Position numbers and translations under genes: made by a program
NCBI GenBank assembly: GCA_036852015.1
Contig: JAANDG010000367.1
Coordinates: forward strand, 62,001-126,000
Reading direction: 5' to 3'
DNA from: Pelodera strongyloides
Taxonomy: Eukaryota > Nematoda > Chromadorea > Rhabditida > Rhabditidae
DNA length: 64,000 nt
The notes under the pieces: generated by a model
The model's input: only the letters and a program-made list of their open reading frames with translations
Told to the model about the DNA's origin: nothing
Databases searched by the model: none
In this document: piece by piece, positions 1 through 64,000 of the stretch
Layout of the letters: each line of letters begins with the position of its first letter
How positions within the stretch are numbered: the stretch's first letter is position 1

Positions 1-156
1 GACATAAGGCAAAACACATAAAGACAAACTACAAACATGATAAAACTAAGGCGCGAAACATAAGAACATAAACATATAACCTACATGACAAACTAACTCA
101 AGATGACAACAAAACGAGACACAACATAAAAAACATACAACTCTCGATTGAAAACT

Positions 157-486
157 CTAATTAAAGAATGTTGGTTGTGGATTTAAATACAATTCCTTAT
201 AATCTTCTATTACTTGTATTATTTGCTCTAAGTTTTGACATGAATTGACTCCTGGGGGGAGCTTATTGACATAATCGAATATTCTAGCAAAGAACCAATG
301 CTTGTCACGAAATTTCATTCGCGTTTTACGAATGACAAATCTGTGCGGTCTACAAGGCATACGGGAGACTTGCGACTTCAATGTTAAAAATTTCGAGTAA
401 TTGAAGGCGAACTGATGTGTTACAATTTTAAAGAATGTAATGAGATCAGTGCGCCTCCTTCTAACAAAAAGAGGGTCCAATTTCAT
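157..486 (-). pseudogene. 3' fragment of a non-LTR retrotransposon reverse transcriptase
   Basis: An open frame of 109 codons on the minus strand ends in a stop at 157. The conceptual product has the layout seen at the extreme C-terminus of many LINE reverse transcriptases: a basic RRRRTDLITFFKI segment that resembles the usual 'RRLRGDLIEVYKI' motif, then, about 60 residues later, an aromatic/basic stretch ending in FARIFDYVNKLPPGV, resembling the 'FFSNRVINPWNKLP' motif, and a final acidic-amphipathic tail. No catalytic reverse transcriptase domain can be seen upstream (towards 800), so this is a truncated remnant. The A/C-rich sequence from 1 to 156 would be its 3' flank. The family assignment rests on motif resemblance only. 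It is inference, moderately sure. Confidence 0.5.
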
Positions 487-804
487 AACTGAAAGCCTGC
501 AACGATACGAACCACCAATGTTATTACGAGAGCGTATAATTTTGGAAAATTGTCGTTGCGGTCTTTCTAATTGTTAATAAAAGATTATCTGTTTTGCTTA
601 GCGGCCGAAACATGTCCCGATGATTGATTTGACTCAAATAGGTAATGTGTAAATTTGTAATAGTATCCTGAGGTGGTCTCAGACTCAGACACTCCGCAGG
701 TGGTTCGAGTATGATTTTCCGCGCCATATAGTGTCTAGCCTTCGGATGCGCTTATCTCACCTTGGCCAAATCGGCGGTGTGTCCATGTTCATATTTATTT
801 GCAG
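487..804. other. No gene recognised
   Basis: This 318-bp stretch lies between the LINE remnant and the first supported exon on the plus strand. A short minus-strand frame is present at 524-727 but shows no recognisable domain. The last bases (about 791-804) form a T-rich splice acceptor for the exon that begins at 805. Confidence 0.5.
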
Positions 805-2725
805 CCGATGAGACCAGCGGAGCCGCAATATCAGCATGTGAGCCATGTGAGCCCGAAAAAGGAAATCCCCGTGCAAGTCAAAGAGGAACCTGTTGTGAAA
901 CAGGAAGTTGTGGATGCTGGTCCGGATGCTAATGGCAAAAAGGTGCCTCCGCTACGAATAGGTGGCCTGAGATTGAAGGTATGTGCGCACCGTTTGGACG
1001 TTTGTAGTAGCCTGAAACTTTCCTTAGCTGAATTTTACTTCTGTCAGATCGCAAACTAATAGGGCGATTCAGGCCTTCTGAGAAGTCATGTTTGTGCTTG
1101 CAAAAAGTTTATGTAGGGTAGGGACGTCATTGGTTATTCTTTATAGATAAACCTTCCCCAGCCGCCACCGCCAGTGCCGGTGGCTCCAGATTCTGATACG
1201 AAGGAGAATAGCGAGGAGTCGAAACACAAGAAGCATAAGAAGAAGAAAAAGAAGAAGAGGAAAAGAGAGGAAGCGGAAGGAAAGGAAAAGGATACCGGGA
1301 AGGAAAAGAAAAAGAAGAAGAAACATAAGGAGGACGTGGTGGGCGATTGAGCTTATATTTTAATTTGTCTTACGGTTCAACTTACCTAGATATGTGCTCC
1401 CGTATATTGTGATATTGATGTTTTTTGTACATATTATTTTCTGGTGCTCAGTTCTGACTCTATGCTGGTTGTTTCTTGCTGGTAAGCATCTTGTGATGCG
1501 ATTTTTGCCCTTCATACAATTTAATTATTTATGATGATCGCGTGCGCGTGTTCTTAAGGTAACTTTGTTTTCAGGGCTTGATCGCGAGTGAGGATGAACC
1601 CTGTTGTTCCAAGTCACTCCCCCGCGACTCGGTCACCCCTCCCAACCCTGCCCGTATTATCCTCAAGATCAACGTGGGTTCCCGTGGGCGATCGCCAGGG
1701 CCAGGTTCCGAGAATGGGCTGTCCCCGTCGCCTAGACCTGCGTCTGCCCAGTTGCGCGTTCCGCCACTCCGAATCAAGGCTGGAAGCATGTCGCCGGCCG
1801 TCAGAGTGGTGAGTTTTACTGTTTCTTTTATCACTTTTCACACTGCCAATTTAAATTTTGCACCACTACCATATTGATTGATGATTTTTTTATGTCGCCG
1901 TGTCTTGATTTGGGATGTGATGTTTATTTGTATGCATTTTGAATAGAATTATAAATAGAATTCCTTATGTTTTTTTCACTTCAGAGTCCCGTGCCACCTT
2001 CACACATTCCCCCGCTGAGGATTTCCACCAAGATTCCTAAACCGAAGCACGGAGTTGAAGGGTCTGGGGTTACTGCTCCTCCCGCCAAGATCCCCAGACT
2101 TAAGATCCGTTTGGGAGGCGGGGGAGGGCAGGCGTCACCCGCTGCTCTCAACAACTCAGCGGCGTCTCCGTCTCCCAAGCCATCTCCCCTCGCGGTGGTC
2201 TCCCACACTTGCTCCCCAACTCCCACCCTGGCTGCCATGTCGTCAGTCCTTCCCGTTCACTCGGTTGTTCTTCCTCTCAAACTGCCTCCATTGGTCAAAC
2301 CGGTGGCTCAACCAAGTTCAGTTGGGGAGAACAGCTCTGGGATGGAACCGATCCAGTTTTCTGATTCGGGTATGTATGCGGGTATTCTCACCGTGACACC
2401 GATATGTATACACTTTTTGCGTAGTCGATTTCTCAGTTGATCGTGCAGACAGCTTGACGTGAGCCCATGGCGGCAGTAGGTAGTTCAGTGTGCAGTTGAG
2501 AATTGAACGTAAACTGATATGTGAGTTGGTGTTGTGACAGTGACACCATTTGATTGGTTTAAACTGCTTGGCTGCTGACCTGCTGATTTATATATGTATG
2601 TCATTTTTGTAGATGAGGACGGTGAAGATGAACGGTTACGCGCAGCGGCTGACGAGGCTCTTGCTCGATGCGGCCTGTCGGTCCGATCACCAAAGAGGAA
2701 TGCAGCTGAGTGGACCCTAAAGTGA
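805..2725 (+). CDS. 3' part of an unrecognised basic, proline-rich nuclear-type protein (exons with PPLRI motifs)
   Basis: Supported exons are 805-978, 1147-1335 (or to a stop at 1350), 1575-1808, 1985-2369 and 2613-2725. Junction phases agree throughout. The first exon opens at a splice acceptor, so the true start probably lies upstream. The product is low in complexity and repeats a short motif: VPPLRI (exon 1), VPPLRI (exon 3), IPPLRI and IPRLKI (exon 4). It also has KEEP/VKQE stretches of the kind seen around sumoylation sites. Exon 2 encodes an extreme lysine-rich tract (KKHKKKKKKKRKR) that would act as a nuclear localisation or nucleic-acid-binding tail. The last exon ends in an acidic DEDGEDE stretch and a short helix. 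Exon 2 can end in its own stop at 1348-1350 or splice on from GAC|gtggtg at 1335, so two C-termini are possible. I do not recognise the family. A chromatin or transcription role is only a guess from composition. Confidence 0.6.
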
Positions 2726-5306
2726 ATTTCGGACGATGTTTTTCTTCGGCCGAGGACGGTTAGGCGTTTGTCGCCCCAGAATTTTATTGAAAAATCTCTA
2801 AGATTCTAAGACTGGTCTTGGATCCTTGGATGGCAACGTCCTGATGTAATAGTCTCACATCTGCACCCTTTGTTATAGTGCCATCAAAGGAGGAAAAACC
2901 TTTCAACATGTACGGAAATTCGCAACATATGACCTATCCTATATATATATACCCTATAAAGGACGTTCCTCTTTTATTACGATGCTTATAGCGTGTGTGT
3001 AGGTGTAGTGTAGGTCTGTGGCACAATGGCACTGAAGAATTATGTTCCGCTTTCGCTTCCACGGCTCCAAGGAACCATTGAGTCTATATGCGTAGGCTAG
3101 GGAGATATAACATTGGAATCTTTTGGACCCGGCGTTAGATAGTATATTGGGCGACATTTGAACTATTTTCCCCGATCAAAATTGCGCAGCTGGAATAATT
3201 TGCTCGGGTACCTGGCATTTTCAATTAGTGTTTTTGTTTCGTTTGGTATTGGTATTGGCGGCCCAAAATTTACTTTGAGCATAGGTGACGTTATCTGATT
3301 TATTCCGAGTTCTTTTATTGTTGATATATGACGTCATGTATGCTTTCAAAAAGTTTGTGATATTAATAATGACTTTGTGTATCGTATCCTTCTTTCTCGT
3401 TCATAATTTGCTATGCTACGTACTCTCACTCACTCACTCACTCTCCTCCCATATGCATTTGATTTAGCTTTTGTGCTTCCTGGTGATTTGCTTAGATGTT
3501 GCTCAGGACTCTACCAGAATTGTTGCTTCACATTTTCTTCGAATATTATACCAATCTCTTTCTTTCGTTCTCCTTAATCACTTATAGTTCCAAAAATTCA
3601 TAGTGCTATATCTAGTCGTTATCATAGTGTATTCCAATTGTTTGTCTGTTTCTGTTTGCTTATTTGTGATCTAATACTCTCTCACGTTTGCCCAAAGCTT
3701 GCTTGAGTCTATGATAACGTAGCGGATTACTACTTTGTTAAGATAATAGTAGATTACATTGTTAAGTCCGGGTCCGGTAATTGGATTATTTAGCTGAACA
3801 CTGAACTAACTAACTGACCCATCTTTCATTTTCCGTAGTCCTTAATAATGATTAATGATTGCTCAATAAGAAGAAACTCTGAGACTAACTATTTGTTTTT
3901 GTTAGTCAATAATTTGGTGTGCATATGTTTGGCTGGTCCATCCTCGGATGTGGCACCTCATTATTATCTGTAATTATACATTCTGGCATGTTAGGTAAGG
4001 GCGATCTGATCTGTTGAATTCCAAAGTATGATTAGTTTAGTATTATAGACTGTCGCAATTTAGACTGTGTGCTTTCTTCCGGTGCGTTTCGTGGTCAAAA
4101 TAACTTATAGTTTGTTGATAGCAGAACTGTCCGCCCGTATCTAAGTGATATTTATCAGCCTACAACTCTAACTATATTGATGACTGTGCTCTTATACGAT
4201 CTCTACTCTCTACTAAGTGTCCAGTAAATTTCTATTTCTTAGTATTTTATCGTGTCTTATTATCGTTCCTGCTTACTTGTATTTTCTGGTCCATTGTGTA
4301 TAAATGTGTGATTCTTATCCTATGTTTGTGCGTGTGGATTGTCAACGACCAACTACTCTTGACTTGACATCTAGCTTGGCTTAATTTAAAAGCGAGATAG
4401 CGGCTGGTTTATTGAAACTCATCTGAAGTACTTGCATTCCCCAAGTATTTATGCAAAGCTGGGCCGATTTTTTTTGTTAATAATGCATGGTAAAGTGTCA
4501 TTTGACATACGTTTCAAGAACCGGCCGTTGTTTGGTTTATTGTAAAATGTGTTTGCAAAATGGAGCATACTGTGAAAAAAAGTATAGAAATTCACATACT
4601 AGCTGAGATTATTTAAATAGAAGAATCTTCCTAAATTATCTTGTCCAGAAGCTAAGTCGTGCTTAGGAGATTTCTTGATATAGTATGTTTGGATTAATAA
4701 TTTATTTACGCTTTTTCGTACATTGTGAGGCTAGGGTGCTAGTCTAATGCTCCGCTAATTCACCTCAATTGTATAATATATATTCTCGAGATTTATGTCT
4801 TCCTTTTTTTGTGTGTATTTTATTACTCCTATGATGTTCTCTGTTTTGTAACGATTATCTTCATTTTACTGCCCAGGTAATGTGTGTACATAGATGACAG
4901 AATAATGAACTATTTTTTTATTGCGATTCGTTTTTCTTCCCATATTTCTTCCCGATTCCGTCTTTTCCCATTTCACAATTTTGTCGCCAGCCGTCTGTGT
5001 CGGGTACTGCGAATGATGTTTGTGGTACAGGGGGAGAGAGAATGTTTTGCTGTATGCGGTTATGTTATGTTCGAAAAGTTGACACGCAATCCACACAAAG
5101 GTTAGGCAAGCGCACTCTGTCGCATTAGCCGCGCACGATTTTTTGTAAATCCCACCTCGTTTCTACATGCAAAGTGCGCCGCGATACCGCCACATTTCCG
5201 TCACGCACCGTGGGCTCGCATGAAAAAATGTGTAGCCGAAAAAAAATGGAGTGAAGACATGAAGGATTTATTTGTGGAATTAATTGGGAGTTTGAAAAAG
5301 CTCAAT
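2726..5306. other. Intergenic region, no gene recognised
   Basis: About 2.6 kb of AT-rich sequence between the end of the PPLRI-motif gene and the stop codon of the minus-strand collagen. Only short, composition-driven open frames occur and none joins its neighbours through plausible splice sites. It holds a (TA)n run near 2940-2950 and a CTCACTCACTCACTC microsatellite near 3426-3443. It would carry the 3' UTRs of both flanking genes. Confidence 0.55.
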
Positions 5307-6419
5307 TTAAACGTTGAAGCGTCTTCTGCCGGCATAAGATCCTGCTCCTCCTCCTGCTCCTCCGCCTCCTGCTCCTCCTCCTCCAGAAGCACCACCTCCG
5401 AAACCACCAGAGCCTCCCCCGCCACCATAAGGTCCAGATCCTCCTCCTCCGGAAGCACCACCTCCGAATCCACCAGCGCCTCCACCGCCACCCGCGTTGT
5501 ATCCTCCCTGGGAAGAGCTAGCTCCGCTGACGCCAAGAGAAGCAGTACGTGGTGGGCAGGGACAGTAGGCACCATCAGATCCGGGCTGACCATCAGATCC
5601 AGGTTGTCCAGGTCCTCCAGGTTGTCCCGGCTGTCCAGGATTACCAGCAGGTCCAGCTGGTCCGGGGGGACCGGGAGCTCCGGCTCCTGCTGGGCCTCCA
5701 TCTTGCCCAGGACCTCCAGGGGGTCCGGGTGGACCGGGTGGTCCGTCGGGGCCAGGTGTTCCAGAGCTTCTTGTCCCGGGAGCACCAGGCTGTCCGTCAG
5801 ATCCAGGGTTTCCAGGAGCACCGGGTTGTCCGTCGGGTCCAGGTGGTCCCGGTGGTCCAGCAGGTCCTGGTCCTCCTCCAGATGCATCCATTCCTGGGTT
5901 TCCAGCTTGTCCAGCAGGTCCAGGGGGTCCATCTGGTCCAGGAGGTCCTGGGGGTCCAGCAGGGCAAGTGATGCAACCTCCTCCTTGGGATTCGGTGTGA
6001 GCTGCCTGTCCAGCACCTCCAGGTTGCCCAGCTTGTCCTGGTTCTCCAGGAGATCCGTCCTCTCCGGGTGCTCCAGGTGGACCGGGTGGTCCCGGCGGGC
6101 AGGTGGGAGGTCGGCAGCTGGCGCAAGAGGCTCCTCCTCCACTGGAGACAGATCCTCCCGACACTCCGGCAGACGGTCCTTGTTGGTATCCACCACCTCC
6201 TCCTCTCTTCCATCTGCTCACCATTTGCTGTCTGTTGGAGTGCATTATCTTGGCCCAAGCATCGTCGGCGGTCTCCTTGAACTCGAGAAGTTCGGCCTCC
6301 ACCTCAATCCGCCATGTTCCAATGTCGTCGACGAGGGAAAGCATCAACACCACAGTGCCGGCCACAGCCAGAGTGGCCGCTCCCAGAGACGCCGTCAACA
6401 GGAACTCGCGGGTGCCCAT
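5307..6419 (-). CDS. Nematode cuticle collagen
   Basis: A single-exon frame of 370 residues from ATG at 6417-6419 to TAA at 5307. Residues 1-60 form the nematode cuticle collagen N-terminal domain with a membrane-spanning signal-anchor at about 7-30. RWKR at 69-72 matches the R-x-[KR]-R site at which subtilisin-like proteases release cuticle procollagens. It is followed by a Gly/Ser linker, a short first Gly-X-Y block, then a long interrupted Gly-X-Y region bounded by cysteine pairs (CASC, CITC, YCPC) that are expected to cross-link trimers. The C-terminus is a long Gly/Ala/Ser tail with repeated [12 protein letters not shown] and a basic GRRRF end. The ATG was chosen because a TTGCAG acceptor lies just upstream on the minus strand (about 6424), as expected for trans-splicing, although the frame stays open further upstream. 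It would be secreted by the hypodermis into the cuticle. The middle of the protein is nearly identical to that of the divergent neighbour at 7568-8578. Confidence 0.93.
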
Positions 6420-7567
6420 AGTCCTGCAAGGAGAAGCATTAATAATTAACCAACCCCGCCGATGATTGAAGGCGAAGGTATGATGCATACATGATGAAGA
6501 AGAACTTAAGAGAATTAGTGGGTTATTTTTTATTAGAGTGTTCAAAAAGCGAAAGCCATTATGGAACCAGAACATGAACTACAGAGCGAATCAAAACTGG
6601 TATGTGTTAAAGAAATGTAGTTTTCGGTAAATGTGTGTTAAAATACTCCGAAAAGGGTATATTTGAAACAATTATCGAGGCAACGTTATTGCTTTTAGTT
6701 TCATAGTGTTCCTTTGACTTTTTATACCAATCGTATTTGGTCGTCATGGAAAGTGAGGGTTAAGGGAACGCGAAACTAGTTTTTCTTTGTCAAAACAATT
6801 GTCAGCCTGTCAGCGGTTCTTGGCGACAGCAGGTGAAACCATCTTTTGGTGATTAAAACACATTAGCTTCGCCTTACTTGAACTCTTGATAAAACCAACC
6901 ACTAACAATGATAAAAATGTGTATTCTTTAATTAAAATCAGAAGTTGACTGAAATCCGTTACAAAAAGTAAGTTTACAGAGACTTTTTTCACCTTTGGTT
7001 CCTGCTCTCTCTCTCAGTCTCTCTCTCTATGTGCGGTCTCCCTGCGTATCTCTCACAAAGTTTCTCTCTTTCTGCGCTCTATCTGTCTCCGTTTATACGT
7101 CTTTATCTCTCTCAGAATCACTTATTCTCAATGAAAACGAAGAGGTATGACTGATTTGCCGTAGAGCTGCAATTACTGTCAAACAAACTGGTCTCTTTTT
7201 ACGAGTTTGTCAACCATGTCTAATCTGACAATAACACGTTCGCTTTCGGCAACAATGCCGTCGGGTATATAAGAGCTCTAGAAAGCAGTTACTAGACAGC
7301 CATGACTGCATGGCTTTAATTCACTTCTAGATCTCTTCTTTCTATGTATGATTGATATTTATGGGACATTATCTACATTTTTACTTTGCACATCACTCAT
7401 TGTCAGCTATAAAGATCCTCAAAGGGGGTTCCTTTGGAACCCCTACTGGTCGCAATTAGATAATTCCTATATTGACTTACTTGTCTCCTCTTTTACTCCG
7501 ACAAACAGCGTATTTAAAAATTTAAATATTCTATTTGGCGAATAATTTAAGGTAATATGCTTGCAGG
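6420..7567. promoter_or_regulatory. Shared upstream region of two divergent collagens
   Basis: This 1.15-kb spacer separates the start codons of two head-to-head collagen genes, so it should contain both promoters. On the plus strand a canonical TATATAAG lies at 7266-7273. The likely leader downstream of it holds a short upstream frame (ATG ACT GCA TGG CTT TAA near 7301). A GCTTGCAG acceptor immediately before the plus-strand ATG suggests trans-splicing or a 5' UTR intron. A CT-rich microsatellite-like tract occupies about 7000-7110. No clear TATA box was found on the minus strand close to the other gene. Confidence 0.55.
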
Positions 7568-8578
7568 ATGGGTAGTCGGGACTTTCTGCTCACTTCTGTA
7601 TTCGGGCTCGCGTCCCTCATCGTGATCGGCACAGTGGTGTTTATGGTGTCGATCGTTGACGACATTGGTAGCTGGAGGGACAGAGTGGAGTACGATCTCG
7701 TGCAGTTCAAGGAGACCGCCGACGATGCTTGGGCCAAGATGATGCACTCCAATAGAGAACAAATGGTCAACAGATGGAAGAGAGGCGGAGGTGGTGGATA
7801 CCAACAAGGACCTTCTGCCGGAGTGTCGGGAGGATCCGTCTCCAGCGGAGGAGGAGACTGTGCTTCTTGCCAGGCTAACGCTGCCAAATGCCCCGCTGGA
7901 CCTCCGGGACCCCCTGGCCAACCAGGACAGGACGGAGAGCCAGGACAGCCTGGAGAAGCTGGACAACCTGGAGGTGCGGGACAGGCAGCTCACACCGAAT
8001 CACAGGGAGGAGGTTGCATCACTTGCCCTGCTGGACCGCCAGGACCTCCTGGACCCGATGGACCCCCTGGATCTGCGGGACAAGCTGGAAACCCCGGAAT
8101 GGATGCATCAGGAGGAGGACCAGGACCTGCTGGACCACCCGGACCACCTGGACCCGACGGACAACCCGGTGCTCCTGGAAACCCTGGATCTGACGGACAG
8201 CCTGGTGCTCCCGGTACAAGAAGCTCTGGCACACCTGGTCCCGACGGACCACCCGGTCCACCCGGACCCCCTGGAGGCCCTGGACAAGATGGAGGCCCTG
8301 CAGGAGCCGGAGCTCCCGGTCCCCCCGGGCCAGCTGGACCTGCTGGTAATCCTGGTCAACCTGGACAACCCGGAGGACCCGGTCAACCTGGCTCCGATGG
8401 ACAACCTGGATCTGATGGTGCCTACTGTCCCTGCCCACCGCGTACTGCTTCTCTTGGCGTCAGCGGAGGTAGCTCTTCTCAGGGAGGATACAACGCGGGT
8501 GGCGGTGGAGGCTCTGCTGCTTCCGAAGGAGGAGGAGGAGCTGGATCCTATGGCGGCAGAAGACGCTTCAATTCATAG
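7568..8578 (+). CDS. Nematode cuticle collagen (paralogue of the divergent neighbour)
   Basis: A single-exon frame of 336 residues beginning at ATG 7568, one base after a GCTTGCAG acceptor. The architecture repeats that of the minus-strand neighbour residue for residue at the start: cuticle collagen N-domain with a signal-anchor at about 7-30, [11 protein letters not shown] at about 47-57, and the RWKR processing site at 69-72. The Cys-flanked Gly-X-Y blocks follow (CASC, KCP, CITC, YCPC). From CITC onward the two proteins are almost identical, whereas the first short Gly-X-Y block and the Gly-rich tail differ. The tail here is shorter and lacks the extra [12 protein letters not shown] units. 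An AATAAA signal lies at 8612-8617. TATA box and leader are described with the spacer. The pair most likely arose by inverted duplication. It is a structural cuticle component; no specific C. elegans orthologue can be assigned from sequence alone. Confidence 0.93.
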
Positions 8579-9292
8579 ATTCAACTTGTTCCATACCACA
8601 TTTTTTCCTCAAATAAAAGTTTCCCCAACGCTCATTTTTATGAAGCACGTGAATTTCTTCAAAGAACTTTGTTATAATTAACAAATGAATTTTATTTAAA
8701 AAAAATGAGCTGCGTGGACAGAAATATAATAAATAAGAAATGTTGAAAATAAATTCGTCTAAGAATAAGAAGCTGTCGACAGTCGACAGTGTTGCACAAG
8801 GAAAACAGTTCGTGATGTTTTGCACCCGCTGTGAATATACTTGAATTGTACGCAATAGACTATTCACAGTTTAAATCGCACTTTCATACAGATACATTCG
8901 AAACATGTCACTATGATTCTAACAAGGTCTTGGATTTAGATCTGTGCTCTCTTTTATGAACATTGTTGTTGACGTATTGATTTGTAGCTGTTGGAATGAA
9001 CGGGATCCCTGTTTGGTACACCTGCTGTATGAAAGCTTGCATTCACGTTCGTTTGATAGCTTGCAGAATACCTGCAAAAAATTGCGTAAGAAAGGCAACA
9101 ATCCGTGGTTTGTTCTTCCTCAATAAAGAGACTTCACACAGTCATACTCATACATCTAACAAGGATTTTCTTAGGCAGTGATCTTCTCATGATAATCCGC
9201 GGATACTATTGAAAAAAATTATTCGTTATTTCACAAATAAAGAAAACACGGAGAATATCAGTAAATGTGAATCCGTGCATTCCCAGTCTTAC
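8579..9292. other. Intergenic, no gene recognised
   Basis: AT-rich sequence after the plus-strand collagen, including its 3' UTR. Short open frames on both strands lack recognisable domains or consistent splice structure. A small perfect direct repeat of GTCGACA is visible near 8776-8788. Confidence 0.5.
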
Positions 9293-9584
9293 CTTGGTTC
9301 TTTTTAGCATATTCTTCGCGACACCGTAACCATTTAGTCCACACGCTTTGCATGAAATCAGCGTCATGTTGGCTGGAATCATTCGATATTTTATTAGTAT
9401 TATTGTATTACTAAGAATGATAACATCTGTATTGTATGATTTTTAATATCTGACCGGAAGCCATCCCGGAAGGTCGGCGTTCTTGTGGTTTATCTTTGGT
9501 ACCCGGAGCTCCAATTATCAGTCCGAATCCGACTATGGTGAACAGAAGGGCGATTACACAGAGAGCATACGAAGGCATCTCCGT
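9293..9584 (-). CDS. Tentative small single-pass membrane protein
   Basis: On the minus strand a TTGCAG acceptor precedes an ATG at 9576-9578. The frame encodes a strongly hydrophobic segment (SYALCVIALLFTIVGFGLI) then a charged tail (TKDKPQERRPS), which together look like a real single-pass membrane protein. A possible donor lies at 9454 (TCCG|gtcag). A second probable exon runs down to a good donor at 9292 (CCAAG|gtaag) and has a protein-like reading (SVWTKWLRC, EEYAKKN), but its phase does not match the first exon in the simplest splice. The model is therefore incomplete: the first exon could also read through to a stop at 9411, giving 55 residues. I do not recognise the family. Confidence 0.35.
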
Positions 9585-10536
9585 CTGCAACAGATTCGTA
9601 TAATTATGTACTAATACCGACTTCACTTCACTCCCCAATGCTTCATTACCGGAGCAGTACATGTGTTTCCCTTGTAGTTGGCGTTGTAAAAATTGACTGT
9701 TGCTTCGTTTGTAATTTACTTGAAAGCCGATTGGATTATAAACCAAAAGTTGAACGTCACGGTTTTGCGAAATGTGGCAGCTACCAAAGTAGTTTCCTAG
9801 GAGGTTTCGATAAACAATACCCATTTCCGCGTACGATGGATGCTCGATCTAAGCGGGCGTATCAGTGCATCTGGATCAATGTCTTCCGAAGTACCTGCAA
9901 GAAGTTGAGGATCAGATAACTGTATTCATTTGTCAGATCTGTGATCCGACCTCTACAATTATTTTTATATTATTATTAGTATTCTACACATTTGGACGCA
10001 GACTGAGCAATTTACTGTGGAATAAATTACAAATAATGTTACTTTGTAATGTCGAAATTGGCCAAGATAATGGTTAGAATTCTATAACTCTTACTGCTCA
10101 CATTCTTCTGCTCACCTCCAGTTACTCCCCCTTTATGCGCCAACATTTTGTAAAGAAATTATGAAACTGATCGACTGAATTTTGAAAATTAGAATATTCA
10201 ATTTAAAGGTATAGTTATGGATGTACAAAACTTCTCACACAACGTAAAACACGTTCATGCATAGTTGTTAGGTTGTGTATAGTTTTATAAAAAAAGACGT
10301 GATTTCCATAGTGCACGTAGTTTCAAGTACCCCAGAGATCCTTATTTCAATTATTTAGGTCCCGGCAAATTTTATTACCGAGTGTGAACTACTGTCGATG
10401 TCGACGAAAACGTCTAGAAATGAAGGTCGCAGTCTAAAACGCACCCGTGTACGGTCGTATGTGCACCAAACGCACTAAACCACCGTAATACCGGACAATT
10501 AATGGACTATTATTTTGGGAGGCCGCGCGCGGGTTC
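9585..10536. other. Intergenic, no gene recognised
   Basis: AT-rich sequence with only short open frames. A 27-codon frame at about 9836-9919 ends in a Lys/Arg-rich tail but has no supporting structure. The right end runs into the repeat block that begins near 10540. Confidence 0.5.
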
Positions 10537-10676
10537 AAATTTTGACACCGGCGCACAGTGGGTCGGTGGGTGAAAAGCAGAAAGTGGCACGGTGCCAAGC
10601 GCTCCGCTTGCATACAAATGACGAAAAATCGACACTTTTCGCGAAAAATCATTTTGCAACATTTTTTGGTCACAGA

Positions 10677-11278
10677 AAATTAGTTATATTAAAAATACGG
10701 CTAGAGATACCGGTCCAGAAACCACGTAGCCCCCTAGCCACATATATTTGGAGCATTTTCGGTTAATAAACCATATGTTGAAAGTTTGGTTCTTCTGAAT
10801 TTTCGCCGACCAATTTGCATACTTGGGTTAGTCATGAGGTGACCATTACATAAAATTAGTTATATAAAAATACGGCTATTGGGTACCGGTCCAGAAACCA
10901 CGAAGCCCCCTAACCACATAGTTGGAGATTTTCGGTTTTAAAACCGTATGTTGAAAGTTTCTGGTTCTTCTGAATTTTCGCCGACCAATTTACATACTTG
11001 GTTGGTCATGAGGTGACCATGACATAAAATTAGTTATATTAAAAATATGGCTATAGATACCGGTCCAGAAACCACAAAGCCCCCTAGCCACATATATTTG
11101 GAGCATTTTCGGTTAATAAACCATATGTTGAAAGTTTCTGGTTCTTCTGAATTTTCGCCGACCAATTTACATACTTAGGTTGGCCACCGAGTGACCATTA
11201 CTGAAATTAGTTATATTAAAAATACGGCTATTGGTACCGGTCCAGAAACCACGAAGCCCCCTAACCACATATATTTGG
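10677..11278 (+). repeat. Tandem array of a ~176-bp unit (about 3.4 copies)
   Basis: Copies begin at about 10677, 10852, 11026 and 11203, each opening AAATTAGTTATAT and continuing through ACCGGTCCAGAAACCAC, CCCCCTAGCCACATA, GAGCATTTTCGGTTAAT and TTCGCCGACCAATT. Copies differ by scattered substitutions and small indels. Further units lie at 12936-13075 and, inverted, at 15380-15730 and 15860-16020. Satellite-like DNA; no coding potential. Confidence 0.8.
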
Positions 11279-12253
11279 TTTGATTGCATGAACGAAAAAT
11301 TGGGGTATTGGACGAGTGGGGGTCGAACCCACGACCTCTGGATTACCGGTCCAGTATGCTAACCACTACACTACCGCCACCCACACCCAAATTTCGTTCT
11401 TGCTAGCGACTTATACGGCTCGCCTGCAACACACAGTGGGCGCATAGCACCACAACTGCCTGGGGGGTTATAAACCACAATACCAGCTAGGTGTGCATAA
11501 CCGGAAAGAATTGATTAAATGAAGGCAAGACCTCTCAAGGCTGGTCAGGCCAAAGTTTAGTTTGATTGCATGAACGAAAAAAAGGGGTATTGGACGAGTG
11601 GGGGTCGAACCCACGACCTCTGGATTACCGGTCCAGTATGCTAACCACTACACTACGCCACCCACACCCAAATTTCGTTCTTGCTAGCGACTTATACGGC
11701 TCGCCTGCAACACACAGTGGGCGCATAGCACCACAACTGCCTGGGGGGTTATAAACCACAATACCAGCTAGGTTGCATAACCGGAAAGAATTGATTAAAT
11801 GAAGGCAAGACCTCTCAAGGCTGGTCAGGCCAAAGTTTAGTTTGATTGCATGAACGAAAAATGGGGTATTGGACGAGTGGGGGTCGAACCCACGACCTCT
11901 GGATTACCGGTCCAGTATGCTAACCACTACACTACCGCCACCCACAACCCAAATTTCGTTCTTGCTAGCGACTTATACGGCTCGCCTGCAACACAACAGT
12001 GGGCGCATAGCAACACAACTGCCTGGGGGGTTATAAACCACAATCCAGCTAGGTGTGCATAACCGGAAAGAATGATTATTAAATGAAGGCAAGACCTCAA
12101 GGCTGGTCAGGCCAAGTTTAGTTTGATTGCATGAACGAAAAATTGGGGTATTGGACGAGTGGGGTCGACCCACGACCTCTGGATTACCGGTCCAGTATGC
12201 TAACCACTACACTACCGCCACCCACACCCAAATTTCGTTCTTGCTAGCGACTT
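11279..12253 (-). repeat. Tandem ~280-bp repeat with an embedded tRNA-like sequence, minus orientation (3.5 copies)
   Basis: Unit starts (TTTGATTGCATGAACGAAAA) fall at about 11279, 11561, 11841 and 12121, a period of 279-282 bp. Read on the minus strand, each unit holds a pol III-type module at about 11305-11384, 11587-11664, 11867-11944 and 12148-12225: an A-box-like TAGTGTAGTGG, an anticodon-like arm CTGGA-CCGGTAA-TCCAG, and a B box GGTTCGACCCC with a good T stem (GTGGG/CCCAC). The loop has C where tRNAs have U33, and the acceptor stem pairs poorly, so these look like tRNA-derived repeats (SINE-like) and not working tRNA genes. The rest of the unit (CAGCTAGGTGTGCATAACC, AAGGCAAGACCTCTCAAGG) is unrelated to tRNA. 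Confidence 0.75.
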
Positions 12254-12936
12254 ATACCGGTAATCCAGAGGTCGTGGGTTCGACCCCCACTCGTCCAATA
12301 CCCCAATTTTTCGTTCATGCAATCAAACTAAACTTTGGCCTGACCAGCCTTGAGAGGTCTTGCCTTCATTTAATCAATTCTTTCCGGTTATGCACACCTA
12401 GCTGGTATTGTGGTTTATAACCCCCCAGGCAGTTGTGGTGCTATGCGCCCACTGTGTGTTGCAGGCGAGCCGTATAAGTCGCTAGCAAGAACGAAATTTG
12501 GGTGTGGGTGGCGGTAGTAGTGGTTAGCATACTGGACCGGTAATCCAGAGGTCGTGGGTTCGACCCCCACTCGTCCAATACCCCAATTTTTGTTCATGCA
12601 ATCAAACTAAACTTTGGCCTGACCAGCCTTGAGAGGTCTTCCTTCATTTAATCAATTTCTTCCGGTTATGCACACCTAGCTGGTATTGTGTTTATAACCC
12701 CCCAGGCAGTTGTGGTGCTATGCGCCCACTGTGTGTTGCAGGCGAGCCGTATAAGTCGCTAGCAAGAACGAAATTTGGGTGTGGGTGGCGGTAGTGTAGT
12801 GGTTAGCATACTGGACCGGTAATCCAGAGGTCGTGGGTTCGACCCCCACTCGTCCAATACCCCAATTTTTCGTTCATGCAATCAAACTAAACTTTGGCCT
12901 GACCAGCCTTGAGAGGTCTTGCCTTCATTTAATCAC
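12254..12936 (+). repeat. Same ~280-bp tRNA-like repeat, inverted (about 2.4 copies)
   Basis: At 12253/12254 the array flips: the minus-strand copy breaks inside the unit (CGACTTATACC) and continues into GGTAATCCAGAGGTCG read in the opposite direction. Plus-strand tRNA-like modules follow at about 12256-12295 (partial), 12506-12578 and 12785-12857. The last unit breaks off at 12931 directly into a unit of the 176-bp family. Together with 11279-12253 this makes a large head-to-head palindrome of about 1.6 kb that could extrude a cruciform or give long double-stranded RNA. Confidence 0.75.
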
Positions 12937-15900
12937 ATATATTTGGAGCATTTTCGGTTAATAAACCATAGGTTGAAAGTTTCTGTTTCTTCTGAATCTT
13001 CGCCGACCAATTTACATACTTAGGTTGGCCACCGAGTGACCATTACTGAAATTAGTTATATTGAAAACCAGAAGGCTAACGCCGCCTGCGGCGACTACAC
13101 AGGTGCCCTACGAATAATTGACATATAAATGACATAAATAAATGACAGATGACATGCTACAGTACATTTTGGATCGGTTGAGTCCGTTTATGAATGTATA
13201 ATCGCTGGGATAAATTATTGAACCGTGAATCACTTAGAATTTGGAATGTGACAATGTCGAGGGACAATGAAAAAACAATAGCACATTATAACTACGAAAA
13301 AAATGACTCTTGGAAAACTGAGGCCGCCTGTAAAATTACTATAAAATACCCAATGCCTTTACGAAATACTACCCCTTTAAAGATCGTGAAGTGACAAAGT
13401 ACTTACATATAATTCCCAACCTATCTATGTTCCTTTTTGGCGAAACGCTCATCCACCTTCATAATTCATAGCGAAGCGCCCAAATTTACGCTGAGTGGGA
13501 GCGTTTCACTAGTTTTTCGCCCATGCACTCTCTCCATGCATGACAATTGACTTCCTTTCGAGGCGGACTCGTCAGTAATAATTGTTTAGCTGAGCGGTTC
13601 GAAAATTGCTTTCATTGAGCGATTCGCCAAAAAAGGACTGATTTTGTATACGCCATACGCGTCATTACAATCTATCTAAACACCTCCAACGAGAACTGTT
13701 GAGTTGGGCCGCATCGTTTTGTGGTTGTTTCCCGAAAAAAGTTGGTACGTGCGGAACACATTTTTCAGCGGATTGGCCAAATAGGTGCGAGAAACTCAAA
13801 CGCAGTGTGTTCGATCGAACATCCACTATTCCTTGGCACTTTGCAATTGGTGGTGGAATCTGAGTAAGCTGACGATGCAAAATCAAAGAGTGTTTGGGCG
13901 CGCATCTTGCGTCCAATAAACAACTATTTTGTTCTCACAATGAGTGTTACCGTAGTAAGCAAAAAGTTAGCACAGGGAAAAATCCTCTTTCGTCCGATTA
14001 GTATATTAGTAGGACTTATTTGAACACCGGTAGCTGGGAATCTATGGTAGTAGGAAGCCTAAGATACAATGTTTCTCTTCTAGAATGTGTTTTCTTATTG
14101 GTCGCTACAATTCTGACATGGAACAGAATTTTTTTGTTATGTTTTGTCGTTGAGTTTTTACGAAAAAACGAGGCCGTGGCTTTGAGCCTTCAGATTATTG
14201 TTTCTCAAAAAGGGGAATATCTTATTACCAGACAGCTACGCCTCCGAGGCGTCTTTCGATATTTATGAAACGTTTGTAGGCGAAAATTTGTACGAATGAA
14301 GACACACATTTTTTACATGTGAATATTCTAATTTGAGCTGCGGCACTCTTTTATACTCTGGTCTCCAGCCGCGCAGCGCACCCCCAGCCAGCGGCGCTCG
14401 CCCCTTCTTTTTGCCCCCCTACGCGGCTGGGCGGTGCCCCCTACGCGGCTGGCCGGTGCCCCCCTACGCATTGGGTGGTGAAGCGGATATTGCGCGGCTG
14501 GGTGCGCGGTTGGATGGGGGCCCCCTGCGCGGTTGGATGGGGGCCCCCTGCGCGGTTGGATGGGGGCCCCCTGCGCGGTTGGCTGGGGGTGCGCTGCGCG
14601 GTTGAGGACCAGAGCCCCGAGGCACCGCCCCTCTGCGCGGTACGCGGCTGGCTACGCGTGCACTCCAATTTGCGCTGCTGGGTACGCGGTGCGCTGCGCA
14701 CCCAGGAACGTAGAACCCGAACCGGAACAATTTATTCGAATTATTCTTCCGCAACGTAAGTGCAAGCACTTAGCACACGCTACAGTCCTACAGTTACTCT
14801 TTTATATAATAAGAAGATTATATAAATGAGACGAGTTTGAAGCAGGGTGATTTTTTTGTGATAACGACCACAACGAATTTTTCTACATTTCAGACATTTG
14901 GCATAAGATAAGTGGGCAACTGTTCGCATATTTCCAAACTAAACGCAAAAGGATCTATTAACATACACATTGGATTATGTGCTTCAGACGTTTCATATAA
15001 ATATGCGCACTTCGATGTATCGTTTGCATAGCATTCGATGCCTGGTAAGATATACAGGAGAAGAGTTTGAAGGCTTGGATGTCCGCAATGAAAATTAGAA
15101 TATCTCAAAACCGCTCTCGGTATAAAAGGAAAGTCGGTGTCAGCTTGTGGTAAAGCTATGGCTACTTTTCGAGCTCTTCAACATAAGCACATCCGAATTT
15201 TATTGCAAAAAATTTGGAAGCTTCGTTTCAAACGTTTCATATAAGAAGCAGTATGCCCTTTTTTGTACGATCGCCTGAATAGTGGCTTCAGGCGTCAGGC
15301 AGGGATAGCCGTCTGGTAGTAGATAAGCGTCACTAATTTAGCTTGACGTCAAAGTGGATATATTTCCCCTCCAAACTAAAGTCAAAAATCTAAATAACAC
15401 CATAGTTTGTAAGCTGGTCGGCCAGTTTGTAAGCTGGTAACTTTCAACGTAAAGTTTATTAATCAAAAATGCTCCAACGATATGTGGCTAGAGTGCTACG
15501 TCGTTCATGGACCGGTATCTATAGCCATATTTTCAATATAACTAATTTAGTGTAATGAACTGTACAAATTGGTCGACGAGAATTTAGAAGAACCAGAAAG
15601 TTTAACATAAAGTTTGTCAACCGAAAATGCGCTAAACATATGTGTCTAGGGGGCTACGTGGTTTCTGGGTCGGTATCGACAGCCATGTTTTCAATATAAC
15701 TAATTTTATGTAATGGTCACTCGATGGCCAACATAAACGGACTCAACCGATCCAAAATGTACTGTAGCACGTCATCTGTCATTTATTTATGTCATTTATA
15801 TGTCAATTATTCGTAGGGTATCACCTGTGTAGTCGCCGCACGCGGTGATAGCCTTCTGGTTTTCAATATAACTAATTTCAGTAATGGTCACTCGGTGGCC

Positions 15901-15992
15901 AACCTAAGTATGTAAATTGGTCGGCGAAAATTCAGAAGAACCAGAAACTTTCAACCTATGGTTTATTAACCGAAAATGCTCCAAAAATATGT
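12937..15992. mobile_element. Foldback element with ~255-bp terminal inverted repeats
   Basis: Sequence at 12937-13192 is repeated in reverse complement at about 15732-15992. Matching landmarks include CAGAAGGCTAACGCCG with GCGGTGATAGCCTTCTGG, the run of TGACATATAAATGACAT-type repeats, and ACATTTTGGATCGGTTGAG with CTCAACCGATCCAAAATGT. The outer parts of both arms are units of the 176-bp family. The roughly 2.5-kb interior holds a GC-rich minisatellite and AT-rich sequence but no recognisable transposase, so it is non-autonomous or decayed. Short open frames at 13194-13394 and 13665-13916 show no domain that I can name. Confidence 0.65.
14385..14705. repeat. GC-rich minisatellite
   Basis: An island of very high GC content in AT-rich surroundings. 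Short units recur: TACGCGGCTGG about five times, and a 23-bp unit (CTGCGCGGTTGGATGGGGGCC type) repeated three to four times at about 14526-14600. Open frames through it in several phases are products of the repeat and have no coding signature. Confidence 0.75.
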
Positions 15993-16170
15993 GGCTAGGG
16001 GGCTTCGTGGTTTGCAGACCGATTTCTATAAACAATATTTAATAAATAAATATATTTTAATATCAACTCTTAAAACTCTTAAAATAGCTAAAACATAAAA
16101 TAGTAATGAACGCATCCCATCTTGCTCCGCCCCTTTCATGTCACCCTCCGACCCACTGTGGGCGCGGCGC

Positions 16171-16222
16171 GAGGCAAATCGTGAAAACCTCGGCGTTTGC
16201 GAGGCAACTTTCTGTCAGTGGC
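16171..16222 (+). repeat. Copy of the GC hairpin repeat also found at 62312-62364
   Basis: About 50 bp, GAGGCAAATCGTGAAAACCT followed by CGGCGTTTGCGAGGCAACTT, is almost identical to 62312-62364, and both copies run on into CAGTGGCG. The pieces CCTCGGCGTTTGCGAGG form an internal short inverted repeat. Confidence 0.75.
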
Positions 16223-16230
16223 GTCGCCTT

Positions 16231-16779
16231 TGATGACCGGCCTGGTTCGAGGGGTTGTTGCGCACTGGATGATTCTAAATCGGACTTCTTTCATAATGTA
16301 GTTATAATTGCGCGTTCACAGACATAATTCAGCGAATTCGGTTGGGAAAAGTTCGAAGAATTTCGGAAAAGTTCGGTTTAAGATGGAACTTTTCTGCAAT
16401 ACTGAAAACAGGATATTCAGCTATGTATGTATGTGGTGTCTCATTTTGGCACTATCTCTTAACTTTCCTTGTGTTTCCTTCTTGAACCAAACTTTTCCCA
16501 TCTTAAATGCGCCTGCATTCTGTATCTGGCCCGTTTGAAATCGGACGGAAGGCGTTACCCGGAACGGCGTTCTATATTCGGGAAGCGTTTCTCGTTCTGC
16601 ATTTGTTATTCGCAATGTTATTTAAGACCCTTTTAACTTTTCTACTGACCGCCAGACGCGTAATAAGAATCTAGAGATATTTCATAATATATATCCCGTC
16701 AATGTTGTTAGTTATTGTCCGCTTTGCAATCATCTTCTTTCAGGCGACAAGAAACCTCAGGTAAGTATAGTTCATTTAA
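16231..16779. other. Upstream region of the PRC1-like gene
   Basis: No gene recognised. A TTCTTTCAG acceptor at about 16742 followed by GACAAGAAACCTCAG|gtaag may mark a non-coding exon or an alternative trans-splice site upstream of the start codon at 16780. The left edge adjoins the repeat copy ending near 16222. Confidence 0.4.
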
Positions 16780-19700
16780 ATGGATTCGGGAATTGGGTGC
16801 GACTCACCGGCTCCAAGCAGGAATGCGGATCGTCGCCGGCGGTATGTTTTTTTCGGTTGTGATGCGTGTTTATTTTTTCGTTTGTAGTGCGTATTTCGCT
16901 TGTGATGCGTTCGCATTGTGTTGGTCTTGTAAGTCTTTCTTTGTACTGTTATTTACCCTGTGCCTGATTTTTCTTCAGGTGCGACAATCCGACAATCTTG
17001 GTTAGTTTTCTCAAATTTTGGTTTTCTTAGGTTGACAGTTACTGATAAATGTTCGGATATTATCGCTGAGTTGAGAGGAACCGTGAGCCGCTTGCAAGGC
17101 CTTTGGGATCAAGTGGATATGCCAGAGGAACTAAGGTATGGCAATATTTTCATTTCGAAGTTTATTATAATACGTACAAATTAATTTGTTCAGTTTGTTG
17201 TGCCACTCAGAAATAATAATAACCATTTGCCTTCGCAAATGACCACGGAACGCGCTAACACACCGCGAAAACCACCCGTTTCTTAGGGCGCATTCGAGAT
17301 GGGCAACTACCGGGAAAAAAAGTATTTCGAGATGGACACCGAAGAAAAATAATACATGAAAGTAATTGCGGAAAATTGCGATGTACCGTAGCTGAAACTA
17401 AAATCAATCGATTCTTTTATGCATGCCAGTCTGCCAGTTGCATTTTTTCCGTTGGTCCATTTCGAAACATAACTTTTCTTTTCCGGAAAATGCCCATCTG
17501 GAATGCGCCCTGATGAAACTTACCCGTATGTGTATTTCTTCCAGTTGTGTGTTAGAGGGGGGTTTTCTTGAATAATCTATGTATTTAGGGTATCACGTTT
17601 GAACAGCGCGTTTGAGCTAATATCGAACCTCCAATCGGATATGGTATGTCTTACGTTCATGTTATTTTTATTATATTTTTTATAATTTAAATTTAAACAG
17701 GGAATATTTGGAGGAATTTATATACTTCGTGTGTATTTTTTTTTTACTTTAATTATATTATCAGATTGAAAGCGAATCGGACATGGTTCGCGGTGTTCAT
17801 GATAACATTGCAAAGGGACTGGAGAAGATCAATTTGTTGAGGGAAAGGCTGAAAATGGAACCGTGGACCACGGATCGAGCCAAGGATGGAAGTCTTCGAT
17901 TTGTACGTTTTTTTTGTGTAAGATAGTCTCGCCTCCGTTTGGAAATCAGAGACTGCATTCTTCTGGGCTTTGCGCAGTTTAAAGGAGCTCTGTAAGTATG
18001 TAGTATTTTCATGTAATCTGCTACCCAGGCCAAGTGCCCCATGTCTATTGATTTGTAAGGCACCTACCTTGCTCACAATGCTCATAATTTTTTTTATAGC
18101 GTAATCAGGTCGAAGATGAGGTTGAGCGTTTAAATAGGGAGTATGAAGAGAGAAGAAAGGATCAAGCAGAAGTTTTCGAGGTAAGCCAACAAACATTTAC
18201 CTCTGTCTGCATCTGCCTATAATCTGGACTGGTGATTTGGGTATGTTTATATTCATAACCAATCATTTATCTCAACTTTTCGTTTAGAAATTGTCTCGTG
18301 TCGCTTTCCGCACTGGTGTGGATATCAATGGACTAATTCCGGAATCAAAACAGGTTTTCATTTTTTTGTGAGGATGAGGGATGAGGCGATGAGTTTCATA
18401 ATTACAGACTTCATAATTATTTGATTCTGAAATGGATTTTTGTTATTTTACTGAGACATAAACCCCTTATAGCTTCTTCACCCCTCTGATCTCGGTGTTC
18501 TGGTGGCGCGTTCAAACGAACTTTGCCATGTCCTAAACGGACGAGTTTCCGAAGTACAGAAATGGCAGGAACAAGTTCGCGGATTGCTTCGCAGAATGGG
18601 TGTGTTTTTTTTTTAGTTCATTGAATTCACTGAATACATTTGCTCGCTACATGCTGCCTTTATAAATGACAAGATTTCTTCTTTTTTTTTTGTTTTATTT
18701 CCCTAGTTAACTGTTTGTTGACAGGCATTGAGTCTCTCGGAACTGAGGTAGCTGATGTTATGCTGGCGAGTGACGTCACCCACGAAGACTTTGTTTTGGC
18801 TCCAGCAATCATGGAGACATTTGAAAAGGATGTTGTTGAAGTGGTATGTTCATGATTCATATTATTGTTGTTATTAAATGGAATATATATTTCCCATATG
18901 AATGGCTGCTTGGACAATATAGTTTAAAGTGTGGCTCAGCACCGCCCTAATTGTATATATAGAGGTAGAAAAAGCCGCAATTTATTACCTTTAGGCGAAT
19001 AAGCGGTTCGAGGAATGGCTGGCCACTCTACAGTTTTCCTATGACGAGAAGATCATTGCACTACACGAATTATGGAACAAATGTTGTGTACCAAAGGAAG
19101 ACCAACACTTTGAGAGTGAATTTAATCCTGGTACGTACTCACTCGACCTCTCACTCACTCGAAACACGTCATGCAGATCCTATGACTAAAATATAACCAT
19201 TAGGCATTAGGGTATGTGTGGTGTAGGCGTTTACATTGTTAGCATTTGTTCCCAGTTTCCATGATTTAATAACGTGTTGTTTGGCAGTCAGAACATTCGA
19301 CTATTCGACAATAAAATAAAAGGAGTTGCGGAGTTCACTTTCTCTTTCAGTCCGTGAACTTATTCTATTCCATGATCAGACAGAATATTCAAGATTAAAG
19401 AAAGTGCCATGCGGACACACGGGCGATCATTGATCATTTAGATTCACTAAATAATTATGAATTTCCAGACAAGCACACACAAACGGATATCGCCGAAATG
19501 GAACGAGAACGCCAGAAGCTGGACAGTCTTTATAGTGCAAGGAAGAACGTCAGGGTTTTCTATATGGATTATTCTTTCTCTTTCGATAAGATACTTACGA
19601 ACGTTTTGTTGCTTTTTAATTGAGTCAAAATTATTAACTTGCTAAGCGACAACAATTTCAGGTATACGATAGAGTAGCTCAGTGGTCCGAGTTATGGTCC

Positions 19701-21364
19701 GAAAAGATTGGTTATGAGGATATCAGTCAGAAGGACGCATACACGAATAGAGGATGTGAACTGGAGCGAAGGCTCAAGGTGATTTAGTTGTGACTGAATT
19801 GTTTGCACACTCTTATTGGAGCTTTATTTGCTTAATTTCGAATAAATTCAAAGGGTTTCATGTTTTAAAATACTTTCCTTTGTTTAATGAACTCAAATTA
19901 TTCTTCACTTATTGATTGAACTATCGATTGAATATAAAATATTGATTGCAGAGAACCAGGGAATTGGAAAACCGTTTGTTGCCGCAAGCCGTGCGGGCCG
20001 TCCAGGAAGCATACGCAAGACATGTTCAGGTAGGTGTGGTAGCTTTTATTAAGAAACACAGTGCGATAGGTAATGAGGTAATTAATAATTATTCGTTCAC
20101 TATTGAGAACAATTGTGTTAGGCACCATGTGCGTGGTACGTGTACGTACTGAATTTACTAGAACTGGGGTTTTCTATTTGCTGTATATTTGGAGGTTGCA
20201 GGCTTGTCCTACTGATAAAATGGAGATGGGCGGAGGGATGAACCCCGTTCAATTTATAGAGTGGACTAAGAAGACCCATGAGGAGGAGAAGGCTTTGGAA
20301 AAGGTGAGTCTCATTTACTTCTGCTCCTATAAGATCCCCTTGTTTAGCTTGGTGAAAGCTCTGATTTTTTGTACACGCTGATTTATTATTCAGTTTATTT
20401 CTACTGTGTTTTCGGCCACCCCTTACAGATTGAGGCTTTCTGACTGAATAAGTAAGTGAAAGCTCATTTATTTTATTTTATCTATTTGCAGATGATGAAG
20501 AAGGGCGCGAAACATATGCCCCCACCGATGCGTACCCCGATCCGCGGCAACAGATTGACCCAGACACCGGCATCAATGTCTAGATCAGGGTATAAAATCG
20601 ATGTGTATTTCAAAAATTTCCGGAGATGGTCGCCGGCCTTCGGCCGGAGATGGTCACACTAATTTTTCGTAAAATATGTTATTTTTTCGATTCTGTAACT
20701 TTTGTAGTTAATCGAAAAAGCTGAAGGTAAAAAGAAACGTATATAGTCAAGGGAAAAGTGCATTTTTGGTACTTACACGTGAAGTAGGTATTGTAAATTG
20801 TAACTGGTTCTCGGGTACTTTATTAACACAGAAAAGGCTTCCATTATTAATAAAAAATGTGAAAAAAAGTGTAAAATCGGAGATGGTCAGGTACGATACG
20901 GAGATGGTAATGCGTCATTTTACACATTCATTTATACCCTGGTCTAGATTGAATACCAGACCACTCAGCCAGTTGGATACCACATCGCTGTCTGTGATTA
21001 GTCCGAGGTTTCCAAATTCAGTGAGTTTGTGTATTAATTATTTTTTAAATGAGCACCGCAAGGATTCTTGTGCACCGTTGGACTTTTTTTTCTTACCGAT
21101 GGCATTTGTTGTGGAGACAGGATGCCTTAGGGCAATCGCGTCAACGATCATGATTTAATAGACATATGTCCGTATGATAATAGATTAAGTTGCCGGACGG
21201 ACGCTTTATACCACTTTTTTCCATTATAGCCTGGACCTAAAACATCGTCGCCGAAATCATCGAAAAGAAGAGGGAATATGCAGCCAGGATGCCCGACTCC
21301 GCTTAAAAAGGCATTCTCGTCTGTGGCCATGTCTCCTATGAGACCGTCGAACAGAAATATTTGA
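16780..21364 (+). CDS. spd-1: PRC1/Ase1/MAP65-family spindle midzone microtubule bundler (SPD-1-like)
   Basis: Sixteen exons join in phase: 16780-16841, 17031-17135, 17589-17643, 17765-17902, 18100-18180, 18288-18353, 18473-18599, 18725-18843, 18995-19130, 19469-19554, 19662-19778, 19952-20029, 20202-20303, 20492-20589, then 20960 (or 20948)-21020 and 21230-21364. The product is about 521-525 residues. Family marks are the N-terminal coiled coil with LQGLWDQVDMPEELR, and the spectrin-like microtubule-binding part with LWNKCCVPKEDQ, QWSELWSEKIGYED, and TNRGCELERRLKRT followed by LPQAVRAVQEAY, closely matching the conserved TNRGG...KLQKMLPKLE region of PRC1. The C-terminus is Ser/Pro/basic (SPKSSKRRGN, TPLKKAF, MSPMRP), as expected for a CDK-regulated tail. 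PRC1 proteins cross-link antiparallel microtubules in the anaphase midzone and are needed for cytokinesis. The start ATG lies in a short exon encoding a basic leader. The junction near 20590 is formed by a transposon (see findings). Confidence 0.85.
17285..17511. mobile_element. MITE in an spd-1 intron
   Basis: Terminal inverted repeats of 21 bp with one mismatch: AGGGCGCATTCGAGATGGGCA at the left and its complement (TGCCCATCTGGAATGCGCCCT read on plus) at the right. The element is 227 bp and non-coding. It lies wholly in the intron between 17135 and 17589. I could not define a clear target duplication. Confidence 0.75.
20586..20941. mobile_element. hAT-like MITE that forms an spd-1 intron
   Basis: A 356-bp element beginning CAGGGTATAAA and ending TTTATACCCTG, flanked on both sides by the identical 8 bp GTCTAGAT (20578-20585 and 20942-20949). 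CAGGG termini with an 8-bp duplication fit hAT superfamily non-autonomous elements. The interior carries a CGGCC hairpin and repeats of GGAGATGGTC. The 5' splice site of the surrounding intron (GG|gtataa at 20589/20590) lies inside the left terminal repeat. Related elements with CAGGGTA ends lie at 47599-47772 and 53354-53509. Confidence 0.85.
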
Positions 21365-22327
21365 GGTTTGAATCGATCCTTATGATGTACACGTACAGAG
21401 GTTAGTTCACTTTGTGTATTGTCCATGATTATTTATTTTGTTATCTGAATGCTGTCTTGATACGTTTTCGTTATCAGAACTTTTACCCTCATCTCATTAG
21501 CGACATGTCTATATTTTTTTCTGTAAATGCATTTTTGGTAAGCATATTTTCTTAATTATTTTGGTTTGTTTGTTTGTTATCTCATTATTCTCCTATTGCA
21601 CTGTTGCACTGTTGACTGTATGTACTATATATAATTTATTGTTGTCTCACCCTGCTCACCCTTATTCATCACTCCTTCATGACCTCATTCACACTTATGT
21701 TCTCACTTAACTTTAAAAGCTCAATATACCACATTATTTATCTCACTTTCTTTTTTTGATCTCTAAGTAACTTATTCGACTTATTGTTTTGGAAGTTGGT
21801 CCTATTAGAATTGGAATATGCCTTGACGACTTACATTACCTTACATTTATTTATATAGTTCTACTTTGCTGTAATCCTGACCTGAACGTACCATTTTCGA
21901 TAGATCTTTTCTAAAAACAACTTTTTTACGCTCAACTTTACGTTTGGAGTGAATTTGATGTCTGTAAACTGTAAATAGTTCAACTTCTATGTGTCTCCGT
22001 GGGAAGTGTTTTCATGGGATTGGGGATTTGCTCACTATATTTTATTTTCTATGCTCTATTACTGTATTTATAATCCACTGTTTGGTTCTGTGTTCTGTCA
22101 TTATTGGCATGCAGTTATATATATATATATATATATTATCAATAAAGGTTCCCTGGTAATACTTTTTTCGCTCAAGTCTCATATCCGTGAAGGTTTTTAC
22201 AGATCCTATATGGTATTTGAAATTTTTCCGCATATTGTTTCGCTCTAACTAAATCTGGTTACTTTTTTGAGTGCCGTATATTTAAAATTATCTTCTGCTT
22301 CGTATATGATCATTTTACAGGCTCATA
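21365..22327. other. Intergenic between the PRC1-like and TFIIE-beta genes
   Basis: No gene recognised in this 0.96-kb AT-rich spacer. A (TA)n microsatellite lies at about 22117-22136. A TTTTACAG acceptor at 22313-22320, seven bases before the next ATG, is a likely trans-splice site for the downstream gene. Confidence 0.55.
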
Positions 22328-24858
22328 ATGGATCCGGAACTCTTACGACAACGTGCGGCCTTTCAAAAGCATGCGTCACGCACCGTGAGTTGTAAACGTT
22401 CAACCCTACATTTTTTGCTGATCATGCTAATGCTTCCGTAAATTAAGTTTGCCTTGTAGCATAACATAAGTATCAACTACATGCATTTTATGTAGTTGAT
22501 AATTATGTTATGGTTGTTAGTTGTTAGTTAGCGTATTTGATAAGTGATGAACTTCTCAGGTGTCGGTACAACAACGTCCGTCTGGACAACTCCCGTCACA
22601 TTCAACGTATAACGCAGGTGAACTTTATTTTGGAATAACGCATGTTGTTGACTTGATTGTTGCTTCCGTTGCGTGATCGACTACTGTAGATCGTATAGCT
22701 AGGTATCCAAGTGTAGATAGATCCACAGGGGTAAAATACGATGGTGTGGTCGAGTCTTCTAAAAGGTTCGGCAGTATTTTGTAGGGGGTCTATTTAACCT
22801 CGATTCACGTCATTTTCCATTCCCTTTCCGTGCTTGCCCCATAGAATGCTCTTATTTTGCACATGCGTACATTTTGTCGTTTAGTTTACAAACTGCCTCA
22901 CAAACCGAGCTCACGTAACCTATCTGTATATTTCAGATGAGCATAAGAAGAAAAAGAAGACACCAAGGCCTCCCAATGGCGAACAAGCAGTCGTGAAAGG
23001 TTTGTTTTTTATTTGCGTTTTTCTATGAACTGCCTAAAGTTTATTGTTTTTTTTTAACTTACATGAACTTAGCGATGGATATGGAAATGAAAGCGAGTGC
23101 AGTATCAAATGCAAATAACTTTGGAGCGATGGCTAAGGTCGTCGATTATATGAAGGTATGATATTTTGTGCATCATACTTAAACTGGATGAATGTAGCTT
23201 GTTTGTATTCATAACTACAGTAGTAGTATGATTATGTGGCATGAGCCTCTCGCGTTATTGTTTTTTTATGCAATAAAGTATTTATGTGTACATTTAACTT
23301 CCTCCTTTCTTCAGAAGAGACACTTGAATTCACAGCATTGGTCTCTCAGTTTGTCAGAAATACTGGAAGAAATTCAAATTTACGATCTATCCAAAAAGAG
23401 CGAAATGTGGCTTATGGAGGTAATACTTTTCCTTAATTTATTCGAAATGTGACATAGGCTGCGAAAACATTAGTTTTGGATCTCGTTATGTTTCCATAAT
23501 TCTTATTGTTTTTTTTTGTATTTATTTGAGATCTTTAGGCTTTACCCAACAATCCGCGTCTCCAAATGGATTCCGATGGAAAATTTGTATTCCGACCTCC
23601 GTATAAGATCAAGAACAAGTCAACTTTAATGGGTGTTTTAGAAAAGTGGCATACGGTATGGGTATCTATCAGTTTGAAGTATGAAAACATTTGTATTGAT
23701 TATGCGTGGAATGTAACACGAGGAGAATTTGTTGGGTCGGATGTGCACTCATGTATGTTTGGTTTTCAGGATGGCAAGGGTGGTATTTTATTAACAGATC
23801 TGAATGAATGCGTGCCAAGCGGGGAGAGTGTCCTTGAGGTGGGAGATTTTTCATACGGTGATTACACTTTGTCACTTTTGAGCTGGTTATTTCCGATTGT
23901 CGTCGTATTCAGGTAGAATATTAGATTTTTTTAGAGTTATGATTTTTTGGGACGGTTGGCCTTCCCATAAGACGCTTATTTTTCCATGGGACCGCTATTC
24001 TTCCATGGGACGGCTATTCTTGAATAGAGCCGGATATTGAACCCTAATTCGGTCATCCATGTCCATGCCGTTTCATTATTTGCCTTGTCATAGCCTTTCT
24101 TCTGTACTCCTTTAAAAATTCTGGAACAAATTTATTTCTTTTTATTGATTTTTTTTTCAATTGTCTCGTATGTTTAGTCCTTGAAAGATAAGATCATTGT
24201 GGTGCCGACACAAGTAAATAAGAGGAAGGATAAGGTGTTCTTCTTCAACGACCTCACTTTGGATATAGAATTGGATGAAGGTAATAAATCTTAACTTTTT
24301 GTTTATTGCTTGTTATTCACTCTTTATTTGTATGGTTTCATATTTTGAGAGGGTTATATAGGGAGAGGAAATACTTGTTATTTAGATTTCCGTGGATTAT
24401 GGCGTAATGTGTCAGTGGATCATTTGGATGAGAAGAAGATTGAGGAATACCTCCAGAAACATGGAATCGACACAATGAAGGTGAGCGAGTTTTTCCCCAA
24501 CATCCAGCTTGGCCTGAGCAAATGTGTGAGCTCACCTAACTATCTCCTAAATTTTCATAATTCATAAATTTTCTTTGCTCATGATGTGCAAACAGGTTGA
24601 GTACAGGATGTACGCAGCACTTTTGTCTTATTGAGAGTAAACAGTTGAAGATGAGGTCTCAACAAACGCCAAGACGCCAAGAAGCCGAATAACAAGATGT
24701 AGTCGTAAGCCACTAGTTAAATGTGTTTCTACTTATAGGACCTCGCGCCAAAGAAGCTGAATAATGGACCTCCGAAGCGAAAACAGATCAAGAGAAAGTT
24801 GAATCCCAGCAAGGTTCAAAACCAGCATTTGGCGGATGTACTCAAGGATTACGAATAG
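22328..24858 (+). CDS. gtf-2E2: Transcription initiation factor TFIIE subunit beta
   Basis: Ten exons join in phase: 22328-22384, 22560-22617, 22937-22999, 23073-23155, 23315-23419, 23539-23655, 23770-23838, 24178-24280, 24386-24480 and 24739-24858. They give 289 residues, close to the usual 290 or so for this subunit. Recognisable parts are the basic KHKKKKKTPRPP leader, the first winged helix (MAKVVDYMKKRHL ... LSLSEILEEIQIYDL, then FRPPYKIKNKSTLMGVLEKW), the second winged helix (GGILLTDLNECVPSGESVL, DKIIVVPTQVNKRKDKVFFF), the signature D-FRGLWRNVSVDHLDEKKIEEY, and a lysine-rich C-terminal helix (PKRKQIKRKLNPSKV). TFIIE-beta binds TFIIE-alpha and single-stranded promoter DNA, and brings TFIIH into the pol II preinitiation complex. 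A TTTTACAG acceptor lies seven bases before the ATG. Nothing appears damaged. Confidence 0.9.
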
Positions 24859-25118
24859 TATATGTACACATATCATATCATGGTCTCATTGCGTATGAAA
24901 CGAAAATAAGATATTATTTTACCCATTCGTTTTGTTCCTGACTATGAATTACGACGTTCTGACGTTGTTCGTATATGTTATTCACATTTGTGATGTGTTT
25001 TTTTATTCAACGTGTGGCGTGCTTGCTTTGTTCATTCACAAGTGGATACGTAATTAACTGATGTATTTTTCCAGGCTCTTTTCCTCAACGACTGGGTTCT
25101 CCCGAATGACTGGCACCC

Positions 25119-26957
25119 ATGCAGATAAGATGGCTGCAGTTGAGGGGTTCAGGTTGGTAGAGTCATTTTTTATTTTATAGCTTGGACCAGATAACCAGAT
25201 AATTTGAGACGAAATGTGTGTTTGCCTATCTGTCTGTGACAGTGGGCGACTTTTTATGTATGATCTTTTCTACCGTACTTTTCTAAAGCTAGTTACTTAG
25301 ATTTCCCTGGCCGTTTCCCAAACATCCACCCACCCGTGGGTATCGTCTGGCCAGTTATGCGACACTAACTTTTGTTCGATCTCTATCAAGGCTCTTGTTC
25401 TTTAAAGGCTAGTTGATTGTTATGTGTGCGTTCTTTATTGAGAGCTACATGCAAATATTCTGGTCAGTTTGAACTGAAAGTTGCTCTTTCTTGCTTACAT
25501 ATTCATATCTTTATCTTTTGAGCAAGTTCGTTTTGTTATAAAAGTCTAGTCTCCTATGATGATTTAATTTATATACTGCTTTGTGTTGCAGGCGTGAATA
25601 AGTTGCGAGTTCACAACAGAGAGCGCTTTATTCAGTTGCTGGAGGATCGATCGAGACCCTTGGTTACGATAGCCAACCATCGATGTAACATTGACGATCC
25701 ATTGATGTGGTGTGAGTTGTGCACGTCATATCCTCATTTCTTAAAAGAATAACTGTAAATTGTTCTTAAAATGTCACAGACACAGAAAGGTTAACTTTCA
25801 GTAGTAGAGTTTGGTTTGGTCTTTTTTTATGTAGAAAATTCTAGGTTTAATTTCGTGGAAAGAATTCTTCCGAAACATCGATCGTCAGAGGTTTACGCTT
25901 GCTGCACACAATATATGTTTCACTAAACAGTCGCACACTACGTACGTGAGTTGATGCTTTCAGTGAATATCTTTTCTGCATTACATATCAGTCCTCGGAC
26001 TACTTCAAAACATTATAATAATTAACCTTCGCAGGCTATTTTCGCTGGGTCAGTGCGTCCCCTGCGTCCGTGGGGAAGGTGTATTTCAAAAAGGAATGGA
26101 CTTTTCTGTGGAAAAATTGGACGAACGGGCGTGGGTGCACATGTTTCCAGAGGGAAAAGTCAACCATGAGAATGCACCTATGAGGTTGGTTTATTTCCCA
26201 GATTTTAGGTGCCTCGCTCTCTCCTCGGCTAAGATATGTTTCCTCTGTTTGGTACATCTCTATCCCAATCGTGTGTCTCACAAACTTTAGTATCTTAATA
26301 GTTCAAACTGCTTTAGGGTGAAATGGGGAGTGGGCAGGCTAGTTCTGGAACCGTCCGTCGCACCAATCGTCCTTCCAATCTGGCTAACCGGCATGGACAC
26401 CGTTTGGCCGGCACATCCACCCTACTATCCTAAGTTTGGCAATGTATGTACTGTATACACTGTTTAATCTAAAGGTGGTTTAGTTGTAAAGTTAGTCTCA
26501 CCGATTAGTTTTCTCTAAGTGTAGTGGATTCGGTTGTCCCGCATGCCCTGGAATTATAACGTTATTTTCTTCGGATATTAGAGAGGGAGTGAAGCTATTC
26601 AATCTATTCAGACGGTTGATATCACAATTGGCGATCCATGGGACCCACAAGAATTTCGAGATGATCTCTTCAAGAACGACTACAGCGAGCGCCAAAGGCG
26701 AAAGGTATGTTTGCGTATGAGCGGGTTTATTGTGTTTCCAATGAGTTTATTTCTTCTTTATTGAAAATGTAATAATTTGATAGTCATATCTTTTGCTGTG
26801 ATTTTCTTTAATTCGTTTATTGTTATTTCAGGTAGTGGCCGACGAAGTACAACGGTTACTGTACTCTTTGGGTGAGAAGTTGGGAGATCTGCCCAGGGGA
26901 ACTGTGGGTGCAATGGAGAATATAACTGACGGAAAGGAGTTGGAAAAATATCGGTGA
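25119..26957 (+). CDS. acl-3: Tafazzin, cardiolipin transacylase
   Basis: Seven exons: 25119-25152, 25592-25711, 25845-25941, 26035-26184, 26317-26443, 26582-26704 and 26832-26957, giving 258 residues. The glycerolipid acyltransferase motif I is present as NHRCNIDDP (HX4D type). Tafazzin-specific stretches follow: [46 protein letters not shown] (motif III), KWGVGRLV and [14 protein letters not shown]. Tafazzin remodels cardiolipin acyl chains on the mitochondrial inner and outer membranes. The first ATG after the acceptor at 25074 is at 25106 but is out of frame with the rest. The in-frame ATG at 25119 was chosen because its phase alone fits exon 2, so translation would need leaky scanning or an alternative first exon. 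The gene starts only about 215 bp after the TFIIE-beta stop codon, which allows a shared transcript. Confidence 0.88.
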
Positions 26958-27482
26958 TGTTCTTTATGAAGGAACTCTGTTTTTAGCGATGATATTAGTT
27001 TTATAAAGGTTAAAAATTATAGAGTATAGTCATTACTTCAAGTCACAATGGTGTTATAGTGATTGTAGGATTGATGTTAGGTACTAGATTAGTAAAGTTT
27101 GGCAAATTGAAAATTGTTAGGCTCGGTAGCTTTTTCCGGTAGCCGGTTTCCCTTTTTTAGATTTTTTTTAGGAACTGTTATCGCAACACATGATCACAAC
27201 GAGTATGCTTACATTTGTGCTTTTAATGTTATTTTTATATTGATGCTAGGCAATGAACCGTTTTGTTTGTGTTACATCGATGATGCAAGTAAGATTTCTG
27301 CCCAGTTCAGGAAATCATAAACAGATTCCTCAGCATTTGTGTTGTATAAATTGAGTCCAGTGGTTTTCATCCACTTTATTTACTTGAACTTTTGCATTTT
27401 TGTTTCATTGATTGGTTTCAACTTGCTCTCAACTTCTAATGTTAGCGAAGTTAACGTAAACACTATTTATTCATATTTACAG
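26958..27482. other. Spacer between tafazzin and succinyl-CoA ligase
   Basis: 525 bp of AT-rich sequence with no gene. It ends in TATTTACAG immediately before the next start codon, a probable trans-splice acceptor. Confidence 0.5.
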
Positions 27483-30400
27483 ATGTTTCGGTGGTGCCGG
27501 TCCTTGGAAAATTTCAACAAAGCAGTATTACAGGTGCTACTAATTTGTTTATGTCAATTTTTGTTCGTTTTGTCACTGCATTGTTCTTTATTCTTGTCGT
27601 AGGACGCCGGAAATTAGAACATTGAGTGGATGAAATTGATTTCAGGTTTCAGGAAAAACTGTTTGATTTCAGGGTCAACGGCGGCTTCTAAACTTGCAAG
27701 AATATCAAAGTAAAGGAATATTGGATAAGTACAATTGTCAAGTGCAGGAATTCGTTGTTGCTACGAACAAGGAAGAAGCTGCAAGGCAATTGAAAGACAC
27801 AACGTTTGGTGGGTTTCTCTTCGGTACACACGCTAGGAGTACTGTTTGATAACCTCTTCCGAATCCTACGGAGTTTGGCGGAGTAATCTGCCTTCTGGAC
27901 TCTGGACGTCTGGACCGTGAACGTCCCTTTGACTTTGTTTTATTATCACATTAGTTTTGCAGAGGAATATGTTGTAAAAGCTCAAATCCTGGCCGGCGGT
28001 CGTGGAAAAGGACGCTTCGTGGGTGGGCCGCCGAATCTCGGAGGAGTATTTATATCCACAAAGTATGGTTTTGGTACTTTTTGGAGCATTACTTTACTCG
28101 TTGTGATATTGCCGTGTTTTTATCCTCAGGATGATCACGAATACGAATCGAAATCAGCAAAAATGAATTTCGAAAAGTTTTTGGTTACGTGAACTCAACT
28201 GGTACCGGAACCGGCCAGGCAGGGATCAGATCAGCACTGTTCGGGTGAATAGATGTTTAACTGTTTCCTTTACTTTAGTAAGGAAGAAGCACTGAATAGA
28301 ATTCCAGAAATGGTGGGAAGAAAGTTGGTGACCAAACAAACTCCTAAGGAGGGTGTTCTCGTTGAAAAGGTTGGTGATTAAATATGAAATTCTGTTTGCA
28401 GGGCAAACCGCTTGGACCCTGCAAATATGACTAACGTGGCATGCAGAGAGCCTTCGAAACACAAGCCAACACAGACAGGCACCTGAAGCCCCTTCAAAAT
28501 CAACTTATATTACGCTATCGTAATCAACATAAAAACTCAATCACCATAATTAGCTTAATGGTCGTAGCTGCTTTAGAAATCTGTCATTAACTTATAGACT
28601 GGTGAGTTCAAATGTTTAGGTTATGGTCGCAAGAGGAGTCAATATCGTCCGCGAAACCTACCTGGCCATCCTGTTAGACAGAGAAAGCAACGGCCCAGTG
28701 GGTTTCTTGATTTTATTTTTTTATTTTTCGCCCATGTTGGTACCCAGAGTGCTTTCTACGTATACGTATTGCATTCTTTGTGAGATTTATGTTTTGTACA
28801 AGAGTACGTTCTCGACTTTCAGGTCGTTGTTGTCAGTCCGGCGGGCGGTGTTGATATCGAAGAAGTAGCGGAAAAGAATCCCGAATTGATCTTTAAGGTG
28901 CTTTGTTGTTTTTATATTAATTTTATTTCGACTGGTTTTATTGGTTCTAAGTTCCAACCCTCTACTCTTGTTGCATGTACGATTTACGGTACCGAAATTT
29001 CATGTTTAGACGCGATACGCGATAGAGGCCTTTGAAAACGTTGTTTTCTTTCCTTTTTTTACATGCTCACGTACGACGCAGAGATTATAATGTGCGATTT
29101 TGTTCCAGGAACCAATTGATATCCAAGAAGGAATGACCGTAGAGCAGTCGTTGAGAATAGCGCGAAATCTGAAGTTTGAAGGGGACCTTGTGGACCAGGT
29201 CGGTATTGTATTCGTCCTTTTCTGAGTTATGTTCTTTGTGTTATTACGTGAATTCGTTTTATGAGATGATTCGATGGTGTTGTGCTTGGTGTTTAGTTGC
29301 CTTTTGTCGTTTAAATATCTGCGTTTATCTTTACTTCCACACAATTCAGGCTGCCGAGCAGATTCGCAAACTCTATCAATTGTTCATCAAAGTCGACGCT
29401 ACACAAGTGGAAATCAATCCATTTGTGGAAACAAAAGATAAGAAAGGTGGAGCCGCTTTATTTGATTATTCTCAGAGTCAATTTCGCCATTCTGCCTTCT
29501 ACCTTAGGGGATGATAATACATCGCGTCGGGTTCTTGTACGTATTTACTTTGGTGGTTTTACATACATTTTTAAACAATACAGTATCCATAATCCTTTGC
29601 TTTGCAGTGTACTGTGTAGATGCGAAAATGAATTTTGACGATAGTGCCCAGTTCAGACAGAAGGAGATTTTTGCGATGGGCGACATGTCTGATATGGTAC
29701 GTTTGAGCTTTTTCGTACTACAATATATGAATAGTGTCTGTAGATTCTTAAGATGCTGGTGCACTTTATTTTAATTTTATCTAGAAGATACATAATCTGT
29801 AGGCAACAATAAGTCAAGATTATATGCAGAATACTTGTGATGTGGTACGGTTTCAGGATCCTCGCGAAGTTGAAGCTCATAAATATAGTTTGAATTATAT
29901 TCCAATGGAGGGCAATATCGGATGTCTAGGTTGGTTATATATCCATTTTGTTACTTGCATCTTTCCAACTCTGTGAATGCCACACACCGCGCGAACTCCC
30001 TATTTGTTAGTCGGATACAGTAGGCCAGTAGGAACCCAGGAACTACAGTAATATTAAAAAGTCATGTTACCGTTACAATCTCAACGTTTGTACTTTCCAG
30101 TGAACGGTGCTGGACTGGCAATGGCTACAATGGACATCATCAAATTGCACGGTGGAGAGCCGGCCAACTTCTTGGATGTGGGGGGAGCAGTGACCGAGGA
30201 AGGAGTCTTCCAGGCATTCAGGATAATCACGTCGGATCCACAGGTATCAATGTTACTAGTTATTAGATATATCGTGGGTAATTATGATTATGCTCCCCAG
30301 TTCCTTTTTTTTACTTTGCGTTTGGAGGGAGAGTAGTAGAGTGGATAGCGTTTTCAGTTGTACCACCTTCGTGTCAGTATTAACTGAATTTAGTTGTTTT

Positions 30401-33400
30401 GTCTCCGTCTTTTCCTGACTCGTCTTTATTTATAGTTCGATGTATTTTTATCCATCTGGGACTTGACACTGTCATGTTCCGCGTACGTGTGAACAGGATA
30501 GGTAGAGGTAGAGAAATTTATTGGCGAATAATTCAAATGTCTGATCGCCTCGTAGTCAAATTCGGATCCGATTATATGGTAGTTTTCCAATTGTATCTTT
30601 TTTGTTTACCTCTCTCTCATGGCATAAACTCGTTGACGCTCTGACCGACGAAACCACCATCCGAATTAGCATATTGCATAAATTTAGATGGTGGTCTTGA
30701 GCTCGTAGCCATACGGATTAGAATATTAGGTATGGTGAAAATCAGAAGCGTATCATAAAGAGCTACAAGTTACGGAAACACTACATATATTTGGATGGTG
30801 GTTTTGAGCTTTTCCCGACGAGTTTCCGACGACGAGTCTCTCTCTCATCTTGCTAGTGAGATTAGGCGATGGGGTTAATCATTTGCTAGTGCATAGAATG
30901 GATCAGTTCATGCCGGCTAGATTAGGATATGATAGAAATCCTGCGAGAGTGAGTGATTACATAACCTAGTTTGCTCGTTTGAAAGCATCGTTAGTGGATG
31001 CTTACTGTATTGGGATTGGGGTATTTAGAAAAAGATAGTCGGTAGAATCATCGCTTCTCCATACTTTCATTTTCCAATGGTGTAACTTATTATTCTGTTT
31101 ATAACAATGATGGGTAGAGCGCTGTCATATAACATTCGTATTCATCTGATTGTTGATCTATTGTAATTGTAGGGGTTTGGGGTTTACTCGGCGAAGCAAT
31201 TACCATATCGCTTTGATGTGGAACTCTCGTTCTCGTTGTTAGCCGGTCCCCGTTTCTCGTTCCTCTAGTGGTCTAGTGGCGCACCACACATCTACCCCTC
31301 CTATACCATGACACGTGACCCACCATTAGCCCGCTGCCCCCGTCCCTTCCCTCTAACTAGTGGGAATGGTGGGATTACACGAGTGCCCACTAATTCGAAT
31401 GTTAAACACTGAGCGGTGATCAACTGGATGAAAAGTATGAATGAAGAAAAGCATGAATGAAACGTTTGTGGCAAAGCGATCGTAGCTTCTTGCTTGGTAT
31501 GAATCTGAGCCAGAGGCTTAATTTGGGGCTTTTAGCGCTCTATGACCCAGTCCTACAAGGGCCTCTTTCTCCTGCTTTCCCACAGCTATAGACTAAGGTC
31601 CTCTGCTTTGCTCCATATCCTGGGTGTTTGCTTGAATTTTTCTATTTTCCACGTATACGTATAACCTAACCTCCCCCCCCATTCACTGACGTGTTCTACC
31701 ATTCAGTGTATGTGTATATGTGGTCAATGTCTCCGATTCGTTATTGCGTGTCAAACAGAACAGGTGCACGTGATGTTATGCGTGGCGTGGTGTTGCGCGT
31801 CTGGCGTTCCCATTCTGACCTAGCCCTCTTGCGTCACAATCGCTATTCAATGAATATCTCTTACTTGGCATCAGGTCATTGGGTAATTTGATGCGCCATA
31901 TTCTTCCGCTGTTGGCAAAGTTTATTAGCACCGATCTTGATGGCACTAGTGACCAGAACAGAATCAGATTTAATGAACTTCAAAAACAACAAACGAGTGA
32001 TGAATCGGTCGTTCGATGTTTATGATCTGAAAAAGCGTTATAACCGGTACATGTTGAATGGTTCCCTCGTTCCCTGATATGATAGTTTAAATAGCGTGCA
32101 AGATTTTTTTGTTGGAAGAGCGGGAGGTTATTCAATATCCGCATGTCTTACATTTTTCGGTCTATATATCTCACTTGAATTAAGGGGTAGGAATGGTTCC
32201 ACTAGGGATTAGTGCATTAGTCTGTCTACATAGCGACTTTTTGAGGTTCTGATGCCCCGATGGGCCCGTGAACTTTCAGTTTTCCCGCCATGTCTTTCCG
32301 GTACTCGGTGTCTCATTCAACGAGGTCATGCGTGCACCTCATCAATATCTGCCACAGGCACGCAACCTGTGACCCGAACCGCTTTAAAGTGAACGGTTCT
32401 AGACAGGAAATGATGGGCCGATGGGCCTACTGGTTTGAGAGCAAGTGGGTGCAAATCTTGACGATGTTGGTGCGAAGAGCATAGAGAGATAAGTGTGCAC
32501 TTCCAGTTTATTAGAGATGGTACACTGAGTTCAGCGAACCATTATTTATATAATTTAAGCAACATTAATGAGAGGCACCTCAATCCCTTCCGGTTTGTCT
32601 TCACTGAGTCGTTTCACGAATGTGGCTCTAGTTGAGCACAGTTTTCGGAACTGTTTTTCACTCTCCGCGGGTGTTACCGAGCATGTGGTGTGGTAATGAT
32701 TGTTTAATATGCCATTTGAGAGTGTTTTTGTGGCGGGCGTCCGTCACTCACTTACACATTTTGTGTTGTACAAATTGTTCTTAATGTTCTTAACTAGAGC
32801 CGAGATGTTTGTTGATGGAAACTGACTATAGTTTGTGTTGATGGGTGGAGTTTTTTGGACTAGGATAAACTAATAATAATTACAGTAAGATCCTGTCTGT
32901 GAGGGTTGTAAGCTGTAAGGCGGAGTACTGTTGTCTAAACTAGAAGGAATAAGCAGTCGGTACAATTTAAGAAGTCCGACCATGTAGTTGAGTGTTTTCT
33001 GGACTACTTCCTTGTTTTTCTATTCCATGCCCTTCTAGATGGTGAGGTCATTTTCAAATCTCGCAACATTGCTCTTATCAGCAATTAGTACTGCAAGTTT
33101 GGCGCCTGTGCTTATCTCGTGACCGTCTGATTCAATATAATGTTGGCTGACCCCACTGTCTTTTTAGCTTCAGATACCCGTCTTATCTCGTTATAAGGCT
33201 TCACGATGTTTCAAATTCAAATTATTATTCACAAACGATATCGCCTAACAACTACTATAAGTCTATCTTATTATATAAAGGAGAAGAGTTTACTTTTTTG
33301 TTTGTGTGAACGTAACGAAACTTGTTCATAAACGAAATCAAACACACAAAACGTTCGTATCGGATGAGGCTCGAACCTGCCACCTCTGGCTTCATAGCCC

Positions 33401-36400
33401 AGCGCTCTACCTACTGCGCTATGCTGGCTTAGGGAAAGACAATCTATCCGCTCTACACAAGAGAACTTCCAGTGTCAAATTGTTAAATTTGCATAGCACA
33501 ATACAATTAGTCGTTTCCAGGATTCATAATTATACGTTTTCCCAATTATATATGACTATTAAAGCGAATATGTAGGCACTCAAAATGAGCAAAAAAAACG
33601 CGAAACTAGCGTTTACATAGACGTTAATTTAAATAGGCGACTGAATATGTAAATACGAATTTGCATGCCCTGCATCTTGAATCTCTATTTGCCGACGTAA
33701 GTTGAAATTTGCTCCATCAGACCCAAATATATGCCACGGGTCTGATTAACGCGTTTACTATGGAAAAGGCGATTTGTAGTTCATTTTCTTTTAAGTGGGT
33801 AATTGTAGACAATTTTTGATATTTATTTCATTGATGGGGACACGCATTCTATTAATACAACTTAACTTCAAAAATGGCCTACATATTCCCTTTAACGTGT
33901 GAAGCAGAGAGGGAAGAAGGCATACTCATACTTTTTTTAAATAGGGTAAAAATTTGGCCGAAGGCCGATTCCTCCAGAAGTAGGGCTCTTCGAACGGCTG
34001 GTAGCTGTATTCATGTATTCCGCTCCCCGACGTTTCAATTTCTCTCATGCCCTGTCCATGTTTGCGATTCGCACTTGCGAAAATGACAAATGCCTGTCCA
34101 TGTTCAGGCAAATTTACATGAATGTCAAATGCCTACCGTAACCCATGCGAATAACGCGTTTGACATAGTCCCGCAACGAAGTGTATCAGATCCGTACTCA
34201 TTGAAATAGATCAGTACTATTTTGAAATAGATCCATACTAGATGCAAAATCGCTGCGGGACCTTGTCATTCACATTGACTCGAACATGGACAGGCATTTG
34301 TCATTTTCACAAGTGCGAATCGCATACTTGGACAGGGCATCACTATCTCGGCCTCAAGCTCTACGAAGCGCAAGCACATTCCTTTCCCGCCCATTCTTCC
34401 AATATTTGAATATAACTTGTCCGGCAAGAGATTTATTTGTCTGCGCCCTCCTTACACACACCAAATTCTTGCCTGAGGCACAGTGTTCGGTTGGACTGCT
34501 GCGGTAGGTTGACTCTGCCTTTCTCTTTTCTCTCTCCTTAGTTTATCTCGCAACTCTCCCTCGTTTCGCTCTCTCTCCCTCCCTCTCATAACTCTCCCTC
34601 CCTCTATGCTCTCTGGTAGAAAACTGCTCAGCCTCCCCCTTGCCCGAACATCACTATCCAACATACCCATGAGCTATGAGGGGGCAGTACCCTTGTCCTG
34701 AGGGCTCTATTACGTTTCCCGCACTCTTGATAGTAGCTCCACTGCGTCATCGTCTTCACTAACGCCACTATTCCATATACGCTCATATTGTGTATTACCA
34801 TACTCCCATACTGTAGTTAGTAGTATGTACCGGCCAGTTTCCTTAAAGCGAAATGCTAGCCCCTTTGGAAAATTTACATATGATAAGCAAATCCTATGTA
34901 TCCTATGCTAATTTTGTACGATCATCCACCGCAATCGTACAAAATTAGCATAGGATACAAAGGATTTGCTTATCATATGCAAATTTTCCAAAGGGGCTAG
35001 CATTTCGCTTTAAAATACTGTAGTTTAACCAGATTATTATTCACTTTTCTTAGCTTATATTCTTCTATTTATATAGTGCGATGTTGATATGCAACAGCAA
35101 CAGTGCAACAGTAACGTAAACGCCGGTACAACTATCTTCCATTTCCATTTCCATTGCATTTTTTATTTTTTTTTGTGCTAGTTTCCTTACTTGGTGACCT
35201 GCCAACTTTAGCTCCTAGATAGTTGTTCCCTGTGTTTGGGGTCATAGGTCCCTGTTGGTGTCGCAGGCAGCGGTTTTGCGGTTTGGGGACCGGTGGTTCT
35301 CTCGTCCGCTCTCCCGCGTGACCCTTTTGGTGTCTACCACGCACTGGTACAGCCGGGTCACACATCGCCCTCTCCCGCCATCTCCTAGGGGGATGGTCAG
35401 TCAATGGTGCACATTGGTACGCGTTGCGTGTTCGCGTCACGTTGTACCAATCGGCAACTCGCACGGTCCCCGACCCTTGCTTGGCATTTCTCTTCCCTTT
35501 GGTCCGACCATTGGTCTGCTGCTCTTTTCCCAACCTACGCCTTTATCCTTCTCATATCGTTTGTACTTTTAAGTGCCAGGTTTCATTCTAGTAGGTAACA
35601 TTTTCTTCACTGTAAGACTGAAAGTAGTTTGAGCTTAGTGTGTCAGTGTTGTCATATATCGAGATCTGATCCTCGTGCCCTATGTTCTCTTATTATCAGT
35701 ATTCTCAGCGAATAATATGTCTGACCTTGACTCTGTTAGTCTGTTTCCTGGAATGTTGACCCGATCCATTCTGTGCCTGTCGGTCTCATCACCACCTCTC
35801 ACTGTAGCGGTCAGCCCTCCCGCGTACAGATAGACGCCCGGACTGATGCGGTGCTAAGATAAGAAGGCACAAGAGGAGAGTAGACCTTTACACAGTCCAC
35901 TGCCACATACTGACACATCCCTTAGTAGATACATGTTCCCCACCGTCCATAATAAGACATGTTAGCTGATATCTTTTCGTATTTTCCCTGTTTTGAACTG
36001 ACTAGTATGTAGAGTGCATTGTGCTTAAACGCGGAGAGGACGTAATTTGCATAATCTCCCAAGTGCACGTAGAAGTGACCGATTTCCAAACTGTCGTGGA
36101 CTGGTTTTTCCGTTTTGATCCCGTTATTCACTGAAACTCCGGAAACTGTAATGAAGGTCGATCGACCGCGTACCTTGCGTGTAGTCGTTCTACCGTACAT
36201 TGATTAGAACTCTTCATGCCTAACTAAACTGTGAGACTGTGCCCCCAATCCACTATCACTCTACTACCCTTCCAAGCTATTTGGTATCAATAATCAATTT
36301 GTACTGCAACTCGGTCGATACCGTTCGTGTACAACATTGGTAATGTACCCGTAATGGATATCGACTGAGTTGCGGACAAATCCCCCATGCAGTTACTTAG

Positions 36401-37138
36401 AGGATCGTAGAAAGATGTTATAATGAGGTTTGTTATTCAGGTGAGATGTGTATTGGTCAACATCTTCGGCGGCATCGTTAACTGTGCAACTATTGCCAAC
36501 GGTGTGATTGCTGCATGCAAGCGCATTCAGCTTGAGGTGCCCCTTGTGGTACGACTCGAAGGTTGGTTATATTTCGCTTTCCTAGCCGACCCCTTGGTAG
36601 AGCTTGTCTCGACCCCCAGTCCCCTCTCCGAATACCCTTCAATTACGTCCAAACAGCTGGCTGTGGCTGGGGTACAAGTGCCCGCCCACTGCTATGCAAA
36701 TGTGCTTATCGATCCAAACGTTCAGCTTGTGGGCGTGGTGTAGTGGTGCGAGGTCACGGCCCCGTACCCCCACTCTCTCCCCTGCCCTACCATTGTACAC
36801 CCTGTCCCCCGCAGTGACTGGTGCGTCTCGGCCGATGCCATTCGAGTGTACACACCAATGGGATGTACCCGTAATGCGCATCGACTGAGTCGAGTCAGGA
36901 ACACTTCCCCTTTCCCCTCTACCAACCCTCTCCCCTTACAAGTTAACTTTTGTGATAAGCAGTACCACCCCCCCCCCCCCCCCGCACACCGAAATAAATG
37001 AAGAGTAATTCAGGGACCAACGTTGACTCAGCAAAGAAGCTATTAAAGGAGAGTGGACTGCCAATTATCACGGCATCTGATTTGAATGAAGCGGCACAGA
37101 AAGCTGTAGATTCTTTAAATCAGAAGCAGAAAGCATGA
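27483..37138 (+). CDS. sucg-1: Succinyl-CoA ligase (GDP-forming type) subunit beta, mitochondrial
   Basis: Thirteen exons in phase: 27483-27533, 27673-27808, 27963-28062, 28279-28369, 28620-28697, 28823-28897, 29109-29198, 29350-29446, 29608-29696, 29857-29929, 30101-30243, 36441-36561 and 37014-37138 (422 residues). A short basic/amphipathic start ([17 protein letters not shown]) fits a mitochondrial presequence. The ATP-grasp N-domain carries [37 protein letters not shown] and [27 protein letters not shown] supplies metal ligands, and the CoA-ligase part has [33 protein letters not shown] and VVRLEGTNV. KQTPKEG and VNCATIANG resemble the GDP-type beta subunit (SUCLG2) more than the ATP-type. 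With the alpha subunit it makes GTP from succinyl-CoA in the TCA cycle. Its eleventh-to-twelfth exon intron is 6.2 kb and loaded with repeats, whereas the other introns are below 700 bp. Confidence 0.92.
30619..30830 (+). repeat. Dispersed repeat, copy 1 (inverted partner at 54735-54957)
   Basis: About 210 bp that recurs in opposite orientation at 54735-54957. Shared landmarks are GGCATAAACTCGTTGACGC, ATTTAGATGGTGGTCTTGAG, TTTGGATGGTGGTTTTGAGC and TTTTCCCGACGAGTTT. It lies in the large intron of the succinyl-CoA ligase gene, is non-coding, and has internal partial symmetry around the GATGGTGGT motifs. Confidence 0.75.
33358..33432 (-). repeat. tRNA-derived sequence (SINE-like or tRNA pseudogene)
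   Basis: Read on the minus strand, it has a perfect A box (TAGCGCAGTAGG) and B box (GGTTCGAGCC) at tRNA spacing, with an anticodon-like arm GCTATGAAGCC. The acceptor and T stems do not pair (the bases after the T loop are CTCAT against GCAGG), so a working tRNA is unlikely. It lies in the 6.2-kb intron of the succinyl-CoA ligase gene, in antisense orientation. Confidence 0.6.
34047..34340. mobile_element. MITE with ~65-bp inverted ends
   Basis: The left arm (ATGCCCTGTCCATGTTTGCG, GATTCGCACTTGCGAAAATG, ACAAATGCCTGTCCATG) is repeated inverted at 34275-34340 (CATGGACAGGCATTTGTCAT, TTTCACAAGTGCGAATCGCA, ACTTGGACAGGGCAT). The element is 294 bp, non-coding, and lies in the large ligase intron. Confidence 0.75.
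34843..35013. mobile_element. Near-perfect palindromic MITE bounded by TTAA
   Basis: Two arms of about 80 bp, starting TTAAAGCGAAATGCTAGCCC, are almost exact complements around a 10-bp centre (CATCCACCGC). Both outer ends are TTAA, the target duplicated by piggyBac-type transposases, so a piggyBac-derived foldback MITE is plausible. It is 171 bp and lies inside the large ligase intron. Confidence 0.8.
36966..36983. repeat. Poly-C tract beside the last ligase exon
   Basis: A run of about 18 C residues, 30 bp before the acceptor of the final succinyl-CoA ligase exon (37014). A similar C run lies at 39595-39608 in the thymidine kinase intron and a G run at 41190-41201. Such runs are prone to length errors in sequencing. 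Confidence 0.7.
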
Positions 37139-37798
37139 GAGTACAGTACGAGTAAAGATCTGCATGTAGAAATTAAGTACCTTGTCAATCGTCATTCTCT
37201 GTAAATTAGGCAGTAGTTACAGTTTCTTGAAGTTGTTGGTTATTTGTTTTATTTGTTGATTGTTGAAATTTTCGAAATACATTTTTTTTACTGCATTTAT
37301 CGTTTAAAGGGGGCGATGATTCGAGAATGTGAATAAATATAATGTGCGAATAAAAAGGCAGACAATCAATCGGTCGGTAATTTTCCTGGGCAAGGATTCA
37401 AAGCGGGGGTGAAGTGAAAGGAAGAATATCATAATGCGAGATAATAAATTGTGCAGCCGATATGTACTGTAATAACGAGTTAAATTGTGCAGTCGATATA
37501 TACTGTAATAACGAGTTAAATTGTGCAGTCGATATGTACTGTAATATGCTAATTTTTGGAAAGACGATAAGCGAGGCGAATTTGTTAGAAATATTGTAAA
37601 CGTGAATTCGTTGGAAATATTATAAACATAATTGTTCCCGAATTTGTTTGAAATATAACGGAAAGGTGGTATTAGAAATGCCGATCAAATGGTTACAGTA
37701 TCAGAAATGATCTAGTCTGCATCAATACAAGATGTGTAACAAAATAATAAAATAGAAATTAGTAAAATTAAATTGTTGTTGTGAACTTGTGAAATGGA
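37139..37798. other. Convergent 3' spacer
   Basis: 660 bp between two stop codons facing each other. It contains the ligase 3' UTR, the 36-bp tandem repeat, a looser series of AATTTGTTAGAAATAT-like repeats (about 37580-37660), and no gene. Confidence 0.6.
37446..37545 (+). repeat. 36-bp tandem repeat, about 2.8 copies
   Basis: Copies start at 37446, 37482 and 37518, each AAATTGTGCAG(C/T)CGATAT then A/GTACTGTAATAACGAG. They lie in the spacer between the convergent ligase and thymidine kinase genes, downstream of the ligase polyadenylation signal (AATAAA near 37332). Confidence 0.85.
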
Positions 37799-40365
37799 TT
37801 AGTGACTCGGTTGGCAGATTCTCTTCGGCAGTAGCGCACAGTCTTCGGAGTCGACCTGAAACGAATAGAACGGATTTCGGTCTGTCATCATAACGCGGGA
37901 AGGAATCATAATTGAATAACTGTTCCGAATCATATCGATAATGACCAGCGTTCCATTACCTAATATTTTTCATAGCTTTTCTTCATTCAGTGACTTAACC
38001 GCGTCTGGGTTTTAAAAGCTCTCCCAATAACCCCAATTACTCACCATAGTTCTTTTCTGAGCCGTAATCGTAGTCTTTTCCCTCCCTGCAGGAGCAGGAG
38101 GGGCGTTTTCCTCTCCGTCCCTCTTTATCGACTCTGTGTAGTAACAAGTTCGGCATAGAGCACGATATTTGTCAGTGCCTCCGATCACCTCAACCTGAAA
38201 AAAAGTTAATTAGACACAATTTCTGCCCACCACTCATGCCAGGATACTGAAGCACAGGCGCCTGATACAACTCGACTACTCGACACGTGTCCGTTAGCCG
38301 GTACGTAAAAACTAAGACAATTATAACACCTAACAGATTCTTAGATATAACAGATTAACAGATACACTGTTTGAATATTTACACCAGATTCACGCAAAAT
38401 GACTTACTGTTTTATCAGTGCTGTTTCGGAACGTGTAAACTGCATCCTCCCCACATTCCATACAAACAGAATAGAGCTGACGGACCTCCTCTGCCATGGG
38501 AAGGAGCTTGGAAACTTGCTCAAACGGCTGCAAAGTAGTTCAACAAGTCATATTCGCGATAATTTTTAGGGATTTAGTCTTTATTCCGGGTACGGTAGGT
38601 AAATATTATTAGGAAAAAAACGTGCAAGTCTAGCGGATTCCGTTAGCGAAGATACATGAAGCCGAATAACATTGATATTCTTACGTTAAACTATGAAAGG
38701 GACAACTGACACATACCTTACGAGCAAATGTTCCATTCAACGCGGCTACGTAAACGGTTTTCCCACAACGAGCCAGCTCCTCAACAGTGTCCGCCATGTC
38801 GTCGTACTAAATAAAAAGTTCAATTAATAAAAATAGTCAAGTCACTCGCTCGTGTTACAGAACATTTAGAGATTTAATATCTTTCGAGTATGGTATACAG
38901 TATACATAAACAACATTGAACAAAACCATGATATGAACAAAGACCTCATTATTAATTGTAACAGAAAATAGTTACTATTAGCCTTGTAAGAATGGGTGCA
39001 AAAGTTCATCTCCATCACAAACTGCACCGAAAGAACCTACAAACTGTCCCTCATCAATTGAGATAACTTGTATACTCGGGTCAAATATCTCCTCCCTCAC
39101 ATCTGCCAATCGATAGGCTTTCACTGTGAGTCCATCACCCGTTACCCTAAACCTTGAGGAGTCAGCAGGGCCAGCAACATCGACGTAGTTCAATGATCCG
39201 AATGGTCAGCATAGTCAGCGTTTAACAACAGTTACGAAGTAGTTCATTGATGATACATACCAACAAAATACCTTAATATTAAGTAAAGAATATTACACCA
39301 TTGTGAGAAGTTCCACACGAAAAAACTTCTTATGACAATGACCGACTTGTTATGTGTCGCAATGAGGTCTTTATTGTATCTGTTGTCGCCAGCGTACTTC
39401 ACCAAAACGCACTTCTTCCGTGATAACACTTGACGATCGTGAAGACGGAGTAGTTCCGTTCTGAATTACAGTTTTAGGTTTGAATATGCAGGAGACGAAG
39501 AGCGCGGAGAGTTAAAACTTCACAAATGCGAAATGCGATACTTTTGGAATTGTTTGATACGCCTGGGTGTAACTATTGTTAGCCGCTGTTACTGCCCCCC
39601 CCCCCCCCAATTTATTTAATTTTTTTTTTAGAAATTTGAATGTCTCGTTCTGTCAGAGTTTAGTTACCTACGTACCCCACTATACTGTGAAAAGGGCGCA
39701 GAAATTGAGGAGAACACATTCAGTAATTTACATTTTAAAGGGACAGGCCCATCAAAGTAAACCTATATTTACGATACGTTCATAATGATTATAAAGCAAT
39801 TTTATTACAATATATACAAACTAAATTTCACCTTCATTTACCCTGGGAAACTTTTTTCCCATGCGCTCAACGCATATGAATACCGTAAAACGGAAATTTC
39901 CAAGATGCCTATGCAAATTTATCGTAAAATTAGACTGCGATCAAAATTTGCGTATATGGCTTTGAAATCTGCAGCTTTACGGTATACATATGAGTTGAGC
40001 GCATCGGAAAAAAGTGTCCCAGGGTGAATGAAGGTGAAATTTGGTTTGTATATATTGTAGTACAAATGCTTTGTAAACAGTATGAACATCTCGTCAACAT
40101 AGGTTTAATTTGATGGGCCTGTCCCTTTAAGGAAGGTAAACTACTGTGCTGGAGATTTCTCGGGCAGAGTAAAAATGCGCGTAAAAATGGGGTTATAGAC
40201 ACTGGGAGTCGTACTAATCGTACCAGAGAGAATCAAATAATATTGAGTATCAAAGAACACACATTTAAATTGCAAGCCCCATAAACTCAAAACTCACGTC
40301 TTTCCGGAGAACATTGGTCCGAGAATGCAGGTAATATGCCCGCGATTAGTCGTTGGTGGTATCAT
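37799..40365 (-). CDS. TK1: Thymidine kinase, TK1-like (class II)
   Basis: Seven minus-strand exons in phase: 40298-40365, 39347-39460, 39041-39152, 38717-38806, 38408-38527, 38045-38194 and 37799-37855, giving 236 residues. The P-loop is GPMFSGK|TTE (split by intron 1). It is followed by CVLVKYAGDNRY, the Walker B-like ISIDEGQF containing the catalytic Glu, VAALNGTFARKPFEQV of the substrate-binding lasso, and the zinc-binding pairs CMEC and CRTC. The lasso continues through VEVIGGTDKYRALCR. The start is adjacent to an ATTTCAG acceptor. The enzyme phosphorylates thymidine in the cytosolic dNTP salvage pathway. The tail after CRTC is short and lacks an obvious KEN box. The acceptor of exon 3 (TCCTCAAG) is the least certain junction. 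Intron 1 holds a 397-bp MITE. Confidence 0.9.
39734..40130. mobile_element. Foldback MITE bounded by TTAA, in thymidine kinase intron 1
   Basis: Ends are TTAAAGGGACAGGCCCATCA and its complement. The arms extend inwards with gaps: TTCACCTTCATT with AATGAAGGTGAA, and CATGCGCTCAACGCATATG with CATATGAGTTGAGCGCAT. Length is 397 bp, no coding potential. The TTAA target suggests piggyBac origin. A shorter relative with the same TTAAAGG(G/C)ACAGG ends lies at 51688-51763. Confidence 0.8.
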
Positions 40366-42480
40366 CTGAAATTACCAAATTAATTTTTACTATACTATGG
40401 ATGGGACACCCTTAAAAGTGAAAAATAATATACACGAGCGTCACATAAAATTATTCACAAATGAAGAGCAACAAAAAAGAAATCGAGGTAAAAAAAATGC
40501 AAACTACAAATAGGGAATCAGATACCACGACGATGATGATCAAGAAACAAAGCAAACATTTACCAAATATGATAATTACCGTTCAACTCAGCTCCGGCCA
40601 ATAGTTGCGTAAGTAATTGGAAGGGACGGGGATTTCAAAACATGAACATTGACAGAGAAAAAAAGGATAAACAAGCACAGAGGATTGAGAGCCGTTTATA
40701 AATAGATTTTTTTATATGAGAAGGAACAGGTCATAACAAGTCAAGGATAAGTACAGTTCCTTCCCAACAAAAATAATTGCCAGGCTGTTTTTTTTTAATA
40801 TGCTCTCTTAAACTTTAGTAAAAAAATAAATATAAAATCATAAACAATGCCGTAACAAAAACTGGATTGTTGCTCCCATAACCCAGTAGCATATACCAGA
40901 GTTTGTTATAGAAAAAAAAACACTGGTAGCACGCGATGCGAAAGAAATTATGACAGTAAACCAGTTGGCACCGAAGTAAAATAGGCTAGGATAAACCATA
41001 AAGAGAGGATAAGAGAACATAAACTATTGTAAACATGCTTACAGTATCGATTTTCGGCATTCTAACCGATGGAATAGAAGAAATTATTATAAATAAATAA
41101 ATAAATAATGAACAAAATATGATAGGGGTCAAAATACTATGTTATACACGCCCATAGACTCAGTAACCTCTTTGATAGGTCATTAGCACGGGGGGGGGGG
41201 GAGACAGTGGTTCGCGCCAATTTTTTGTTTTATAACTGACCGCGGGAAAGATAGCGGCTGCGGTCGGCGTAGATGGTTTTAAAATAAGTAGTTTAATAGT
41301 CTACCTAAATAATAAAAACGGAAGAGGGGCAAAACTGTAGTAGTTATAAGGTGATTTAAGAATCTTAAAACGACATAGCTTTTATCTTCTTTTTTTTTCA
41401 ATTTGTGCGCGGGTTAAAAAATCCCTCCGGCAACTCCCAGTCACAAAAAATACGGTAATCAACTGTGGGTTAATACAGTCCTTTCGTCGCTAGAACTATT
41501 CAGTAAACAAAATAACCTAACCATGTCCCCTTACTTATATTTCATTTTTCTATACACTTAAGTGCTTGTCTGCATACCGACCAACCAACGGGATCAAAGC
41601 CATCAGTTAATTTAATCGCAGTTTGAAAACCACATTTTATGTTCCCCCGTGTCTTTGAATTCCCGAATTTAAAATAACTTTTCCAGAAAAGGTCTGGGCC
41701 ATAGCTATTGGTACTACTTATTGTAAGTGTAGAAATGCATAAGTTATTCCTTATCTAGCACTTTCACACCTTGCGTTATTATTTGAGCAAATTCTGGAGT
41801 GAATCTTCTTAAGTATTCCAACTTGTATTACCGTATCTACAATCTAGGAGACAACCTGGATATCTAGTAGATAACCTGGATGACATAGGCCAAATCTTCG
41901 ACACAAATGAAACAATCTGGAGCCTTATTCTTCTGAAAATAATACTTGTACGACATTCAATCCAACAATGAAGATGGCCACAAGGACTCTCTTCCGAGAC
42001 ACCAAAAAACCCTACATGCTGCACAGTAAGTGTGAATTTACGGCCAGCTGTACAATACACCTCAGACCTCACGAACGCAAAACCTCACCAGAACACCTCA
42101 TGAGATATGCACCTCATATGATTCTGGGCCTCATCCAATGCACGTCATGTAAACCTCAAGTGCTCACGAATTGTGAATTCGACAAACCACAGTCATATCC
42201 AGTAAGAGACACTATTTTTGGTTGAAGAGTTCCTCATTCCTAACTTAGGTTGGTTTATCAGTGAAAGTGTAATTATTTCGCTCTTTCGCTGGTCGCACCG
42301 ATTCAAGTCTATAATTCAGAATAATATGAGGTGCACCGACATCATGAGGTGCTCTGCTAAGGTGTTGCGGTCATGAGGTCAGAGGAAAATTGTGTATTAC
42401 GCGTGTTATTTTCTCACATTCTCACTTCATTAGAGAACATCCCAGTCAACAATCATGTTTATGTGTAAACTTCGTTTCAG
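40366..42480. other. Intergenic, no gene recognised
   Basis: 2.1 kb upstream of both the thymidine kinase (minus) and the chemoreceptor (plus), so both promoters should lie here. It contains a poly-G run (41190-41201) and an AATAAATAAATAA microsatellite near 41090. A plus-strand frame at 41968-42225 has no recognisable domain. The first coding exon of the receptor may be in the right end. Confidence 0.5.
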
Positions 42481-45017
42481 TCGATTACAAATACATCCGG
42501 CATGTGCACATGTGGTCATTGTTAGCTGTCTCGTTGGTCTCAAATATTGCAGCTCTTTATCTTATAATAAAACATTCGAACCCAGTTGTTGGTGAGTGAT
42601 TTACGAATCTCCATCACGGTTTAAACGAATGGAAATGCACTGCACGTAGAATGCTCAATGAAGTCGCAAACTTGACATCGATGTTAGTGTGTCTTGATGA
42701 GCTCTCATTGAAATACTCGTTCCTACTTAGGTACCTGCCTGTTTGGTAATGCGGTGTTATGATTTTTACACTGTGTGGTATTATTTAACAGAAAATTATG
42801 GCGGCTATCAACACCTGGAATGATTCAAGTATAGTACGAGGTTTAATTCAGGAGCCTACAAGTACATTCTCTGTTCGTTTGTCATACTCAATGCAACATT
42901 TGCCATTGCAAGTGCCATGGCTGATATAGTAAGTTTGAGACAAAGTAATTCACGAATACACTAACACCAAATAGTCTTATGAGATCTCGAAAAACAGCGA
43001 GATGACCCTATAATTTTCTACTCAACGGATAAACAGTAATAATATGCATGCACATTTTACATCTCGACAAATAAAAAGGGGTGTGCGTAGTAAATTTTCT
43101 AACAAATCGCACAAGCTAATTCTAAGCTGCATTTTTTCGTCCGTTCAGACAGTCCACGTGGAAGGTTCTCTTGTGGTTCTAGTCGGCACAGAGATGATTG
43201 ACGATGAAGAAATATCAATAGGAATCATTCATCTCTATGTCTTCTTTTATTTTGAAAATATTATTCTAATCACCGGACAAATACTACATCGATATCTGAT
43301 GGTGTGCAGGTATGTGATCGGTTTGTGATAGGCTAAATTCGGAGAGACATCAATCCTACATTGTAAAATCAAACATTTCGTTGATTTTTCGTATATAACT
43401 CCACAATACACAACCGAATCGCGCAGAGCGCCAACTCAGTGAATCTACGTAGAATTGACAGGCATATGTTCAGAAGGATCCGGTTCGACCGAGTCATGCT
43501 CTATGGAGTGCTCATCCTCCTTTCCTCCTTTGCAATACTCGGTGTCTGGATGGTTCTCTTCATTCGATCCACAAAAACCACCGAAGAATGTGTTTTCAAG
43601 ATCGACCGCCTCTTCTATGAGGTAAACATGTAATTGTTGCACGCGGCTCCTTCCTACATATATTGACTTCAAAAGGTTGCTCCCAACAAACAATGTTAGT
43701 TTGGAGTCGTCAGTCTAATGACAAACTGATAGTAATTTACAATTTACAGTCCCCACACTTTTCCTCACACTGTGATGAACTACTTCCACAAATCGAAAAG
43801 GAACACAACCTGGCCGATGCCTCTTTTGTGACAATCCAATTTAGGGTACGTCAAATAATTTGTACCCTAATCCCCTAATGTTCAAATTTACTGAATCTTC
43901 GTAAGAGTGCACTGCCGCGAGAGAAATTCGACGGAATCAACCAGCGAGAAAACTCACCTCAGCGTACGAAAACGTCACGAATTCAATTGTGACTATTGTA
44001 GCAGAAGTAGTGATAGAACTTGAACTTGCGACCTCTTTTGTGAGACGACGTCGAAGGTATCTGACAAGGTGAAGTGGAATTCCCTTCCAGGTGAAGGACC
44101 CAATTCGCCACATTGTGGAAGCCAATCCAGCCTTCGTGCACCTAGTCTGTGCACTCATCGTTCTTCTTGGTCTCTCAACTTTCATCATAGCAATCTGTAC
44201 GATATTAATATACCGAAAAGTGAAGAAAGACCTCCGCTTCGTGGACGACGCGTGTCATGCTCAAATTCTGATGGCATTATGTATTCAGGTGGTTCCCTTT
44301 ATGATTAGATTCAGTTCTCGATAGTTAATCAAAAAAACTCAAGATCACGAGCAGACGATTTGTCAATAGTCTTTACACAAAATTCAATATGTCATAGATG
44401 GTCGACGTTTGCTGTTTGTTGAATTGCTTCTCATTCTCATTGTCAGTGCCGTAGAATTAATATCCTTCAGGCAATTGTACCACTTTCTCTGCTTCACCTC
44501 CCTCTATTCGTGTGTTCAGCCCTCTCAATGTGGAAACAATCGATGGAGACCACTTTTAATGTTCTTCCCTATATGACAGCGTGGTATCCAACTTTACAGG
44601 TAAGCTCTTCCTCCCCATGTTCAGCTACTGCTGTAAGTACCAGCAAGGTATCGCACATTTGTCAATAGTCGGGGCACTCTCAGAACCAAAATCCATAGTC
44701 CTGCATGGTATTTCCTTTCCGTAGACACAACATCTGGAACAATATTGTCAAGAGGCTCGTTTCACTGATCTTTCACCGTGCTGATACTTGGCAGAGGGTG
44801 ACGGGAAACGCTTCACATTTGGTCCGATTCCCAGCGTCGATACTCCAGTTTGAAAACGAGACACCAGATTCCTGAGTCACCTAATTCGAGATTCTCTTTT
44901 CAGGCCATCGGCTTAATATACAGCGTGTCCTCATATCGTGACGCATTCAACCAAATATTTCTGAAACCGTGCAAGATGCGTATATTCCGACAGACAACAC
45001 GTGTGGATCAATGCTAA
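42481..45017 (+). CDS. Serpentine (7TM) chemoreceptor of the nematode STR superfamily
   Basis: Eight in-phase exons: 42481-42591, 42852-42928, 43149-43309, 43462-43621, 43750-43845, 44091-44288, 44471-44599 and 44904-45017. Seven hydrophobic segments are visible. The junction of exons 1 and 2 reads NPVVGAYKYIL, the G-YKY signature after TM1 in the STR superfamily. After TM6 come VPLSLLHLPLFV and WYPTL, and the end has SSYRDAFNQIF, the SYR-A motif at the cytoplasmic tail of these receptors. Such proteins sit in sensory cilia and detect odorants or soluble cues. Exon 1 begins at an acceptor (CGTTTCAG) and no in-frame ATG precedes it there, so a short first coding exon is missing. The gene looks intact otherwise. 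The subfamily (str, srh, srd, srj) cannot be fixed by eye. Confidence 0.8.
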
Positions 45018-48000
45018 CAAAAACCTTTCTGCCAGACTGCCAATTTACCCTGTTTTTAACAACAGTTAAGTGTTTGGAGATCAAGGTCACTTAAAGTACT
45101 TTTTACACATAAATACATGTACACAAAAAATATTCCACATTTAAATACCAGTCCGACACAGTTTTATGTACTAATGGTAAACTTCTTTTGCCTTACCATC
45201 TAGCGTCCTACACACTTCCGATGAGTTAATGATCCATTTGATGTGTTTTGTGTGTACAAAATAAATACTATATTATTTCTGTGTGAACAACACAAATATT
45301 CTATTATCACAGGAAATGTCTTTGAGATTTGAGAGGCATGTTTCTGGAGGAAATAACAAACATATTCAGCCGTCAGCCAAGGCATTTACTCACGGCATGC
45401 TGATAATAACAGACAATGTGCCAATTGCGCCACAACATTACCACGATGCACTTCCTCCATGATGAGAACTTGTTCTCTCTATCCCTTCCCTTTGCAGGAC
45501 TGGCAGTAAAGGAAATAGAACGTGACACATTCCTATTCACAGCAACCCCGTAAAAGAACCTGATAAACAGGTGAATATTCACCTATATTCACCTTGACGA
45601 GCTAGACTTATATGGTTAGACAGTTTCATTTTTTTACGACACGACCCATAGAGAAAGACGTTAGTTGCACCTCACAGCTATAAAGAACCTGCCCCTTACA
45701 TGACCAGCCAAGCCAGGTACAGGTTCGAGGATTTCCACGCGGTCTCGGCAGCTACGCACAAAGGAAGCAAGGCATATATGCACAAAACACTGCTACACAT
45801 TCGATCATGCATAGTGAGCAGCCTGAATCCCATTCATTTATAACTTAGCTAATAAAGTTGTCTTATTATTAGAAGGCATAATGAAACCCTTTTACAATCA
45901 CGGATGAATGACAATGTTTTAAAAGCTCCTGTCAACATTATGAATGTGAAATTTAAAAACTCCTATTAACCTCCTAGATGAAAATTTCCATATAGCGTGA
46001 CAGTAGGACAGTTTCTGTTACATTTTCTCATGCCCCGAAAAATGTTTTACGTTTTCTTGTCTTGTTGGAGCTGTTCTTGTGCCGTAGGTCGTAGTCCTTT
46101 GGTGAAGAACCGGTCAGTTAGACACCTAGCTAATACTCTCTACCGCTCCTTCTCTCTCCCTCTCTCCTTCAAGCTGGCTCTTCTTTTGAATGCGATGCCT
46201 TAAGCCATGCGCATTCAACTAAAACCCTCACCCACCCCAAAATTTTATATTCCTTACTTATCCACAGTGGTACCCCACCCTAACAGACATATAGATTTGC
46301 ACAATACAATCGTAGGCACTTTAGCCATTATTCATATCGACTATATAATCTTCAATCGATTCAACGTTCAAAATAGTTTCGCAATTAATGTTTATGTTAC
46401 AAGTTTACTCAACAAGAAGGACGCACATTGATTACTGATTCCAGAAAAGAAAGGTTATGTTCTTTTGCAGAATATATTTAACGTCTGTCAATTAACTCAG
46501 AAGTAAGATAGCTTTTGTAATTACACCGTTATTCCACTGCTAAGTCGACAATATTTATAAAGAACAATCCTCCAATGTAATGTAATCTTGTAACAAGATC
46601 TCACTTTCCCTTTCTCATTCACCCTTGTTTCACTAGAGACGTGACCGGTTTTCCTTCACTGACTTGTTAATTATTGATTAGATTCATATCAATTGCTGCT
46701 CATTGACACACTTTCACAATTACGCGTTGTCTTCTAAAATACAATTAGATCTTTGCGTATCATAGTTTAGGCAAACCTAAAGCGGCAAACTTCGCTAGCA
46801 ACCTGAACCAGCTTACTAGATGTACCTAAACCATGTTATAGCTAACCCTCTTGGACATTGCAGAATTAGAAACTACGAAGCATTGCCCGACATTACGAAT
46901 TAAAGGAAACCTTCGCATAGCCTACGGTAGTTCAATTAAAGCCATATTTAATTATTATGCAGCTATGTCGTGAATGTCATGTGTTCAACGTCCAAGTTCA
47001 AGTTAATCAGTTTGATTTGTATTTATGTCTTACAACGGCTCGCACAACACACAACACCATCCTGATTTGATCCTAATGGATACCGATTTCTTTTTGTTGA
47101 TCCGGTTCTCTATTCCCCTGTCTCTAGCTTATAATAATCAAGAAAACCTGATCGAAAATTTCGCTTTCAACACTCAAACCAGATCCTTCGAGGGCGCTAT
47201 TAATCAAAATCCACGTTTGATCATTATTTTTTGATCTTATGCTAGCTATTTTTTCTAAAACATGCATAAATCTTATACCAAATATACTTTAATATTCACG
47301 TGGCTAATTTCCCTTACAAAAATCGCCGAACTATCCGACTTCTTTTTTTTCACTTAAATCGGAACCAGAGACCGAAATCAGCAATTTCTAAGGATTTCCA
47401 TCGCTCAGCATCTCAAAATCCTGAATGATTTTGGGGGATTTCATGGATTTGCACCCGATTTTTAACACAGCGTGGCGTGTGAAAAAGGCAACCGGTTACA
47501 CTCAACAGATTTTGGGTCAGATGAATGTTAAGTAAGGAGGTGCAAATAACGCCGACATACGTTGCTTGCTGACCATCGTTAATAACAGACTACAAGCTCA
47601 GGGTATAATTTCCGTGCGTAAATGGAGGTGGTTGGGGGTGGTTTCTTTAGCTTAGTGATAGACAGTTTTAATAATACGCCATGTTTCGGTCGAATATATT
47701 AATTTGCGGAGGTGGTCAAAACCAATCCGGAGGTGGTTCGTGCGTGTTTTCACGCACTAACCTGTACCCCTGCAAGCTCAAATGACTTCTTTGGCCATGA
47801 CTCACAGAAATTTAGTTCTATAGTTACTAAATATTTCCTAATAAGGTGGCGTGCGAAATATATATACTTGAAGAAATCTGGATCTACAAAATACGGCAAC
47901 AGGCAAGGTTTGGTGCATTCGAGGGTTTCCTGAGCCTGAGCAAAAACAAACTGAAAAATGCTTACAAATGTTGGCTATGAAAGTAGAAAGTACATCACTA

Positions 48001-48387
48001 AAAATATATTCTCAATCCTCTATCCATACTAACAGTTGTCCACATATACTTACTGTGTTACTCAACACCTCCTATTGAAAAAGTACTCATTTTGGGACAA
48101 AAAAGTTCAAGTGGTCATCCACTCATTTTTCGAACAATGTCTCGACTCACTCGACTGGAATTTTCACTATTCACTACTTTGCTTTTCTCAGTGATGTCAC
48201 TACGTTCGTTCGTACTGTACCTCACAATTTTCCATATAGTGTATGGAAAATACCATAATAACTTCCACAATGGGCACCAGCCCCAGTTAATTTTGTTCTG
48301 ACATTTAGGCGATTCTAGTCAATTTTTTCACACGCCATTTTTTTGCTTGCTACATTCCCCATAAAGGTTCGGCTAGGAATAGTCAGC
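45018..48387. other. Intergenic with one MITE, no gene recognised
   Basis: 3.4 kb of AT-rich sequence. Scattered open frames below 80 codons have no recognisable domain and no consistent splicing. The only structured part is the CAGGGTA-ended MITE at 47599-47772. The right end holds a possible trans-splice acceptor (CCATAAAG, about 48366) for the orphan membrane gene. Confidence 0.5.
47599..47772. mobile_element. hAT-like MITE (CAGGGTA family)
   Basis: Starts CAGGGTATAATTTCCGTGCG and ends CCTGTACCCCTG. CAAGCT flanks both sides (47593-47598 and 47773-47778). Body motifs AGGTGGTTGGG and TTTCTTTAGCTTAGTGATAG are shared with the copy at 53354-53509. 174 bp, non-coding. Confidence 0.75.
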
Positions 48388-49558
48388 ATGGCCAATACAT
48401 GGTCCCCTTTTTTACCTCAAATATATGCAATTAGAATTAACACTACAGCTTTTCAGACACTGAAAACTTCAAGAAATACTCAATTACGTATACAAGCAAG
48501 TGTTCAAATGGGCATCGGGACAACAATTCAAATCGGTCCTGCACCGTCTACAGTTGAGTTGAAAGTGGTTGGAAGTGAGCAACGGGTACCGGAGCCTGGA
48601 GTTGAAAAGAAAGTCTTAGAACAAACAAATTCACAAGGTTGGTCTTCTCTGAGAGTTTGATATGGATAATCGACTGATTAAACGAAATGGAGAGTGTTCG
48701 TAAAATTACAAGAACAAGGATCAAAGCGACTCTCGATCTATCATTCGTCGCCTCCAAAACCTTCATGTTTCACGGGCGTTTAGAACATAATAAATTAAAG
48801 CATTCTTTCAGGAGCTGCTCTTCCCTACCGTGCATGCCCACTTTCTACAAAAAATATAATTTGCTTGGCAGTTTTCCTCGGTATTTTCTCCTATATTTAT
48901 TTATTTCCTGCGCAACAAAATAGGATTTTATTCTACGCAATGACTAGGTGAGTGATACAATAAACCTTCGCCCCAATATAAAAAATACACCCCAAGCGCA
49001 GCACGTCCAAAATAGCGCGACTCTTGGTTGCTGTAGCACCATATATAGTCGAGGCCTTACAATCATCCTTGGTGGAGCAACTAGACTGCTATGATAGAGT
49101 AGAGAACACTTGTCGCAGTTTAAGTCAAGGCTTAGCAGGTCTTGATCTACTAACTATTACTTTCAGCATAATTGCGCTAATCGTTGGATTCATCTACACA
49201 GTAGGATTCCTTTGCGTCATGTATATGGTGACCGATCCTTACTCAGGAGAAATTATGGTGCGTGCGCAAACAGTATCCTTCTGATAAACGTAAACGTTGG
49301 ATTTTCATTATGCAGAGATTGATGTCAGGACAAACTGAATAGTAAATTCCTGACAGTCTAGTATTTCAACCATTTGGCTTTATGCGATTATACAGATATT
49401 CGGGACAGTTCGTAGTATATAGTAACCCCACATATTGTCATACTACAAAAATAAGATTAATAATCGTAAATTTTCAGAAAACACTACAACAAACGTCAGA
49501 GAGCACTACATCGTTTGGTTTGTCTTCAAAAGATCAAGAAGAAGAAGACTCCGTCTAA
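48388..49558 (+). CDS. Orphan multi-pass membrane protein, 240 residues
   Basis: Four exons join in phase: 48388-48637, 48812-48947, 49002-49257 and 49478-49558. The N-terminal 84 residues are polar, with QASVQMGIGTTIQIG and a charged stretch. Exon 2 gives one membrane segment (CLAVFLGIFSYIYLF). Exon 3 gives a loop with a conserved-looking pair of cysteines (LDCYDRVENTC) and a long hydrophobic hairpin (LLTITFSIIALIVGF, IYTVGFLCVMYMV). The short last exon encodes a Ser/Thr-rich, acidic cytoplasmic-type tail ending DQEEEDSV, whose last residues resemble a PDZ-binding end. I do not recognise the family. It runs convergently towards the CLPTM1-like gene. The start is the first ATG after an AAAG acceptor and is plausible but unproven. 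Confidence 0.55.
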
Positions 49559-50042
49559 AAAGATCTCATGTCATGCGCGTTGCGGGTCAGTATTATAGGT
49601 TTCCCAATGAACTTAATCAAGGAAACATGACTTTAAGAGGAAAACTGTTTTATAGAAAAATAAACATATTCTTGAGTACAGTTTGCATCTTATCCCTGTC
49701 ACGCTACAACGAATCCCAGTGATAATACACAAGCACCCCTCCAACAGGACAGTAAACTGATTTAAAAAAAAAAGAACTTTACCATTCGCACACACTAAGA
49801 CCAAGAAAGAAGTCATGAAAATGAAAACGAACATAAGAAACCAGTTTCATTATCTACTCGTCCCACAGTTAAGTGATTAGTATAGTATACGAAATAATCC
49901 CTATTACTTGTTACCAACAACCTAGAGGATATTACACAAAATTACTGACAGAATAAAAGCAAAACAAAGGCTTATCTCGCTCGACTTTGAAAATAACCTA
50001 GTAACGAGTAATTAATTCCCAGTTCTAATGCAAATTCCACAA
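49559..50042. other. Convergent 3' spacer
   Basis: 484 bp between the stop codons of the orphan membrane gene and the CLPTM1-like gene. Nothing recognised beyond AT-rich 3' UTR-like sequence. Confidence 0.55.
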
Positions 50043-53000
50043 CTAATCATTTTTCTTCTCCTCTTCACCCTTCTCCACATGCTGGTCAGAATCATCAAGT
50101 GTCTTCGTATCGTCTTTTAATTCACCCGCGGTAGGGTCCGAGGTTGCAACACCAAACTCATTCACACGCAGTGGGTCCACGCGATACGCCCATCTATTAT
50201 GAAAGATCTATCTATCGCCTGGTAGCTATAATTTCATTCAAGCTGCAATCCCCCCGGTCGTACATTCTACACAAAAAGCTCATACGTTCTACACAAAATA
50301 AAATAGTGATACTGTGAAAGCATAAATAGGACATAATCACATATACCCACGTTAATTTTAATTGTACATTCTTTAAAGAGTGTTACCAACCTTTGATAGA
50401 GATAGACGAAGAAGATGATGTCATCACGGAAACATCCCAATCTGTACAGTGTCGGCATGCGGATCACGAAGGCAAACAGGTCATCAATGAAGGTGTTGAT
50501 GAACTTGTACGTGAGCATACGCCACGGCAAGTGGGCGACCGACCTGAAGAAGGGATTAATTAATTTATTACTTACGGTAAGAAAAGTACAGCTTACTAAA
50601 TCGTCCGTTACAGAAGAATACGGAAACGTTAGGTCAAAGTATTGTTCAAAATAAAACAAACCCTGAATTCCTATTACTGCAAATTTAACATCGGTTTTCC
50701 CTTTAAATATCTCACCACACCATCAGTCGGCACATACTCGTATGATCGACTTACTTGAGTTTATAATTAATAAAGAGCTGAGGGGTCATGGTGATAAATC
50801 CGAAAGTGAGGAGGAATCCATACAGCATGGACAAAATCCAGGAATACCACCCACGATGCTCATCATACACCACAGAGTAGACTGCGTACGCAATTAAGAG
50901 TGGGAATACAACCCATGAGAGGTACCTGTAATCGGTAACAAATTAGAAAAAGATTGAGTACAGTCACGTTACCTGACAATGTTGCGATGAAAACTAAATT
51001 AAAATGTTCAACAGAACCCACTTGAACGCCATATCATCATACGCCTTCGTCTCGCTTTCAACGTATTCTCCCTTATCCGAAATGACAATTCTCGGAAAGA
51101 TTCCAAGAATCTTATTCTCGTACACCACAGTAACATTCATCACCTGAAATAAATGGATTGACTATTGGCCTACAGACAGATTTAAGTTAAACTTACATCC
51201 ACTAATGCAAAACAGCACTGCACCCTCAATCCTGAAAAATAACAAAAACTTGATACTTTCAGTATAACTTGTTACTCACCTTCGGTATCTTCCACATTTC
51301 AATGAGGAGACCGACAAATACAGACGCTTTGACCACGAAATTCGCATCATTGTCGCAAATATACAGGAAGATGATGAACGATTGGAAGATATTGAACAAA
51401 ACTGATAGGACAGAGATACCCTCCAGGCTCTTTCTTGTCTTCCAGAATCGGATGTCGTTCTGAAATTAAATGCATCATGAGACATATCGAAACAATATTG
51501 ATAAAGGACACAGGAACTACCAACTACGAGTACCAAAGTCCACATCAAGGAAATCTAGCGCTTTCTATACCCCGAGTTACGCTACGTTACAACTTCGTCT
51601 CCTTGGGTGCATATGCAATCCAGGAGACCAAAATATAAGGATTGGTTTGGTGATGGTGATTACAATACGCTACAAAGCTTCTTAAACTTAAAGGCACAGG
51701 TCCGCGTATAAAAAGTTTGGGAAAATAGGGAAAACGTTTTTTTACGTGGTCCTGTGCCTTTAATGTCGCAGCTCGCAGCTCTTAAGCTCTTACTATCAGT
51801 GTGCGGTGCGGATAAAACTTCCAGTAAAGTAAGTTCTAAATCGTCTACACTTCGGATCGCCTCTCTGAGACTTCGTTGGTGGATACGATGTTCGGCTATT
51901 ATTGTAACGCTACCAATGTACAAATCAATACCAAAGTACCAGGCAGCTACTCGTCTGAAACCCATGTTCACCACTCGCTCCACCACCAGTCAGGGGAGGG
52001 GTGAATGTAAGAAGTCACTCACATACCTTGAATGCAAGAAATTCAAAGACAGCATGGAGAATGGACACAAATACGGTAACTGCCAGTAGAGCAGGATGTG
52101 TGTCCAAGAACATCTGAAAAGAGTTGCGGATTCAATTCAAGTATAGTATTCTGGATTCGGAATTATACACTTTAGGTGTAATGCCAACTGCCGGAACTCA
52201 GGAACTGCCATCCTCTCATGTTTTGCGGACAGAAATACCAGAACGGATATACCACACAAATGACACTCCAACTTTCACACGCCTTTATAAACAACAAGTT
52301 GTGAGGAACGTGATACATTTCATACTATTCTCAATTATACAAGTGATATTATTAAACGAGCTGATTGGCGTATTTGTTGACTAGATAAAACTTCGAACAA
52401 CACGAGCCCACCATTTTAATGGTGTCTTGATTATCATCATCCTGCTGTCCTTGCACGTTAAAAGCTTCAGTCCACTGATTGCGAAGCGTTTGAGACAAGT
52501 ATAACTGATACTTGAACAAAGACATTGGAGAAAATGTCACGCTGATATTGACAACTTTCACGGTCTCGTTTACTGGCTGAAATGCAAACAAAATGTCACA
52601 CTATGCCAATGGAAATACTGGAAATACCTTTTCGACACCGAATTGACCGAATGGGTATTGCAGTGTGTTAACCATTGGAAATACTGGAAATACCTTTTCG
52701 ACACCGAATGGGTATTGCAGTGTGTTAACCATTGGAAATACCTTTTCGACACCGAATGGGTATTGCAGTGTGTTAACTGATCGTTAAGGCCACACGACGC
52801 ACAAAAAAAGCGGCCAAACACAAACACACCTGGTAGTCTTGCAACAGATTCCAGTAGTTATTGCAGAAGAGAATTGGTTGATAGAATGTACCGCTTTCAT
52901 CGAACTACAAAGGGTAAAAAAAGGTTAGGTACTCATTACTTTCGCGCTCGCTCTATTCTGACTCTCTCAACTTGTCAATACGTGATTGATAACATATGAA

Positions 53001-56000
53001 CTATACGACTCCGAAATAACAAGGTGCGACACTGGCGACACGGAAAATAAGGCTTCCATAGTTGCAACAAATGACTCTCGTTTAACTGCATAATAAAAAA
53101 TGTTCAACCTCCAATATACCTTCAGAACACGATCCATGGGTGGCGGTACCATACCCTTCGCCCATGCGGTATGATCATCTATGAGATTTACAGTAATATT
53201 CGGGTGCCAATGATTCAGTATCTGAACAAGTCAACGAGTCTACATTTGTCGATCACCCAAATAGAAATGTTGGTTTGGGCTGTCAATTACTAATTTCTTA
53301 CTTACAAAAAAAGATATACAAACGTAGGAAAATTTAAAGACAGCAGCTGCAATCAGGGTACAAATTCCGTGCGTAAATGAAGGTGGTTGGAGGTGGTTTC
53401 TTTAGCTTAGTGATAGACCGTTTTAATAAAACACCATGTTTCAGTCAAATATATTAATTTGGAATTGCTTCCGGAGGTGGTTCGCACCAAGCACCAAACT
53501 GTACCCCTGGCTGCAACACATACAATTTGTATGCAGGCGGTCAAAACGAGAATGGTTCGGCACGAAGTATTAAATAAACATTTATATAAAAAAAGCCCTA
53601 ACCTCAAAGTTCGTCACTTCAGCCTTAGCCTGGTCGTCTGAACTCATTTGAGTCGTGCCAGTTAGCAAATTGCTTGTTTTCCTGTAGGTTTTCTTTTTGA
53701 ATAAGTTGAGTTGAATTGAGTTGTGGACCAAATCAGCCTGAAATATGATTGTACAAAGTAAAGTGTACAAAGCGTATTTTGGCTTGGACCTTGGACATAA
53801 ACAATCAAACAATAAAAATAAAAATGACACCTGATACGGTTAACATCATATATAATTGGAAACGAGAAGAAATTATGAACCTGTTGGATAGATATATAAA
53901 AACAAAACGGAACCTTAGCAGAAGGGAGAGCGTACGCTGCAAAAATATCCTTAGCTTTTCCAGTTCTCGTGACGAAAATATGGAGGAAAATACTTTCGTT
54001 GCGATGAAGCGAATCAGGAGTTGGCATCGTCGTTTCAAAGCATAAAGATCCATCCTAAGTAACATAATGCACACAAGCAAGATCACGCACACAAACTGGG
54101 CATAAACCATGATAGAGTATTTACGTTACGATTGCGCGCAAATTGCATGCGAAACTGCCATCCATGTTAGCGAAATTTTGAGCAGTTACAGAAAGATCGC
54201 GAAAAGTGCGAATCAGGCAAAGCGTGAAAAAGTCTCGGAGCGAAAAAGGAAATAGTGCGAAAAACTAAGAGGGCGTACTTTCGCATTTTTTGCGGACCAT
54301 TGCCGGCATGTCCCACAATGGCCCGCAAAAAAATGCGAAAGTGCCTAACATGTTTAATTGTCTGCGGTCTCTTAGTTTTTCGCACTATTTCCTTTTTCGC
54401 TCCGAGACTTTTTCACGTCTTGCCTGATTCGCACTTTTCGCGATCTTACTGTAACTGCTCAAAATTTCGCTAACATGGATGGCAGTTCGCATGCGAATTC
54501 GCGCGAAATCGTAACATAAATACTCTATCAGTAAAGTGACGCACCAACCATCTCCGGGTTGGTCTCTCCGAAAACCATTACAGTTTATATTTAATTTGGT
54601 GAAACATTGTTTACATATCACCATCTCCGGATAGGCTTTCGACCAACTCCGGAACCAGTTTAAAAATGAATATAATTGCGTGAAACAGCGCTCTTAGCTA
54701 TACGATACGCATCGAAAATATACCCTGACAGAGCATAAAACTCGTCGGGAAAAGCTCAAAACCACCATCCAAATATATGCAGTGTTTCCGAAACTTGTAT
54801 ATCTTTATGATACGCTTCTGATTTGCTTGCACCATATATAATATACTAATCCCGACGGTGGTATGGCTACGAGCTCAAGACCACCGTCTAAATGTATGCA
54901 ATATGCTAATACGGATGGTGGTTTAGTCGGTCAAAGCGTCAACGAGTTTATGCCATGACCCTGAAACATCGTCAGCGACTCCGGAGGCGGATGGGGAGTA
55001 CCAGAAATAGAGCAGACAGAATTTCGGTTACCACCTCTGCGGAGCACGAGGCGGACCGTTGCACAAAGGTTTTGCTACAGTAGTTTGAGGCCGGGAACAA
55101 TACAAATTTCAAATACTTCCCACTGTAATAGTATTCATGAACTTTTGAGACTATTTCTGTTGATGTTGCATAGTTATAGCTTATTGAAATTAGTGAGGTG
55201 ATCACTTTTATAGTAGAAAGAAATCAAACAATTAATCTCGTTAAAATTTAAGGATCAATGTTAGGTATTAGAGTATACCTAAGAATTCATATTATAGTTT
55301 GTAGTGTAATGTTTCACATATGTGTTGTAACATCTGCTCACGATGTTTGATCATTAGCACGAATGTTTCACGTGCAACATATTGTCTGTGTAGGGTATGT
55401 GCAATTGTATTCTCTTATGACAATTATCACGTAGGCACTACTATATAAGCAACCTCCGATATCACTCTAGGACTTTCTCTCGACTACACTACTGAGTTGT
55501 CTAATATACTTATCGCCCGTATCTATCGTATAATAAACTATTTATTATACATCGTCTACCTCTCTGTTCGCTAACTGTTGTATACAGTATCCATACTTTT
55601 GTATACACAACACTGGCGTTCAGGATTCTTCTGTTCTCTATTTTCTCTTTCCCAACTGCTGATTGTACAGAGGTGCTTTAGGCACACGGGTACTTCAATA
55701 GTCGTCGTTCGTTCGCGTGTGAAGTTGGAATCGATTAGTGTTTTGATCTTCTACCCCCGGTGAGCAGGCTACGCCGCAAAAACCGGTAGATCAAAACACT
55801 CCTTGCTGTTGTTTGGATAGAGGTGCTTTAGGCACACAGGTCCAACAATAGTTTTTACCTTTGGGTATCTGTATCCACTGGTGCGGTTTTCCTAGTGAAA
55901 CCAAGCCGGGTTACAGTATATTCAAACGGTATATTACGAACCTACGGTATCACCGAAGGTATCGTCGACGCGCTGATCGAGGTCAACAACATGGACGACG

Positions 56001-59000
56001 ACGATAAGGTCAGTCTCAAGCTGATCCTGGATTCGCTGAAAGAGATTAAGAGGAGTCAGAAAGAACTTCAAGATGGACAGAAGGAGCTCGCAGAGTCTCA
56101 CTCAAGTACCATCCAACGTCTTCAACTCTTGGAAGATGGTACCAGTCGTCCATCTCAGACGGAAAATGATGATGTTGTTCGCCGAGAAGTTGTTCCACTA
56201 ACATCAGAGGCGCGAGGCATGCTTGATATGCTACACAAGAATGTGCCTATGTTCGATTATGATGATGAGGAAGGAGCATGCTTTGCTCAGTATTACAAGC
56301 GTCAGCAGAAGCTGATGGAGGTTCACGCTGCTGCCGTACCTGAAGATGTAAGAATCGGATTTCTACTGTCTCGTTTACCACCCCAGCAGGAGAAGGAGTT
56401 CAAGCTGCGCTGTATGCCGCAGGAACCGGAAGAAATGAGTCTGGCGGAAGTGGTTGAGAAGTTGAAAATTGTATTCGTTTCTAAAATATCGCTGTTCCGG
56501 AAACGTCTGGCATGTCTGCATTTGGACGAGGAACCGATTACCGACTACGTGAAGCACATCGCGCTCGTCAACGGAAGCTGTCAGGACTTCAAATTCGGTG
56601 ATTTGAATGAAAATCAATTCCGTGTATTGATGTATCTCAACAGTCTGCGTACTTCGGCACACGCGGAGATGCGTGCATGGCTCATCACGGCTCTTGATAA
56701 GTCACCCAGAGATGACCCTCGACGATGTCGCTGTCGCCGTCAACAAGTACCGCGAGCACAAGGCTAACCTCAACGCTGACCTCACTATCAACAAGGTCCA
56801 CAACATCAACAAACCCCATCGGAAGCAACAGAGAGACGTCAGGAAGTTCCCACAAGAGAAATGCAAGTACTGTGGAGGGGACGGTGGACACCGGTCCTGC
56901 CCTGCCAAGGAAGTGACTTGTCGGAATTGTGGAAGAAAAGGGCACTACGCTGTTGTTTGTCAGCAGAAAAACAAACAGAGAAATCGCAACGTCCATGAAG
57001 TGTCTTCGCGATCTGTCGGCCGCAGATTCGTCAACATTCAGGTGAATGGAAAGAAGGCGCGACTTCAGTTGGACACAGGTTCGGATTTGACGCTAATATC
57101 CGAGACCACATGGAAGGAGCTGGGTCGACCAAACTTGAAACCCCCGAGTATTGTCGCGACCGCAGCAAATGGAGAGCAGCTTGAACTATTCGGATCGTTC
57201 GAGTGCAACGCCTCTTACCAGGATGAGCACATTACTGGGATAGTGCACGTCACCGCTAGGATGAATCTCCTAGGCCTGGACTGGTTGGAGCGGTTCCCTT
57301 CATTCAGATCTATGATGGATGCTGTTTGTCATCGGGTCTCCGGGAAGCCTTCTATCACTACATCGAAGAAGAGTGAATCTGCTGAGACGTACACTGCTTC
57401 GCTCAAGAGGCAATTCACTGATGTTTTCTCCACCGAGCTTGGTTTATGTGCAAAAACCAAGGCGTGCCTCCAGCTCAAGGAAGGGGCAAAAGCTGTTTTT
57501 CGCCCGAAACGAATGGTACCGATCCATTACAAGGAAAGCGTGGAAACTGAGCTGGACCGGCTAGAGCAACTTGGAGTCATCGAGCGTAGCGTGTCGCATA
57601 TTCTCCGTGGGCCGCTCCGATTCTGTGTGTGAAGAAACCGAATGGAAGTGTGAGAGTCTGCGCTGACTTCAGCACTGGTCTGAATGAAGCTCACCCGATT
57701 CCGACCGCAGAAGACATTATGACAACTCTCAACGGTGGTACTGTCTTCAGTACACTTGACTTTAAGGATGCCTACCTACAAGTTGAGTTAGAGGACGACT
57801 CCAAGAATTTGCTCGTTATCAACACCCATCGAGGTCTGTACCGCTACAACAGACTCTGCTTCGGAGTGAAGACTGCTCCTGGGATCTTCCAACAGATCAT
57901 GGACGCGATGTTGCCTGGACTCGAAGGTTGTTGTGCGTATCTCGATGACGTGATCGTTTCTGGACAGACGCTTCAGGAACACAATCGGAACCTACAAGCC
58001 TGTATGAAGAGGATCTCGGAATATGGATTCCACGTCAATTTCGAGAAGTGCACCTTCGCTGCGAGAGAGATTCGGTACCTGGGGATGATCATCTCTGCAG
58101 AAGGTCACAAGACTGATCCCGCCAAGATTGAACCAATCTTGAAGATGCCGGAGCCAAAGGACGTCAGTCAACTACGTTCATTCATCGGCAAGATCAACTA
58201 TTACGGCAGGTTCATCAAGGAATTGCACAAGCTGCGTGCACCGTTTGACGAATTGTTGAAGAAAGATGTCAAGTGGAACTGGAGTAAAGAGTGTCAAAAG
58301 GCGTTTGACGAGGTCAAGAAGATCGTTGCCTCGCCAATGCTGCTCACGCACTACGACCCTAAGAAGGAGTTGATCCTGGTTACGGATGCATCTCAATACG
58401 GTCTGGGCGCGGTGCTGCTTCACCGGATGAGTGATGGAACGCAGAAAGCAGTCGAACACGCCACTCGAACTCTACTGCCAGCTGAGAAGAACTATGGACA
58501 GATCGATAAGGAAGGTCTCGCGATATTCTGGGCCATGAAGAAGTTCTACAAATATCTATTGGGACGCAAGTTCACTCTTGTGACAGATCACAAACCTCTG
58601 GTATCTATTTTCGGATCCAAGAAGGGTATTCCTGTTACGAGCGCAAACCGGCTACAACGCTGGGCTGTTTACATCAAGGGCTTTGATTTCAAGATCGTGT
58701 TCAAGCCTACAGCTGAAATGGGTTGCGCCGACGTGCTTTCGAGACTGATCGCAAGTCAAGAAGACAGTAACGAGGACAAGGTGATCGCGCGAGTCGAAAC
58801 AGAGTTGTTCAAGGACGAACATTTTCGCACAGTTGCTGCCCTACCAGTTACCGCAAACGTTCTGCGTGAGGCTACCGAGAAGGACAAGACGCTACAAGTG
58901 GTCCTGAAGGCTCACAGAACTGGAAACTGGCCGAACAAGTGCTCAAGAGACATCACACAATTCGCCAACAGACACATATCGTTGTCAGAGTCAGATGGAA

Positions 59001-62000
59001 TTCTATTTTTCGGAGAGAGGATCGTCGTTCCTACTGCTCTGAAAAGATCGCTAGTCTACTGGCCGTTCATCGACGAGGACATCGAGAACGCGGTGAAGTC
59101 CTGTGCTAACTGCAGTCGTGCTCAGAAAGCACCGACCAAGACGAATCTGGAGTCGTGGAGCAAGGCAAGTGTTCCTTGGGAACGAGTTCATGCTGATTTC
59201 GCTGGTCCACTGGAAGGAAAGTACTATCTGGTTGTCGTCGACGCCTATAGTAAATGGCCAGAGATCGTTTCCCTTGACAGAATCACATCGTCTGCCACGA
59301 TCACACATCTGAGGAAGATTTTCTCACAATTTGGTATATATATATAGTTTATTGATCACATATATCAAAAAAGACACACATAATCAAATGGATACCCTAA
59401 GACGAACATGCTTCACAACAGTTCGTACTGACAAGGGCCCAACTACATATCACAAAAATGTACTCAAAAATTCAAAACGCAATATATCAAGAAACGTAGA
59501 TAGTTAAAATATAGTTCCACTATCATAATCAATCCTTACATCCGTACTTTTCGATAAAAGCTTTCTCCATTGCTGATTCAAAGGCCTTGCCAAATGACTC
59601 ACTAAAGTGGTCAAGTGATTGCTGATCTAATAACGGGATAGGTGGCACAGGTGGTTCAGCTGTTGGCAATTGCACAGGGTGTGCAATTGGTTCAATCACA
59701 GACAATTGAGGGGAGGGCATTACTAATTGCAGTTCCTCACGTGTGTTTTCGATAGGTGAAGTTGGTTCTTTGATCTCTGGCACACACGGGGTCAAAGGTT
59801 CTTCTCGAGCAGCTTTTCGACGAAGATATCCTTCATGTCTCTGCTTCGGAGTTTCTGCTCTCCGAACGTTGATGTGTGAGAGTTCAGGGGTCTTCTTGAG
59901 CCGCTCGGCGAGTTCCTTAAATAGAGGCAAACGAACACCAGCTTTCATTCGACATAGTATAGGGCGGGGATGGTTGCCGGGTTTCCCCATGCGACCAATT
60001 ACATGGAAAGAATCGGGTGAGTAAGAGCACAGAGCCAAAACATTGGTTGTAATATTTAAATCATTACTCACCCGATCCGTTTCCTCCGCGTTGAGCAGCA
60101 CAAAATGGTCCTTTAGCTCACTCCGGCGAAATCCTTCAGATAGTTCTTCGCGAATAAAAGACTTTAGCTCGGTGAATAATTCAGTGAGAGTAAATTGAAT
60201 ATTGTGGCGTATTGGGAAGCCTGGGCGACAGGTAGGTGTAGAGATTTGGGAGTTATCAGGGTAGATCATTTCGGCGGTGGTGATGCGACCGCTCTCTGTT
60301 GGGTTAGAGGGGTCGAATGCCAGAGACACTGGTAACAGACAATGGAACACAATTCACTAGTGCTGAATTCGCATTGTTTTGTGCTAAGAATGGGATAAAA
60401 CACATGTTTTCACCGCCATTCCACCCGCAATCGAACGGACAAGCGGAGAGGTTCGTCGACACTTTCAAGCGGGCGCTGCTGAAATTGAGAGGGGAGGGAA
60501 GCCCTGCAGAGAATCTTCAAACGTTTCTGCTCTCGTATAGGATGACGCCGTCACCTAACGCTCCCGAAGGAAAGTCACCAGCGGAAACATTCTTGAATCG
60601 AAAGGTGCGCACATCGTTCGATCTGCTGAAGCCGAAGCCGGAGAGGAAGATCATCAAGGATGATTGTATGGAGAGGCAGTTTAATAAGAAGAACGGTTCG
60701 AAAGCTACAGTCTTCAACCCAGGAGACTTAGTCTATGTTCGTGATCACCGAATCCCAAGTAAACCTGCTTGGATGGAAGCCACTGTTTTCAACAAGAAAG
60801 GCAGTGTGCTATATGAGGTGAAGGTCGAAGGTCAGAAGCACCTAATACGTCGACATGCTAATCAAATGAGGCCAAGGACTGTTAACAACCGAAGTCGTGC
60901 CATTGACATCCTGCTCGATGCATTCGATATTGACCCGTTGCCACGTTCGAACCCGAAAGAGTCTAAGCCTGCCGCAACCAAGACTCAACCGCCAACTGTG
61001 ATACCCGATACAGTTGATGATGAACACGAAACCGTTGATGTTCGTGATGTCGTTCCTGATGATGACGAGGACGAGTTCCAAGATGCCACGTCAACGCCGA
61101 CGCCGTCTGCTGCTGTGCCCGTGCCCCAGTCGTGTACACCTACAGTGCGCAGATCCACCCGTCCAAGGAATGCCCCGAAGAAGTTGGACATCAACCCGGC
61201 CAATAAGCGTTACTAAAACCTATTGTTGTTGTTTTAGTCTAACCTGTTTATGTTTGTTTCTTTTAGTATAACTTCAATACTAAGGTCGGAGGTGTTAGGT
61301 ATTAGAGTATACCTAAGAATTCATATTATAGTTTGTAGTGTAATGTTTCACATATGTGTTGTAACATCTGCTCACGATGTTTGATCATTAGCACGAATGT
61401 TTCACGTGCAACATATTGTCTGTGTAGGGTATGTGCAATTGTATTCTCTTATGACAATTATCACGTAGGCACTACTATATAAGCAACCTCCGATATCACT
61501 CTAGGACTTTCTCTCGACTACACTACTGAGTTGTCTAATATACTTATCGCCTATCTATCGTATAATAAACTATTTATTATACATCGTCTACCTCTCTGTT
61601 CGCTAACTGTTGTATCCATACTTTTGTATACACAACAATCAACATCGTTTGGAGAGAGCTTACTGGTGAGCCAGTTGCTGATTTTATAGGGAATATTTCT
61701 TAGTGAAAGCCACGTTGTTAGTTAGTTGCGAGATCGAAATTCCAAGTCTAGATAAAACATGGCTTTCACTAATATTTATAAGTGAACGACCAGGATCTGT
61801 AGTTTGTCGCCCCAGCCCAGTCGCGGGGTACCGTAGTCGCCCTGCACCCTCAGGGAGGCCACTGAACAAAGTTGCCTCGCAAATGCCGAGGAAATTGCCC
61901 CGACAATGCCTAGCTGCCTTCACGAGTTTTGCCGCGGAGCATTGTCGAGGCGAAAGCTCGGCAAATCGCTGCCTAGCTTTTGCCGAGGCGGCGTTTTCGA

Positions 62001-63874
62001 GGCAATAATAAATAAATAGTGCAATAATTTAGTACTTACGTCTTTAAGGAATTTTATTACATATTATACGTCATGTATCACACATAACATATATCTATGA
62101 ATAAAGCCTTATAAGACATATGAACATGGGTGGAATTGAACCCTGACCATTCATCTGTAGTCAGCGCCTTCACCCACTGAGCTATGCACGCATATGTGGC
62201 AAAAGGACGGAAAGACGTAGACGTCTTTCCGCCGGCAGTCATTTGGACCTCTCCTCGGCATTTGCGAGGCGCTACCTCGGCATTGTCGACTCGCTTTTTC
62301 CTCGGCATTGTCGAGGCAAATCGTGAAAACCTCGGCGTTTGCGAGGCAACTTTTTTCAGTGGCGCGCACGTTTTAGAATGGACACAATCACTTAATTAAG
62401 TTTATCGTTATGTATAAAAATATTATTTGTAATATAAAATGAATTTATACAATTTTGTATTTGTTTTTTAATAGCATAATTAAAAAATTGATGTAATTTA
62501 TTGTAAAAATACAGAACAGGGATATGATGACCATTTCTTCTGACTTATTTTTCTCCGTCCATAAACTAATGATGATTGTATGTCTGAATAAATTGAAAAA
62601 TACAAAAAAGTGATGGCAACAATTTCTTCTGATTTATTTCTCTCCATCACTAATACCGGCCGGTTTCTGAACCGCATCGTGGACAACTGCATTCTTAATA
62701 ATAAATATTTATTAGTCGATGCATGAGGCAAAGAAAAAAAATGAGGCAACAACGTGAATTTTGTAAAGACCAAAAGGAACCCTAAGATGAAGTCGGAGTT
62801 CCATAGCGGAATGACAATTTTTGCCAATCACCTTTCAAACATTCAAATTGTTATTGTTTCACTATAGAAATTGTCGTCACTATTTTTGTTCAGTGGGGCG
62901 TCATATGTAAATAGACTTGAAAAAAATAAAAACTACTCCATGTGTTCAATAAATCAAAGAAAACCACACCCAGTGCAATTTAAGCACTAAATGTATAATA
63001 TTTTCTTTTAACTTTATAAATATTATACTTAGTTTTGTAAATGTATTTATTTTTTATTACATTTATAATATTTTCACATGCTTGGGCAAAACTAACAAGT
63101 GCAAATGGCAATGGTCCATTCTAAAACGCGCCGGCCTCCCTGAGCGTGCAGGGCGATTAGGGTAATCCGCGACCAGGCTGGGGCGACAAACTACGGATCC
63201 TCCACATTGTTAGTTAGTTACGAGATCGAAATCCCAAGTCTACATAAAACAATGGGTGAACGAAAAAACTTGTTTGTTATACGTTACTACCTGAATTGTG
63301 GTATTCAAAATTTCAAAAATGGGAACGCCGAACTATCATCTACCTTGATTGGTCCGGCAGTCCAGTCTCCATAGCCGAGGCTCTCTTCCTTCCAAAGAAG
63401 CGTTCCGTTAAGCAAGGCTTGCTCCATGTCATCCCGTTCGTAGAGAAACATGTGAAAGTCGTACAGCTCGCCAGGAGCAAACATATTAGATGCTTTCGTA
63501 CCTCCCCCCAAAGCGGCAGGTGTAGATGTACTATTACCTTGCGAGCTAATCGAGCCTCCACCTAAATTAGCACTAATAATAACAATACCAGTAAAGCGGC
63601 TGTTGTACGCGCATTCTTTTAGGTATGCCGGCATGCTGGGATACCAACCACCTCCGAATTGACTCACAACTGACCACCTACGGAACTCTGTGAGTAAATG
63701 GGAACGAGTGCAACATCGTTTGATGAGCGAACTTGGGTCAGCGGTAAGCCTCAACCGACACAAGTTCAGCTACCAGTGCGGAAAATCAAGGCGATGGCGA
63801 TTCCCCCACTCGGATAGAAAGATTTCTTTACTTGCATTTTTAAACGCCTGTTCCGTCATACTATCTCTCTCCAT
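50043..63874 (-). CDS. CLPTM1: CLPTM1-family transmembrane protein
   Basis: Thirteen minus-strand exons: 63832-63874 (tentative), 63344-63687, 53914-54054, 53603-53737, 53120-53221, 52830-52904, 52412-52576, 52027-52113, 51280-51459, 51022-51143, 50755-50925, 50391-50543 and 50043-50193 (about 622 residues, phases agree). Family hallmarks are SLGYGDWTAG in the long N-terminal exon, NHWHPNITVNLIDDHTAW, FCNNYWNLLQDYQ, VFEFLAFKNDIRFW|KTRKSLEG, MWKIPKVMNV, YDDMAFKYLSW, WYSWILSMLYGFL, FITMTPQLFINYKLKSVAHL, FIDDLFAFVIRMPTLYR and LYQRWAYRVDPLRVNEFG, ending in an acidic/Lys tail. CLPTM1 proteins are ER and surface multi-pass proteins; CLPTM1 restrains forward trafficking of GABA-A receptors in mammals, and the related CLPTM1L is a lipid scramblase. 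The expected N-terminal membrane segment is not evident in the tentative first exon. Intron 2 is 9.3 kb and contains a full-length retrotransposon. Confidence 0.88.
51688..51763. mobile_element. 76-bp MITE bounded by TTAA
   Basis: TTAAAGGCACAGG(T)CC at the left, and its complement GG(T)CCTGTGCCTTTAA at the right, around an AT-rich centre. Same end sequence family as 39734-40130. It lies in an intron of the CLPTM1-like gene. Confidence 0.75.
52594..52783. repeat. Intronic minisatellite
   Basis: Three copies of an approximately 60-bp unit: GGAAATACCTTTTCGACACC then GAATGGGTATTGCAGTGTGT then TAACCATT. Copies vary by loss or gain of the 10-bp GGAAATACTG segment and of GAATTGACC. It lies in a CLPTM1-like intron. 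Confidence 0.8.
53354..53509. mobile_element. hAT-like MITE (CAGGGTA family)
   Basis: Starts CAGGGTACAAATTCCGTGCG and ends CTGTACCCCTG. Flanks GCTGCAAT (53346-53353) and GCTGCAAC (53510-53517) make an 8-bp target duplication with one mismatch. Internal sequence matches 47599-47772. It lies in a CLPTM1-like intron. Confidence 0.8.
54111..54529. mobile_element. 419-bp near-perfect palindrome (foldback MITE)
   Basis: The ends are GATAGAGTATTTACGTTACG and CGTAACATAAATACTCTATC. Arms of about 190 bp are complementary nearly throughout (CCATGTTAGCGAAATTTTGA with TCAAAATTTCGCTAACATGG; TCTCGGAGCGAAAAAGGAAA with TTTCCTTTTTCGCTCCGAGA) around a centre that itself has GCGGACCATTG / CAATGGCCCGC. It lies in the large CLPTM1-like intron, immediately upstream (in gene sense) of exon 53914-54054. 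Non-coding. Confidence 0.85.
54735..54957 (-). repeat. Dispersed repeat, copy 2 (inverted partner at 30619-30830)
   Basis: Contains AAACTCGTCGGGAAAAGCTC, CACCATCCAAATATATGCAG, GAGCTCAAGACCACCGTCTA and GCGTCAACGAGTTTATGCC, all complements of the copy at 30619-30830. The two copies sit in introns of different genes. Confidence 0.75.
55259..55612 (+). repeat. Left LTR
   Basis: 354 bp, TGTTAGGTATTAGAG to GTATACACAACA. TATATAAG-like promoter sequence (CTACTATATAAGCAACC, near 55441) and AATAAA (near 55531) are present. Compared with the right LTR it has two extra bases (CGCCCGTATC) and seven extra bases (TATACAGTATCC). Confidence 0.92.
55991..56767 (+). pseudogene. Retrotransposon gag, capsid part
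   Basis: An open frame from ATG 55991 (an acidic MDDDDK start) encodes a helix/coiled-coil leader (LKEIKRSQKELQDGQKEL) and a capsid-like domain (FDYDDEEGACFAQYYKRQQK, AWLITALDK). The frame stops at 56767 and coding similarity moves to another phase near 56700, where nucleocapsid begins. The change probably reflects a one-base indel, although a programmed shift cannot be excluded. Related elements commonly make gag and pol as one polyprotein. Confidence 0.7.
56700..57612 (+). pseudogene. Retrotransposon nucleocapsid and aspartic protease
   Basis: In the phase that follows gag: two zinc knuckles, CKYCGGDGGHRSC and CRNCGRKGHYAVVC (about 56860-56965), bind RNA. The retropepsin active site LDTGSDLTLI lies at about 57070, followed by TAANGEQL and MNLLGLDWLE. 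The frame continues into the start of the reverse transcriptase (KAVFRPKRMVPI, LEQLGVIERS) but terminates at 57632; the reverse transcriptase core is in another phase. Confidence 0.8.
57613..59334 (+). pseudogene. Retrotransposon reverse transcriptase, RNase H and integrase N-part
   Basis: The open frame holds VKKPNGSVRVCADF, FSTLDFKDAYLQV (first catalytic Asp), the YLDDVIVSG active site, and RYLGMIISAEG. RNase H follows with TDASQYGLGAVL, QIDKEGLAI and TDHKPLV. The integrase starts near 59040, but the expected His pair of its zinc finger is missing: the frame jumps from the RNase H connection to LKRSLVYWPFIDEDI, keeping only the CANC cysteines. The core begins with HADFAGPLEGKYYLVVVDAY (first Asp of the D,D-35-E triad) and is cut at 59334 by the nested insertion. 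Confidence 0.88.
59335..60316 (-). mobile_element. ORF1-only non-LTR-like element nested in the integrase
   Basis: About 980 bp separates two integrase pieces that would otherwise be contiguous. Read on the minus strand it starts near 60316, carries one frame ending at 59529, an AT-rich 3' region, and a terminal (TA)n run (59335-59346) abutting the target. A microsatellite tail and single orientation are typical of CR1/RTE-type LINE insertion. The frame, from a likely ATG at about 60270, encodes about 247 residues: a helical N-part (LTELFTELKSFIREEL), a central stretch GRMGKPGNHPRPILCRM...FKELAERL...INVRRAETPKQRHEGYL that resembles the RNA-binding region of LINE ORF1 proteins, and a Pro/Glu-rich tail. 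No endonuclease or reverse transcriptase is present. The ORF1 assignment is inference from pattern. Confidence 0.6.
60317..61216 (+). pseudogene. Retrotransposon integrase C-part
   Basis: Resumes the integrase core directly after the nested element: LVTDNGTQFTS (second Asp), FSPPFHPQSNGQAERF (with the catalytic Glu), LLSYRMTPSPNAPEGKSPAE. The GPY/F-type C-terminal module follows (PGDLVYVRDHR, WMEATVFNKKGSVLYEV, IRRHANQMRPR) and an acidic, Thr/Pro-rich tail ending in a basic stretch. The stop is at 61214-61216. The frame of this segment is open, but it is separated from its N-part. Confidence 0.88.
61293..61637 (+). repeat. Right LTR
   Basis: 345 bp, nearly identical to the left LTR apart from two short deletions. 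Preceded by the purine tract AAGGTCGGAGG and followed by the target duplicate ATCAA (61638-61642). Confidence 0.92.
61866..62012. repeat. GC hairpin cluster 1
   Basis: Repeats of a short imperfect inverted motif: GCCTCGCAAATGCCGAGG, GCATTGTCGAGGCGAAAGCT, GCCGAGGCGGCGTTTTCGAG. Units are about 17-20 bp with GCCTCG / CGAGGC ends and an AT centre. Cluster 2 lies at 62255-62364 and a solitary copy at 16171-16222. Confidence 0.75.
62127..62196 (-). repeat. tRNA-derived sequence (SINE-like)
   Basis: On the minus strand there is a perfect A box (TAGCTCAGTGGG, 62173-62184) and B box (GGTTCAATTCC, about 62132-62142) at tRNA spacing. No anticodon stem pairs well (GACTACAGATGAATG), so a working tRNA is unlikely. 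It lies between the two GC hairpin clusters inside the 1.4-kb element. Confidence 0.6.
62255..62364. repeat. GC hairpin cluster 2
   Basis: CCTCGGCATTTGCGAGGC, CCTCGGCATTGTCGACTCG, CCTCGGCATTGTCGAGGCAA and CCTCGGCGTTTGCGAGGCAA follow each other with short spacers. The last part (62312-62364) is the copy shared with 16171-16222. Confidence 0.8.
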
Positions 63875-64000
63875 CACTCTAGTATGCTTGGCGCTGAGTT
63901 GGCGCTGAGAGGCGGGGCCTAGCGGCCTAGCCGCAGTTCTTAACGCCAGAGCGTTGCTTGCTATGACACAAGCTGGTGCGTAACTACTAATCTCTTCAAC

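Follow-up and report, generated by a model that had tools for sequence, protein, structure and literature searches.

A hAT-like MITE in a coding exon of a spd-1/PRC1 paralogue of Pelodera strongyloides, a candidate source of a new intron

The maize Ds element, a non-autonomous hAT element, is spliced out of the messages of genes that it has hit in an exon, as shown on mRNA, and in nematodes Tc1 insertions are reportedly spliced out of C. elegans mRNAs (the work of Rushforth and Anderson in 1996). The locus described here, in the spd-1/PRC1 gene of Pelodera strongyloides, resembles the Ds cases in that a non-autonomous hAT-type element with an 8-bp target-site duplication (TSD) lies in a coding exon, and differs from them in having a nematode host, an apparently older copy and splicing that is only predicted from the sequence. 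With Tc1 it would share an exon insertion in a nematode that is tolerated by means of cryptic splice sites, which is said to be the feature of Tc1; however, Tc1 belongs to the Tc1/mariner group, duplicates TA and was studied in laboratory mutants, whereas the present element has an 8-bp TSD and was found in a genome assembly.

Introners have ends like those of DNA transposons, and in some of their families the element brings the 5' splice site while the TSD provides the 3' one, according to excerpts of PMC9860276, where some are also described as adding codons (four codons in Aureococcus). Within the animals and land plants of that survey of 3,325 eukaryotic genomes, introners were confined to two animal groups, and the word stem 'nematod' is absent from its main text (PMC9860276). 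The spd-1 insertion is like an introner in being a transposon in a coding exon with a TSD, with a candidate 5' splice site in its terminus and a candidate 3' site in the TSD, but introners occur as several intron copies per genome, whereas here one copy among the 32 screened that have a TSD was found in a host exon. According to the excerpted text of a study of 104 nematode genomes, no source sequence was found for 168 RNA-confirmed new Caenorhabditis introns (PMC9169325). In our case a candidate source is identified, whereas the intron is predicted from the sequence and theirs were confirmed by RNA. No case of a MITE turned into an intron in nematodes was found in the titles and abstract beginnings of the open-licence PMC literature.

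The window analysed is a stretch of 64,000 nucleotides of contig JAANDG010000367.1 (C367; positions 62,001 to 126,000) of an assembly of 160 Mb, and the features of the locus are given in Table 1. The gene had been read as spd-1 (PRC1), and this label is right: the element-free protein contains a MAP65_ASE1 domain (Pfam, E 7.5e-16), the one protein relative found was PRC1 of Caenorhabditis angaria (26% identity over 90% of the query), the PRC1 structure 4l3i of the PDB gave a weak match (E 9.8e-6), and the identity to seven Caenorhabditis SPD-1 proteins was 29-30% over the alignment. A protein search with residues 246-345 alone gave no match. The tail downstream of the insertion, including GPxTSSPK, is conserved in the seven Caenorhabditis proteins, and S470, I472, P474, G481, P482 and T484-K488 are invariant in the comparison with them. 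A K/R-L-N motif that had seemed to align with Caenorhabditis across the insertion point vanished once the paralogue described below joined the alignment. The whole frame of 525 codons is open and the other splice sites look ordinary and intact.

Table 1. Positions in the window of the spd-1/PRC1 gene, the inserted element and the candidate splice sites
Feature	Position	Strand	Sequence or remark
spd-1/PRC1 gene model	16780..21364	+	16 coding exons, 525 aa if 20590-20947 is spliced
Interrupted exon, coding part upstream of element	20492..20585	+	left TSD included; homologous to start of C242:79525-79722
Left TSD	20578..20585	+	GTCTAGAT
MITE, non-autonomous DNA transposon	20586..20941	+	356 bp, CAGGGTATAAA...TTTATACCCTG
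Left terminal inverted repeat (TIR)	20586..20596	+	CAGGGTATAAA, 11 bp, perfect
Candidate 5' splice site, left TIR	20590..20591	+	AGG|gtataa, 3.24 bits
Alternative 5' splice site, inside element	20603..20604	+	GAT|gtgtat, 3.38 bits
Subterminal repeats, n=4 (20622, 20646, 20879, 20900)	20622..20907 (span)	+	GGAGATGG, read from sequence
First in-frame stop without splicing	20660..20662	+	25 residues past last shared codon
Strongest internal 3' splice site	20830..20831	+	aacacag|A, 5.15 bits
Second internal 3' splice site	20889..20890	+	ggtcag|G, 3.42 bits
Right TIR	20931..20941	+	TTTATACCCTG, 11 bp, perfect
Right TSD	20942..20949	+	GTCTAGAT; holds candidate 3' splice site gtctag|A (20947/20948), 1.02 bits
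Interrupted exon, coding part downstream of element	20950..21020	+	donor TCA|gtgagt at 21021
Candidate 3' splice site	20958..20959	+	aataccag|A, 1.75 bits
Last exon	21230..21364	+	conserved GPKTSSPK tail motif

Elsewhere in the window, six tRNA matches (Rfam) were observed within 1.5 kb on both strands (11308-12857), three of them with identical scores, and this is possibly a tRNA repeat array. Directly downstream of spd-1 and on the same strand (22321-25710) lie what we take, from motifs, to be genes for TFIIE beta and a tafazzin-type acyltransferase, and their spacing is suggestive of an operon. At 55991-61216 the gene finder gave a four-exon open frame of 1355 aa, which may be a retroelement polyprotein.

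The description of a 356-bp element between identical 8-bp duplicates was confirmed, with perfect TIRs of 11 bp, TSD copies identical at 8/8 positions and a real repeat family. When the flanks were joined with one TSD removed (20492-20585 and 20950-21020), they formed 165 nt with 55 open codons and phase 0 at both ends, so that the coding frame does continue across the removed element, as had been claimed. The interruption of 364 bp is not a multiple of 3 and its removal restores the frame cleanly; the element and one duplicate account for all of it, the TSD is flush with the coding sequence on either side, and no intron remnant was found outside them. The rejoined exon had a coding score of 3.1 bits in its true phase, which places it between the 95th (-1.3) and the 99th (3.5) percentile for windows of 165 nt taken from 38-55 kb. 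Exon 15 alone scored -1.7 and exon 16 -11.1, and neither looks coding by composition, so the coding status of the flanks rests on homology.

A second spd-1/PRC1 gene was reached through a weak DNA match to exon 13 (C242:78962-86093; L015 and L085). Its recovery covered 14 exons, from exon 2 to the last, whose frame is open throughout up to the stop codon, and 346 of the 500 residues aligned with the focal protein were identical (69%). All 13 of the other introns compared had the same position and phase in both paralogues. The counterpart of focal exons 14 and 15 is one exon of 198 nt (C242:79525-79722), which lies between the same pair of phase-0 introns and reads LMKK...PASASRLLGSQRP...RFPNS; the focal gene has MMKK...PASMSR^LNTRP...RFPNS, where the caret marks the element. 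An insertion of the transposon into the penultimate coding exon of one spd-1 paralogue is thus well supported, and the exon hit that the sequence-only reading had inferred is shown by an uninterrupted exon among common introns. The whole paralogous exon, together with the constraint downstream, shows the interruption to be derived, an insertion into a constrained exon and not a MITE within an older intron.

Downstream of the insertion point (68 codons) pN between the paralogues was 0.20 and pS 0.83, close to the values for exons 2-13 (0.18 and 0.75), and the 31 codons just before the insertion were less constrained (0.33 and 0.53). Synonymous differences near saturation indicate that the gene duplication is old, and most of the constraint on the downstream tail must predate the insertion. 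The paralogue is two residues longer at the insertion point (SRLLGSQRP, SRLNTRP in the focal protein), which shows that a change of length is tolerated there. The focal copy of the element had 13 private substitutions over about 340 sites, a round figure (~3.8%), the highest of the six copies compared, with 0-9 in the other five. If the copies radiated in a star-like manner, the insertion is probably not brand new, and having the most private substitutions among the copies compared it has probably persisted.

The focal family is small, with 13 matches in the assembly, the focal element counted, which include two copies of nearly full length (348-349 bp) and four that are longer (6.4, 6.4, 2.4 and 2.5 kb) and have similar ends. 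A perfect 8-bp TSD was present in all seven of its copies with both ends, those of the window and C127 counted. For a sister family with CAGGGTATAAATTCCGTGCG ends, 415 left ends were counted when up to 3 mismatches were allowed, against none in the reversed control. To this abundant sister family belong the elements at 47599 and 53354, which had been listed as relatives and are indeed related; the two 8-bp TSD copies of the element at 53354 differ by one mismatch, and the flanks of the one at 47599-47772 repeat only CAAGCT in a shifted register, with no clean 8-bp TSD. Exact 8-bp TSDs were found for 28 copies over both families (7 focal-family and 21 sister), and the remaining copies examined had a mismatched TSD or no clean one.

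The hAT elements prefer targets of the form nTnnnnAn and have short TIRs starting with CAG or CA. The perfect 11-bp TIR CAGGGTATAAA is of this kind, and 8 of 27 TSDs fitted nTnnnnAn, against 1.9 expected from composition, with a T at position 2 in 18 of 27. The sizes also agree with the TIRs of 10-25 bp and TSDs of 8 bp described for hAT elements in excerpts of PMC3942097. The hAT transposase profile PF05699 had one match in the genome, with stops inside; PF14291 and the P-element-type PF21787 had no match in the genome, and the control genomes gave none either. Among 10 ORFs of two long copies (L047 and L048) no transposase domain was detected, and one sub-cutoff match to DUF2208 appeared. 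Two relatives of 6.4 kb (L046, C71, 1072-7464; L047, C593, 840-7237) have near-identical ends, a long internal inverted repeat and ORFs of the same sequence on both strands, with no recognisable transposase. The name hAT-like, already used for the element, is therefore supported by TSD length and target preference as a structural label only, since no transposase was found for the family in these searches.

Candidate splice sites were scored with matrices built from 33 introns, 14 of spd-1 and 19 predicted at 22300-34000, the latter being exon boundaries from a self-trained gene finder that still merges genes. The donor at 20589/20590 and the acceptors at 20947/20948 and 20959/20960 that had been proposed exist and keep the frame, adding two codons with the first acceptor and giving a net loss of two with the second. 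Four of the 33 reference donors scored as low as the donor at 20590 or lower, and 20.6% of the GTs of the window (both strands) scored as high; for the acceptor in the TSD, two of 33 reference acceptors were as low or lower and 26.6% of the AGs of the window (both strands) as high. The listed acceptors, however, were not the strongest that keep the frame. Among 58 frame-keeping, stop-free pairs the best joined 20603 to 20831 (8.53 bits), making an exon of 20832-20941 and adding 45 codons, and the second joined 20590 to 20890 (6.66 bits, frame kept, 21 codons more); the pairs 20590-20968 (5.05) and 20590-20959 (5.00) were third and fourth, and the TSD pair 20590-20947 was sixth (4.27 bits). No change private to the focal copy fell on a named splice site in the copy alignment, inspected by eye. 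The iterations of the gene finder differed in this region, the first giving an intron at 20605-20947 and the last using the donor at 20590 and skipping exons 15-16.

With the donor after CAGG, an AG keeps the frame if it occupies duplicate positions 5-6 or 2-3, and in the focal TSD it lies at 5-6. In 4,894 simulated exon insertions in both orientations, 1,860 (38%) had a frame-keeping AG in the TSD or up to 16 nt after it, and 505 (10.3%) scored at least as high as the focal TSD pair. When the element was shuffled 500 times with its dinucleotides preserved, a near-exact pair (net change up to 12 nt) that reached the real score of 5.00 or more appeared in 26% of the shuffles, and the reversed element gave the same near-exact score, 5.0. 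The donor had been thought to depend on insertion in the right orientation; it does not, because both TIRs begin CAGGGTATAAA and a terminal GT is present in either orientation. On this evidence the terminal donor is real, independent of orientation, of some use and ordinary in strength.

We favour the explanation in which the whole element is removed as an intron over partial splicing and truncation, and give it an about even chance of being correct. A hAT-like element inserted in the exon, duplicating 8 bp of coding sequence, and the spliceosome would remove essentially all of the element as a new intron of ~358-379 nt, from the GT of the terminal repeat (CAGG|GTATAA) to an AG within the right duplicate or shortly beyond it, so that the gene would survive with a change of +2 to -5 residues in the C-terminal tail only. 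The acceptor would have to come from the target, the donor being independent of orientation owing to the common start of the terminal repeats. We lean to splicing because the unspliced protein would be truncated, its translation ending 25 residues into the element, while the insertion has probably persisted and the whole frame is intact. Under neutrality some 10 disabling hits would be expected over a gene of such length, with assumed fractions of stops and indels, and the frame is intact.

The main competitor, which we regard as possible but not probable, is that no productive splicing occurs, so that the protein is truncated in the element or the mRNA degraded, with the function provided by the C242 paralogue. 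The candidate splice sites are weak, and the C242 gene, whose frame is open in all the exons recovered, could stand in for a damaged copy and make loss of the tail easier to tolerate. The focal protein is also slightly more diverged from the seven Caenorhabditis SPD-1s, with an identity to each slightly below that of the paralogue, and departed from them at 42 sites before the insertion and 5 after it (32 and 3 in the paralogue), which are small numbers. The 206 nt after the insertion, if neutral, would be intact with a probability of ~0.27 (stop and indel fractions assumed), so that loss of just the tail is compatible with the data; the argument from the gene body is separate. According to excerpts of PMC4557309, CYK-4 binding in C. 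elegans maps chiefly to the N-terminal portion of SPD-1, so a truncation inside the element would spare it. Against this explanation, the rest of the gene has not decayed, all 525 codons being open and its splice sites ordinary, despite the ~3.8% of private substitutions in the element, and the downstream tail has been under long-term constraint, though this mostly predates the insertion.

An unlikely alternative is partial splicing, with a shorter intron inside the element (20603-20831 or 20590-20890) and a protein enlarged by 45 or 21 residues that the right part of the element would encode. These pairs head the ranking given above, and the strength of the acceptor at 20831 was reached by only 6.8% of the AGs of the window (both strands). 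However, in 17.2% of 500 dinucleotide shuffles of the element the best pair scored no lower than the real one, an insertion of 45 residues in a conserved tail would be a larger change, and the acceptor is common to most of the aligned copies, not an adaptation of the focal one. It is very improbable that an old intron at this site merely hosts the MITE: other copies do occupy host introns, as in an apparent C-type-lectin gene (L043), but here nothing of an intron remains beyond the element and TSD, the paralogue, which shares the introns on either side, has none at the insertion point, and the exon upstream of the element has only two GTs, of -5.2 and -1.5 bits. An assembly chimaera or a rare polymorphic allele is hardly credible, since the perfect TSD, the complete element and its greater private divergence than in the other five copies speak for an old, real insertion, even if an empty allele could be missing from the assembly, where no second allele of the locus was found.

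From 10 further copies (three with an exact TSD, one with two mismatches, five with no clean TSD and one with no right end) the three exact ones were added to 29 copies with up to one mismatch, the focal one included, and in these 32 we looked for frames that stay open across the empty site. Exon hits can escape this screen, which covered a minority of the 415 sister left ends and not the C127 copy. The focal spd-1 copy was the one host-exon insertion of the 32, and no second case was found among the 31 others. Four copies (L043, L037, L049 and L089) lie in or beside introns by eye, three of them in what we presume from sequence motifs to be genes for a C-type lectin (L043), an aldehyde dehydrogenase (L037) and an FCF1-like protein (L089), and the rest are undecided or non-coding. 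In L058 (1501-1663, reverse strand) a sister element splits an ORF that resembles a reverse transcriptase from its motifs.

The proposal that each family member may carry a ready-made donor stands as to its presence, which holds in both orientations, but this donor is weak, and the copies screened gave no second host-exon case. It is conceivable, although we consider it quite doubtful, that the CAGGGTATAAA elements form a low-rate introner-like system, of which spd-1 would be one case of several, and that MITEs of this kind are the source still missing for introns gained in nematodes; an orientation-independent terminal donor would then let some exon hits survive as new introns.

The mechanism is already known from maize Ds and introners, and what is new is a plausible, identified source for an intron gain in a nematode. 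A single genome displays the insertion, its source family, the duplicated target and the paralogous exon without interruption, which makes this locus a concrete, testable candidate for a DNA transposon making a nematode intron.
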